From Centroberyx gerrardi (Eukaryota; Chordata; Actinopteri; Beryciformes; Berycidae), in the NCBI RefSeq assembly GCF_048128805.1, contig NC_136017.1, forward strand, positions 9,344,807 through 9,408,806: a stretch of 64,000 nucleotides of DNA. The letters run 5' to 3'. Made by a program: the position numbers and the translations under genes. Numbering within the stretch: the first letter of the stretch is position 1; every line of letters begins with the position of its first letter. The notes under the pieces are model-generated. The model worked only from the letters and a program-made list of their open reading frames with translations, made no database searches and was not told where the DNA came from. Positions 1 to 64,000 of the stretch are shown here, in pieces.

Positions 1-253
1 TATTAATATTTATTACTAGGCCTAAATATCATACAAGTTCATAAGACTGGCTAATGTACATTTATTTACTATGTTGAAGGGTTGCCCTACACCTGCTGAC
101 CCTACTCACTGCAATCAAACTAAACTGAATATACCTGCTGTATTGGACTGGTGCATTTTAGGCTCCAATTGCTACTTACACCACCTGATATTTTGCTTTC
201 TGGGGTATTTTATGCATCACTGTGAGGGGAGTAGGTGTGTGTGTGTGTGTGTA

Positions 254-318
<65 letters not shown>

Positions 319-1080
319 CTATAATAATAATAACATGAATGAAGCTCAGGCTTTCACAAATTGACTGCAGCATTTTATTTTCTGTGGTTATTTTCTTGAG
401 CAAAACTTAGCTAACTTAGGGACATCATAACTAGCCACCATATTGATTTACGTTCTTAACTAGCCATTACATATAGCCATAATTAACATACATTCTTTAC
501 TAGCCTTCATCTCATCCTGTTTTAATATTAAGTGCTGACTCCGCCCACCCGGCCAGTTTCAGCATACGCCGGTAGCAATTACAAGTGGACCCTATCCTAC
601 AGTCCCTGCTCTCAGCGGAGGGAGGGGAGCTACACTGTGTGTGGGAAGCGCTGTGACCGTCAGACCTCTCTGGATTAGACAAGCAAGTAGAGAAAACCGG
701 CATCATCCGTACCAATTTATTGCCAAATGCTTTGGGATTCAACACATTAACATTGCTTCCCATGGTCAGAAAAAGTCGGCAGATTTGTCGCTAGTCGCTT
801 TTGAGAAATAAAGTCGTCAGGGGGGTCTGAAAAGTCGCTAAGTCTAGTGACAAAGTCGCCAAGTTGGCAACACTGGATCCCAAACTTTGGACACTTTCTG
901 TCGTTTTCTCTGGCCTGTCTCTTCTCTTCGCCTCTCGCTATTTCCTCTCTCTTTCTCCAGTCCGTTGTGCAACAGTAATAATCATCCATGCGAAACACAG
1001 TGAGCATGTATATAGTTATATGGATTAAACGAAGCTTCAATGCAAAGAATTTGCATCGATGATTTTTAGTAATCGAGTTA
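1..1080. repeat. Truncated hAT-like repeat remnant with (GT)n, copy A
   Basis: Nearly identical to 18341-19410 of copy B, offset by 18,340 bp, so the window opens inside a duplicated unit. In copy B the same block starts with a hAT-type end (TAGGGCTGCAGC at 18147) followed by AATCGATTAATCG-like motifs. A TTTTTAGTAATCGAG motif marks the other side, near 1060. A GT microsatellite lies at 236-318. Open frames here are short and interrupted, and I recognise no intact gene. Copy C lacks the whole block. Confidence 0.6.
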
Positions 1081-1083
1081 TGC

Positions 1084-2520
1084 ATGCTAAACTTAAGTTC
1101 AGCCGAAGTGAAAGTTTGAATCGTAGTTTGAGGTGAACAGGAAGGGAGCAGAAAAATCAAGCAGGGGAGAAGTAAAGCTGTACAGGAAGTGATGTGACTC
1201 TGTTTCTTTATTATTATTATTTTGAAAGCATCAATAGGAATAATGGTATGAGTGATTTAGGTACTGACCTGCTTCCCACTTCATGTATCCTACAGGAAAA
1301 GAATTATAGGAAAGAATATGTTAAAGAAACCAATATGTATCACTGTTTGCACAAATGAATAACTGTGAATAGTAGGATGTCTGCTAAACTTAAGTTCAGC
1401 CGAAGTGAAAGTTTGAATCGTAGTTTGAGGTGAACAGGAAGGGAGGAGAAAAGTCAAGCAGGGGAGAAGTAGAGCTGTACAGGAAATGATGTGACTCTGT
1501 TTCTTTACTATTATTATTATTATTATTTTGAATGCATCAATAGGAATAATGGTATGAGTGATTTAGGTACTGACCTGCTTCCTGCTTCAGGGTTACTACA
1601 GGAAAAGAATTATAGGAAAGAATATGTTAAAGAAACCAATATGTATCACTGTTAGCACAAATGAATAACTGTGAAGCAGGGGAGAAGTAGAGCTGTGGAG
1701 GAAGTGATGTGACTCTGTTTCTTTATTATTATTATTTTGAATGCATCAATAGGAATAATGGTATGAGTGATTTAGGTACTGACCTGCTTTCCCCTTCTTG
1801 GTTGCTACAGGAAAAGAATTATAGGAAAGAATATGTTAAAGAAACCAATATGTATCACTGTTAGCACAAATGAATAACTGTGAAGCAGGGGAGAAGTAGA
1901 GCTGTGGAGGAAGTGATGTGACTCTGTTTCTTTATTATTATTATTTTGAATGCATCAATAGGAATAATGGTATGAGTGATTTAGGTACTGACCTGCTTCC
2001 CACTTCATGTATCCTACAGGAAAAGAATTATAGGAAAGAATATGTTAAAGAAACCAATATGTATCACTGTTAGCACAAATGAATAACTGTGAATAGTAGG
2101 ATGTCTGCTAAACTTAAGTTCAGCCGAAGTGAAAGTTTGAATCGTAGTTTGAGGTGAACAGGAAGGGAGGAGAAAAGTCAAGCAGGGGAGAAGTAGAGCT
2201 GTACAGGAAATGATGTGACTCTGTTTCTTTATTATTATTATTTTGAAAGCATCAATAGGAATAATGGTATGAGTGATTTAGGTACTGACCTGCTTCCCAC
2301 TTCATGTATCCTACAGGAAAAGAATTATAGGAAAGAATATGTTAAAGAAACCAATATGTATCACTGTTTGCACAAATGAATAACTGTGAATAGTAGGATG
2401 TCTGCTAAACTTAAGTTCAGCCGAAGTGAAAGTTTGAATCGTAGTTTGAGGTGAACAGGAAGGGAGGAGAAAAGTCAAGCGGGGGAGAAGTAGAGCTGTA
2501 CAGGAAGTGATGTGACTGTT
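1084..2520 (-). repeat. Tandem array carrying five candidate 21-nt microexons, copy A
   Basis: Tandem units of about 297 bp and about 208 bp; the short form lacks the AGTTCAGCCGAAGTG segment. Read on the minus strand, each unit contains CTAAC branch-like sequence, a pyrimidine run, TTTTCCTGTAG, a 21-nt block and then GTCAGTACC. Candidate microexons in transcript order are 2310-2290 (GYMKWEA), 2013-1993 (GYMKWEA), 1804-1784 (ATKKGKA), 1595-1575 (VTLKQEA) and 1289-1269 (GYMKWEA). All are phase 1-1 with no stop in that phase. The array lies on the coding strand just downstream of the TM exon of gene 1. Confidence 0.6.
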
Positions 2521-5500
2521 TCTGGGTGTTTTTAAGACAAGCAACAGGAATTAAAGGAAAACTCCACCCTTGGATACTGTTACACTGTTATTTATCATCA
2601 ATCTGGGATATTCAATGCTTTCCAGGAGTTATTTTGTTAAGTGTTGTAATTAACTTTTTCGGAGTACCTACTTTCCCTCAACCTGCCTCATCTACTTCTA
2701 CTGCAGTTAGTGATTTGCTGTGTTTCCCAAAATGACTTTCAACAATCTCCAGAGAATGGGCGTAAACTTGTTGCTTTCAATCAAAGGTGGCCATATGGGC
2801 ATATAAATATAGCTAGCTAGCCAACTAGTTAGTGAACATTTGGGTGTGTCTGTGATAGCGGCCCTTAGTAGTTACTGGTTACTGTCTAGTAGACTATAGT
2901 TGACTGGCTTCTGTCAGTATTTCTATGATGGATTTCATCCTGTATGATTGTTGAACGTCTTTGCAAAATTAAAGTCTAGAAAGAAGCCCTTTGCTCTTTG
3001 ATTCTGAGGGACTGACACCAAAACCTGATGTTGATCGTTGATGTTTTAGATCGCTGACATTTTTTCTGCTATCAATACCTTGCTGTGACGTCATGTTGTC
3101 TACATTTGACCAGTTTTATACAGAATTTTACAGAATAAGAACAAGACTAAGAGTCTAACACCCCCGCAACATTTAATTTTGTGGAAGCGTCCCAGCCGGA
3201 AATCAAACACAGGTCTCCTGATTGAGAGTCTGCAATCTAACTATCTAATCTAAGTGGTGAACAATAACAACAAACAAATACAAGGTACATCACCAATAGC
3301 TGTTTTTTAACAGTATTAAAGTGTTTAGGGTGGATTTTCCTTTAAATGTTCAACTTTCACTCCTCTGTCTGAGAATTCTTTAATAAGGATTTGGTTTTAG
3401 ACTTTTTACTGCTTGGAGGATTACTTATCTCTGTTGTAGAACCACACTCCTGGAAGATAATCCAACACTAGACTAATAGTATCAGTCAGATACACAGAAA
3501 TACAAATAAACCAAACACAAATGAATATGAATAATGTCAATGAAAGGCAAATAACCATTTCATTAGATAATATTAATCAAATAAATACATATTAATTCAG
3601 TATAAATAAATACAGTATCTCATGGCTTACCACCTGCTCTCCACCAGAGTATCAGCAGCAAAATGAACATGAATCCTACTCCTACTCCCAGGCCGATGCA
3701 GGCTGAGGTGAGGGAGCTGATCTCTTCCTTCAGTTTCTGTTCTTCAGACTCTACAGAAAAATAACAACAAAAACAAGTTTGTTTACATGACACACTGTTC
3801 TAGTTAATAGCTAACACCCCAATTACGATCTTATTGGAGTTTATTTTTGTGCATATTCATATCAAGATAACAAATATTCCTGAATACAGAAATAAAAACA
3901 ATATTTCAAAAAATATATCATATTCCAAATTAGAATTAGAATTATGATTACTAAAATGTAAAAGTATTCTATGCAATTAATTATAGAATTAATTCTAATA
4001 TTTTATGTTTATGTATACTCAGGGGATATTTTGGCATGAAGTCTCAGTGACAAGTGCACTGCAAACAAATGTCAAGGTGTTTAGTCTCATACTGAGTTTT
4101 AAAATCTTTTTTTTTTTTTTTTAAATGCCACTTGTTTCCAATGCAGTTTCACTTGTTTCAGGATTTTCCTTTTTTTGACAAGTGTCAATATCTTGAAACA
4201 AGGCAGAATAAGGCAGATCACTGCACTACTGTCAAGAAAAAACCAACGTGATCTCACAAAAATACGTGAAATGAACACAAACTCTAAAACAGCGATTTAC
4301 GTGTTGTGGACACGTATTATGGGAAAAAAAACGTGCCTCCACTTTTTATTATATGTATACACAATTACGTTCCTCCAACACGAATTTGAAAACGTTCCTC
4401 TGCCACGAATTGAATTACGTCTCAAAGGTTGGTTAACGGTTAAATTTAGGCAACTAAAACGACTTTGGTTAAATTTAGGCAAGTAAAACAAGTTTGGTTA
4501 AGGTTATGGTAAAGTTTAGGCAAGTAAAACAACTTGGTTAAGGTTTGGGTTACAGTTATGGTTAGGCAACTAAAACAACTTGGTTAAGGTTAGGGAAAAG
4601 GTTTGGTCATGGTTAAATAAGAAAAGCGGTTAAAAATTAAAATGTGACTTTCGGTTGCATGACCTATTGAAACGCTGGGAATCGAAGCCCGGTCGCCGAC
4701 ATCGAAGGGAACGTATACGCCCATCCACCACCCCGCCCTCAACACTAGCCACCATGCTACTTCAATGTCACACTACTTCCTGTTTATAGTCGTGTCTCCT
4801 TTACGTAACCGTTTCGTGCTGGGAAAACGTAAATGTAACACTTAACGTTCCACCAACACGTAATTAACTGTTAACATGTCATGTTCATTTCACATTTTTC
4901 TGTGAGATCAGTCACAGAAAACAGGTTGATTAATTTTTTCAATTAAGAAAAATAAGCTTTTAAGATTCAATACTACATTAAATGTGTTGTTAAAGTGGAT
5001 ATTTTTGCAGTGTGGTAACTCACTATGGATGAGGGGGTTCCTGATGGGTTCACTGCTCTCCAGACTGACTGGGTTCTCCAGCATACAGCTGAACAATGTA
5101 TCGCTAAAATCCTTCTCCTATAAGATGAGTGAAATAGAATTAGCTCAAAGCTCAAAAAACAATCACTCAGCCACATTTACTTTTAATTTTTAAAAGTGCT
5201 CACTTGGTGCCTTTGCCCTTTGATTAAAAGGAGATCTGAGTGTAGCTGAGGCTCAGCTACAGAGCAGTTCCCTGGAGCTGGAAGGGATTCAGTGTCTTGC
5301 TCAAGGACACTTCAGCAGCTTAAACCCAGGTACTCTGGTTAAAGGACAGTCTCTCCAACCACTAAGCCAACCTGCTGACACCGGTACTCGCCTACAGGGC
5401 AGTACATCGAACCGCCCCCTATCTACAATCTCTGGTCAGGTTCCAAACTCCGGATCATTCGCTCGGCTCCTCCACCCTTACAGGTCGCCTCGCCCCTTCA

Positions 5501-8500
5501 TCGCTATGCGGACTCAGAAGTCACTCATCCCGGTCGTGACTCTTCTCTTCCCTGGCACCACAATGGTGGAACGAGCTCCCCCCTTCTGTCAGAACGGCTG
5601 AATCATTGCCCATCTTTCACCGGAGACTGAAGACACATCTCTTCAGGCTACACCTGGACCCCTCTTGAATTAACCTATCTATCATGTAACAATCTTTTTA
5701 CCCCTTCTACTCTTAATAAAATATATCTATAAAAAAAAATACTCTCTGATTCTACAAATGCTACTTATTCCTATTGAAGGCTTAGCTGATGAAGACTGTG
5801 ATATACGGTCGGTTTGACTACTAACTTGTACATGGACACAAAGAAACACAGCGGTACAAACGCACACGCACACTCCGTCACCAGCATTATCATACTTATA
5901 CCTTTGTAATTTTGTGTTGCTTGGGTAACTCGATCTTTATCGTGTCTCCTTTCTTCCAGCTGTAGCTGACTGGTTCAGCCTCTCTGGTGTCTCCATCACA
6001 GCTCAGAAGACAGAAGGTCACCTCAGCATCACACCATGTAAAGACGATGGGTACAGAGACAGGAGCTGTTGTTGAGAGGAGGAGAGAAAGGCTGTTACAA
6101 TCATGATGACTCTCTCTCAGATGCACATTTTTGTTTTCACACCTGATGTTAAAACCAAGTGGTGAATTCAGGGGAAAACAACACACAACTCCACATCACC
6201 CACTTGATGAACCTGGCCAAACTGCCAACATAATACACTTACAGATGACTCTGAGTTGAGTCTGGCTGGTGACTTTGTAGTTGATCTCTGCTGTGTACAA
6301 TCCACTGTCTTCTCTGGTCAATCCTGTGATCGTCAGCTCTCCAGTTGGAATGTCCAGGTCACCGCGATCTTCAAATATGCACCAACATGGTTAGGGGTAG
6401 CTTCTCAACATGAAGTTATTACTATTATAACTAAGACTCGGGAACAAAGACCACGCCTCAAGCACACATTCAATTTCCTGCTCCACCCTATTTAAACGCG
6501 CCTAACCATTACCTTTTCTCTCTCTCGTATGTCTCAGTTCTCTCATCCCTCCCCCCAAACCCCTTTTTTCTGTCTTTCATGCTCTTCCCTCTCAGTACAG
6601 GAACCACAGGGGCAAATGATGGAGCCAGAAGACTCCCCATCAGCGAGACAGTGCCCCCACCCTGAGCCTCAATTCCCTGGTTCCTCGAGCTAACCATCGA
6701 CCCCAACTCATCCGACCCCTCGATTCATCCCTTCATCTCGACCCCTGATTCATCCCTCCACCCTCGACCCTTGTTTCATCCCTTCATTCTTGACCCCTCT
6801 TTCTCTCAATGAACTGCCTAAATACATCTCATAGTGGTGTGGTCTTTGTTAGTGAAAGAGTTCTTAACTGTTATCTGACCCTTATTTAACCAGGAAACCT
6901 GACTAAAAACACACAGTTGTCCAGTACAGCCACAGCTTTCTACTGTTGGCCACTAAGCAGCTGAACTGGAGCAGTCTGAAGTTGAAGGAAGAAACAGCCA
7001 TAAAACACTTAAATACTGTTAAAAAAAACAACTATTGCTGATGCAACTTGCATTCTGGGAGCATTTTGTGGTTTGGTGGTGTATTTTTCAAACCTATATG
7101 ACATAACGGCACGTTGAGATATTTCAGCGCAGCTAAAATGGAGTTTAATATCAGAATTTGTTTCAACTACCTAAAACAGCAACAGTAAACATCAGGTTTT
7201 GATGTCAGTCCCTCAGAATCCAAGAGCAAGGGCTTCTTTCTAGACTCACCATTTTGCAACCAGTTCTGAGAGTGGACTTTGTTAAAGGACAGCAGTAGGT
7301 GCTGAGGGAGTAGCGATTGCGTTTCATTCACCACTCCCACTCAGACTTCCCCAACTGGTCCAGGAATTTGAACTGAGAGTTTCTTTCATTCACAAATAAA
7401 TCTAACCCTAACCACTGTGCCATTTAGCAGAAATCTGAGAGAAAACAATTCATCCCTCCCATCCCACTGTTAAATCTGAGCTGAAATCACCCACTGTGTC
7501 TCAGTATACCTTTGAATTGACGGGAGGAATCCATCTGCCTTCCATCCCACTCCATGGCCAAGTCAGGTCCATGTTTCCACACTATGCTGGTGATGGGGCC
7601 AGTCACAGAGGACAAGTCTGGACTGAGGACAACACTGTCACCTACTTTCTTGTAGAGTGGTTCTTCTGCAAAGACAAAAAGTAGGGATGCCCGTGACATT
7701 TTAAATTTGGGTGTTAAGTCCTTGTGCTTTGGCAGTGTGGATCTTTGGCAGTGTCAGGGGGATTGGAGCAGAAACACTTCAACTAGGTAAACATCCAACC
7801 TGGTTTTACACTTAAAGGCATGCCTTGACATTTTGACTGTATTCTGATATTTTTCTTCATCAGGCTGTTGTAACATAAAGGGAGAAAAAGTTTCAGAAAT
7901 TGTCCTTTAGTGATCCTAAAAATGGCTTGTTAGCATGGTCATCGTTCTTCCTTGATACTGAAACACTGAAAGAGTCTCATTCAGGGTGAAAACCTTTTTT
8001 TTTTTTTTTTAAACTAGTGACGTTAAAACAAGTTGACTTGCATTGGAAAAGTGAAATCATCTCAACACATAGGAGATATTTCAAGGTATTTTAAGAAAAA
8101 CAATTTAATACTCATTACTATATTAAATTACTTCTTAAAAGTTTTTGCGGTGTCTACTCTTTTCTGTTCTGTTCCATTCTATTATGTTCTACTGTTTTCT
8201 ATTCTATTCTATTCTATTCTTTGTCAAGCCACAGTCAATCTAGATTCAGATCATGGCCTACAGACTAGTGCAGCCTGTGAGTTATTGTCCTTTCCAGTAT
8301 TTGACTATTAAATGAAGTCCTGCTGTAGGAAAATGGAAAATAATTACACTGCAACACAACATATTGCATTCACCTGGGGGGAAAAAACCAGCCCGGTTTT
8401 TTTAATTAATGACTTCTTTTCTCATAATTCTGAGATAATAAACTTACTAAATGATGATGATGTGTGCTTGTAGAGGCGCATTTCACGTGCACACTGGTGG

Positions 8501-9149
8501 ACTATGAGTGTCTGAGGGGCATTTTAAGAACGTGTATGATTTTAGTTCAACTGTGTGATAAGTGCCTGACTGTGTCTTGAGTCACCATGTAGCTATACAG
8601 CTTGAATACATTTCAGAAGCATAACCTTGTATCTGTGAAGCAGGCCATATTGGCTCAACTGATCCTGGAGAAATAACACAATGTCGAGGCCTGTCAAGCT
8701 GAACAACCCTGAAGTCCTAAGGTGGCAGCACAAAGCCGACGAACTAATGACAATGCCATCTATATTACTCAAAGACTCTAGTATCTGCAAATGTCTCAAA
8801 CCAAGACGGAAAAAAATACTGGATTAAATTAAGCAGCTGTGTCGAGTTGACCTTCCGAAATGCAGCTCTACACTTCATCATTTCAACCCGGATGTATCGA
8901 GATCGTTATGTCAGAAAAATGTCATTAATTCATAAAAGAAATATTTGAAAACCGCAGATTTTCCAGGTGAATGCAATACACTTCCGTACAGTTACAGCTG
9001 AATGTAACCCTTCACATATTTAGCTACCCTACACATATACAATAAACCTGCTCTCCACAGACTGCAATCAATAGAAACTTACGGGAATCTGCGCTCACTG
9101 CGGCCAGCAGGCAGACGCACAACTCGATCAAAGTTACAGAAGGCGACAT
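1269..9149 (-). CDS. CD2/SLAM/CD48-like two-Ig-domain receptor, gene 1 (3' end outside window)
   Basis: Minus-strand exons by splice sites and phase: 9149-9083 (signal peptide MSPSVTLIELCVCLLAAVSA), 7665-7510 and 6368-6243 (V domain, split), 6065-5902 and 5117-5024 (C2 domain), 3750-3634 or 3631 (TM), then five 21-nt microexons from 2310 to 1269. The V domain has no B- or F-strand cysteine (SVVLSPD, SGLYTAEI). The C2 half has four (TWC, VTFC, LLSC, FSC), ending FSCMLENPVS. This pattern is typical of the CD2/SLAM family, whose members are leukocyte surface receptors. The TM helix is GLGVGVGFMFILLLILWW. If the TM exon is not spliced, translation stops after RAGGKP (TGA at 3622-3620). The last tail exons should lie left of position 1. 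The exact orthologue is uncertain. Confidence 0.65.
2521..3619. other. Intron between TM exon and microexon array, copy A
   Basis: Single-copy sequence conserved in copies B (20936-22035) and C (40038-41125). I see no coding exon on either strand. It contains AT-rich stretches and a TATAAATATAGCTAGCTAGC segment near 2801 that is unchanged in all three copies. Confidence 0.5.
4249..4910. mobile_element. MITE-like element with long imperfect TIRs, copy A
   Basis: The ends are inverted: TGATCTCACAAAAATACGTG on the left, and TGATCTCACAGAAAAATGTG when the right end is reverse-complemented. Both continue into AAATGAACA. The interior holds about 40-bp tandem repeats of the TTAGGCAACTAAAACAACTTGG type (about 4430-4610). 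No transposase frame is present. Shared by all three copies, so it predates the duplications. Confidence 0.6.
5377..5735 (+). repeat. 3' fragment of a CR1/L2-type LINE, copy A
   Basis: The plus strand encodes the C-terminal end of a non-LTR reverse transcriptase (LAPQWWNELPPSVRTAES then LPIFHRRLKTHLFRL), interrupted by stops upstream. It is followed by an AATAAA and A-rich tail near 5718-5740. It lies in intron 4 of gene 1. Confidence 0.6.
6369..7509. other. Intron splitting the V domain, copy A
   Basis: About 1.1 kb between the two V-domain exons. It contains a C-rich segment with repeated TTCATCCCTC-type words (6700-6800) and no exon I can support. Equivalents are 29853-30949 and 44066-45191. 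Confidence 0.5.
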
Positions 9150-9294
9150 CCTCTTCTCTGTAATCTGTAGTATATTACGTTACAGAAATGGAGTAAACAT
9201 GTAAAGTATTTAAAAGATTAAAAGATTTAAAAAATAAAATAAAAACAAAACGTAGAGAGAAGCAGACTGGACACGGAAGAGGTTAATCCAAAAA

Positions 9295-9309
9295 GTGAAA
9301 GTGAAAGTC
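9295..9309 (+). promoter_or_regulatory. ISRE/IRF-like element upstream of gene 1
   Basis: GTGAAAGTGAAAGTC fits the GAAANNGAAA core bound by IRF and STAT1/2-IRF9 complexes. It lies about 150 bp upstream of the gene 1 start codon (9149, minus strand). Copy B has the same motif. Interferon control is inferred from the motif and its position. Confidence 0.5.
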
Positions 9310-9536
9310 AAAAATGCAGCCCGTCTCCACCCCCATAGTAGGTGAAAAATAGTCCAATAAAGTCACTGTAAACTCACTGCTGAGCACCACAGACACAGTT
9401 TAAGTCCCTGTAGGAATATTACAGTGATACACAGTTAAAAAAAAACCACAAAGTGCAATAAGGTCACTTTAAACTCAGTATTGAGTACCACAGAAGCAAG
9501 TTAAGTCCCTATAGGAATATTATAAATATTACAATA

Positions 9537-10390
9537 CCGTATTTCCTCTAATAGTGGCCCGGGCCTTTATTTACCTCAACTGCAGAGGGTACCAGGCCTT
9601 TATTGGAAGCACGCTTATATTAGAGACAGGCTTTTATTTCTAATTCCCTCTGTTTGATAAGTATATTTGCTCATATTTTAGTACGAAGCCTCCTTGTTTT
9701 CTGATCTGCTTCTGTTGGGGTACGTTAGGTAGCCGTTTTTTTGTTACTGCAATGCATTACGATAATTACGGTAATCGACGACGGCATGCTCCAGAGACTT
9801 CCGCCGGCCGAGCCGTCTTGTGGCATACTGCCATCGTGTGGCACTTGTATGTTACTACAAACTACAGTTACATGTATAACAGGCGCCAGGAGTTTACCGG
9901 TATCCACCGTTGTTTGCATGTAAGATGAAGCTAACTGAAGCTAAAGTAGAATCTATACAATTATATTATATCGGCGTTTTTTTCGATGCGCGAGCTCAGT
10001 CCACCTGGCGGCCCTCTGTTCTGTCGGCGGCATGGAGGTTTCGGTGCGCCGAGGGCTTACTGCCGACCATGGATGTATTAGCTGCCGACGCTTCGAGTTT
10101 CCCGGGGACACGGTTCCGGCCGGTGCCGATAGCTGGGCGCCGATTTGTTCCCGGTGATCCGGCCGAGATTTCGGCGGGGTCCCGACGCCGATGCGTCACC
10201 GGGTGTCCCCGTAGGTACGGGCCGTGGGCGCGGTGGAGAGGACAGTGGCGGAGAGAAGAGACGGACACGGTCCAGCCATATACTAGGTTTTGACCTAGTC
10301 TTGTTTCCTTTGTTTTTTTCCCCCGGCCTTTATTTGTTCGTGTCGACCCGGCTTTTAATTGACTACCGGCCACTATTAGAGGAAATACGG
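9537..10390. mobile_element. 854-bp TIR element inserted only in copy A
   Basis: Perfect inverted ends CCGTATTTCCTCTAATAGTG / CACTATTAGAGGAAATACGG, flanked by TA on both sides. Copy B has the empty site (GCAATATTCCATTAAG near 32980), so the insertion came after the duplication. The interior has an unusually GC-rich block (10000-10260). Its short open frames match nothing I recognise, so it is probably non-autonomous. Confidence 0.7.
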
Positions 10391-12200
10391 TATTCCATTA
10401 AGCCATAGTAAATGATCTTGGACCAAGATGAGCTTGCCTCTGTTAGTTTGAGAGTGTAAAAGGTATAATCAAAATCCTAAAATCCTGCATAAATCTGCAT
10501 TCCGTAGATCTAATACTCACTTGGCACAATACTCCTATCACTTGAGAGGTTAATTCAGCATGAAGGGATTGGTTTGAGACTTCTTCCTCACGTTAGGATT
10601 GATGTTCCACGTTGTTCATCCCAGAATTCTATCAAAGTCTTGGCTAAAAGCATCATGGGAGGTTCATTCCACTGAAAACTTGTATCTCATGCTGTGAGCT
10701 TTCATAAGATGGCTATTAACCAGGTAGAGTAAATTATCAAGTGAATTTGAGTGAGTTAATTAAGAAAGCTTTGATTCAAGAATGCAGATTAATGGAAATA
10801 CATTTAAATAATCCTTATAATAGTAACACACAGGCAAAACAATTGTTGCTCCTTGCATTGTAGAGGATTAATTGGAAACAGAGCCAATGCATATGTGAAG
10901 GTTTATGTCTGTGTAAAGTGTCCCTTTGTTTTTTATTGTTTTGTATTCAAATGTTTATTAATTTTTATTAAGTCCAAGATAATAAAGTAATAAGTTCTAA
11001 TGAGATTGCTCTTAGTTGCTTGACACCTGAAATGACATTTTCAGGTTTGTCTGCATTGAGGAAGAGAAGAGGTTGTTTGTCATTCATTTTTTTATATGTA
11101 AAGCCAAAGTCAACATACAGAAGTGCAAACATTAGACAGAGTGGTAAACATACATGCACACACAGTGCAAGCATTACTTATTTTACACTGAGGGTGTTTC
11201 ACATCCTTTTTTGTCTCCACTTATTTCTTACTGCAGATATTTCACACTATTTCACTCTATTGGGTTGTTATGCTTGTCAAAATCCTGCATAGACTTTATT
11301 CATGCCCTTTCCTTATCCCTTACCTGTACCTAACCTTCGCTGACTGAATCCACACACACATTGTCAAACATCAAGCCAAAAGTGTTGCTATTTTTGGAAG
11401 ATTCTAGATTTTAACAAAGAGAATGACCAGCAGGAATTTTTTTCCTTAGTTTCCCTTAAAAATCTGTAATTACCATGTAGATTGTATGGTTCATAAAGTG
11501 TAACTGTACATCCCATAAGTAGCATTTAATAAAAATGTGAGTAAACTATGAACTCCAGTCAGCGATCACTACAAGGCAAACCACCAGCATTACTTTATGT
11601 AGACCTTGAAAAGCCTTGAAATGTCCTTATGATTTATACATCAGTCTAACACTTACTACATGTATACGATAAATTTATATCATAAAGATTTCCTATCATA
11701 TTTCAAATCTAAGGTTTGACTGAGGCCTGAATATTTGAACCCGGCCCAACAAGCACACATAATAAGTTCTGTTCAAACTTGAACCTAGCTGGGCCACTAT
11801 ATCCTTTTGTGAGCTCAAACCTGACTAAAACCCCAAATTGCTACTAATTTGCTAATCATAAATTTCTAATAATAATAATTATGTTTCAGTAATCTTGGCT
11901 CAGGTCCTGTTTGATTCTGTGGTCTAAAGTGTATCGACTTAGGACTCTTTCACATGAAAAATGTTTAGGAAGTTGTGGCCAAATCGAATCCATGACAGGA
12001 ACCGAGACCAGAGATGGTCAAGTATGATTTGAGACTGATAAAAACGTCATAGAATTGTCGCTGACTCTTGCTTGAACAGTGAGGCTGAAATTTCACAATA
12101 GTTTTGGATGTGCTGTCAGTATTACAAAGTCACGCTCAGAGAAAGAAATAAGGAAGGAAATGAGCTGAAACAGAGAAGTTCATGTATTCTCTGTATCTCC

Positions 12201-12255
<55 letters not shown>

Positions 12256-13099
12256 CTGTTCCAGAGGAGTCAGCTGTAATGTACAAGGCCTTGGTTGTTT
12301 TTTGAGCTTGTGGCCCAAACCAGACAATTATACTACGGGTGGATTACTACATTAGACCAAATGGGCTACTGAGGTTTGTCTATTGAGAGCAGAAAGGGTA
12401 AATAATGAAATCAGACACAAACTCCTTATGCTGGTTTGTATTGAAAATTGGAAAAACAATGACAACAACCCTAATACATATTCATCATATATAAATCATA
12501 AAAATGTAACCACTGTGATACAAAAACCTTTTTAACAATTCATCATATGATCAATATTTGCAATGTGAAATAAAAAAATAAAACGTCATTCTCACCAAAA
12601 GAGTCATGAATTAGACCAGAGCCGGCCGTAAAGGCTTTTGGAGGCCCTAAAAGAGATGGTGTTTATGGCTCCAAAACATTCCAACCATGACCATCAAATT
12701 ACTCCCACCCATAATAAAAAAAAAAAATTCCATTATGTTACCCTTCCTAGCAAACAACAGCATAGAAAGTACAACGTACAATGAGACAATGTACAACTTT
12801 GCATGGTGATGCTCACAGCAAATAAAACCAAAAGCCAAGAATATATCATGGCCACAACTAAAGCTCTTAGAATTTAACAAAGTATATAAACATATGAATG
12901 TGAATGCATTTTAGTAGTAAATAAACTGAAATGTATGGTTTGATTCTGGCAACCACTTTAGGGAAAAATAGTTTTACAAACATGCATTGAAGCTAAAACC
13001 GATGATTGAACTTATTGCATTGCTAATGAGTTAGCACATTAGCATTTTAGCCTAATTGCCTCGAGGTAAGATTTTGGGCTTAGGAGTTTACAACTCACT
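10391..13099. other. Spacer between gene 1 and gene 2, partly CYP4F-derived
   Basis: No gene seen. Segments 10905-11290, 11340-11600 and 11840-11990 match, with moderate divergence, the flank and introns of the P450 gene at 48930-54640, but the P450 exons are missing. A (CT)n(CA)n microsatellite lies at 12200-12252. Confidence 0.55.
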
Positions 13100-14143
13100 C
13101 AAGGGCGGAAATCACGGGGGGGACAGGGGGGTCCGGACCCCCCCTTCCTGGGACTAACAGAGAGTTGTCCCCCTCAATATATCATTGTAAACATAACTAT
13201 ATAATTTTAAATAATATAATAATATGCATTGAAAGCACTTGTGATAATTATAGACGCAAAACAATGCGTTTTTAAGTTTCGAAAGATTGAGTCCCCCCCT
13301 CATATGCCTCACAGTGGTTTGGTCCACTGCCTACCTGCCTCCCCGAACCCCCACACACACACATTAGCCCTCGGTACGAGTGTCTGTGGAGGATCTCTGG
13401 AAGTGTGTCAGTGGTGGCAGACCTCCAGTAAGTAGCTGAGGTTAACTTAAAACAAAGGATGTGTCAGACATTTTTCTTTACTTCTACCACTCAATAGAAT
13501 AAAACACATTCACAATTGTAACCAGACTACATTTTGTTCCGTTACCTCGCGGTTGAATCTTGTGCGTCAGCGTGTTGGTACGGAGCAGCCGCGTCTCCTA
13601 ATGCATGTGTGTGTATGGAGGCAGGAGGTCTATCCACAATTAAAATCATCATAACTCACTGAATTTTCGACCGATTTTCAAGCGGTTTGGTTTGTTACAA
13701 ATGCCAGACATGTATTTATGATACAGGATACTTGGTTAAATTAAAATGCGGGATTTCATACCAAAATACTTTATCTTTTGTAGATGGTAACAGTAATATT
13801 TCTATAATATAATATTTAAGATTAACTTACCCTATGTAATTAGGTTCTAAGTATATTATTTTTTTCTTACTGCATGTAAAATGGCTGCCACTATGTTATT
13901 TTGTTCATAATTTTGGAAATAAATGAAGACTTAATTAATAAAAAAGACATAATTACAACAAACATTATGTTAAAATATAAGTAAGTTTCTGGCAGGCTTC
14001 ATAGCGTTCTGGACTTTTACACATTGACAGCAAAACATTAGAGATCTGCTTTTTCGGGAAAACTAAATCTAATTAGGCATATATTAGCTTTAGTTCAGTT
14101 AATGGGTGTTGCATCTCACCTACTACTGTAAATAACCTGCATG

Positions 14144-14198
<55 letters not shown>

Positions 14199-14496
14199 TA
14201 TTTGTCAGCCAGCCAGGTCAGTTAAAATGGCAGAGAAAAGAAAAACAGACATCCGATCATTTTTCAGTGCACCGAAACGCCAAGTAGAAAGACCCCAGTA
14301 ATATCAAAGGCAATTTGATAAAATCTTCATAAGAAAGGAATGAAGTGCTTATGGAAATGTTTCATAATGGACCTCTATATACATTTAATACAACAGTACT
14401 TTTGGCGGCACCTTTGGTGTCCCCTTCAGGAATTGCTCTTGAGAAATTTTTTTGTTTATTGTCCCCCCCAACAGTGAAATGAAATATCCGCCCTTG
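13100..14496. mobile_element. Non-autonomous hAT element, copy A only
   Basis: The ends CAAGGGCGGAAAT / ATATCCGCCCTTG are inverted and flanked by a perfect 8-bp duplication AACTCACT (13092-13099 and 14497-14504), the hAT hallmark. Copy B has the empty site (35620-35630). Inside, MAEKRKTDIRSFFSAPKRQ (14227-14283) resembles the start of hAT-family transposases but soon meets a stop. A (GT)n run lies at 14148-14197. Confidence 0.8.
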
Positions 14497-14587
14497 AACT
14501 CACTGAATGCAAGGAGATCTCAGCTGGGATGGAAATTTCAATTTTAGACTGTTAACGCAAGTATGTGCTATACATAAAACTACTGAG

Positions 14588-14689
14588 ATGAAGCCGCTGC
14601 GGAAGTTGTGCTTACAGGAATTATTAAAAGTTAGAGATGTGGTAGCATGTCTTCCTACAGGCTATGGGAAAAGTCTTATATATACAGTA
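14588..14689 (+). pseudogene. RecQ-like helicase fragment (Walker A region)
   Basis: The frame reads MKPLRKLCLQELLKVRD then VVACLPTGYGKSLIY. LPTGYGKS is a Walker A motif in the context used by RecQ-type DEAD helicases (superfamily 2). The coding match ends within about 35 residues in simple TATACAG repeats, and no other helicase motif follows. Copy B is cut directly after MKP, so this is a relic. It may come from a mobile element or a captured exon. Confidence 0.55.
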
Positions 14690-14719
14690 TATATACAGTA
14701 TTTAATTATATTCTCCACC

Positions 14720-15628
14720 TTTTTTGGTTTTCTCTGCCCCCTTTTGTCTGAAATGAGAAGTTCAACAGAGTCTTCATGCTTACGTTAGAGACCCTGCAGG
14801 TTGTAGGTGAGATAACAACTGAGCCTTTGCCCTGACAGTCACAGCTTATCCTCCTGGAATGCATTCATTGGTGTGTATTTGTGTACATTTTTGTTCATCA
14901 TTATGTTTGCTTGAAACATAAGCATGAAAAAGGAGTTCTGTTACTATAAAACAGCCACCATGGCCCTCACCAAAAATAATATAATGTACAGGAGTTGATT
15001 TAATTTGCTCTCAAATTGTCTGTGCCTAGTGCTGATCCTGATCCTGTATCAATATGTATCTGTTAACACATCTTTAATACATGTTGTTTAGAAAAGTAAC
15101 ACAATATGTGTACTGTAAGCAAACAGATGTATTGAAAAAAGAAAAAAAGTCTGGATGAGTTTATTAGTATTCATGCTCACAGTTAACAACTGAATAGAAG
15201 CAGAATTTACATTAATAAAAATAGAAATATATCTATACATGATTGTACATCATAAAAATGTAAAACAATACATATCTATATACACACATGCACCCATACA
15301 TTCATACTCATACATACGCATTTACAAAATACAACCATACACTTACATACAACCATGCATACATTTTAAAATGCCATAAAAAACAACAATATACAACACA
15401 AAACACAAAACAAACAAACAAAAACAAAAACAGACCCCAAAGACTTCAGCTATCCATCTTTTGTTTTGTGGATGGCTGTACATTCAGTCAAAGCCACCGC
15501 TCCAATGTTAAATCATAGTAACATCCTACTGTGGGAAATGGTTTTAAGTGCTGTAAAGTAATTTTAATCAGCTGTGACTCTGGTTTGATCCTCTGGCCTG
15601 GAAGAAGATCTTCTGGTTGCACACACAG
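14720..15628. other. 3' flank of gene 2
   Basis: No gene seen. On the minus strand, ACTAATAAACTC near 15160 could supply the poly(A) signal of gene 2. The rest is A-rich with CATAC-type simple sequence at 15280-15430. Confidence 0.35.
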
Positions 15629-18571
15629 TTACTGTTCCTGTTCTTGTGTTGTTTGGCTGTCTGCTGTCATCAGTCCCTCCTCTGCCAAATGATACAAGAA
15701 AAGAAATGTGTCACATATAGTATCTGTCAAACAGTGTGTGTTAGTTCACTGCTGTTAAAATGGTCAATAGCACAAATAGATAGCCAATCAAAGGATTATA
15801 GTACCAGTATGATTTTGCTTTTAGCACACTAGAATCATTGGTGTATGATGTATTGACTTGAATAGACAGGGACTAGAGACAGTTATAGAGTGAGTAAATA
15901 ATTATCTAGGCATATTATAGAGAAATAGGTGACCTAGCCACTGAATCTATTTTCTTCAGTGTGTTGATTGAATGTTAGTCCTGTTATGGACTGGTGACAT
16001 GTCCAGGGTGTTTCTCTTGACTCCCTTGTTTCCTGTGACTAGGAATAAGCTGGGTAAAGATAATGAATGAATGAATGAATGAATGAATGAATGAATGAAT
16101 GTTGATAGAATATGTAGTATCTTGCCTTCTGGTTGTCTCTCCTCTGTAGCAGCACGGGTGGCATTAGACTCAGCAGCCTCTGTTCATGGATTAATGATAA
16201 TGGAAGTTAACTAATGGTAATTAATCATAGAAAATGTTAGAAAAAAGACTGTACAAAATATATATAAACATTCATACATATATACAGTACATATATACAC
16301 AGCATAAAAATAATTATATATATGAAACATGAATGATGGCACAATGAAATCACTGCAATTTAATCTGGTGAGATTATAACAGTAGGCTATCATTTCAACC
16401 TTAATGATACTCAACATCAAACATGAGTCTATTTAAAAGATGAGTAAATGTACCTATGGCCAATAACAATAACATTCAATAACATAAGTATTGGTGTAGT
16501 GATCATAAGTTGATTTTGTTTTTTCATGTTTTGTTATGCTATTCTGCATTATTATACTGTAGACAGACAGTAGTTATTAGACAGTGGATAACAACAGGAA
16601 AGTCGGGGGGAGGGGGGGTGATATGGGTCATGACCTGGACTCAAACACACAGTGTTGTGTCACAATGTTCAGGCCCACTGAACCAGGGCGCCCCTGTTGT
16701 CACTGTTTTAACAGTTACAGTTTCAACATAGAGGCCAGACCCATAATTAAAAGCTGGCAGTCAGTTCTTTTGTCTCATATTCATCTTTTGATCTTAAATC
16801 TTATTAAATTGTAGTCAGCAGTAAAATGGACCAACTTTAGCTCACTGTCCCTATACTTATACTTTTGACTGTACACTAAAAAAATACTGTGATACTGTAA
16901 ATGCAGAGTTGCAGAGTTGTAATGTGTGCTCTGCATGCAGGATATAGTAACATGATCATCATTGCTGAGAAAAGCAGTACATAGCAACATCATCCTTCTT
17001 TCCACTTGACTTGAATCTAGCCTTCTCATTTCCTGCAGTAAAACATGATACAAGCTGAATAAACTGATATCTTGCATTTCCACATATATTCTTGGATGTT
17101 AAAGCTGGGGTAGGTCATTTTTTTAGAACCATTTTGGAAATATTTGTTGAAATTCTCTTTACATCCTGACAGCTATCAATAAATCAAATGCTCTGAGAAA
17201 AAACCCAGTCTCTGTGACTGTCCCAGGCCCTAGAATTAGAATATTTCAGTAACAACTAGACTGAGCTAGCAGAGCTGTGTTTTGCATAAAAGGTTTGGAA
17301 TTTATCAGTTTGACCGAGACGCCACTCGCTCTCCAGTGTAGAGTGAACCTCGCTCTACCAAGGTTTATAGCAACGTGTGTTTGTAACAGAGCTGAACCTC
17401 ATTTGGAGGGAGGAGTTACTGGAGGGAGGAGTTACGGGAGGGAGGAGTTACTGGAGGGAGGAGTTACTGGAGGGAGGAGTTACGGGAGGGAGGAGTTACT
17501 GGAGGGAGGAGTTACGGGAGGGAGGAGTTACTGGAGGGAGGAGTTATGGGAGGGAGGAGTTACTGGAGGGAGGAGTTACGGGAGGGAGGAGTTACTGGAG
17601 GGAGGAGTTACTGGAGGGAGGAGTTACTGGAGGGAGGGAGGAGTTACTGGAGGGAGGGAGGAGTTACGGGAGGGAGGGAGGGATGGAGGGAGCAGAAAGG
17701 GAGGAGTGGGGTTGTTGTATACTTCCAAATTCTTGCTCATTTCTCCAAAGTTGCCTACTCCAGCTTTAATGGATATTTATGGCAGCATTCAAAGCATCAA
17801 ATTCTTGGTGACTTGCCTGTAGCTGATGGGCTTTTGCCTTTAGCTGCATTGCTTTCTGCGGCTGAGGAAGGAAACAGAAGGGAAGGGAAGAAAAAACAGA
17901 AACATAACAGCAGTGTGAAATGAGGGATTCTGACACCAAAAAGAGAAAGATGCCTAATGTCAAACACAAAGTGGCATGGTGTAACATAAGAGAAACTCAC
18001 ATAATATCTCCCACTTCTTCTTCCAGTGGTCTATAATAGACAGGACAGTGACATTACCACACAATGCAGCACAGTGGAGGAACATGGTGACTTGGACTTG
18101 ACTATTTTTCTACCAGCAACATTTATTATTATTATTATTTTGAATTAGGGCTGCAGCTATTGACTATTTTAGTAATCGAGTATTCTACCGATTATTCCAT
18201 CGATTAATCGAGTAATCGGATAAGAAATACTTTTTCTTTATTAAAGAGCAATAGTAAATATACAAAAGAGAAAAGCTGTCCGCACGAAGCTGTCCATACG
18301 ACGCTGTGATTTACTGAAAAAGAGGTGAAATAATAATTATTATTAATATTTATTACTAGGCCTAAATATCATACAAATTCATAAGACTGGCTAATGTACA
18401 TTTATTTATTATGTTGAAGGGTTGCCCTACACCTGCTGACCCTACTCACTGCAATCAAACTAAACTGAATATACCTGCTGTATTGGATTGGTGCATTTTA
18501 GGCTCCAATTGCTACTTACACCACCTGATATTTTGCTTTTTGAGGTATTTTATGCATCACTGTGAGGGGAG

Positions 18572-18627
<56 letters not shown>

Positions 18628-21600
18628 TGTATGTGTGTGACTATCATAATAATAACATGAATGAAGCTCAGGCTTTCACAAATTGACTGCAGCATTTTAT
18701 TTTCTGTGGTTATTTTCTTGAGCAAAACTTAGCTAACTTAGGGACATCATAACTAGCCACCATATTGATTTATGTTCTTAACTAGCCATTACATATAGCC
18801 ATAATTAACATACATTCTTTACTAGCCTTCATCTCATCCTGTTTTAATATTAAGTGCTGACTCCGCCCACCCGGGCCAGTTTCAGCATACGCCGGTAGCA
18901 ATTACAAGTGGACCCTATCCTACAGTCCCTGCTCTCAGCGGAGGGAGGGGAGCTACACTGTGTGTGGGAAGCGCTGTGACCGTCAGACCTCTCTGGATTA
19001 GACAAGCAAGTAGAGAAAACCGGCATCATCCGTACCAATTTATTGCCAAATGCTTTGGGATTCAACACATTAACATTGCTTCCCATGGTCAGAAAAAGTC
19101 GGCAGATTTGTCGCTAGTCGCTTTTGAGAAATAAAGTCGTCAGGGGGGTCTGAAAAGTCGCTAAGTCTAGTGACAAAGTCGCCAAGTTGGCAACACTGGA
19201 TCCCAAACTTTGGACACTTTCTGTCGTTTTCTCTGGCCTGTCTCTTCTCTTCGCCTCTCGCTATTTCCTCTCTCTTTCTCCAGTGCGTTGTGCAACAGTA
19301 ATAATCATCCATGCGAAACACAGTGAGCGTGTATATAGTTATATGGATTAAACGAAGCTTCGATGCAAAGAATTTGCATCGATGATTTTTAGTAATCGAG
19401 TTATGTATGCTAAACTTAAGTTCAGCCGAAGTGAAAGTTTGAATCGTAGTTTGAGGTGAACAGGAAGGGAGCAGAAAAATCAAGCAGGGGAGAAGTAAAG
19501 CTGTACAGGAAGTGATGTGACTCTGTTTCTTTATTATTATTATTTTGAATGCATCAATAGGAATAATGGTATGAGTGATTTAGGTACTGACCTGCTTCCC
19601 ACTTCATGTATCCTACAGGAAAAGAATTATAGGAAAGAATATGTTAAAGAAACCAATATGTATCACTGTTAGCACAAATGAATAACTGTGAATAGTAGGA
19701 TGTCTGCTAAACTTAAGTTCAGCCGAAGTGAAAGTTTGAATCGTAGTTTGAGGTGAACAGGAAGGGAGGAGAAAAGTCAAGCAGGGGAGAAGTAGAGCTG
19801 TACAGGAAATGATGTGACTCTGTTTCTTTATTATTATTATTACGATTATTATTATTTTGAATGCATCAGTAGGAATAATGGTATGAGTGATTTAGGTACT
19901 GACCTGCTTCCTCCTGCAGGATTTCTACAGGAAAAGAATTATAGGAAAGAATATGTTAAAGAAACCAATATGTATCACTGTTAGCACAAATGAATAACTG
20001 TGAAGCAGGGGAGAAGTAGAGCTGTGGAGGAAGTGATGTGACTCTGTTTCTTTATTATTATTATTTTGAAAGCATCAATAGGAATAATGGTATGAGTGAT
20101 TTAGGTACTGACCTGCTTCCCGCTTCATGTATCCTACAGGAAAAGAATTATAGGAAAGAATATGTTAAAGAAACCAATATGTATCACTGTTTGCACAAAT
20201 GAATAACTGTGAATCGTAGGATGTCTGCTAAACTTAAGTTCAGCCAAAGTGAAAGTTTGAATCGTAGTTTGAGGTGAACAGGAAGGGAGGAGAAAAGTCA
20301 AGCAGGGGAGAAGTAGAGCTGTACAGGAAGTGATGTGACTCTGTTTCTTTATTATTATTATTTTGAAAGCATCAATAGGAATAATGGTATGAGTGATTTA
20401 GGTACTGACCTGCTTCCTGCTTCAGGATCACTACAAGAAAAGAATTATAAGAAAGAATATGTTAAAGAAACCAATATGTATCACTGTTAGCACAAATGAA
20501 TAACTGTGAATAGTAGGATGTCTGCTAAACTTAAGTTCAGCCGAAGTGAAAGTTTGAATCGTAGTTTGAGGTGAACAGGAAGGGAGGAGAAAAGTCAAGC
20601 AGGGGAGAAGTAGAGCTGTACAGGAAGTGATGTGACTCTGTTTCTTTATTATTATTATTTTGAAAGCATCAATAGGAATAATGGTATGAGTGATTTAGGT
20701 ACTGACCTGCTTCCCACTTCATGTATCCTACAGGAAAAGAATTATAGGAAAGAATATGTTAAAGAAACCAATATGTATCACTGTTTGCACAAATGAATAA
20801 CTGTGAATAGTAGGATGTCTGCTAACTTAAGTTCAGCCGAAGTGAAAGTTTGAATCGTAGTTTGAGGTGAACAGGAGGGGAGCAGAAAAGTCAAGCGGGG
20901 GAGAAGCGGAGCTGTACAGGAAATGATGTGACTGTTTCTGGGTGTTTTTAAGACAAGCAACAGGAATTAAAGGAAAACTCCACCCTTGGATACCGTTACA
21001 CTGTTATTTATCATCAATCTGGGATGTTCAATGCTTTCCAGGAGTTATTTTGTTAAGTGTTGTAATTAACTTTTTCAGAGTACCTACTTTCCCTCAACCT
21101 GCCTCATCTACTTCTACTGCAGTTAGTGATTTGCTGTGTTTCCCAAAATGACTTTCAACAATCTCCAGAGAATGGGCAAAAACTTGTTGCTTTCAATCAA
21201 AGGTGGCCATATGGGCATATAAATATAGCTAGCTAGCCAACTAGTTAGTGAACATTTGGGTGTGTCCGTGATAGCGGCCCTTAGTAGTTACTGGTTACTG
21301 TCTAGTAGACTATAGTTGACTGGCTTCTGTCAGTATTTCTATGATGGATTTCATCCTGTATGATTGTTGAACGTCTTTGCAAAATTAAAGTCTAGAAAGA
21401 AGCCCTTTGCTCTTTGATTCTGAGGGACTGACACCAAAACCTGATGTTGATCGTTGATGTTTTAGATCGCTGACATTTTTTCTGCTATCAATACCTTGCC
21501 GTGACGTCATGTTGTCTACATTTGGCCAGTTTTATACAGAATTTTACAGAATAAGAACAAGACTAAGAGTCTAACAGCACCGCAACATTTAATTTTGTGG

Positions 21601-24600
21601 AAGCGTCCCAGCCGGAAATCAAACACAGGTCTCCTGATTGAGAGTCTGCAATCTAACTATCTAATCTAAGTGGTGAACAATAACAACAAACAAATACAAG
21701 GTACATCACCAATAGCTGTTTTTTAACAGTATTAAAGTGTTTAGGGTGGATTTTCCTTTAAATGTTCAACTTTCACTCCTCTGTCTGAGAATTCTTTAAT
21801 AAGGATTTGGTTTTAGACTTTTTACTGCTTGGAGGATTACTTATCTCTGTTGTAGAACCACACTCCTGGAAGATAATCCAACACTAGACTAATAGTATCA
21901 GTCAGATATACAGAAATACAAATAAACCAAACACAAATGAATATGAATAATGTCAATGAAAGGCAAATAACCATTTCATTAGATAATATTAATCAAATAA
22001 ATACATATTAATTCAGTATAAATAAATACAGTATCTCATGGCTTCCCACCTCCTCTCAAACAGAGTATCGGCAGCAAAATGAACATCAATACTACTCCTA
22101 CTCCCAGGACGATGGAGACTGAGGTGAGGGAGCTGATCTTGTCCTTCAGTTTCTGTTCTTCAGACTCTACAGAAAAATAACAACAACAAAAACAAGTTTG
22201 TTTACATGACACACTGTTCTAGTTAATAGCTAACACCCCAATTACGATCTTATTGGAGTTTATTTTTGTGCATATTCATATCAAGATAACGAATATTCCT
22301 GAATACAGAAATAAAAACAATATTTCAAAAAATATATAATATTCCAAATTAGAATTAGAATTATGATTACTAAAATGTAAAAGTATTCTATGCAATTAAT
22401 TATAGAATTAATTCTAATATTTTATGTTTATGTATACTCAGGGGATATTTTGGCATGAAGTCTCAGTGACAAGTGCACTGCAAACAAATGTCAAGGTGTT
22501 TAGTCTCATATTGAGTTTTAAAATCTTTTTTTTTTTTTTTTTAAATGCCACTTGTTTCCAATGCAGTTTCACTTGTTTCAGGATTTTCCTTTTTGTCAAT
22601 ATCTTGAAACAAGGCAGAATAAGGCAGATCACTGCACTACTGTCAAGAAAAAACCAACGTGATCTCACAAAAATACGTGAAATGAACATGAACTCTAAAA
22701 CAACGATTTACGTGTTGTGGACACGTATTATGGGAAAAAAATGTTCCTCCGCCACAAATTGAATTACGTCCCAAAGGGTTAATGGTTAAATTTAGGCAAG
22801 TAAAACAACTTGGTTAAGGTTTGGGTTACAGTTATGGTTAGGCAACTAAAACAACTTGGTTAAGGTTAGGGAAATGGTTTGGTCATGGTTAAATAAGAAA
22901 AGCGGTTAAAAATTAAAATGTGACTTACAGTTGCATGTCCTATGGAAACGCTGGGAATCGAATCCCAGTCGCCAGCATCGAAGGGAACGTATACGCCCAT
23001 CCACCACCCCGCCCACAACACCCCGCCCTCAACACCCTTACTAGCCACTGTGCTACTTCAATGTCACACTACTTCCTGTTTATAGTCGTGTCTCCTTTAC
23101 GTAACCGTTTCGTGCTGGGAAAACGTAAAAGTAACACCTTACGTTCCACCAACATGTAATTAACTGTTAACATGTCATGTTCATTTCACATTTTTCTGTG
23201 AGATCAGTCACAGAAAACAGGTTGATTAATTTTTTCAATTAAGAAAAATAAGCTTTTAAGATTCAATACTACATTAAATGTGTTGTTAAAGTGGATATTT
23301 TTGCAGTGTGGTAACTCACTATGGATGAGGGGGTTCCTGATGGGTTCACTGCTCTCCAGACTGACTGGGTTCTCCAGCATACAGGTGAACAAGGTATCGC
23401 TAAAATCCTTCTCCTAAAAGATGAGTGAAATAGAATTAGCTCAAAGCTCAAAAACCAATCACTCAGCCACATTTACTTTTAATTTTTAAAAGTGCTCACT
23501 TGGTGCCTTTGCCCTTTGATTAAAAGGAGATCTGAGTGTAGCTGAGGCTCAGCTACAGAGCAGTTCCCTGGAGCTGGAAGGGATTCAGTGTCTTGCTCAA
23601 GGACACTTCAGCAGCTTAAACCCAGGTACTCTGGTTAAAGGACAGTCTCTCCAACCACTAAGCCAACCTGCTGCCCAAACTGGCAAATTGGAAGCATCCA
23701 AAACCATACAGATCTCTCCCTAAACAACATTGTGTAATATGCTCTGTTGAGAGGAATTGCTTAGACACAGTGCATCGATGCTGCTACACAAAACACATGC
23801 ACACTCTCATTCTGTCATTCACAGGTTTCACACCGTAGCCCTGACATATACAGTATATATATACATATATATATATATGTATATATGGGCGATTATTTGA
23901 TTTCAGGCACTTTTGGGTACTTCAATTTCTCAAACATAAAATCTCATAAAACCTTCAATTATCTGCCTAAGCTTTATTGTCATTTTGTCAGGAATCATCA
24001 TCTGAACATTGTTGTAAACATCACTTTAAGGAATTTAAAATATTTAAAAATTTTCCTAGGATGTCAGAGGAAATGGTCATTACCACCACATCATCAAATA
24101 ATTGTTTAAAACTTTTAAAAAGTAAAAAGTTAGTGCTTTTAAGGCATTTTATGTAACTTCATACCTTACTTCTGATGTCTAAGTGGTTAGAAATATTTTA
24201 ATTTGATTTAAACATGTTTTAAATCTTTAGATGTGCAACCTTTTCAATATATTCCTAGATCCTGTCAAGAAAGATAAAATTACTCCAACAACAGGTCAAT
24301 GACTCATGTTTTTTTAATAAAATGTTAAGGAAGGGCTTGTAATATTTAAAAAAACATATATGAAAATGTCTGATTTAAACAGTTTGTTACAAATTTATCT
24401 AAAAATATGTCATGTGTTGGTAATGACGAACGGTTGTGGTAATGACAAAATGTTTTGGTAATGACATCTAGAGAAAATTACAAATGTAAAACAGCATTAA
24501 ACTCATATTTCTTAAGAAAATATTCTTAAACCTTAAAACAATTCTCATTTCATTATAAACCAATCTGTAACTGTCCAGGCTAGGCTAACTTGCTTGCCAA

Positions 24601-27600
24601 ATTTCCAAATGTAAACAACAGGATAGCAACAGCTAAGGTGGTCAATCAACACTCTGACCCCCTTTGTGGTTTCAAACAATATTTTCTCTGAGGATAGGAT
24701 GTAATTTCAACTGTAATTTCATTTTCTGTTTTGTTTTCAATGTTCTTCTTTTCTGATGTTCAAGTACACATTCACCCATAGATTAACCCATAGTTGAAGT
24801 ACCTAGTCTCATTACTGTAAAAACTGAGTTAACAGTACATGGCTTGTTCTTTTAACAGGCCTAAATCTTCTGCTCCATGAGGGAGCATACTTGTTTCCAG
24901 ACAGAGGCATCAAGCATCATATGTCTTTTAGTAACTGGTTGGGGCTCTGGGACAAGGCCCAGCACATCTGCAGCTCTATACCACAGTATGTCGTCTCTCA
25001 TTGGCCAGAAGAAACGATTTGCTCCAATCCGACTCATTGTTTTGACCAGAGCAGAACTCTCTGAATCCACATCTTGGATAATGCCGGGATAAGCATCTCC
25101 ATCATACAGCACCACACACCAGTGTCCTATCAGGCCTTCAGTGATTTCTCCCACTTGAAGAGATGTGCCTTGGCTTTGGTCCGTTTTACAGTTCATGGTT
25201 GTTTGTCCTTCATCAGCTGTATGTTCATCTTGATTAAAGTATACAGTCTGTGGGTCATAGCACTCACAGTCCTCTGGAGCTGAACAGAAGCAGCTCAGTA
25301 TCCTCCATTTGATGTTGCCTGGCTTGTCAGTGAAGATCTTGGAACAAAAAAAGATAATAATTTAATTCATGATGTAATGCTCAATAGTACCAATGAAATA
25401 AAATGTTATATTTATAAAAATAATAAAATGTAATAGCAAATTACCTGGTGTATTTTCATTGTACCCCGTACTGTTTCCAGTTTCTCTGGTAGCAGAGTTT
25501 CATTGTCTTCAATCTCATTCTCAGAGATGTAGAAGAGCTTGATTTTGGACTGCTCTTTTGAGAGTGTTTCATAGACCACTTTTCCATTTGGGAGATCCAT
25601 TCCTTTAGAGACAATATCATCAGCTGTGCGTTTGATGGCTGCACCAATCCCATCTGCTGGCCCCTTCCCATGTCCAGCCTCCAAGAAGTTCCATGTCACC
25701 TTACTGAATCCAAGTTTAAAGGGAACGGTGCAAAGAAGAAAGACATTTTTTTTAGAGCGGTATTGGGTTGTTGGGCCATCACTTACAACATGAAGGGTAC
25801 TTGCAGATGGAGTAACCTCTCTCAAGTATGTAAGCACAGGGCTGAGATGTGCCCATATGGCAGGAGGATCATGTTGCATTGAAGATGAAATGGAGCAGAG
25901 CGAGATGATCCCATTAACTGTGTAGGCAACTGCAGTGTGCAGGGACACTTGTTTATGGGAGTCTCCAAAATGTACTGCCTGAATTTCAGAGGCATATTTG
26001 CATAGATAATTTTCTGCAAAATCTATATGAAGGATGATGTCATTTTCTCCAACATCTTGCTTCATACTTCTCAGCACTGAATACTGATGTTGGATATTGA
26101 AGACATGTCTTCCAAACTTGTCTTTCAGATTTGTTGTGAAGTCTTCCAACAATGTTTGAAGGGTACCATAGACACGGTCCTTCACTGTTAAATGAGCAGT
26201 GAACTTCTCTCTTGTTCCATCTTTTTTTTTCTTCTCTCGTTCCTCAGCTTTACTTTTCCATTCCATCCAGTGTGTCTGCTCACCAGGATCAAATGTACCG
26301 GTTTCAAGCTCTTTTGCTCGACAGTGGGGGCACTCCCTGTACATGCACTCTTTGGTCAGGTTCTGGCAACATAAAGACTCTATCAAACTCTTAATGTTGC
26401 TAGTTTTTATCACTTTGTGATAGAGCAGTTTGTCAGCCATCAGCTGAATGTTTGCATGTATTTTACACAAGCATGTGTCCCTATCACGGACTGTTGGCCT
26501 TACTATCCAAAATGGGCGGTTTTTGCAGAACTGAGTATAGGAAATGTTGAGCTGTGGATGTTCTTTCTTGAATTTCCGGCAAAGACTGTACAATGATTCA
26601 TTCAAAAAGCGCTTTTGCATTTTAACCTTCTTCCTCGTCAATGTGTCTCTCTTCCCTGTTGTTGCCCTCGAGTTGTCATCACGTTCCAGAAATTCTTTGA
26701 CTTTTGTTTTGGTAGAGAGAGGTAATGCATTTGCATGTTTCTTCCGAAAATACTGAAGTCCAGGTCTTTCTCTGTTTTTCCGCATCATCTTAGAAGAGAA
26801 TCCAAGTTCTTTTTGAGCCAGATTCACCAACCTGTACTTTTTCAGAATTCTCCCCACCAGAATCTTTGAAATTACTTGCTTCTCTTTAGTGTTGGTTTGC
26901 TGATATCTGTCTCGCAGCTCCGACACTAGAGTATTGTGGAACAATAGTGTCTTCCTGAGATCACTAGGCTTTGATTTCATTTGTTGTTTTGATTTTGATC
27001 ATGGTGATTCTTGTGGTTTGAGCTTCTTTGACAGTCTTTCATATCGTTTTTTATATTTCTCCACCTTTCGTAAAGCATTATCCAACTTATGGTTGGCTTC
27101 ACACAGATCTCTGTACACTTTACTTCTGTTTCTGGTAACTTTTTTCCGTCCTCTTTGTTGTGGGGTTTGTTGCGATGTAGGCTGAGTGGGACCTTCATGT
27201 ATGGGAATAGGCACAGGGACAGCATTTTGTTGCTCAGGCTGTTGTGTTGGTGACACTGGTGGGGTATTCACTGATAGGTAGTTCTCCATATTTTTTATTT
27301 GCTTTTCTTTTGCTCTTTTGTTTGTTTGATTGATTCTCCATTGACGCTTTTTAAGTCTTTGTTCGCATTTGGATAGCTGTGATATGCATTTCAGTTTACC
27401 CGTCTCTTTTCTATTTTTATATCGCTCTTTTTCTTTTTGTAAGTATCTTTGGTATTGTTCTGGATCCTCTTTAATTCTCTCTCTGTAAGATTTTGACCTT
27501 TGGGCTGTTGATTTGGGTGCCATGGCAAAGACACTAAACAAACACAGAAACTCATTAATTTCAGTTATAAATGAGACACAAATATTCAGAAAAAATGTTT

Positions 27601-30600
27601 TAAATTCATGGTAAAATAACAGGAAATATACATTTGTACAATAAACTAAAACATACATCTATATAGTAATTTTATGAACAAAGAAAAAGCTATCAACTGA
27701 TATATTTTGTCATTACCACCACAATTTGTATTTACCACCACACCTCATTAAGTGGTGGTAATGACGCGTGGTGGTAATGACATTTCTGAATTTTCAGCTA
27801 ACCGCTAGCTACTGGTCGAACTTACTAACGTCACCTTCAGAGCTAGCTAGCAATGTACTCAATTTACATAAAAATATGAAGAAATTACACTACAATTCAA
27901 AAACATTATCAAACTACAGCTTGTTTGGTAATGACATGCAATAAAAATACTCTCTTACTAGTAAGTATAAATGGGAAAATTTCCTACATTTCTGGTGATC
28001 AAAATGTCATTCTTCCTCCTTGACAGCCATGTGCCCCAGTGTCAGTACAGATTTCCATGGTTACCAAATCAACAAACTTTGACCAAACTTTATTGTCCTG
28101 CAAATTGTTTGATGTGGCGGTAATGACAGCGATATTAAGGGACATACATATTTTGTATTAAAAAAAGTCACAAATTGTACTTAAGTTAAATATGTGAGAG
28201 GAAATCATTGATTCAACTGTATTTATAGTAATACATACTAAAAAGTATATGTTTTTTTTTTTTTTTTTCTGAAATTAAATTAAATTTTCTGAATAATCAC
28301 CCATCACTCCCCTCTTCCAGTCACTTCACTGGCTTCCCATCTCTGCTCACATCTAATGTAAGACACCGGTACTCGCCTACAGGGCAGTACATCGAACCGC
28401 CCCCTATCTACAATCTCTGGTCAGGTTCCAAACTCTGGATCATTCGCTCGGCTCCTCCACCCTTACAGGTCGCCTCGCCCCTTCATCGTTATGCGGACTC
28501 AGAAGTCACTCATCCCGGTCGTGACTTTTCTCTTCCCTGGCACCACAATGGTGGAACGAGCTCCCCCCTTCTGTCAGAACGGCTGAATCATTACCCATCT
28601 TTCACCGGAGACTGAAGACACATCTCTTATCTCTCATCTTGAGTTAACCTATCTATCATTCAATCTTTTTACCCCTTCTACTCTTAATAAAATATATATA
28701 TATACAAAAAACTCTGATTCTACAAATGCTACTTATTCCTATTAATTCCTTCATCAGCTACTGAGGCTTAGCTGATGAAGACTGTGATATACGGTCGGTT
28801 TGACTACTGTTGACAGAATGTACTGATTGTAAGTCACTTGGACAAAAGCGTCTGCTAAATGACGTAATATAATGTACAGTATATATAAAATCCCATAACT
28901 TTTCCATCACTTTCCATAAATAAGTCAGAGTGCTTCATTGACCTGAAATTGTTATTCCTTCCATGTTTGTTATTGTTTTTCAACTCAAAAAAGGTCTAAA
29001 GGGCTTAACAGGCTGGTGAAAAACAGCTGAAAATCACCAGCTAATGCAACAAATGTGTGAAACAAGTTGGAAAATACATTCTGGTGTGTTCCTGTAAAGT
29101 GACCCATTTTTTAAATTCCCTGATATTCCCTGACTTCCCCAGAGAATTTATCAAAATCCCTGACTTTCCCTGTCTGGAAAACACTTCTCAAAATACATGA
29201 TATTCCAGAAATCCATTGACCAATGGGCATTGGATTGGGCAAAAAACTCTGATTCTACAAATGCTACTTATTCCTATTGAAGGCTTAGCTGAGCTGGGCA
29301 TTCACTAAATCGCACATGGACAGAAAGAAACACAGCGGTACAAACGCACACACACACTCCGTCACCAGCATTATCATACTTATACCTTTGTAATTTTGTG
29401 TTGCTTGGGTAACTCGATCTTTATCGTGTCTCCTTTCTTCCAGCTGTAGCTGACTGGTTCAGCCTCTCTGGTGTCTCCATCACAGCTCAGAAGACAGAAG
29501 GTCAACTCAGCATCACACCATGTAAAGACGATGGGTACAGAGACAGGAGCTGTTGTTGAGAGGAGGAGAAAAAGGCTGTTACAATCATGATGACTCTCTC
29601 TCAGATGCACATTTTTGTTTTCACACCTGATGTTAAAACCAAGTGGTGAATTCAGGGGAAAACAACACACAACTCCACATCACCCACTTGATGAACCTGG
29701 CCAAACTGCCAACATAATACACTTACAGATGACTCTGAGTTGAGTCTGGCTGGTGACTTTGTAGTTGATCTCTGCTGTGTACAATCCACTGTCTTCTCTG
29801 GTCAATCCTGTGATCGTCAGCTCTCCAGTTGGAATGTCCAGGTCACCGCGATCTTCAAATATGCACCAACATGGTTAGGGTTAGCTTCTCAACATGAAGT
29901 TATTACATTCAATTTCCTGCTCCACCCTATTTAAACGCGCCTAACCATTACCTTTTCTCTCTCTCGTATGTCTCAGTTCTCTCATCCCTCCCCCCAAACC
30001 CCTTTTTTCTGTCTTTCATGATCTTCCCTCTCACTACAGGAACCACAGGGGCAAATGATGGAGCCAGAAGGCTCCCCATCAGCGAGACAGTGCCCCCACC
30101 CTGAGCCTCAATTCCCTGGTTCCTCGAGCTAACCATCGACCCCAACTCATCCGACCCCTCGATTCATCCCTTCATCTCGACCCCTGATTCATCCCTCCAC
30201 CCTCCACCCTTGTTTCATCCCTCCATTCTTGACCCCTCTTTCTCTCAATGAACCGCCTAAATACATCTCATAGTGGCGTGGTCTTTGTTAGTGAAAGAGT
30301 TCTTAACTGTTATCTGACCCTTATTCAACCAGGAAACCTGACTAAAAACACACAGTTGTCCAGTACAGCCACAGCTTTCTACTGTTGGCCACTAAGCAGT
30401 TGAACTAGAGCAGTTTGAAGTTGAAGGAAGAAACAGCCATAAAACACTTAAATACTGTTAAAAAAAACAACTACTGGTGATGCAACTTGCATTTCTGGGA
30501 GCATTTTGTGGTTTGGTGGTGTATTTTTCAAACCTATATGACATAACGGCACATTGAGATATTTCAGCGCAGCTAAAATGGAGTTTAATATCAGAATTTG

Positions 30601-32592
30601 TTTCAACTACCTAAAACAGCAACAGTAAACATCAGGTTTTGATGTTAGTCCCTCAGAATCCAAGGGCAAGGGCTTCTTTCTAGACTCACCATTTTGCAAC
30701 CAGTTCTGAGAGTGGACTTTGTTAAAGGACAGCAGTAGGTGCTGAGGGAGTAGCGATTGCGTTTCATTCACCACTCCCACTCAGACTTTCCCAACTGGTC
30801 CAGGAATTTGAACTGAGAGTTTCTTTCATTCACATATAAATCTAACCCTAACCACTGTGCCATTTAGCAGAAATCTGAGAGAAAACAATTCATCCCTCCC
30901 ATCCCCCTGTTAAATCTGAGCTGAAATCACCCACTGTGTCTCAGTATACCTTTGAATTGACGGTAGGAATCCACCTCCTTTCCATCCCACTCCATGGCAA
31001 AGCGAGGTCCTTGTTTCCACACTATGCTGGTGATGGAGCCAGTCACAGAAGACAAATCTGGACTGAGGACAACACTGTCACCTACTTTCTTGTAGAGTGG
31101 TTCTTCTGCAAAGACAAAAAGTAGGGATGCTGTGACATTTTAAATTTGGGTGTTAAGTCCTTGTGCTTTGGCAGTGTGGATCTTTGGCAGTGTCAGGGGG
31201 ATTGGAACAGAAACACTTCAACTAGGTAAACATCCAACCTGGTTTTACACTTAAAGGCATGCCTTGACATTTTGACTGTATTCTGATATTTTTCTTCATC
31301 AGGCTGTTGTAACATAAAGGGAGAAAAAGTTTCAGAAATTGTCCTTTAGTGATCCTAAAAATGGCTTGTTAGCATGGTCATCATTCCTCCTTGATACTGA
31401 AACACTGAAAGAGTCTCATTCAGGGTTAAAACCTTTTTTTTTTTTTTTTTTTAAACTAGTGACATTAAAACAAGTTGACTTGCATTGGAAAAGTGAAATC
31501 ATCTCAACACATAGGAGATATTTCAAGGTATTTTAAGAAAAACAATTTAATACTCAATACTATATTAAATTATTTCTTAAACGTTTTTGCGGTGTCTACT
31601 CTTTTCTGTTCTGTTCCATTCTATTATGTTCTACTGTTTTCTATTCTATTCTATTCTATTCTATTCTATTCTATTCTTTGTCAAGCCACAGTCAATCTAG
31701 ATTCAGATCATGGCCTACAGACTAGTGCAGCCTGTGAGTTATTGTCCTTTCCAGTATTTGACTATTAAATGAAGTCCTGCTGTAGGAAAATGGAAAATTA
31801 TTACAGACACAACATATTGCATTCACCTGGGGAAAAGAAACAGCCCGATTTTTTAAATTAATTACTTATTTTCTCATAATTCTGAGATAATAAACTTACT
31901 AAATGATGATGATGTGTGCTTGTAGAGGCGCATTTCACGTGCACACTGGTGGACTATGAGTGTCTGAGAGGCATTTTAAGAACATGTATGATTTTAGTTC
32001 AACTGTGTGATAAGTGCCTGACTGTGTCTTGAGTCACCATGTAGCTATACAGCTTGAATACATTTCAGAAGCACATATCCGTGAAGCAGGCCATATTGGC
32101 TCAACTGATCCTGGAGAAGTAACACGATGTCGAGGCCTGTCAAGCTGAACAACCCTGAAGTCCTAAGGTGGCAGCACAAAGCCGACGAATTAATGACAAT
32201 GCCATCTATATTACTCAAAGACTCTATCTGCAAATGTTTCAAACCAAGACGGAAAAAAATACTGGATTAAATTAAGCAGCTGTGTCGAGTTGGCCTTCCG
32301 AAATGCAGCTCTACACTTCATCATTTCAACCCGGATGTATCGAGATCGTTATGTCAGAAAAATGTCATTAATTCATTAAAAAAATATTTGAAAACCGCAG
32401 ATTTTCCAGGTGAATGCAATACACTTCCGTACAGTTACACCTGAGTGTAACCCTTCACATATTTAGCTACCCTACACATATACAATAAACCTGCTCTCCA
32501 CAGACTGCAATCAATAGAAACTTACGGGAATCTGCGCTCACTGCGGCCAGCAGGCAGACGCACAACTCGATCAAAGTTACAGAAGGCGACAT
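15629..32592 (-). CDS. CD2/SLAM/CD48-like receptor with microexon tail, gene 2
   Basis: Exon model, all phases compatible: 32592-32526 (signal peptide), 31105-30950 and 29852-29727 (V), 29549-29386 and 23413-23320 (C2), 22166-22050 (TM), microexons 20727-20707, 20430-20410, 20133-20113, 19924-19904, 19612-19592, then 18030-18001, 17861-17817, 16179-16126 and 15681-15629 (TAA). The sum is 1011 nt, 336 residues, with no internal stop. Exons 17861-17817 and 16179-16126 use GC donors (AG|GCAAG). An alternative last exon, 17032-16959, ends DDVAMYCFSQQ. The V domain lacks cysteines and the C2 half has four, as in CD2/SLAM receptors. The V region differs from gene 1 mainly in the C'-C'' area (QGPRF versus HGPDL, KEVDSY versus RQMDSS). 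A 4.4-kb transposon sits in intron 4. Tail exons are inferred from splice sites and phase only. Confidence 0.6.
16066..16101. repeat. (TGAA)n microsatellite
   Basis: About nine GAATGAAT-type units. The copy B equivalent at 37468-37512 is longer. Confidence 0.9.
16959..17032 (-). CDS. Alternative terminal exon of gene 2
   Basis: The acceptor is TTTTACTGCAG|GA. In phase 1 the frame reads NEKARFKSSGKKDDV then AMYCFSQQ and a TGA. It is basic and ends the protein earlier than the 16179/15681 route. Exon and flanks are unchanged at 38432-38359 in the next copy. Which terminal route is used cannot be decided from the sequence. Confidence 0.4.
17401..17690. repeat. G-rich minisatellite, 16-bp unit
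   Basis: About 15 units of GGAGGGAGGAGTTACT with T/G variants (ACT/ACG), grading into 20-bp units at the right end. The long open frames across it are only translated repeat. Confidence 0.9.
18147..19410. mobile_element. hAT-like remnant at the copy A/B junction
   Basis: Starts TAGGGCTGCAGCTATTGAC with AATCGATTAATCG-like inverted motifs, as in the MITE at 46677-47021. It ends near TTTTTAGTAATCGAG without a recognisable second TAGGGCTGCA end, so it is truncated. Includes (GT)n at 18574-18636. Copy C passes straight from CAGCAACATTTATTATT to the microexon array without it. Confidence 0.5.
19411..20940 (-). repeat. Tandem array carrying five candidate 21-nt microexons, copy B
   Basis: Same repeat family as copy A. 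Microexons in transcript order are 20727-20707 (GYMKWEA), 20430-20410 (VILKQEA), 20133-20113 (GYMKREA), 19924-19904 (EILQEEA) and 19612-19592 (GYMKWEA). In the unit at 20410 the acceptor context is CTTGTAG rather than CTGTAG, still ending in AG. The unit at 19904 has an expanded ATT run in its flank. Confidence 0.6.
22660..23206. mobile_element. MITE-like element with long imperfect TIRs, copy B
   Basis: Copy of the element at 4249-4910, with the same TGATCTCACA ends. It is shorter because part of the internal TTAGGCAA tandem repeat is lost. Confidence 0.6.
24077..24466. repeat. Left subterminal GGTAATGAC motif cluster
   Basis: GTCATTACCACCAC at 24077, then three direct GGTAATGAC copies near 24419, 24438 and 24457. 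Together with the right cluster they are probably transposase binding sites (inference). Confidence 0.55.
24861..27523 (-). CDS. DDE-like transposase of unnamed family, one in-frame TGA
   Basis: Starts MAPKSTAQRSKSYRERI at 27523 in a good Kozak context (GCCATGG). The N-terminal ~175 residues are very basic and Gln-rich. A TGA at 27001-26999 interrupts the frame. The same frame then continues without break through MKSKPSDLRK (26980) to 25445. A 107-bp intron (CAG|GTAATT at 25444, TTCCAAG at 25338) leads in phase 0 to the last exon, 25337-24861. Visible features: a Cys/His cluster (CLCKIH, CC, CMYRECPHC); candidate acidic residues in HIDFAENY and VVSDGPTTQYR; GHGKGPADGIGAAIKR; and a C-terminal segment VVLYDGDAYPGI then FFWPMRDD. 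I recall similar proteins only as uncharacterised proteins of fish and invertebrates. It is probably inactive unless the TGA is read through or spliced out. Confidence 0.65.
27709..28129. repeat. Right subterminal GGTAATGAC motif cluster
   Basis: GTCATTACCACCAC at 27709, GTGGTGGTAATGAC near 27752 and 27769, TTTGGTAATGACATG near 27925 and GTGGCGGTAATGACAG near 28114. Both orientations occur. The spacing from the element end is similar to that of the left cluster. Confidence 0.55.
28303..28695 (+). repeat. 3' fragment of a CR1/L2-type LINE, copy B
   Basis: Same LINE fragment as at 5377 and 43028. It directly abuts the right end of the transposon at 28302. Confidence 0.6.
28820..28877 (+). repeat. 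Fish LINE/SINE 3' tail
   Basis: TTGTAAGTCACTTGGACAAA and the following AAGCGTCTGCTAAATGAC are the familiar 3' end shared by fish L2-type LINEs and their SINEs, followed by TAATATAATG. The next 28880-29280 holds nothing recognisable. Confidence 0.6.
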
Positions 32593-32737
32593 CCTCTTCT
32601 CTGTAATCTGTAGTATATTACGTTACAGAAATGGAGTAAACATGTAAAGTATTTAAAAGATTAAAAGATTTAAAAAATAAAATAAAAACAAAACGTAGAG
32701 AGAAGCAGACTGGACACGGAAGAGGTTAATCCAAAAA

Positions 32738-32752
32738 GTGAAAGTGAAAGTC
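32738..32752 (+). promoter_or_regulatory. ISRE/IRF-like element upstream of gene 2
   Basis: The same GTGAAAGTGAAAGTC motif as upstream of gene 1, about 150 bp from the gene 2 start codon (32592). Confidence 0.5.
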
Positions 32753-34792
32753 AAAAATGCAGCCGGACTCTGTCTCCACCCCCATAGTAGGTGAAAAATA
32801 GTCCAATAAAGTCACTGTAAACTCACTGCTGAGCACCACAGACACAGTTTAAGTCCCTGCAGGAATATTACAGTGATACACAGTTGAAAAAAACCCACAA
32901 AGTGCAATAAGGTCACTTTAAACTCAGTACTGAGTACCTCAGAAGCAAGTTAAGTCCCTATAGGAAGATTATAAATATTGCAATATTCCATTAAGCCATA
33001 GTAAATGATCTTGGACCAAGATGAGCTTGCGTCTGTTAGTTTGAGAGTATAAAAGGTATAATCAAAATCCTAAAATCCTGCATAAATCTGCATTCCGTAG
33101 ATCTAATACTCACTTGGCACAATACTCCTATCACTTGAGAGGTTAATTCAGCATGAAGGGATTGGTTTGAGACTTCTTCCTCACGTTAGGATTGATGTTC
33201 CACGTTGTTCATCCCAGAATTCTATCAAGTCTTGGCTAAAAGCATCATGGGAGGTTCATTCCACTGAAAACTTGTATCTCATGCTGTGAGCTTTCATAAG
33301 ATGGCTATTTACCAGGTAGAGCAAATTATGAAGTGAATTTGAGTGAGTTAATTAAGAAAGCTTTGATTCAAGAATGCAGATTAATGGAAATACATTTAAA
33401 TAATCCTTATAATAGTAACACACAGGCAAAACAATTGTTGCTCCTTGCATTGTAGAGGATTAATTGGAAACAGAGCCAATGCATACGTGAAGGTTTATGT
33501 CTGTGTAAAGTGTCCCTTTGTTTTTTATTGTTTTGTATTCAAATGTTTATTAATTTTTATTAAGTCCAAGATAATAAAGTAATAAGTTCTAATGAGATTG
33601 CTCTTAGTTGCTTGACACCTGAAATGACATTTTCAGGTTTGTCTGCATTGAGGAAGAGAAGAGGTTGTTTGTCATTCATTTTTTTATATGTAAAGCCAAA
33701 GTCAACATACAGAAGTGCAAACATTAGACAGAGTGGTAAACATACATGCACACACAGTGCAAGCATTACTTATTTTACACTGAGGGTGTTTCACATCCTT
33801 TTTTGTCTCCACTTATTTCTTACTGCAGATATTTCACACTATTTCACTCTATTGGGTTGTTATGCTTGTCAAAATCCTGCATAGACTTTATTCATGCCCT
33901 TTCCTTATCCCTTACCTGTACCTAACCTTCGCTGACTGAATCCACACACACATTGTCAAACATCAAGCCAAAAGTGTTGCTATTTTTGGAAGATTCTAGA
34001 TTTTAACAAAGAGAATGACCAGCAGGAATTTTTTTCCTTAGTTTCCCTTAAAAATCTGTAATTACCATGTAGATTGTATGGTTCATAAAGTGTAACTGTA
34101 CATCCCATAAGTAGCATTTAATAAAAATGTGAGTAAACTATGAACTCCAGTCAGCGATCACTACAAGGCAAACCACCAGCATTACTTTATGTAGACCTTG
34201 AAAAGCCTTGAAATGTCCTTATGATTTATACATCAGTCTAACACTTACTACATGTATACGATAAATTTATATCATAAAGATTTCCTATCATATTTCAAAT
34301 CTAAGGTTTGACTGAGGCCTGAATATTTGAACCCGGCCCAACAAGCACACATAATAAGTTCTGTTCAAACTTGAACCTAGCTGGGCCACTATATCCTTTT
34401 GTGAGCTCAAACCTGACTAAAACCCCAAATTGCTACTAATTTGCTAATCATAAATTTCTAATAATAATAATTATGTTTCAGTAATCTTGGCTCAGGTCCT
34501 GTTTGATTCTGTGGTCTAAAGTGTATCGACTTAGGACTCTTTCACATGAAAAATGTTTAGGAAGTTGTGGCCAAATCGAATCCATGACAGGAACCGAGAC
34601 CAGAGATGGTCAAGTCTGATTTGAGACTGATAAAAACGTCATAGAATTGTCGCTGACTCTTGCTTGAACAGTGAGGCTGAAATTTCACAATAGTTTTGGA
34701 TGTGCTGTCAGTATTACAAAGTCACGCTCAGAGAAAGGAAGAAGGAAGGAAATGAGCTGAAACAGAGAAGTTCATGTATTCTCTGTATCTCC

Positions 34793-34828
<36 letters not shown>

Positions 34829-36772
34829 GTACTGTTGCAGAGGAGTCAGCTGTAATGTACAAGGCCTTGGTTGTTTTTTGAGCTTGTGGCCCAAACCAGA
34901 CAATTATACTACGGGTGGATTACTACATTAGACCAAATGGGCTACTGAGGTTCGTCTATTGAGAGCAGAAAGGGTAAATAATGAAATCAGACACAAACTC
35001 CTTATGCTGGTTTGTATTGAAAATTGGAAAAACAATGACAACAACCCTAATACATATTCATCATATATAAATCATAAAAATGTAACCACTGTGATACAAA
35101 AACCTTTTTAACAATTCATCATATGATCAATATTTGCAATGTGAAATAAAAAAATAAAACGTCATTCTCACCAAAAGAGTCATGAATTAGAGCAGAGCCG
35201 GCCCTAAAGGCTTTTGGAGGCCCTAAAAGAGATGGTGTTTATGGCTCCAAAACATTCCAACCATGACCATCAAATTACTCCCACCCGTAATAAAAAATAA
35301 AAATTCCATTATGTTACCCTTACCTAGCAAACAACCGCATCAACAGCAACTAAAACCAAAAGCCAAGAATATATCATGGCCACAACTAAAGCTCTTAGAA
35401 TTTAACAAAGTATATAAACATATGAATGTGAATGCATTTTAGTAGTAAATAAACTGAAATGTATGGTTTGATTCTGGCAACCACTTTAGGGAAAAATAGT
35501 TTTACAAACATGCATTAAAGCTAAAACCGATGATTGAACTTACTGCATTGCTAATGAGTTAGCACATTAGCATTTTAGCCTAATTGCCTCGAGGTAAGAT
35601 TTTGGGCTTAGGAGTTTACAACTCACTGAATGCAAGGAGATCTCAGCTGGGATGGAAATTTTAATTTTAGACTGTTAACGCAAGTATGTGCTATACATAA
35701 AACTACTGAGATGAAGCCTTTTTTGGTTTTCTCTGCCCCCTTTTGTCTGAAATGAGAAGTTCAACAGAGTCTTCATGCTTACGTTAGAGACCCTGCAGGT
35801 TGTAGGTGAGATAACAACTGAGCCTTTGCCCTGACAGTCACAGCTTATCCTCCTGGAATGCATTCATTGGTGTGTATTTGTGTACATTTTTGTTCATCAT
35901 TATGTTTGCTTGAAACATAAGCATGAAAAAGGAGTTCTGTTACTATAAAACAGCCACCATGACCCTCACCGAAAATAATATCAGGTACAGGAGTTGATTT
36001 AATTTGCTCTCAAATTGTCTGTGCCTAGTGCTGATCCTGTATCAATATGTATCTGTTAACACATCTTTAATACATGTTGTTTAGAAAAGTAACACAATAT
36101 GTGTACTGTAAGCAAACACTTGTATTGAAAAAAGAAAAAAAGTCTGGATGAGTTTATTAGTATTCATGCTCACAGTTAACAACTGAATAGAAGCAGAATT
36201 TACATGAATAAAAACAGAAATATATCTATACATGGAAAAAAGGAAATGACTGGTTGCTCTATATTGTCAGGCTGGGATCAAAAATGTATCGGGTGCTCTT
36301 GGAAACGGGGAAAAAAAGTGTGCTACAAACCGAAGGACAATCCAGGCACTCCAAATATATAATCACGAGGAAGAAAATCTATACATGATTGTACATCATA
36401 AAAATGTAAAACAATACATATCTATATACACACATGCACCCATACATTCATACTCATACATACGCATTTACAAAATACAACCATACACTTACATACAACC
36501 ATGCATACATTTTAAAATGCCATAAAAAACAACAATATACAACACAAAACACAAAACAAACAAATAAAAACAAAAACAGACCCCAAAGACTTCAGCTATC
36601 CATCTTTTGTTTTGTGGATGGCTGTACATTCAGTCAAAGCCACCGCTCCGATGTTAAATCATAGTAACATCCTACTGTGGGAAATGGTTTTAAGTGCTGT
36701 AAAGTAATTTTAATCAGCTGTGACTCTGGTTTGATCCTCTGGCCTGGAAGAAGATCTTCTGGTTGCACACAG
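32753..36772. other. Spacer between gene 2 and gene 3
   Basis: No gene seen. 33500-34600 corresponds to the CYP4F-derived spacer of copy A. A (CT)n(CA)n tract lies at 34794-34827. The hAT element of copy A is absent at 35625, and the helicase fragment is truncated at 35719. Confidence 0.55.
36235..36376. mobile_element. 142-bp insertion with 11-bp target duplication, copy B only
   Basis: The block is bounded by ATCTATACATG on both sides (36224-36234 and 36377-36387). Copy A has a single ATCTATACATG (near 15230). The insert ends GAGGAAGAAA, so it may be a short retroposed element. Family not recognised. Confidence 0.6.
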
Positions 36773-39427
36773 TTACTGTTCCTGTTCTTGTGTTGTTTGG
36801 CTGTCTGCTGTCATCAGTCCCTCCTCTGCCAAATGATACAAGAAAAGAAATGTGTCACATATAGTATCTGTCAAACAGTGTGTGTTAGTTCACTGCTGTT
36901 AAAATGGTCAATAGCACAAATAGATAGCCAATCAAAGGATTATAGTACCAGTATGATTTTGCTTTTAGCACACTAGATTCATTGGTTTGCACCGGTACAG
37001 GTATCCCCAATGTCTTCTGGCAGAAAATGACTCCAACATTAAATGAGGATTGAGTGTTCATATCACACCAGTTATCAAATGCAGTAAAAAAGCCTTTAGC
37101 AATTTTTATTTGAAAATGAGAGATACTAAAAAGCAATCCCTTAAGCATGCCTGACGAGCAACGTTTTCAGCACTGATATCAAACCTGTGGCAATGAGCTA
37201 TCTGTTGAGGGTTTTGCATCGGGTGAAACTGAAGACTGTTCTACCTTAGTGACGTATTGACTTGAATAGACAGGGACTAGAGACAGTTATAGAGTGAGTA
37301 AATAATTATCTGGGCATATTATAGAGAAATAGGTGACCTAGCCACTGAATCTATTTTCTTCAGTGTGTTGATTGAATGTTAGTGCTGTTATGGACTGGTG
37401 ACATGTCCAGGGTGTTTCTCTTGACTCCCTTGTTTCCTGTGACTAGGAATAAGCTGGATAAAGATAATGAATGAATGAATGAATGAATGAATGAATGAAT
37501 GAATGAATGAATGTTGATAGAATATGTAGTATCTTGCCTTCTGGTTGTCTCTCCTCTGTAGCAGCACTGGTGGCTTTAGACTCAGACTCAGCCTCTGTTC
37601 ATGGATTAATGATAATGGAAGTTAACTAATGGTAATTAATCATAGAAAATGTTAGAAAAAAGACTGTAAAAAAATATATTATTACAGTATATATATACAC
37701 AGCATAAAAATAATGAAGATATGAAACATGAATTATGACACAATGAAATCATTGCAATTTAATCTGGTGAGATTATAACAGTAGGCTATCATTTCAACCT
37801 TAATGATACTCAACATCAAACATGAGTCTATTTAAAAGATGAGTAAATGTACCTATGGCCAATAACAATAACATTCAATAACATAAGTATTGGTGTAGTG
37901 ATCATAAGTTGATTTTGTTTTTTCATGTTTTGTTTTGCTATTCTGCATTATTATACTGTAGACAGACAGTAGTTATTAGACAGTGGATAACAACAGGAAA
38001 GTCGGGGGGAGGGGGGGGTGATATGGGTCATGATCTGGACTCAAACACACAGTGTTGTGTCACAATGTTCAGGCCCACTGAACCAGGGCGCCCCTGTTGT
38101 CACTGTTTTAACAGTTACAGTTTCAACATAGAGGCCAGACCCATAATTAAAAGCTGGCAGTCAGTTCTTTTGTCTCATATTCATCTTTTGATCTTAAATC
38201 TTATTAAATTGTAGTCAGCAGTAAAATGGACCAACTTTAGCTCACTGTCCCTATACTTATACTTTTGACTGTACACTAAAAAAATACTGTGATACTGTAA
38301 ATGCAGAGTTGCAGAGTTGTAATGTGTGCTCTGCATGCAGGATATAGTAACATGATCATCATTGCTGAGAAAAGCAGTACATAGCAACATCATCCTTCTT
38401 TCCACTTGACTTGAATCTAGCCTTCTCATTTCCTGCAGTAAAACATGATACAAGCTGAATAAACTGATATCTTGCATTTCCACATATATTCTTGGATGTT
38501 AAAGCTGGGGTAAGTCATTTTTTTAGAACCATTTTGGAAATATTTGTTGAAATTCTCTTTACATCCCGACAGCTATCAATAAATCAAATGCTCTGAGAAA
38601 AAAAAAGAGAAAAATCCAGTCTCTGTGACTGTCCCAGGCCCTAGAATTAGAATATTTCAGTAACAACTAGACTGAGCTAGCAGAGCTGTGTTTTGCATAA
38701 AAGGTTTGGAATTTATCAGTTTGACCGAGACGCCACTCGCTCTCCAGTGTAGAGTGAACCTCGCTCGACCAAAGTTTGTAGCAATGTGTTTGTAACAGAG
38801 CTGAACCTCATTTGGAGGGAGGAGTTACTGGAGGGAGGGAGGAGTTACTGGAGGGAGGGAGGAGTTACTGGAGCGAGGGAGGAGTTACGGGAGGGAGGGA
38901 GGAGTTACTGGAGGGAGGGAGGAGTTACTGGAGCGAGGGAGGAGTTACGGGAGGGAGGGAGGAGTTACGGGAGGGAGGGAGGGAGCAGAAAGGGAGAAGG
39001 GGGGTTGTTGTATACTTCCAAATTCTTGCTAATTTCTCCAAAGTTGCCTACTCCAGCTTTAATGGATATTTATGGCAGCATTCAAAGCATCAAATTCTTG
39101 GTGACTTGCCTGTAGCTGATGGGCTTTTGCCTTTAGCTGCATTGCTTTCTGCGGCTGAGGAAGGAAACAGAAGGGAAGGGAAGAGAAGAAAAAACAGAAA
39201 CATAACAGCAGTGTGAAATGAGTGATTCTGACACCAAAAAGAGAAAGATGCCTAATGTCAAACACAAAGTGGCATGGTGTAACATAAGAGGAACTCTGGC
39301 TGAAACTTACATATCTCCAACAGATTCATCCACAAGTCTATAATGGACAGGACATTGACATTAGCAGACAATCCAGCACAGTGGAGGAACATGGTGACTT
39401 GGACTTGACTATTTTTCTACCAGCAAC

Positions 39428-39464
<37 letters not shown>

Positions 39465-42400
39465 TTGAATGCATCAATAGGAATAATGGTATGAGTGATT
39501 TAGGTACTGACCTGCTTCCTGCTTCATGTATCCTACAGGAAAAGAATTACAGGAAAGAATATGTTAAAGAAACCAATATGTATCACTGTTAGCACAAATT
39601 AATAACTGTGAATAGTAGGATGTCTGCTAAACTTAAGTTCAGCCGAAGTGAAAGTTTGAATCGTAGTTTGAGGTGAACAGGAAGGGAGGAGAAAAGTCAA
39701 GCAGGGGAGAAGTAGAGCTGTGGAGGAAATGATGTGACTCTGTTTCTTTATTATTATTATTTTGAAAGCATCAATAGGAATAATGGTATGAGTGATTTAG
39801 GTACTGACCTGCTTCCCGCTGCAGGGTTTCTACAGGAAAAGAATTATAGGAAAGAATATGTTAAAGAAACCAATATGTATCACTGTTTGCACAAATGAAT
39901 AACTGTGAATAGTAGGATGTCTGCTAAACTTAAGTTCAGCCGAAGTGAAAGTTTGAATCGTAGTTTGAGGTGAACAGGAAGGGAGGAGAAAAGTCAAGCG
40001 GGGGAGAAGTAGAGCTGTACAGGAAATGATGTGACTGTTTCTGGGTGTTTTTAAGACAAGCAACAGGGATTAAAGGAAAACTCCACCCTTGGATACTGTT
40101 ACACTGTTATTTATCATCAATCTGGGATGTTCAGTGCTTTCCAGGAGTTATTTTGTTAAGTGTTGTAATTAACTTTTTCGGTGTACCTATTTTCCCTTAA
40201 CCTGCCTTATCTATTTCTACTGCAGTTAGTGATTTGCTATGTTTCCCAAAATTACTTTCAACAATCTCCAGAGAATGGGCGTAAACTTGTTGCTTTCAAT
40301 CAAAGGTGGCCATATGGGCATATAAATATAGCTAGCTAGCCAACTAGTTAGTGAACATTTGGGTGTGTCTGTGATAGCGGCCCTTAGTAGTTACTGGTTA
40401 CTGTCTAGTAGACTATAGTTGACTGGCTTCTGTCAGTATTTCTATGATGGATTTCTCCCTGTATGATTGTTGCAAAATTAAAGTCTAGAAAGAAGCCCTT
40501 TGCTCTTTGATTCTGAGGGACTGACACCAAAACCTGATGTTGATCGTTGATGTTTTAGATCACTGACATTTTTTCTGCTATCAATACCTTGCCGTGACGT
40601 CATGTTGTCTACATTTGGCCAGTTTTATACAGAATTTTACAGAATAAGAACAAGACTAAGAGTCTAACAGCACCGCAACATTTAATTTTGTGGAAGCGTC
40701 CCAGCCGGAAATCAAACACAGGTCTCCTGATTGAGAGTCTGCAATCTAACTATCTAATCTAAGTGGTGAACAATAACAACAAACAAATACAAGGTACATC
40801 ACCAATAGCTGTTTTTTAACAGTATTAAATTGTTTAGGGTGGATTTTCCTTTAAATGTTCAACTTTCACTCCTCTGAGAATTCTTTAATAAGGATTTGGT
40901 TTTAGACTTTTTACTGCTTGGAGGATTACTTATCTCTGTTGTAGAACCACACTCCTGGAAGATAATCCAACACTAGACTAATAGTATCAGTCAGATATAC
41001 AGAAATACAAATAAACCAAACACAAATGAATATGAATAATGTCAATGAAAGGCAAATAACCATTTGATTAGATAATATTAATCAAATAAATACATATTAA
41101 TTCAGTATAAATAAATACAGTATCTCATGGCTTCCCACCTCCTCTCAACCAGAGTATCAGCAGCAAAATGAACATGAATCCTACTCCTACTCCCAGGCCG
41201 ATGGAGGCTGAGGTGAGGGATTTGTTCTTTTCCTTCAGTTTCTGTTCACCTTCAGACTCTACAGGAAAATAACAACAACAACAAAAACAAGTTTGTTTAC
41301 ATGACACACTGTTCTACTGTAATTAATAGCTAATACCCCAATAACGATCTTATTGGAGTTTATTTTTGTGCATATTCATATCAAGAACGAATATTCCTGA
41401 ATACAGAAATAAAAACAATATTTCAAAAAATATATCATATTCCAAATTAGAATTAAAATTATGATTACTAAAATGTAAAAGTATTCTATGCAATTAATTA
41501 TAGAATTAATTCTAATATTGTATGTTTATGTATACTCAGGGGATATTTTGGCATGAAGTCTCAGTGACAAGTGCACTGCAAACAAATGTCAAGGTGTTTA
41601 GTCTCATACTGAGTTTTAAAATCTTTTTTTATTTTTTTTAAATGCCACTTGTTTCCAATGCAGTTTCACTTGTTTCAGGATTTTCCTTTTTTTTGACAAG
41701 TGTCAATATCTTGAAACAAGGCAGAATAAGGCAGATCACTGCACTACTGTCAAGAAAAAACCAACGTGATCTCACAAAAATACGTGAAATGAACACGAAC
41801 TCTAAAACAGCGATTTACGTGTTGTGGACACGTATTATGGGGAAAAAAATGTGCTTCCACCACGACCTGAATTACGTTCCTCCAACACGAATTTAAATAC
41901 ATTCCTCTGCCATGAATTGAAAACGTTCCTCCGCCACGAATCGAATTATGTCCCAAACGGTTAAATTTAGGCAACTAAAACGACTTTGGTTAAATTTAGG
42001 CAACTAAAACAAGTTTGGTTAAGGTTAGGGAAATGGTTTGGTCATGGTTAAATAAGAAATGCGGTTAAAAATTAAAATGTGACTTACGGTTGCATGTCCT
42101 ATGGAAACGCTGGGAATCGAACCCCAGTCTCCAGCATCGAAGGGAAACATATACGCCCATCCACCACCCCGCCCACAACACCCTGACTAGCCACCGTGCT
42201 ACTTCAATGTCACACTACTTCCTGTTTGTAGTCGTGTCTCCTTCACGTAACTGTATTGTGCTGGGAAAACGTAAATGTAACACTTTACGTTCCACCAACA
42301 CGTAATAACTGTTAACATGTCATGTTCATTTCATGTTTTTCTGTGAGATCAGTCTGGAAAAAACAGGTTGATTAATTTTTTCAATTAAGAAAAATAAGAT

Positions 42401-42991
42401 TCAATACTACATTAAATGTGTTGTTAAAGTGGATATTTTTGCAGTGTGGTAACTCACTATGGATGAGGGGGTTCCTGATGGGTTTGCTGCTCTCCAGACT
42501 GACTGGGTTCTCCAGCATACAGCTGAACAATGTATCGCTAAAATCATCCTCCTATAAGATGAGTGAAATAGAATTAGCTCAAAGCTCAAAAACCAATCAT
42601 TATTTGTAAAAAATAATTGACATTAATTTTTAAAAGTGCTCACTTGGTGCCTTTGCCCTTTGATTAAAAGGAGATCTGAGTGTAGCTGAGGCTCAGCTAC
42701 AGAGCAGTTCCCTGGAGCTGGAAGGGATTCAGTGTCTTGCTCAAGGACACTTCAGCAGCTTAAACCCATTCTGGGTATTCTGGTTAAAGGACAGTCTCTC
42801 CAACCACTAAGCCAACCTGCTGCCCAAACTGGCAAATTGGAAGCATCCAAAACCATACAGATCTCTCCCTAAACAACATTGTGTAATATGCTCTGTTGAG
42901 AGGAATTGCTTAGACACAGTGCATTGATGCTGCTACACACTACACATGCACACTCTCATTCTGTCATTCACATGTTTCACACCGTAGCCCT

Positions 42992-43030
<39 letters not shown>

Positions 43031-46000
43031 CCATCACTCCCCTCTTCCAGTCACTTCACTGTCTTCCCATCTCTGCTCACATCTAATGTAAGACACTGGT
43101 ACTCGCCTACAGGGCAGTACATCGAACCGCCCCCTATCTACAATCTCTGGTCAGGTTCCAAACTCCGGATCATTCGCTCGGCTCCTCCACCCTTACAGGT
43201 CGCCTCGCCCCTCCAGAAGTCGCTCATCCCGGTCGTGACTCTTCTCTTCCCTGGCACCACAATGGTGGAACGAGCTCCCCCCTTCTGTCAGAACGGCTGA
43301 ATCATTACCCATCTTTCACCGGAGACTGAAGACACATCTCTTCAGGCTACACCTGGACCCCTCTTGAGTTAACCTATCTATCATGTAACAATCTTTTTAC
43401 CCCTTCTACTCTTAATAAAATATATATATAAAAAAAAAATACTCTCTGATTCTACAAATGCTACTTATTCCTATTGAAGGCTTAGCTGATGAAGACTGTG
43501 ATATACGGTCGGTTTGACTACTAACTTGTACATGGACAGAAAGAAACACAGCGGTACAAGAGCACACACACTCCGTCACCAGCATTACCATACTTATACC
43601 TTTGTAATTTTGTGTTGCTTGGGTAACTCGATCTTTATCGTGTCTCCTTTCTTCCAGCTGTAGCTGACTGGTTCAGCCTCTCTGGTGTCTCCATCACAGC
43701 TCAGAAGACAGAAGGTCAACTCAGCATCACACCATGTAAAGACGATGGGTTTAGGGACAGGAGCTGTTGTTGAGAGAGGAGAAAAAGGCTGTTACAATCA
43801 TGATGACTCTCTCTCAGATGCACATTTTTGTTTTCACACCCGATGTTAAAACCAAGTGGTGAATTCAGGGGAAAACAACACACAACTCCACATCACCCAC
43901 TTGATGAACCTGGCCAAACTGCCAACATAATACACTTACAGATGACTCTGAGTTGAGTCTGGCTGGTGACTTTGTAGTTGATCTCTGCTGTGTACAATCC
44001 ACTGTCTTCTCTGGTCAATCCTGTGATCGTCAGCTCTCCAGTTGGAATGTCCAGGTCACCGCGATCTTCAAATATGCACCAACATGGTTAGGGTTAGCTT
44101 CTCAACATGAAGTTATTACTATTATAACTAAGACTCGGGAACAAAGGCCACGTCTCAAGCACACATTCAATTTCCTGCTCCACCCTATTTAAACGCGCCT
44201 AACCATTACCTTTTCTCTCTCTCGTATGTCTCAGTTCTCTCATCCCTCCCCCCAAACCCATTTTTTCTGTCTTTCATGCTCTTCCCTCTCAGTACAGGAA
44301 CCACAGGGGCAAATGATGGAGCCAGAAGACTCCCCATCAGCGAGACAGTGCCCCCACCCTGAGCCTCAATTCCCTGGTTCCTCGAGCTAACCATCGACCC
44401 CAACTCATCCGACCCCTCGATTCATCCCTTCATCTCGACCCCTGATTCATCCCTCCACCCTCGACCCTTGTTTCATCCCTCCATTCCTGACCCCTCTTTC
44501 TCTCAATGAACCGCCTAAATACATCTCATAGTGGTGTAGTCTTTGTTAGTGAAAGAGTTCTTAATTGTTATCTGACCCTTATTTAACCAGGAAACCTGAC
44601 TAAAAACACACAGTTGTCCAGTACAGCCACAGCTTTCTACTGTTGGCCACTAAGCAGCTGAACTGGAGCAGTTTGAATTTGAAGGAAGAAACAGCCATAA
44701 AACACTTAAATACTGTTAAAAAAAAACAACTACTGGTGATGCAACTTGCATTCTGGGAGCATTTTGTGGTTTGGTGGTGTATTATTCAAACCTATATGAC
44801 ATAACGGCACGTTGAGATATTTCAGCGCAGCTAAAATGGAGTTTAATATCAGAATTTGTTTCAACTACCTAAAACAGGTTTTGATGTCAGTCCCTCAGAA
44901 TCCAAGAGCAAGGGCTTCTTTCTAGACTCACCATTTTGCAACCAGTTCTGAGAGTGGACTTTGTTAAAGGACAGCAGTAGGTGCTGAGGGAGTAGCGATT
45001 GCGTTTCATTCACCACTCCCACTCAGACTTTCCCAACTGGTCCAGGAATTTGAACTGAGAGTTTCTTTCATTCACAAATAAATCTAACCCTAACCGCTGT
45101 GCCATTTAGCAGAAATCTGAGAGAAAACAATTCATCCCTCCCATCCCACTGTTAAATCTGAGCTGAAATCACCCACTGTGTCTCGGTATACCTTTGAATT
45201 GACGGTAGGAAACCACCTCCTTTCCATCCCACTCCATGGCCAAGTCAGATCCATGTTTCCACAGTATGCTGGTGATGGGGCCAGTCACAGAGGACAAATC
45301 TGGACTGAGGACAACACTGTCACCTACTTTCTTGTAGAGTGGTTCTTCTGCAAAGACAAAAAGTAGGGATGCTGTGACATTTTAAATTTGGGTGTGAAGT
45401 CCTTGTGCTTTGGCAGTGTGGATCTTTGGCAGTGTCAGGGGGATTGGAGCAGAAACACTTCAACTAGGTAAACATCCAACCTGGTTTTACACTTAAAGGC
45501 ATGCCTTGACATTTTGAGTGTATTCTGATATTTTTCTTCATCAGGCTGTTGTAACATAAAGGGAGAAAAAGTTTGTCCTTTAGTGATCCTAAAAACGGCT
45601 TGTTAGCATGGTCATCGTTCCTCCTTGATACTGAAACACTGAAAGAGTCTCATTCAGGGTGAAAAACTTTTTTTTTTTTTTAAACTAGTGACGTTAAAAC
45701 AAGTTGACTTGAATTGGAAAAGTGAAATCATCTCAACACATAGGAGATATTTCAAGGTAGGCCTACTTTAAGAAAAACAATTTAACAGTTTAATTAAACT
45801 CAATACTATATTAAATTACTTCTTAAAAGTTTTTGCGGTGTCTACTCTTTTCTGTTCTGTTCCATTCTATTATGCTCTACTGTTTTCTATTCTATTCTAT
45901 TCTTTGTCAAGCCACAGTCAATCTAGATTCAGATCATGGCCTACAGACTAGTGCAGCCTGTGAGTTATTGTCTTTTCCAGTATTTGACTATTAAATGAAG

Positions 46001-48329
46001 GCCTGCTGTAGACTAGACCAGGGCCGGATCTACGCACAGGCATTCTAGGCACATGCCTAGGGCCTCCTTGCCACTAGGGGTCCCAGACAGAGGGGTAAAG
46101 AATATCAACTACCTACATTAAATAATGTTTAACACATATTTATTTTAAAATATTTTAAAAATATAAAAATCCGATCTAAAACTTTATTTCAATGTTTATA
46201 TATTTATTTATTCATTTATTTTTTTTAAACATACACAACGTTACATTAGCGCCAAATGTGTGGGAAAAAGTATTTCCAGTTCAGTGGAGATCATCACTGT
46301 ATGTTAGCAGCAGCGACATATAGGCTAACTAAACACAAGTTTCTCTCGGGCCCTTCAAAGCCCACAAGCCAGCCTCAATTACCGGCTGCAACTGCAAGAC
46401 CCTCCGCTGCGGAGGAGGAGGGCGGAGGCTCCGCTGCACCCGACGACTCGGCGGCAGAGGCAGGTGATTTTAGCCCCATTACATTAGCAGTAGAGCAGCA
46501 GCGGGTCGCAACTTTGACAGATACCGAGGATGATTCCTCTACAACGACACAAAAACACCACCACAAGCAACAAGGATGGACAACGGATGAAAACAACAAC
46601 AATGAAAAAAAAACGGATGAAAACAACATCAACATCAACATCACAGGACAAGACTATGGGAGAACATGAGCCAAACTAGAGCTGCAACGATTAATCGATT
46701 AGTTGTCAACTATTAAATTAATCGGCAACTATTTTGATAATCGATTAATCGGTTTGAGTAATTTTTTAAGAAAAATAAGTCAAAATTCTCTGATTCCAGC
46801 TTCTTAAATGTGAATATTTTCTGGTTTCTTTACTCCTCTATGACAGTAAACTGAATATCTTTGGGTTGTGGACAAAACAAGACATTTGAGAACGTCATCT
46901 TGGGCTTTGGGAAACACTGATCGACATTTTTCACCATTTTCTGACATTTTATAGACCAAACAACTAATCGATTAATCAAGAAAATAATCGACAGAGAAAA
47001 TAATCGTTAGTTGCAGCCCTAAGCCAAACGTTTTTTCACAGAACCTCTGGACCCAGACAGGGTGATAGCAAGCTATTCATCTGACCCTGCAAAGTGGAAC
47101 ACAATTTGCGTGAGTACTTTGCATCAAACAAACCCTGTCAAAATATGGGGGATTTTTCTGCATCGCTGAGAAATATGGAGACACTAACCGAAGCTTAACT
47201 AAGGAACATTTCTTTAGGAAAAAACTAAATGGAGAAATCCTGTCAAGAGAATGGTTAGTATACTCGCCGTCTACTGGAAAAACTGTTCCAGTTGCTTACA
47301 TGAACATGAAAATTCTATGGACCTTCGCAGTGCTGTGTTCAGTCTGTCATCGTTTGGAAATAAAAATGCATGAATAGATTCAAATTTAGTACAGCAAGTG
47401 GAATCTGAGAGAGCATACTGGCACAACATTTTAGAACGTATAGTGGCGAGTGGCGGTTAAAAGTCATTTTGTTGAATGATCATCTGCATGGTCTCTCTGT
47501 TCTCACCACACTAGTGTTGTAAAAGAACATTCTACTGTGGTTATGGCTAACCTATCTCTTTTATCTGTTATGTCTCATTTGTCTGTTAAATTATTTTTGA
47601 TACATCTGTAATATACTGTGAACGTTTTTGTATTGTCATTGTGTGGCTGTATGTTTTGTATACTTTTTGAAAAACCAAAAATAAAATATTCTAAAAAAAA
47701 AAAAAAAGCAATTTTGTTTGTTTACCAAATATCAAAATGTGCGTTGGGGGTCTGCCTAGTGTAATCTATCCATTTAATCCGGCCCTGGACTAGACTACTT
47801 AATCTCTGATCTGATCTTCCTACCTGCTGGTTTATTGCCTATAGGACTGCAGACTGGGTGCGGCCAGCAGCAGAAATGGAAAATAATTACACTGCAACAT
47901 CAGCAACAACAGCATATTGCATTCACCTGGGTGGAAAAAACCAGCCCGGTTTTTTTAATTAATGACTTATTTTCTCATAATTCTGACATAATAAACTTAT
48001 TAAATGATGATGATGTGTGCTTGTAGAGGTGCATTTCACGTGCACACTGGTGGACTATGAGTGTCTGAGGGGCATTTTAAGAACGTGTATAATTTTAGTT
48101 CAACTGTGAGCCTGACTGTGTCTTGAGTCACCATGTAGCTATACAGCTTGAATACATTTCAGAAGCATAACCTTATATCCGTGAAGCAGGCCATATTGGC
48201 TCAAGGATATACGCCTACAATAAGCCTGCTCTCCACAGACTGTAAAATCAATAGAAACTTACGGGAATCTGCGCTCACTGCAGCCAGCAGGCAGACGCAC
48301 AACCCGGTCAGAGTTACAGAAGGCGACAT
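36773..48329 (-). CDS. CD2/SLAM/CD48-like receptor with microexon tail, gene 3
   Basis: Exon model: 48329-48263 (signal peptide MSPSVTLTGLCVCLLAAVSA), 45347-45192 and 44065-43940 (V), 43763-43600 and 42551-42458 (C2), 41258-41139 (TM), microexons 39829-39809 (ETLQREA) and 39532-39512 (GYMKQEA), then 39337-39311, 39154-39110, 37594-37538 and 36825-36773 (TAA). The sum is 951 nt, 316 residues, no stop. Compared with gene 2, the TM exon gains one codon (SEGEQKL versus SEEQKL), the 39337 exon is one codon shorter, and exon 37594 is one codon longer. All indels keep frame, which supports coding. As in gene 2, the TM donor is AG|GTGGGA; gene 1 has GTAAGC three bases downstream. Unspliced, it would stop after WLRGGGKP. 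The alternative last exon is 38432-38359. Confidence 0.6.
36988..37249. mobile_element. About 260-bp insertion of unknown type, copy B only
   Basis: Replaces the short GTGTATGATG segment seen in copy A (near 15840). It starts TTTGCACCGGTACAGG and ends TACCTTAGTGA. No terminal repeats or recognisable coding sequence. Confidence 0.45.
38813..38985. repeat. G-rich minisatellite, 20-bp unit
   Basis: Locus equivalent to 17401-17690, but here the dominant unit is 20 bp, GGAGGGAGGGAGGAGTTACT, about eight copies. The unit length changed after duplication. Confidence 0.85.
39430..40037 (-). repeat. Contracted array with two candidate microexons, copy C
   Basis: Two repeat units. The copy B/C junction passes directly from the (ATT)n tract after CAGCAACATTTATTATT into TTTTGAATGCATCAATAGG of the repeat. 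This suggests unequal exchange inside the array. Confidence 0.6.
41767..42351. mobile_element. MITE-like element with long imperfect TIRs, copy C
   Basis: Third copy of the element at 4249-4910, with the same TGATCTCACA ends and a reduced internal repeat. Confidence 0.6.
43028..43437 (+). repeat. 3' fragment of a CR1/L2-type LINE, copy C
   Basis: Same fragment as at 5377 and 28303. It follows an (AT)n run at 42995-43026, the site occupied by the transposon in copy B. Confidence 0.6.
46019..47787 (+). mobile_element. hAT element relic, copy C only
   Basis: The ends CAGGGCCGGAT / ATCCGGCCCTG are inverted and flanked by a perfect 8-bp duplication GACTAGAC (46011-46018 and 47788-47795). The interior keeps traces of a TTF-type zinc-finger hAT transposase: FFRKKLNGEILS then REWLVYSPSTGK (near 47212-47280, with frame damage). 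A Ser/Glu/Gln-rich frame lies at 46256-46669. AATAAA and a poly(A) run near 47681-47706 suggest the old transcript end. Confidence 0.8.
46677..47021. mobile_element. Nested hAT-type MITE
   Basis: Ends TAGAGCTGCAAC / GTTGCAGCCCTA with an exact 8-bp duplication AGCCAAAC (46669-46676 and 47022-47029). 345 bp, rich in AATCGATTAATCG motifs, non-coding. Inserted into the older hAT element. Confidence 0.85.
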
Positions 48330-48487
48330 CCTCTTCTCTGTAATACACTGTATATTACACTGTCAGAACCGAAGGAAATCCACACTTGTGACAGATTGAC
48401 TTCTTCTAAATCCAGAGAAACATGTCAAGTGTTAAAATTATTTTAAAAAAAACAACTCTGGAGAAACAGACTGCACACGGTAGAGGT

Positions 48488-48500
48488 AAAGTGAAAGTGA
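48488..48500 (+). promoter_or_regulatory. Degenerate ISRE/IRF-like element upstream of gene 3
   Basis: AAAGTGAAAGTGA, one mismatch from the GAAANNGAAA core of copies A and B, about 160 bp upstream of the gene 3 start. Confidence 0.35.
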
Positions 48501-49304
48501 CCACCCAAGGCAGTGCACCTCACAAAACTTTCCACAACTTTTCCGCGTTCCCTCCCTCTCATTCTTTTCCCAGGAAAGGCATTCACTTGGAGGAGACAAG
48601 GAAGGGAGGAGAGGAAAGGAGAGGAGGCAGAGAAGAACCAGCAAATTCCCCCTTATGAAAAAGAACTAATCCTGTAACACATTTGGGAAGATTACTATGC
48701 AAATATCACATCACACTATAATCCCAGGTTGTGAGCTTTCATAAAATGGCCATTAACCCGGTAGAGCAAATTATTAGGTGAATTTGAATGAGTTAATTCA
48801 GGAAGCTTTGATCCACTAAAGACTGCAGATTAATAGAAATTACATTTAAATAATCCTCATAATAGTTAAACATAGGAATAATCATTCTTGCTCCTTGCAT
48901 TGTAGGCAATTCATTGGAGATAGAGTTAATGCATGAGTGAAGGTTTATGTCTGTGTAAAGTGTCCCTTTGTTTTTTATATTAAAATGTTAAGGAATCAGA
49001 TTTATGTTTTTCAGACCAGTCAGTCAATCAAGAGTGAGACACTTTTTATGCTTATTATATCATTACATATTATCATCTTCTCATCTGAAAATCATACCTG
49101 TTCTTTTCTGAGCAGTATCAGGCAGCTTGGCTTGATTACATTTGTCATTTATAACATTTATAGTATAATTACATTTATCCAGTCAAATCAAAGTGCTTTG
49201 CATAGAACAAAGGACACAAATACAAGTGAAAACCAGAGATACTAAATTAAGTCATGTGTTAATAAAAACAAGGATCACGTCATAAATTCCAAGATACGAG
49301 GCCA

Positions 49305-49385
49305 GAGTGTGTGTGTGTGTTTGCATTGGTGTGTGTGTGTTTGCATGGGTGTGTGTGTGTTTGCATGGGAGTGTGTGTGTGAGTA
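49305..49385. repeat. GT-rich minisatellite
   Basis: Units of GTGTGTGTGTTTGCATGG, about four copies. Confidence 0.8.
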
Positions 49386-49433
49386 GATATGAGAGTATCA
49401 GGTAACAGCAGGGCAAAGTGCAAAATACCAAGG

Positions 49434-51901
49434 GAATTAAAGGAATAGTTCACCCCACCCCTGCGGAGACCAACCGCAGTTTTAGACCAGCAGTTTTAGA
49501 CCAGCAGTTTTAGACCAGCAGTTTTAGACCTGAACTAGGGCTGCAACTAACGATTATTTTGGTAGTCGATTAATCTGTCGACTATTTTTTGATTAATCGA
49601 CTAATCTAACGATTATTTTCTCAGCTACATCAGTCATAACAAAATAAAACTGAATCAAGCGGCTCAAAATTGAAAGCTTTATTGAGCTCTCAAGTCTTTG
49701 AGGAGCAGGTGGAGGATGCTTTCTGTCAAGACTTCAAGGAGAAAATCATCTATACACCTTTGTATGTTATATAGAATAATATTGTCTTAGGTGTTGATAA
49801 TACAGAAATGCATTGATGAATTTTATTCAGTAATTTCATGCCTGTAAAAATGCCATGGATTCTCTGTGTAGAGGTGAGAGACCAGATGAATTTACTACTT
49901 TAACTGTGGGCTTGTTCTTTAACATTGTGTAACTGTTATTTGAGCGCCTTTGTTTAATTCAAAATTATAAAATACTTTCACATAAATATTAATTTAATGG
50001 CAAAGAAAATAGCAGACTGTGGATTTATGGCTAAGTTTTATGAAAAAGTTTTGTTTGGAGATGAGAGCTGTCAGTTATCTTCATCAGTAGTTACCTACCA
50101 GCCAGAGCTTCAGCACATATCAGGTCTGTAGTCACGTTACTCATCACTGACAGCCAGGTAGCATAAACAACGTTACTCACCAACTACTAGGCTATCAGTT
50201 TCAGAAGTGGCTCGGGGATACTTTCGTTTTAAATGTTGGTGTGGTGCTGTGGTGGAAGTCCATTCTATTCGACGGAGGTTTTACTCTGCTGTATTGTTGG
50301 CTTTAGAGCTGAAACGGTAAATTTCTTTGAATGTCTCGCAGGTCCGTCACTAGTTTATACATCCTGGGCAGTTTAAGCACTGCTGCCACCTAGCGCTGCA
50401 TTTGCGCATTGCACCATTGACTGTAGCCCTGATACAGCCTGAAAATGTAAAGATAGGCGACGTGTCGACTGTCAAAAATACCAGTCGATCATATTTTGCC
50501 GTCGACATAGTCGACGAATCGTTTCAGCCCTACAGAGAACCTCGGCAGCTTTAGATGTCGGATTCAGACAGAAGTGAAAGTGGCGTCGAAGCAGACGGTA
50601 AGCAACGTTACTTATGGAGATGGAGTTTAAAATGACAAAGAGCAGCATTATTCAATATCAGTTTGGGAATACAGTGTTGTAACATTCGCTAGTAAATATA
50701 TGTAAAATGGTTTTAAAGCTGTAACCTGTTTACATAGTAATATCTGTTATCTGTCACATTTGCAGTTACCTAAGTTTGCAATCAGTTTTTAGTACGACTT
50801 CTCTATTCTATATGGTTGTAAAATGTTGTTGCTGTTTTTTGTTATTTCTTCTCACAGAAAAAGAAGTCAGGATTGTCCGGTGGCTTTCCCGGCACATCAC
50901 CCCACAATAAACATAAATAAATAAACCCATTATAGTGTTTTTGTTGTTGTTCGTGTTAAAGCAAAACATGAAAAAGATCTTTTGTTTGATGCCTTTTACT
51001 GGCAATTTACCCATTGTTAATCTAATATTAGTATTTTGCACTGTTAATTTAATATTTCAATTGTGTGTGTTTATATAAGGCATAGACTGTAGTTTTTTTT
51101 GTGTAAGAACAGCATGACTGTAGGCTACAGCTGTGGCTGTATACAGTCGTATGCAAAGTATTATAAAAGCCTACAACAAATTCATTGTTTAAACAGCCCA
51201 TCAGGTGGGATTTCAAGAGCGCATCTTTCAAAAACTTTGCTTGATTAATTGTGAGTTTTGCTATAGGCTGTAATAATTACAATAAGGATTTCAGAGTTAG
51301 TATTTTCTAAAAGCACACACAAAGTAATATTCTTGTGACAGTTAACAAAATAAAAATAAAAATAAAAAACCCCTTGGCACAAACCAGTCCAGCGGTTTAG
51401 CCCAAAAATGTATTGGGGAAAAAACATGCAAACAATTTTTTTATATACATTCTACACATTTTTTAATAATGAACAATTATTTATTTTTAAAAACAACTTT
51501 TAATGAGGAGCGTTTTTGAGCGTTCCCTTCCGCGGCTGCAGCTCGCTGCTCCTCGAATATTTCCCCTCCAGCGTTGCCCTACTTCAGGGAGCTCTGCGCA
51601 TGCGCCGTCTAAAACTGTCTTCAGGTCTTTTCAAGTCACTTTGGGATCTTTTGGCTTCAAGAGACTTGGATTATGCTGGAAGAGCTGCATGGAGCCATTT
51701 TATGGTTATTTTCCGTTATTTTTTTAACTGTGAAGGCAGGTCTCCAGCAACTTAAGTTGTTTTGGAGGAAGCTGCAACGTACTTCAGCTGGGAAGCTCCG
51801 GGACTGTTGTATGGACTAACAAACTTTACCCGATTTTCTACTGGCATGGGGTGAGTAGATAATGACTGAATTTTCATTTTTGGGTGAACTATTCCTTTAA
51901 G
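49434..51901. mobile_element. Composite TTAA-flanked DNA element
   Basis: The left end TTAAAGGAATAGTTCACCC and right end GGGTGAACTATTCCTTTAA are inverted and bounded by TTAA. This is a very common teleost terminal repeat. Inside are CAGTTTTAGACCAG tandem copies (49480-49530), a nested hAT-type element, and two GC-richer segments (50550-50600 and 51500-51800) that may be captured exon-like sequence. No intact transposase is seen. Confidence 0.55.
49537..50531. mobile_element. Nested hAT-type element
   Basis: Starts TAGGGCTGCAACTAACGATTATT and ends GACGAATCGTTTCAGCCCTA, with AGTCGATTAATC motifs next to both ends. About 1 kb, no long open frame. I could not establish an 8-bp duplication. Confidence 0.6.
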
Positions 51902-52074
51902 TAACATCTGTTCTAATGGATTGCTCTTAGCTGCTTGGCACCTGAAATGACCTTTTCAGTTTTGTCTGCATTGAGGAGAAGAAGCAGTTGTTTGTTATTC
52001 ATCTTTTGATGTGCGAAGCCAAGCTGACATGCAGATGCGTGCAGATGTTGTGCAGAGTGGTGAACACATATACT

Positions 52075-52290
52075 GCAGATATTTCACATTAGTTTCTGAC
52101 CCCACATACTTCATATTGCGGGTATTTCACATTTTGTCCCCACTTATTTCACATTACAGATATTGCACATTTTTGTTACAAGTTATTTGCATATATCTCA
52201 CATCCTTTTTTGCCCCAACTTATTTCCTACTGCTGGTGTTTCACATCCTTTTTTGGACCCAAATTATTTCATACCGCAGGTATTTTACAT
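52075..52290. repeat. Degenerate tandem repeat, about 45 bp
   Basis: Successive variants of CTTATTTCACATTGCAGATATTTCACATCTTTTTTG. The copy A and B equivalents (11175-11250 and 33770-33845) keep about two units. Confidence 0.55.
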
Positions 52291-52588
52291 TCTTTTTTTT
52301 ATTCCAGTATGTTCTGCTGCTACTATTGCTATAGTATTTTTTTGCTATAGTATCCACACTTTTTCATACTCTTTTCCACACATTTCTACTTTTCTAGAGT
52401 GGAACTGTCAATTGAGTTTGTTTACATAACCCTCCATTCTATTCTTTTGTATATTCACATTTGTCTTTACTGTAGCCTTTAACTCTTTGCTGCTGCAACA
52501 CTTAATTTCCGCACGGTGATCCTCAAAGTTTCATCTTGCACAGATTTTTTATTGTTGAGCTGTAAAACAGCTCAGCATGGCAGCTTGA

Positions 52589-54851
52589 TCACTCGTCATG
52601 CCGCTCCTCCGGGCCGGGTGGGGTTAGAGGCTCCAGCCGCAGCCACAGGCCTCCCTCAGCACGCAGCACGACCTGGGGGAGACGGCGAACGCCCCCAGAC
52701 TTTGTCCCGAGGTCGGGGTTCGCCCCCAGGGTCAGACGGAACCTGAGCAGGGTCAACGCCACGGCCACACGCAGCTCCGCTATGGCAAACTTCTGACCAA
52801 TGCAGTTCCTGTACAGACACACACACACGTTTGGGTCATAATGCTTGTCAAAACCTTCCATGGACTTTATTCATGCCCTTTCCTTATGCCTTACCTATCC
52901 TAACCTTAACTGTTAAATCATTGGACCAGTCAAACATAGGTGTCTGGTTTCGGATTTGACCCTAGAGCTTGATGAATTCACTATCAACCAAAGTCCTACT
53001 GTCAGAAATCTTGGTGTTTTATTTGATCCTACACCATCATTTGAACCCACCTCCGTATTATAGCCAGAATTAGACCAGTCCTCTCCTCTGCTGATGCCAA
53101 CACCCCGATTCATCCATTTGTTTGGTCTAGACTAGATTATTGCAATTTTCTCTTCTCTGGTCTCCCTCTTTCAGCCACTAAACCCCTTTGAATTGCCCTG
53201 AATGCTGCTGCCAGAATTGTTACTAGAACCAGAAAATGTGATCATATCACACCCACTCTGATTTCCCTCCACTGGCTGCCCATACAAGCTCCATCAAATT
53301 TTAAAATGTTAACACTAACTTACAAAGCAGTTCATGGACTTGCACCCGGCTACCTTTCGGACCTTATTACACCATACATACCACCTCGCACTCTACGTTC
53401 TCAAAACTCTGGTTACTTATCCATCCCCAGAGTGCTGGCGAGCTTTCTCCCATCGTGGTCCTTTCCTCTGGAATGACCTTCCCACTTCTGTCAGGACTGC
53501 CCCCTCATTGGCAACTTTTAAGAAACGACCCAAAACCCACCTTTTCTCACTCTCCTATAATCAACCCTAAACCTCCTCATTTCTATACTGCTGTATTATT
53601 TTTGTGATTTTATTTTGTTTAACTTTTATATCATTAATTGTTATGTCTCTCCTTGATTCTTTTATTATTGTTTCATTGTTGAAAAGTGTACTGAGACACC
53701 CTGGTGTGATATTGCACTTTAAATAAACTTTGACTTGACTTGACTGACTGACTGAATCCACACACAACGTTGTTACACATCTAGCCAAAAGTGTTGCTAG
53801 TTTTGGAGGATTTTACATTTTAATAAAAAGAATGACCAGCAGGAATTGTTTTCCTTAGGTTCCCTTAAAAATCTGTAATTACCATGTAGATTGTACGGTT
53901 CATAAAGCATAATTGTACATCCCATAAGTGGCATTTAATAAAAATGTGGGTAAACTAGGAACTCCAGTCAGCAATCACTACAAGGCAAAATTGCTCCTAC
54001 TAATTTGCTAATCATAAATTGCTAATAACAATATGTTTCAGTAATCTTGGCTCAGGTCCTGTTTGATTTAGTCCTAAATGCTAAGCTGTTCTTGAAGCTC
54101 TGTAGTAATGAAGCGACTGTACCTGGGTCCAGAGGAAAAGGGGATGAAGGCGTGAGAAGAGCGCCCCCCTGTGTTGGCAGGGTCAAAACGCAGAGGATGA
54201 AACTCCTGAGAGAGTCATAGAGCAACCAATCAAGTCACATTCATTTACAGAATGTCTTTAAATAGAAAATATGTTTATATTCCTTACATTTGGGTTTGTC
54301 CAGACAGTGGGGTTGTGGTGAGTTCCATAAATACTGACCAAACAGATTGTACCTAGGGAAGGACAGTTTTGGGGATATGTTTAATTAAATGGGGAATGGT
54401 TTCATTTGACTGCTACTTCATAGATTTCATAGAAGACTCACAGTTCTCTTTCCCTACAGAAGAAGCAGACGACAAAAGTCTTCTCAAATGGGACTCCCCG
54501 AGGACAAAACCTTTATCAAATGGAGGTCTGTGGTCTAAAGTGTATCAACTTTGGGGTCTTTCACATGAAAAATGTTTGGGAAGTTGTGGCCTAATCTAAT
54601 CCAAGACCAGAGATGGTCAAGTCTGATCTGAGACTGATAAAAAATATTTCAAACACGTAGTTGTGTGTCATCTAATTCTTTGAGATTATGGTCATTGAGG
54701 GTGAGCAGGATTACAAGAGTAAACACAGAAAATATCGAAGCCGAGACCAAAACAGAAACAAATCAGGTCTGAATCCAAGACAGGACCAAGAATTTTAGAA
54801 TGTGATCTCAAGACTAGACATTGTGGAACTGTCCTATTAGGACTCACACAC

Positions 54852-54893
<42 letters not shown>

Positions 54894-55422
54894 TCTCACC
54901 CTTTGGTACAGTCCGGTCCCCCGGCAGTGCCATGTCCTGTGTGTATTGCCTGGTGACAGCCAGTACAGGAGAGTGGAGTCTGAGAGACTCTCTGATACAC
55001 ATGGTGGTGAAGGGAAGGTTGGAGAGATCGTCCCTTTAGACAAACACACACACACACACACACACATGTCTAGACACCTTCATGCACACACACATTCTAA
55101 ATCTCTTTAAAACAGAATTTCGACAGGATTTAAGTATTACAGAGGTTGGTGGTTTATGGTTTATGGACATGTAAGGAGAAGTTTTCTACCCATTTATGGG
55201 CATTTTTATTTAGGAAATCAACTGACCTTGGTCTGAGTATTGAAACTAAAGTAACATTTCCAAATATATACAGAGAATAATTTACCCTGATATTGGGACA
55301 TGTACTCTATTTGACAAGAAAATGTATAAAAAAAATCAACATTTGAAAAAAGGTGTTAAACGTGAGATATGGGAACTAATATCAGTATCAAAACATTTCC
55401 ATGACATGATACAGGTCGTGCA

Positions 55423-55474
<52 letters not shown>

Positions 55475-56609
55475 AACCACTCTACTTCCTGTCCATCTCG
55501 TCCTTGCATCAGCTCCATCACCTCCTGCCTGCATTTTTCCTGATAGTGGGCGTGGCGTGCTAAATTGTACAGCGTCCAGCAAATCGCACTGGCCGTCGTA
55601 TCATGACCTGAGGAGAAAGTGGGCGGGGTTATGACAATAAGAGACGGAGGGGTTCATTTTAATTAAACAGTGTCCAGGCACTCAGGTGTACAGCAGTTGA
55701 TGACATCACCTGGCACCAAAGATCAGCCAATAGCAGACGGTAATTTCAGTAGCATGCTTTTTACCATTAGATGTCAGGCTTTACACAGATTTGGGGTTTG
55801 GAGTTTAGTTCCTCTTTAAAATCGTATAAACTGCAGCTTCAAACTCTCTGACCTGCGAACATGAAGGTGTTGGCTTCGGCCTGAATCTCCTCATCTGTTA
55901 GGCCCCGCCCCTCATCATCCTACAACACACACACAGACACACACATGTTTTGTAACACAATGTTCCTCATTGATGTTGACTGTTGATCTTGATCTTTTTA
56001 AAGCAGTCAGATTTAGTTAATTCTTGAAAAGTATCCCTCTACCTCACTCTCTAGTCGATGCCTTTACCATTTTTCTGTCTCTTCATCTTTTTTCTCCCTC
56101 AGTCTCTTTCCCTCACTTTCCCTCTCCGTCCATCCTATCCTTCTTTTTTCCTCTCCTACCTTTTCCAGCAATATAATGTCAATGAAATCTTTCTTCCTCT
56201 GCGGTGCTGCAGTCGAGTCAGACTGTGTTTCTGTCTCCCTCTGTTGGCTGATGAGGGCACGGCGCAGCTGGACCACTTCCCTGGTGAACCTGCACACACC
56301 AAAGACAAGTCAAACATACAGTGAAAACCCTAAGTGCATTCAACTGGCCGTGAACTGTAAAGAAAAAAGATAGGTGTTGCCATTTTGCAGTAAAAGCAGT
56401 GAAAGTTCTTGCATTACTTGTGAGGCACTGTGACTTAAAAGACTTGGTGCATGTACGATACCTGTGTACAACGCTTGTGGCCTTTTTGAAGCGCTGACCC
56501 TGCTGTGTCCTCCAGTAAATCCAGTCCCACTGGTGTAAAACCCTCTGGCGACGATCTGTTATCAGGTCACTCAGCTCTACTATGGCCGACACATACTCAC
56601 TGGTAGCTC

Positions 56610-56647
<38 letters not shown>

Positions 56648-57320
56648 AATAAAGAAAGAAAGATTTCCTTAAGTACTGTCCAGAGTAACAAAGTGAAGTA
56701 TAATATAGCAGTCGAAAATAGTAGAGTAGGTGTCCTTACTCCTGACAGTTGCTGTTGTGGCTAAAGGCACATTTCAGTAAACTGTCCAGCGTCATCAGAG
56801 TAACATGGTTAAACATCTCTATGTCTGTCCTGCCTTCTGCCAGCAGGCGGCGCCACTTAGCCTGAAAGACACAGAGAGAGGGAGAGACAGAGAGAAAGGG
56901 AGAGAGAGAGAGAGACATACAAGCAAGTATCAGCTCTCATACTGATGAAAAGACAGAGTAAAGACTGACCACAAAAAAGGAAGTAGATAATTTGCTTTGT
57001 TTTCTGCTTAACTGCATACCACACTGTTTCACTGTTTCACTGTGTCGTAGAAACATGGATTGACCTACTTTAGTTATGTGAGGAGAAATAGAGCCCTTTC
57101 AGATCCCAATAATATGAAAACGAATGTATAATTTTTCACAACTGGCTTGGAAGTGGGCTGTATTTTGTGATGTGACCAGCTATCCTGAGACGGCCAAATA
57201 AAGACAGATCAGTCTAGCAATGAAAACGTTACAGACACTAAAGGTTATCACTCTGGTGAAAATTTAGATTGACCATACAACAGTAAGTATGTTAACTGTT
57301 CAAAAATTTTCAAATTGGAC

Positions 57321-57363
<43 letters not shown>

Positions 57364-58914
57364 CGTGCGTGCGCACACGTGCATGTGTGCATCTGTGTGT
57401 GTATGTGTCTTACGTGCAAGGTGTTAGTTGAGGTGTTGAAAATGGCAACGTAGTTCTTCAGAATGTCAAAATGGAATGCTGGCGTTAGCAACCGTCTCTT
57501 GCGAGACCACTCTTCTCCGTTGCTTAGCAACAGACTCTGTCCTGGGACAAATGAGAGAGAGGAGGGGGGGGTTAGTGTCCAACTTGTAACCAGTGCTTGG
57601 GTAGCCATTAGCTGTACAAAAGACAATCACCATAAAACACCAGGAAGTGTCCTATCTATCCCTTCTAACTCTATGGATAATAATTAAGTTTATACTCACT
57701 GTCACATGGTTACTCTTAGGAAATAAGACAACCAAGACTATCCTGATGTCATTACGGGATAAATTCTAGAGCTGCTTTGTTGATAGTGAATGGGAGACAA
57801 TTTATTGATGAAAAAACTCACATTACTGTTGTTAGATACAAAAACGTTTCTGAAAATCAAGGCAGAGAAAGGGCCTTGTTCTCAGATTGATGCCCATATG
57901 TTTTTTTTATTTTTATTTTAAGGATTCCATGGGCTTTAGAGTTATGAAACTTGGGGCCAATGGGACCCTGTCAAGATTTAATCAAAGTACAACCATGAAA
58001 AACTCCATAACTGGACTTACAATAGAGCAATGTGATCTATTCAACTCACCTAGCCATGGACGCAGAATTCCGTAGAAAAGTTCATCTTTCACTGTAATGG
58101 AGGCTAGATGGAGGGAGGGAGGAATGGATGGAAGGAGAGAAGAAAATGAGGCAATAAGCCATAGGAGGCCATACTTTACAGTCATTTCGGAACAGTTGAA
58201 ATGTGTTGTTCAGCACAACATAAAGTGCAACAAAGAGACTATGAATGTTCAATAAATCTATTTGGTAAGCGCATTAAAGGTGCTAACTGTAGAATTTTAA
58301 CATCAATAAATCATTACCACATTAGTTTTGACACCTTGCAAACAAACAAGACCATCACAAAGAAGATTGGCAGCCTCTAATAGTCTCTATACTGCATTTT
58401 ACATTGTGTGGCACCGGGTCAGATTTCATGGGAAATCAGCACAAAACAGGAAGAGGGCGCTTTTCTTCCAGAGCAAACAGAAAAACAAAAACAAAAAACC
58501 ACTTCCAACATGTTTTCCTCCTCAGTAAAGCAAAAAAAGAAAACAGCAATTATTTGAATATGATCTTAATTTTGAGAAACACTAACAATACTGCTGGTGT
58601 GAGATAGAGGCTACCAATCGTCTCGACCACGGTCTCATTTGTTTACTGTAAATATACCAAGGTATCACAATTCATTTGACAAATATATTGATGTTTAAAA
58701 ATGCTGCATGTTGCACCTTTAATATTTACACTGACTGCTCTGCGGTCACATGGGTTGTTATCCTACCAGATGCCGTCAGCAGGGGTTTGGTGTAGTCGGG
58801 GTGGAACAGTCTGACCAGGTGATAGAAGGGTCCCAGGAACCAGCTGCAGGAGTGTTTGTAGGTCCGCACCAAGTCATCCACCCGGTGGAGACCCTCCTCT
58901 GTACTCTGCATCTG

Positions 58915-58977
<63 letters not shown>

Positions 58978-59757
58978 TGCACAGAAAAGCATTACTATAT
59001 GTGTTTTTTTCCGCAAAAAATACCCTATCCTCCTATAACATACATCAGTTCTTAATATTACTTATGTTGCATACTATGAATTTACTTCAAAAAAGATTTA
59101 TGTCAGCCCAATATTGTGGCTAAACTCTATCCTGTAAGTGAACAGGTGGGTAAACTGAGTTTTGGTGGGTTTACCCTCCACTGCTTACAGCATTTTAAGG
59201 GAAACTGCTAAGGGCAAAGAGGACATGTTGCAACAATAATGTTTCGCAAACCACATCATCCTGCATCATGCCTACTGTTGAGAAACTCTACAGTTATATT
59301 TCACGCTGTATTGTTTCATCATGTGTGCAATGAGACATTTCACTGATGATACATTGGCAACATTTTAAGGCAGTGAAGACAGAGAATATTGCATTTTATT
59401 GCCTGGAAATTGACAAATGGGACAATGTATGTGTGTGTGTGCATATTACCTGCCTAGTTGTGAGTGTACGTGTGCGCGTGCGAGTGCACTTGTGCGTGTG
59501 TGCCTTACCTGGCCTATGTGGCCCAGCAACCAAGAGTGTGTGTGCGGCTTGCTGAAGCAGGACAGCCTGTGTGTGTACCAGGCGTGACGCACCAACAGCC
59601 TCACCGTCCACACCGCCACCGCACCCACCAGGCCGACAACGACGGCAAAGAGGACCTGACAGAGGCCGTTCCAGCTGAGGACCTGAGAGAGGCCGCTCCA
59701 CAGGAGAGAGGAGGGCAGAAGGGAGGGGAGGCGACCAAGTGCTCCCGCCACAGACAT
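52589..59757 (-). CDS. cyp4f: Cytochrome P450 family 4, CYP4F-like
   Basis: Thirteen exons with compatible phases: 59757-59509, 58911-58767, 58103-58050, 57541-57414, 56861-56740, 56608-56462, 56289-56160, 55919-55853, 55607-55478, 55033-54900, 54352-54288, 54205-54123, 52808-52589. The sum is 1674 nt, 557 residues. Landmarks: N-terminal membrane anchor ([15 protein letters not shown]), C-helix [17 protein letters not shown]-helix [13 protein letters not shown]-helix ESLR, heme signature FSSGPRNCIGQ (Cys ligand; split between the last two exons) and the CYP4F-type C-terminus [14 protein letters not shown]. All catalytic landmarks are intact. CYP4F enzymes are ER monooxygenases that omega-hydroxylate fatty acids and eicosanoids such as leukotriene B4. 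Slightly longer than the usual ~525 residues, with an extra [10 protein letters not shown] end. Introns carry many microsatellites and a LINE. The exact ohnologue is unresolved. Confidence 0.9.
52920..53735 (+). repeat. CR1/L2-type LINE fragment in the last CYP4F intron
   Basis: Broken reverse-transcriptase C-terminal coding sequence with frameshifts ([45 protein letters not shown]), then TTAAATAAACTTTGACTTGACTTG as the 3' tail. Confidence 0.7.
54856..54892. repeat. (CT)n microsatellite in a P450 intron
   Basis: Pure CT run next to the donor of the K-helix exon. Other simple runs in this gene are (GT)n at 55425-55470, (GA)n at 56609-56642, (GT)n at 57322-57362 and (CA)n at 58917-58974. Several sit within a few bases of splice acceptors or donors. 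Confidence 0.9.
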
Positions 59758-60544
59758 CCTGAGACGGAGAGAGGGAGGAATAGATGGAGAGTGATGGAGG
59801 GAGGCAGATTAGACGCAGGTGCCTTGAAATCCTTGAAGCTTTGTGGTTTTGATGAAAACATTGCCTTGAAAGTTTTTGACAATGAAAGGGTGGCCTGGAA
59901 AGAACTTGATTTATTTAAATATAGCACCCAAATTCACCAGTATGCTTCACTTCTCTCTCTCCTAGCATCAGCACTTCAAATCCCGTGGAAAACCCTGTCA
60001 TGGAGGTTTGTGTTGATGCAGCAGCAGTTTGAAAATGAATAATATCAACCGAATTTCTTGACTTGACAAGATCATGAGTAAAAGATGACGTCTAATGACA
60101 AACTGTCATGTCTTATCGCAAAACATGACAAATTTTGAGTCCTTGAATTTCATCAAACAATTGAATTTAATGTCCAAGTGAGTGTGGGAAGCCTATCAAG
60201 CCTATTAAACCTCTATCTTGCTTTACAGCGGTAGCCAGAAACAGGAACCAAGGAGGGGGCAAGCAGAGTCACACATAGCAGATGCTTTTTAATGTCTCTA
60301 ACAACTTTGTCAGACCAATGGAATGCTCTGATATGGGAGATTAATATTGGAATTTATGCTGGCACTTGAGAGTACCGCATTTACCCAGACAGCAGCTGTG
60401 GATCACTCCTTGGTGACTGCTCCTAGGTTTTTGTTGTTATTAGTCCACTTGTGAACCATGACCTATTGTTTGTACTTACTGTAAATCAGCTCTAAGGAAG
60501 ATAGAGATACTGTGAGATAGCGTAGAAGCAGAGTGTAAACAGGC

Positions 60545-60582
<38 letters not shown>

Positions 60583-61380
60583 TGTGTGTCTGTGAGCATG
60601 TATGAGTGTGTTTATCTCGGTGGTGAAACAATAACAACTAAATGCAAATTCATTTTTATCAATTCAGGAAGTGGATTTGCACAAAACCTGAAAAACTGGC
60701 TTGTGAAGGATGTCGCATTCAACCTATTGAGAAATACGAAGAAGGATCACTCTAGCATTAGAAAATGAATTGCATTTTCTGTTTACGTCTTCAACTTAGA
60801 TTAGTCAAAAGGCTATTTCAGCCAAACATGTCATACAAGCACGTGAGGTTCTGGACTTATTTCTGTCTTTGTCCTAGTTCGTCATGACTGAATTAAAAGT
60901 GACTTGACCTCAGACAATAAAGGGATAGTTTTGTTTTTTTTACATACTAGAGGTGGGACTTGTTAGCAGTGCTTCTCTCATGAAAAAATAAAATCACATT
61001 CAACACAATCCCGACCATTTCTTGCACATGATTTTGATTAAATCATACAAAAAACACATCAACACATACATAACAAATGCTAATAATGTCAACTTCTGCT
61101 ATCAATAACCAAAAGACTCGTGCAAGTGCTTCTCTGGGAAGGGCTGAGAGGACGTGTAGTTTATAAATCAGACAAACCTCTCAAAAAACCCAAGGTACCA
61201 CTTTAACTTATCATAACCTGTTTTCAGTATGAAGCTCTAAGCCTCTATAGATGTATAAGGTTACTCTTACTAACCTTGTTTAATTGGAGATAGACAGGTG
61301 ACTCTTCCACATGCTGTTTTGGTAAACTGAATGTCTGTGTGTTTTATACAAGGATCTGCAGGTAGTAATGACAGTCCCAC

Positions 61381-61427
<47 letters not shown>

Positions 61428-61690
61428 TCCCTCTCTGATTTGACATGACATGACATTTTTGTATATTTGTATGATTTATTTTTTAAATCAATAGTTTATT
61501 TCTCAGCAGAATTTTTATATTTTGACACTTTTTTTTTGGCCTTTGTGCTGTATGTCATTTTGACTGTCATATTTTATGTTAGGGCCTCTATGGCTATGAA
61601 TGAAAAAGAAAGGTCGGGGGGAAACAAAACTATATTTCCTTTTACTAAATATTCCTAAATACATTGTTATGCATTATTGTGTTATCACAC
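59758..61690. other. Upstream region of CYP4F-like gene
   Basis: No further exon supported. Contains (GT)n at 60546-60584 and (CT)n at 61385-61437. Confidence 0.5.
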
Positions 61691-61739
61691 TCTAAAAGCC
61701 TTACAATATGCCGCTGTCGTGCGGGCTTTTATTTTGAAA

Positions 61740-61760
61740 TTGGCGACCGGAAGTCTAGTT
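61740..61760 (+). promoter_or_regulatory. ETS-type site in a possible TATA-less promoter
   Basis: GACCGGAAGTCTAG contains the ACCGGAAGT ETS/GABP core common in housekeeping promoters, about 60 bp upstream of the possible first exon at 61811. Confidence 0.35.
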
Positions 61761-61810
61761 GTAAATCCTGGTAGTTTGACACTCGCTCTACCTTGACAAC
61801 AGTGTTTACA

Positions 61811-62581
61811 ATGAGAAGTAGTAGCTTGTCAGTGTTGAAACACGCAGTAACCCAGCTGTTTCGAGAATCAGTTGCGGTAACAGTTATGAGAGACAGCACT
61901 CCCACACACTCTCATGGTAAGACAGAGGAACTTTGTCACCAGGTTTTATGGTTACCGGTTCATGTCTTGGCAGCGAAGGCTAGCGAGCTAGGTAGCCATT
62001 GTTAGCATTGCATTCAGATGTTGCATTCAACAGAACTGTCTGTCGTTGCATAGCGTCGTTTCTATTGGAATTCTGTCGATATTAATGTCCTAACGTCAAT
62101 ATTTCGGACGTCAGTGAAGTTAGCCTAGTGTAGCATTCACACTGTGGCCTAAAAAAGCCATAACAGTCGGTATAGCGAAATGTCAGTCAGCTACAACGGA
62201 CAGCTGCCTTCTCGTTGCCATGGTGATTTTGATAAACAAGAGGTTTGATCTACACTGATATCGTGGTTCATACTAGAGGCTACACTAATACAATAAAATC
62301 CGATCTGTTAAATAGTATTGTATCTATGTCCATTTTCAATATTTCTGAATGTTTAGTAGGTTATATTTTCCAGGAATTATTAAAATGATTCCCACTTTCA
62401 GTTAATAGGAAGCCAAGCAGGATATCAGAATAGCTCAGGAAAACTAAAATGTTGCAGTAACAGTATATCTTTTTCTCCCGAGCTCCAAAATGTGAGAACC
62501 AGAAAGATTTTGCTTGTTCTCTACTTTATCTTCATAGGAAGAGGAAACAGTCAGAGCAGACGCACAAACCGGATGCAGTGA
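61811..62581 (+). CDS. Possible small two-exon ORF or first exons of an unknown gene
   Basis: ATG at 61811 reads MRSSSLSVLKHAVTQLFRES and on to a donor CATG|GTAAGA at 61916. An acceptor TTCATAG at 62537 continues in phase 1 as GRGNSQSRRTNRMQ and a TGA at 62581, 49 residues in all. I recognise no family. It could be a 5' exon of a gene running right out of the window, or non-coding. Confidence 0.25.
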
Positions 62582-62734
62582 GAATCCCCACACTTGATAA
62601 TATCTTACTAACCGTGATAATTGGTCTGGAGGATGTATGACATCAAACTAGGTGACAATCTTCTTCATGCAGATGGTCTGTTAATGCAATCTAGAGCTTT
62701 CAAATACCAGGAAATAGACACACAGTCACATACA

Positions 62735-63835
62735 CCATATCGAGGGCTTGGATTTTGGGCGAATAAGAGTATTATATATCAATTGAAAGGTCTCAGTGAT
62801 ATCTTTTCAGTGCCAAAAGGACACAACTGAAATCATGACCCATAAGTTTTAATTATACAAAAACTGAAAGCCGTAACAGTAAAAGTAGGGTTTTGTTTGC
62901 TGCCAAAAGGGTGTAACTGCACTTATGCCCTTTTGACACCAAGCAAAACCCCACTTTTGACACTGAACAAGCATTGTGGGTAGAGGATAGTATCCTATTC
63001 ATATCCTAATTAATATTCTAGGTCAATATTAAATGAATGTAAATATGTTAATATTCCCATGGAATACTTAGGCCTATAGATTCAAAATGTTATTTTATAA
63101 TGTTAGGAGTGTGAACTTGTCAAGATGAGCTCTGATAGTAAGACTGCTGGTAGCTGAAGTTCTCCCTCAGTGTTATGAGGAGTTTTACAGGTCTTTGAAT
63201 GTGTCCCAGGACACATCAGTAAGTGATGTGGCCTGGGACACATACAAAAATGTATTATACTAGCAAAAGAAAAAAAAAGTACTAGTTTAGAATCAAAAGT
63301 AGTTTCTTATGTCTATAGAGGTTTATTAAAAAGGTTTATTCAAAGACAGAACAGAAAAAATGTATCAATCAATTTGATATGTTCCATGTAGCTACAATTT
63401 TAAAGGCCTTGGTGAAAGTTGCTGAGCATTACTTCAAGATAAAGATATTCATTCTGATCTTGTTTTATATTTCAGTGTTGATTGAAGTGTAATTGCTAGA
63501 TTTGTATTAAAATGAATGTGTTTTACAATTGTTTACTTACATACGCCCATATTCTGCATGGCTGTATTGGGACAATGTTTGTGCCAAAAAGTCGTATTTC
63601 ACTCTTGCCATTTTTAAAAAGTTAACAAATATAATTCAACTTAAACTGTAGCAGTATTGTTTTTATAGTAATGCTCAATCTGATAACACAAAAAGTTAAA
63701 ATATTGTGCTTAGTATGTGGTAACGGCAGCTGATCCAAGTTTGATCAAAATTTGTTTTGGCTCTCCTGTAAAATCTACTATAACACACTTACGCCCCTTT
63801 GGCTCCAAGCCCTCGATATATCAGTCGCTCCTCAG
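62735..63835. repeat. Segment bounded by inverted ATATCGAGGGCTTGGA motifs
   Basis: ATATCGAGGGCTTGGA near 62737 and its reverse complement TCCAAGCCCTCGATAT near 63805. Between them are repeated GCCAAAAGG-GTGTAACTG-CACTTA words in both orientations (62811, 62902, 62926, 63584, 63790). This looks like a repeat or transposon end, but no coding part is recognised. Confidence 0.35.
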
Positions 63836-64000
63836 AATCTGAGGGCAAAGTATGTGATTGCTTTGATTGATAATTATATATATATAGATTTATAAGATTT
63901 GACAACCTGAATCGCTTTTTCTTCACTCGTTTTTTCTTCCTTCCTTCACATTTGCTTTTCTTTCTTGTCTTAGTGGACAGGATAAGATGAAATGTCATTG

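Follow-up and report, generated by a model that had tools for sequence, protein, structure and literature searches.

The cytoplasmic tails of chicken BG proteins are encoded mostly by 21-nt exons, each specifying one heptad and having its first codon split 1+2 (PMC5938342, excerpts). BG genes differ in their number of tail exons, replacement counts suggest that the tail variation is selected, and intron read-through truncates tails (PMC5938342 and PMC4046983, excerpts). The BG genes compared in the excerpted text of PMC5938342 hold 27–38 repeats with codons 4 and 7 mostly hydrophobic, and BG genes are presented there as being without a B30.2 domain. Among mammalian butyrophilins, BTN3A resembles the genes described below in that its transmembrane (TM) exon is followed by a small number of very short heptad exons, and macaque BTN3A transcripts missing a heptad have been reported (PMC6790196, excerpts).

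The window, by which we mean the whole 64,000 nt stretch of Centroberyx gerrardi DNA analyzed, holds twelve 21-nt exons (cassettes) on the minus strand of three tandem paralogues: five in gene 1 (1269-2310), five in gene 2 (19592-20727) and two in gene 3 (39512-39829), with similar introns between them. The preliminary description had claimed twelve such cassettes divided 5, 5 and 2, and all are present in the sequence. As in chicken BG, the tail exons are 21 nt long, the first codon is split 1+2 and copy number varies between genes. Unlike chicken BG, with its single V domain, the receptor here has CD2/SLAM-like V and C2 domains, and the repeats number 2–5 per gene rather than the 27–38 of the BG genes compared (PMC5938342, excerpts). 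Codon 4 of the cassettes is Lys (10/12) or Gln (2/12) and codon 7 is Ala in 12/12, and a single-copy form of the module is still seen in relatives, all of which differ from BG. The exon design and apparent evolution match BG closely, while the searches and predicted fold indicate that the receptor is not a BG or butyrophilin member. The cassette design itself is known from chicken BG; the fish genes depart from it in their receptor family, in their codon register and in having a single-copy state that can still be observed. No report of such exons in fish CD2/SLAM receptors was found among the matches listed in searches of openly licensed PubMed Central papers.

Exons and splice signals of the three genes

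The minus strand was inspected over 1-6000, 16800-24500 and 36800-42500, plus other parts of the window. Exons of gene 2 joined from the window equal P0002 (LOC139928579 isoform X2) letter for letter over 325 aa, and those of gene 1, with a TM exon ending at 3631, equal the first 277 aa of P0001 (LOC144543021 isoform X2); a 242-aa protein read from gene 1 matched P0001, of Centroberyx gerrardi, at 100 percent. Both proteins are NCBI predictions, and each contains all five cassettes in phase 1.

Each array is preceded by a signal-peptide exon, two exons that together encode a V domain, two more for a C2 domain, and a TM exon. In gene 1 the signal peptide, V and C2 exons lie within 5024..9149 and the TM exon at 3631..3750. 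A junction 3634-2310 had been proposed earlier, but a TM exon ending at 3634 fails to reproduce the NCBI protein, which is reproduced with the donor after 3631 (GTG, then GTAAGC); both ends are in phase 1. The cassettes of gene 1 read, in order, GYMKWEA (2290..2310), GYMKWEA (1993..2013), ATKKGKA (1784..1804), VTLKQEA (1575..1595) and GYMKWEA (1269..1289). When the window was searched by tblastn with DHWKKKWEIL, the post-array exon of P0001, a match was obtained at gene 2 only, and the gene 1 copy should therefore lie past the window end.

Gene 2 has its TM exon at 22050..22166, followed by the cassettes GYMKWEA (20707..20727), VILKQEA (20410..20430), GYMKREA (20113..20133), EILQEEA (19904..19924) and GYMKWEA (19592..19612). 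Beyond the array are a 30-nt phase 1-1 exon encoding DHWKKKWEIL (18001..18030), a 45-nt exon encoding SAESNAAKGKSPSAT with a GC donor (17817..17861), and the terminal exon used in P0002, which encodes GNEKARFKSSGKKDDVAMYCFSQQ and a stop (16959..17032). A possible alternative C-terminal exon, of the type found in P0001, encodes EEGLMTADSQTTQEQEQ and a stop (15629..15681). In gene 3 a 120-nt TM exon (41139..41258) is followed by the cassettes ETLQREA (39809..39829) and GYMKQEA (39512..39532), a 27-nt phase 1-1 exon encoding DLWMNLLEI (39311..39337), this last read from the sequence alone, and a C-terminal exon encoding EEGLMTADSQTTQEQEQ and a stop (36773..36825). Read-through of the TM donor would give GGKP-stop in gene 1 and GGGKP-stop in genes 2 and 3; P0004 of Centroberyx affinis ends in RAGGKP and P0009 of Myripristis murdjan in KAGGKP.

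GC donors (GCAAGT, GCAAGA) are present on post-array tail exons of genes 2 and 3, with first bases at 17816, 39109, 16125 and 37537; that at 17816 is used in P0002, and the other three are read from the DNA. Genes 2 and 3 carry tandem repeats of 16 and 20 nt (TGGAGGGAGGAGTTAC type) at 17404-17657 and 38814-38982, after the 45-nt exon and ahead of the terminal one. Elsewhere in the window, cytochrome P450 exons are located at about 52592-57626 on the minus strand, PF00067 being matched in three of the tested frames. One plus-strand frame, 14507-14785, weakly matches a DEAD-box helicase (PF00270, E 1.5e-4, which does not pass the cut-off); when the equivalent part of gene 3 was compared by eye, the matching portion (about 14603-14695) proved to belong to a short segment absent there.

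With the exact pattern CTGTAG-N21-GTCAGTACC, 11 matches were obtained in the window as opposed to 0 in 100 shuffles. The cassettes are flanked by acceptors of TTTTC[CT]TGTAG or TTTTCTTGTAG type and, on the 3' side, by GTCAGTACC. A CTGTAG acceptor had been ascribed to every unit; it is found in 11/12, the second cassette of gene 2 (20410-20430) having TTGTAG. The GCTAAC motif, also ascribed to every unit, is present in 7/12 (3/5 within 1269-2310) with its A at -57, and the remaining units lack it. TTTAAC, with its A at -32, occurs in 12/12 units and is the likelier branch point from sequence. In the cassette donor, GTCAGT, position +3 is a C, which is unusual among vertebrates, and inclusion of the cassettes may be inefficient for that reason.

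Phase 1 is free of stops in all 12 cassettes, as had been stated, and phase 2 is likewise stop-free in 12/12. Two cassettes do begin with a stop in phase 0, but stops in that phase actually occur in 9/12 and not just in those two. The first codon is split 1+2 in 12/12 cassettes by sequence and in 10/12 within the gene 1 and 2 models. Seven-codon phase 1-1 cassettes in a receptor tail, the central proposal of the earlier reading, are encoded by the predicted NCBI models of genes 1 and 2, and are supported in that the codon-position pattern, the single-copy relatives and a skip isoform elsewhere (all below) agree with those models.

P0003 (LOC144543022), located outside the window, has the same first exon as gene 3 for both the V and the C2 domain, and differs from it in signal peptide, second C2 exon and TM exon. 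Its TM exon was looked for in the window and was not found, and P0003 is probably a fourth paralogue. The protein ends GAG-VILIWKA-DR, in which VILIWKA resembles the cassette VILKQEA and is perhaps a single cassette.

Receptor family and the single-copy module

Three protein searches returned 89 different proteins. With phmmer against solved structures, CD58 (2.7e-6) and CD2 (8.8e-5) were the best matches, and CD58, CD2 and a CD48-CD2 chimera were on top. Foldseek searches with the predicted fold gave CD58, CD48, CD2, NTB-A (three chains) and CD2 as the seven best rows. A search profile built from 30 of the 89 proteins, P0001 and P0002 included, placed carcinoembryonic antigen first, just above CD58, so that the related CEACAM family is also fairly close. 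A member of the wider B7 family, B7-1 (CD80), was at Foldseek rank 8 and lower in the profile search. No butyrophilin was present in 34/34 phmmer matches, the best 60 of 210 profile matches or the best 50 of 1997 Foldseek rows. Butyrophilin/BG membership, guessed from exon size, was dropped, as sequence and fold searches lead to CD58/CD2/CD48/NTB-A. Judging by these searches and the modelled fold, the receptor is CD2/SLAM-like, with V plus C2 Ig domains.

The ITSM pattern T.Y..[VI] after residue 200 was found in 0/89 proteins; the ITIM pattern is absent from P0001 and P0002, with ITIM-like patterns in 2/89 proteins. ITSMs mark the signalling SLAM members only, CD48 and CD58 not being known to carry one. 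The residues after the last cassette number 61 in P0001 and 49 in P0002, which by length is too short for a B30.2 domain. In most mammalian butyrophilins such a domain follows the heptads, whereas here none is seen.

Teleost CD2/SLAM-like receptors (annotated as CD48, Ly-9-like, LFA-3-like, SLAM family member 9-like and others) have Ig domains as here and share the tail order of TM, WF[FY] module, xSMPWEA module and DFW stretch. They differ in copy number: of the 74 retrieved proteins with such a WF[FY] tail, 73 have a single module, and it contains a proline. This single module has the form xx[MLN]Pxxx, mostly ASMPWEA or a near variant, and is followed by DFW (in 66 of the 73); its W is conserved in 71, E in 67 and A in 64. 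When the module pattern was relaxed, 8/74 tails matched a second time, in every case at an unrelated stretch (e.g. KQQET, LPRDA). The setting of tail length by copy number, suggested earlier for this array, holds across the paralogues, with 5, 5 and 2 copies as opposed to 1 in 73 relatives; splicing, also suggested, may contribute in this species. The proline at the fourth place is present in 73/73 single-copy modules and 0/12 cassettes.

The 74th tail, that of P0077 (Xyrichtys novacula, predicted isoform X2), passes from MWFYQK directly to DFWRKQERP and is exactly seven residues short, the only exact module skip observed among the retrieved proteins. In P0089 (Stigmatopora argus, isoform X2) the module is kept and the DFW stretch is gone. 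The gaps in these two proteins would fit separate in-frame exons in other fishes. Proteins without WF[FY] (15/89) comprise P0001 and P0002, which carry the array, plus 13 whose tails are of another kind or end early. The congener protein P0006 has one module copy, and a search with the P0001 tail matched P0001, P0002 and P0006 only. The cassettes resemble the single xSMPWEA module and so probably descend from it.

The WF[FY] module also has a counterpart at this locus. In gene 1 a 21-nt exon relic encoding GVWFYNR (3429..3449), similar to the GMWFFQK module of relatives, is followed by ATAAGT where a donor like GTAAGT would be expected. The counterpart sequence, GAGTGTGGTTCTACAACAGAG, is exactly 21 nt, identical in the three genes, and has ATAAGT at the donor place in 3/3. 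Onward reading at 3421-3449, 21837-21865 and 40926-40954 ends in GVWFYNRDK-stop, a possible short-tail end, and ATTAAA is present downstream of it in 3/3 genes. A short-tail end was the first reading of this exon; the relatives suggest that it is a WF[FY] module of exactly 21 nt with ATAAGT next to it, which may or may not also serve as a terminal exon. The starting state was likely an ancestral pair of seven-residue modules, of which the first lost its donor here and the second multiplied.

Divergence of the cassettes and the predicted helix

Among the 12 copies, 10/21 exon columns are variable, as against 5/75 upstream and 2/58 downstream (flanks 7/133, Fisher 2.7e-6), the flank limits of -75 and +58 having been set after the ungapped register was seen to fail farther out, where 36/60 columns vary at -61..-120 and 10/70 at +1..+70. 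In phase 1 the variable columns fall at 5 first, 4 second and 1 third codon positions. Per-site difference is 0.024 at third positions, 0.292 at first and second positions and 0.016 in the intron at -75..-1, such that non-third positions change twelvefold faster than third positions and the latter change at about the rate of the adjoining intron. Summed over cassettes, pN is 0.241 and pS 0.042. The codon-position tests are small (one-sided Fisher 0.043 for 21 columns and 0.017 for the first 15; column permutation 0.015).

The contrast narrows away from the exons and depends on the units compared. In three short-spacer units, 17/63 exon sites differ versus 2/564 sites in the 188 nt upstream, and in nine long-spacer units the exons differ at 0.143 versus 0.058 over 250 nt upstream. 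For all 12 units in a gapped comparison the values are 0.203 for exons, 0.119 for 180 nt upstream, in part because spacers come in two lengths, and 0.047 for 90 nt downstream. When genes 1 and 2 are compared by array position, 17/105 exon and 56/1044 flank sites differ (Fisher 1.4e-4), 48 of the 56 flank differences coming from one pair (1804/20133) with unequal spacer lengths; pairs 2 and 4, picked after this outlier pair was seen, give 11/42 versus 5/418. A tree built from the introns of the 12 units alone was of mixed support and was set aside.

Some neighboring exons carry a similar excess. The TM exon differs at 0.080 versus 0.018 in its flanks (pN 0.108, pS 0); the three copies (3634-3750, 22050-22166, 41139-41258) have 14 variable columns, and the pairwise comparisons of the three genes add up to 28 nonsynonymous differences with 0 synonymous. 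The first V exon differs at 0.060 versus 0.016 (pN 0.067, pS 0.040). No exon excess is present in the second V exon (0 versus 0.007) or the C2 exons (0.016 versus 0.043; 0.043 versus 0.041), and the signal-peptide exon was left out of the comparison because its flanks aligned poorly, at 26 percent different. From these comparisons the cassette copies look to have been selected to differ from one another. Gene conversion of the introns combined with selection keeping exon types apart would look similar, and a mutational cause of the exon-concentrated change is possible.

AlphaFold2 was run on the monomer with an alignment of 30 rows, and P0006 served as a control using the same rows with P0006 first. 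For P0001 one helix is predicted over 203-294, spanning the TM segment, all 35 residues of the cassettes and the exon that follows; mean pLDDT is 70, 77, 75, 82 and 84 in 10-residue blocks over 241-290. Over the array this is close to a single-sequence prediction, as hardly any rows besides P0001 and P0002 have residues in those columns. For the single-copy P0006 the modelled helix at 208-240 is interrupted at 241-242, just ahead of Pro243, and resumes as a short one at 243-252, with low tail confidence (68, 63 and 50 for the blocks of 231-260). The loss of the module proline from all cassettes, together with the predicted break at Pro243, suggests that proline loss is what turned the array into a continuous helix. 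Glycine, a poor helix former, is the first residue in 7/12 cassettes. The hydrophobic moment of the array had no significant excess over shuffles at 100 degrees in the three genes (p 0.80, 0.28 and 0.11).

Explanations for the array

We consider the best explanation, at a probability of roughly 0.6, to be that the array consists of in-frame cassettes by which a juxtamembrane helix is made longer and more diverse in the tail of a CD2/SLAM-like receptor family of the redfish Centroberyx gerrardi. The seven-residue xSMPWEA module, present once per relative, would have become tandem copies in which amino-acid-changing substitutions are concentrated. With a helix rise of 1.5 angstroms per residue, each cassette lacking the module proline would add about 10.5 angstroms (7 x 1.5) to one helix leaving the membrane. 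Gene copy number, and skipping where present, would then set the distance of the distal tail from the membrane, and selection would vary the residues on the helix. That this represents a second, independent origin of a BG-type tail, with a fish CD2/SLAM module turned into a helical ruler under exon-confined diversifying selection and with copy number likely to vary between haplotypes, is a more tentative proposal, for which we would give somewhat less than even odds.

The helix predicted across the array by AlphaFold2, again for a monomer, could also be read as one strand of a dimeric coiled coil of BG-type heptads, its length set by copy number; BG shares the exon size, the split first codon and tail variation judged to be selected. 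Disulphide-linked dimers are a trait of chicken BG. However, codon 4 here is Lys or Gln throughout, as opposed to the mostly hydrophobic codon 4 and last codon of BG, and neither the hydrophobic moment in any of the three genes nor codon-wise hydrophobicity supports a coiled coil, which we regard as improbable. The conservation of the xSMPWEADFW stretch among 73 relatives would be accounted for if it were a docking site for a cytosolic partner, which the array would then repeat or modify. Part of the stretch is retained as GYMKWEA-DHW, formed by the last cassette and next exon in genes 1 and 2 and the same in both proteins, and tyrosine is present in 7/12 cassettes. Multivalent docking is nevertheless unlikely given that the proline is gone from every cassette and tryptophan is absent from 7/12, and that neither an ITSM in any of the 89 proteins nor an ITIM in P0001 or P0002 was found. 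Units share near-identical sequence beside their exons and unequal crossing-over can grow an array, as would suit a tandem repeat that is non-coding and has splice motifs by chance, or a tail drifting under relaxed constraint. Both predicted NCBI models, however, include the cassettes, and under relaxed drift the exons would not be expected to change faster than the adjoining intron while their third positions stay near the intron rate, which makes this the least credible of the readings and a very improbable one.

The known example of 21-nt exon arrays with apparent selection is the chicken BG tail, where the role of the repeats is largely unsettled. Because the relatives of this receptor keep the single copy, the states before and after, one proline-broken module and a proline-free array, are directly comparable. 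The natural series of 1, 2 and 5 copies allows receptor tail length to be tested as a selected trait.
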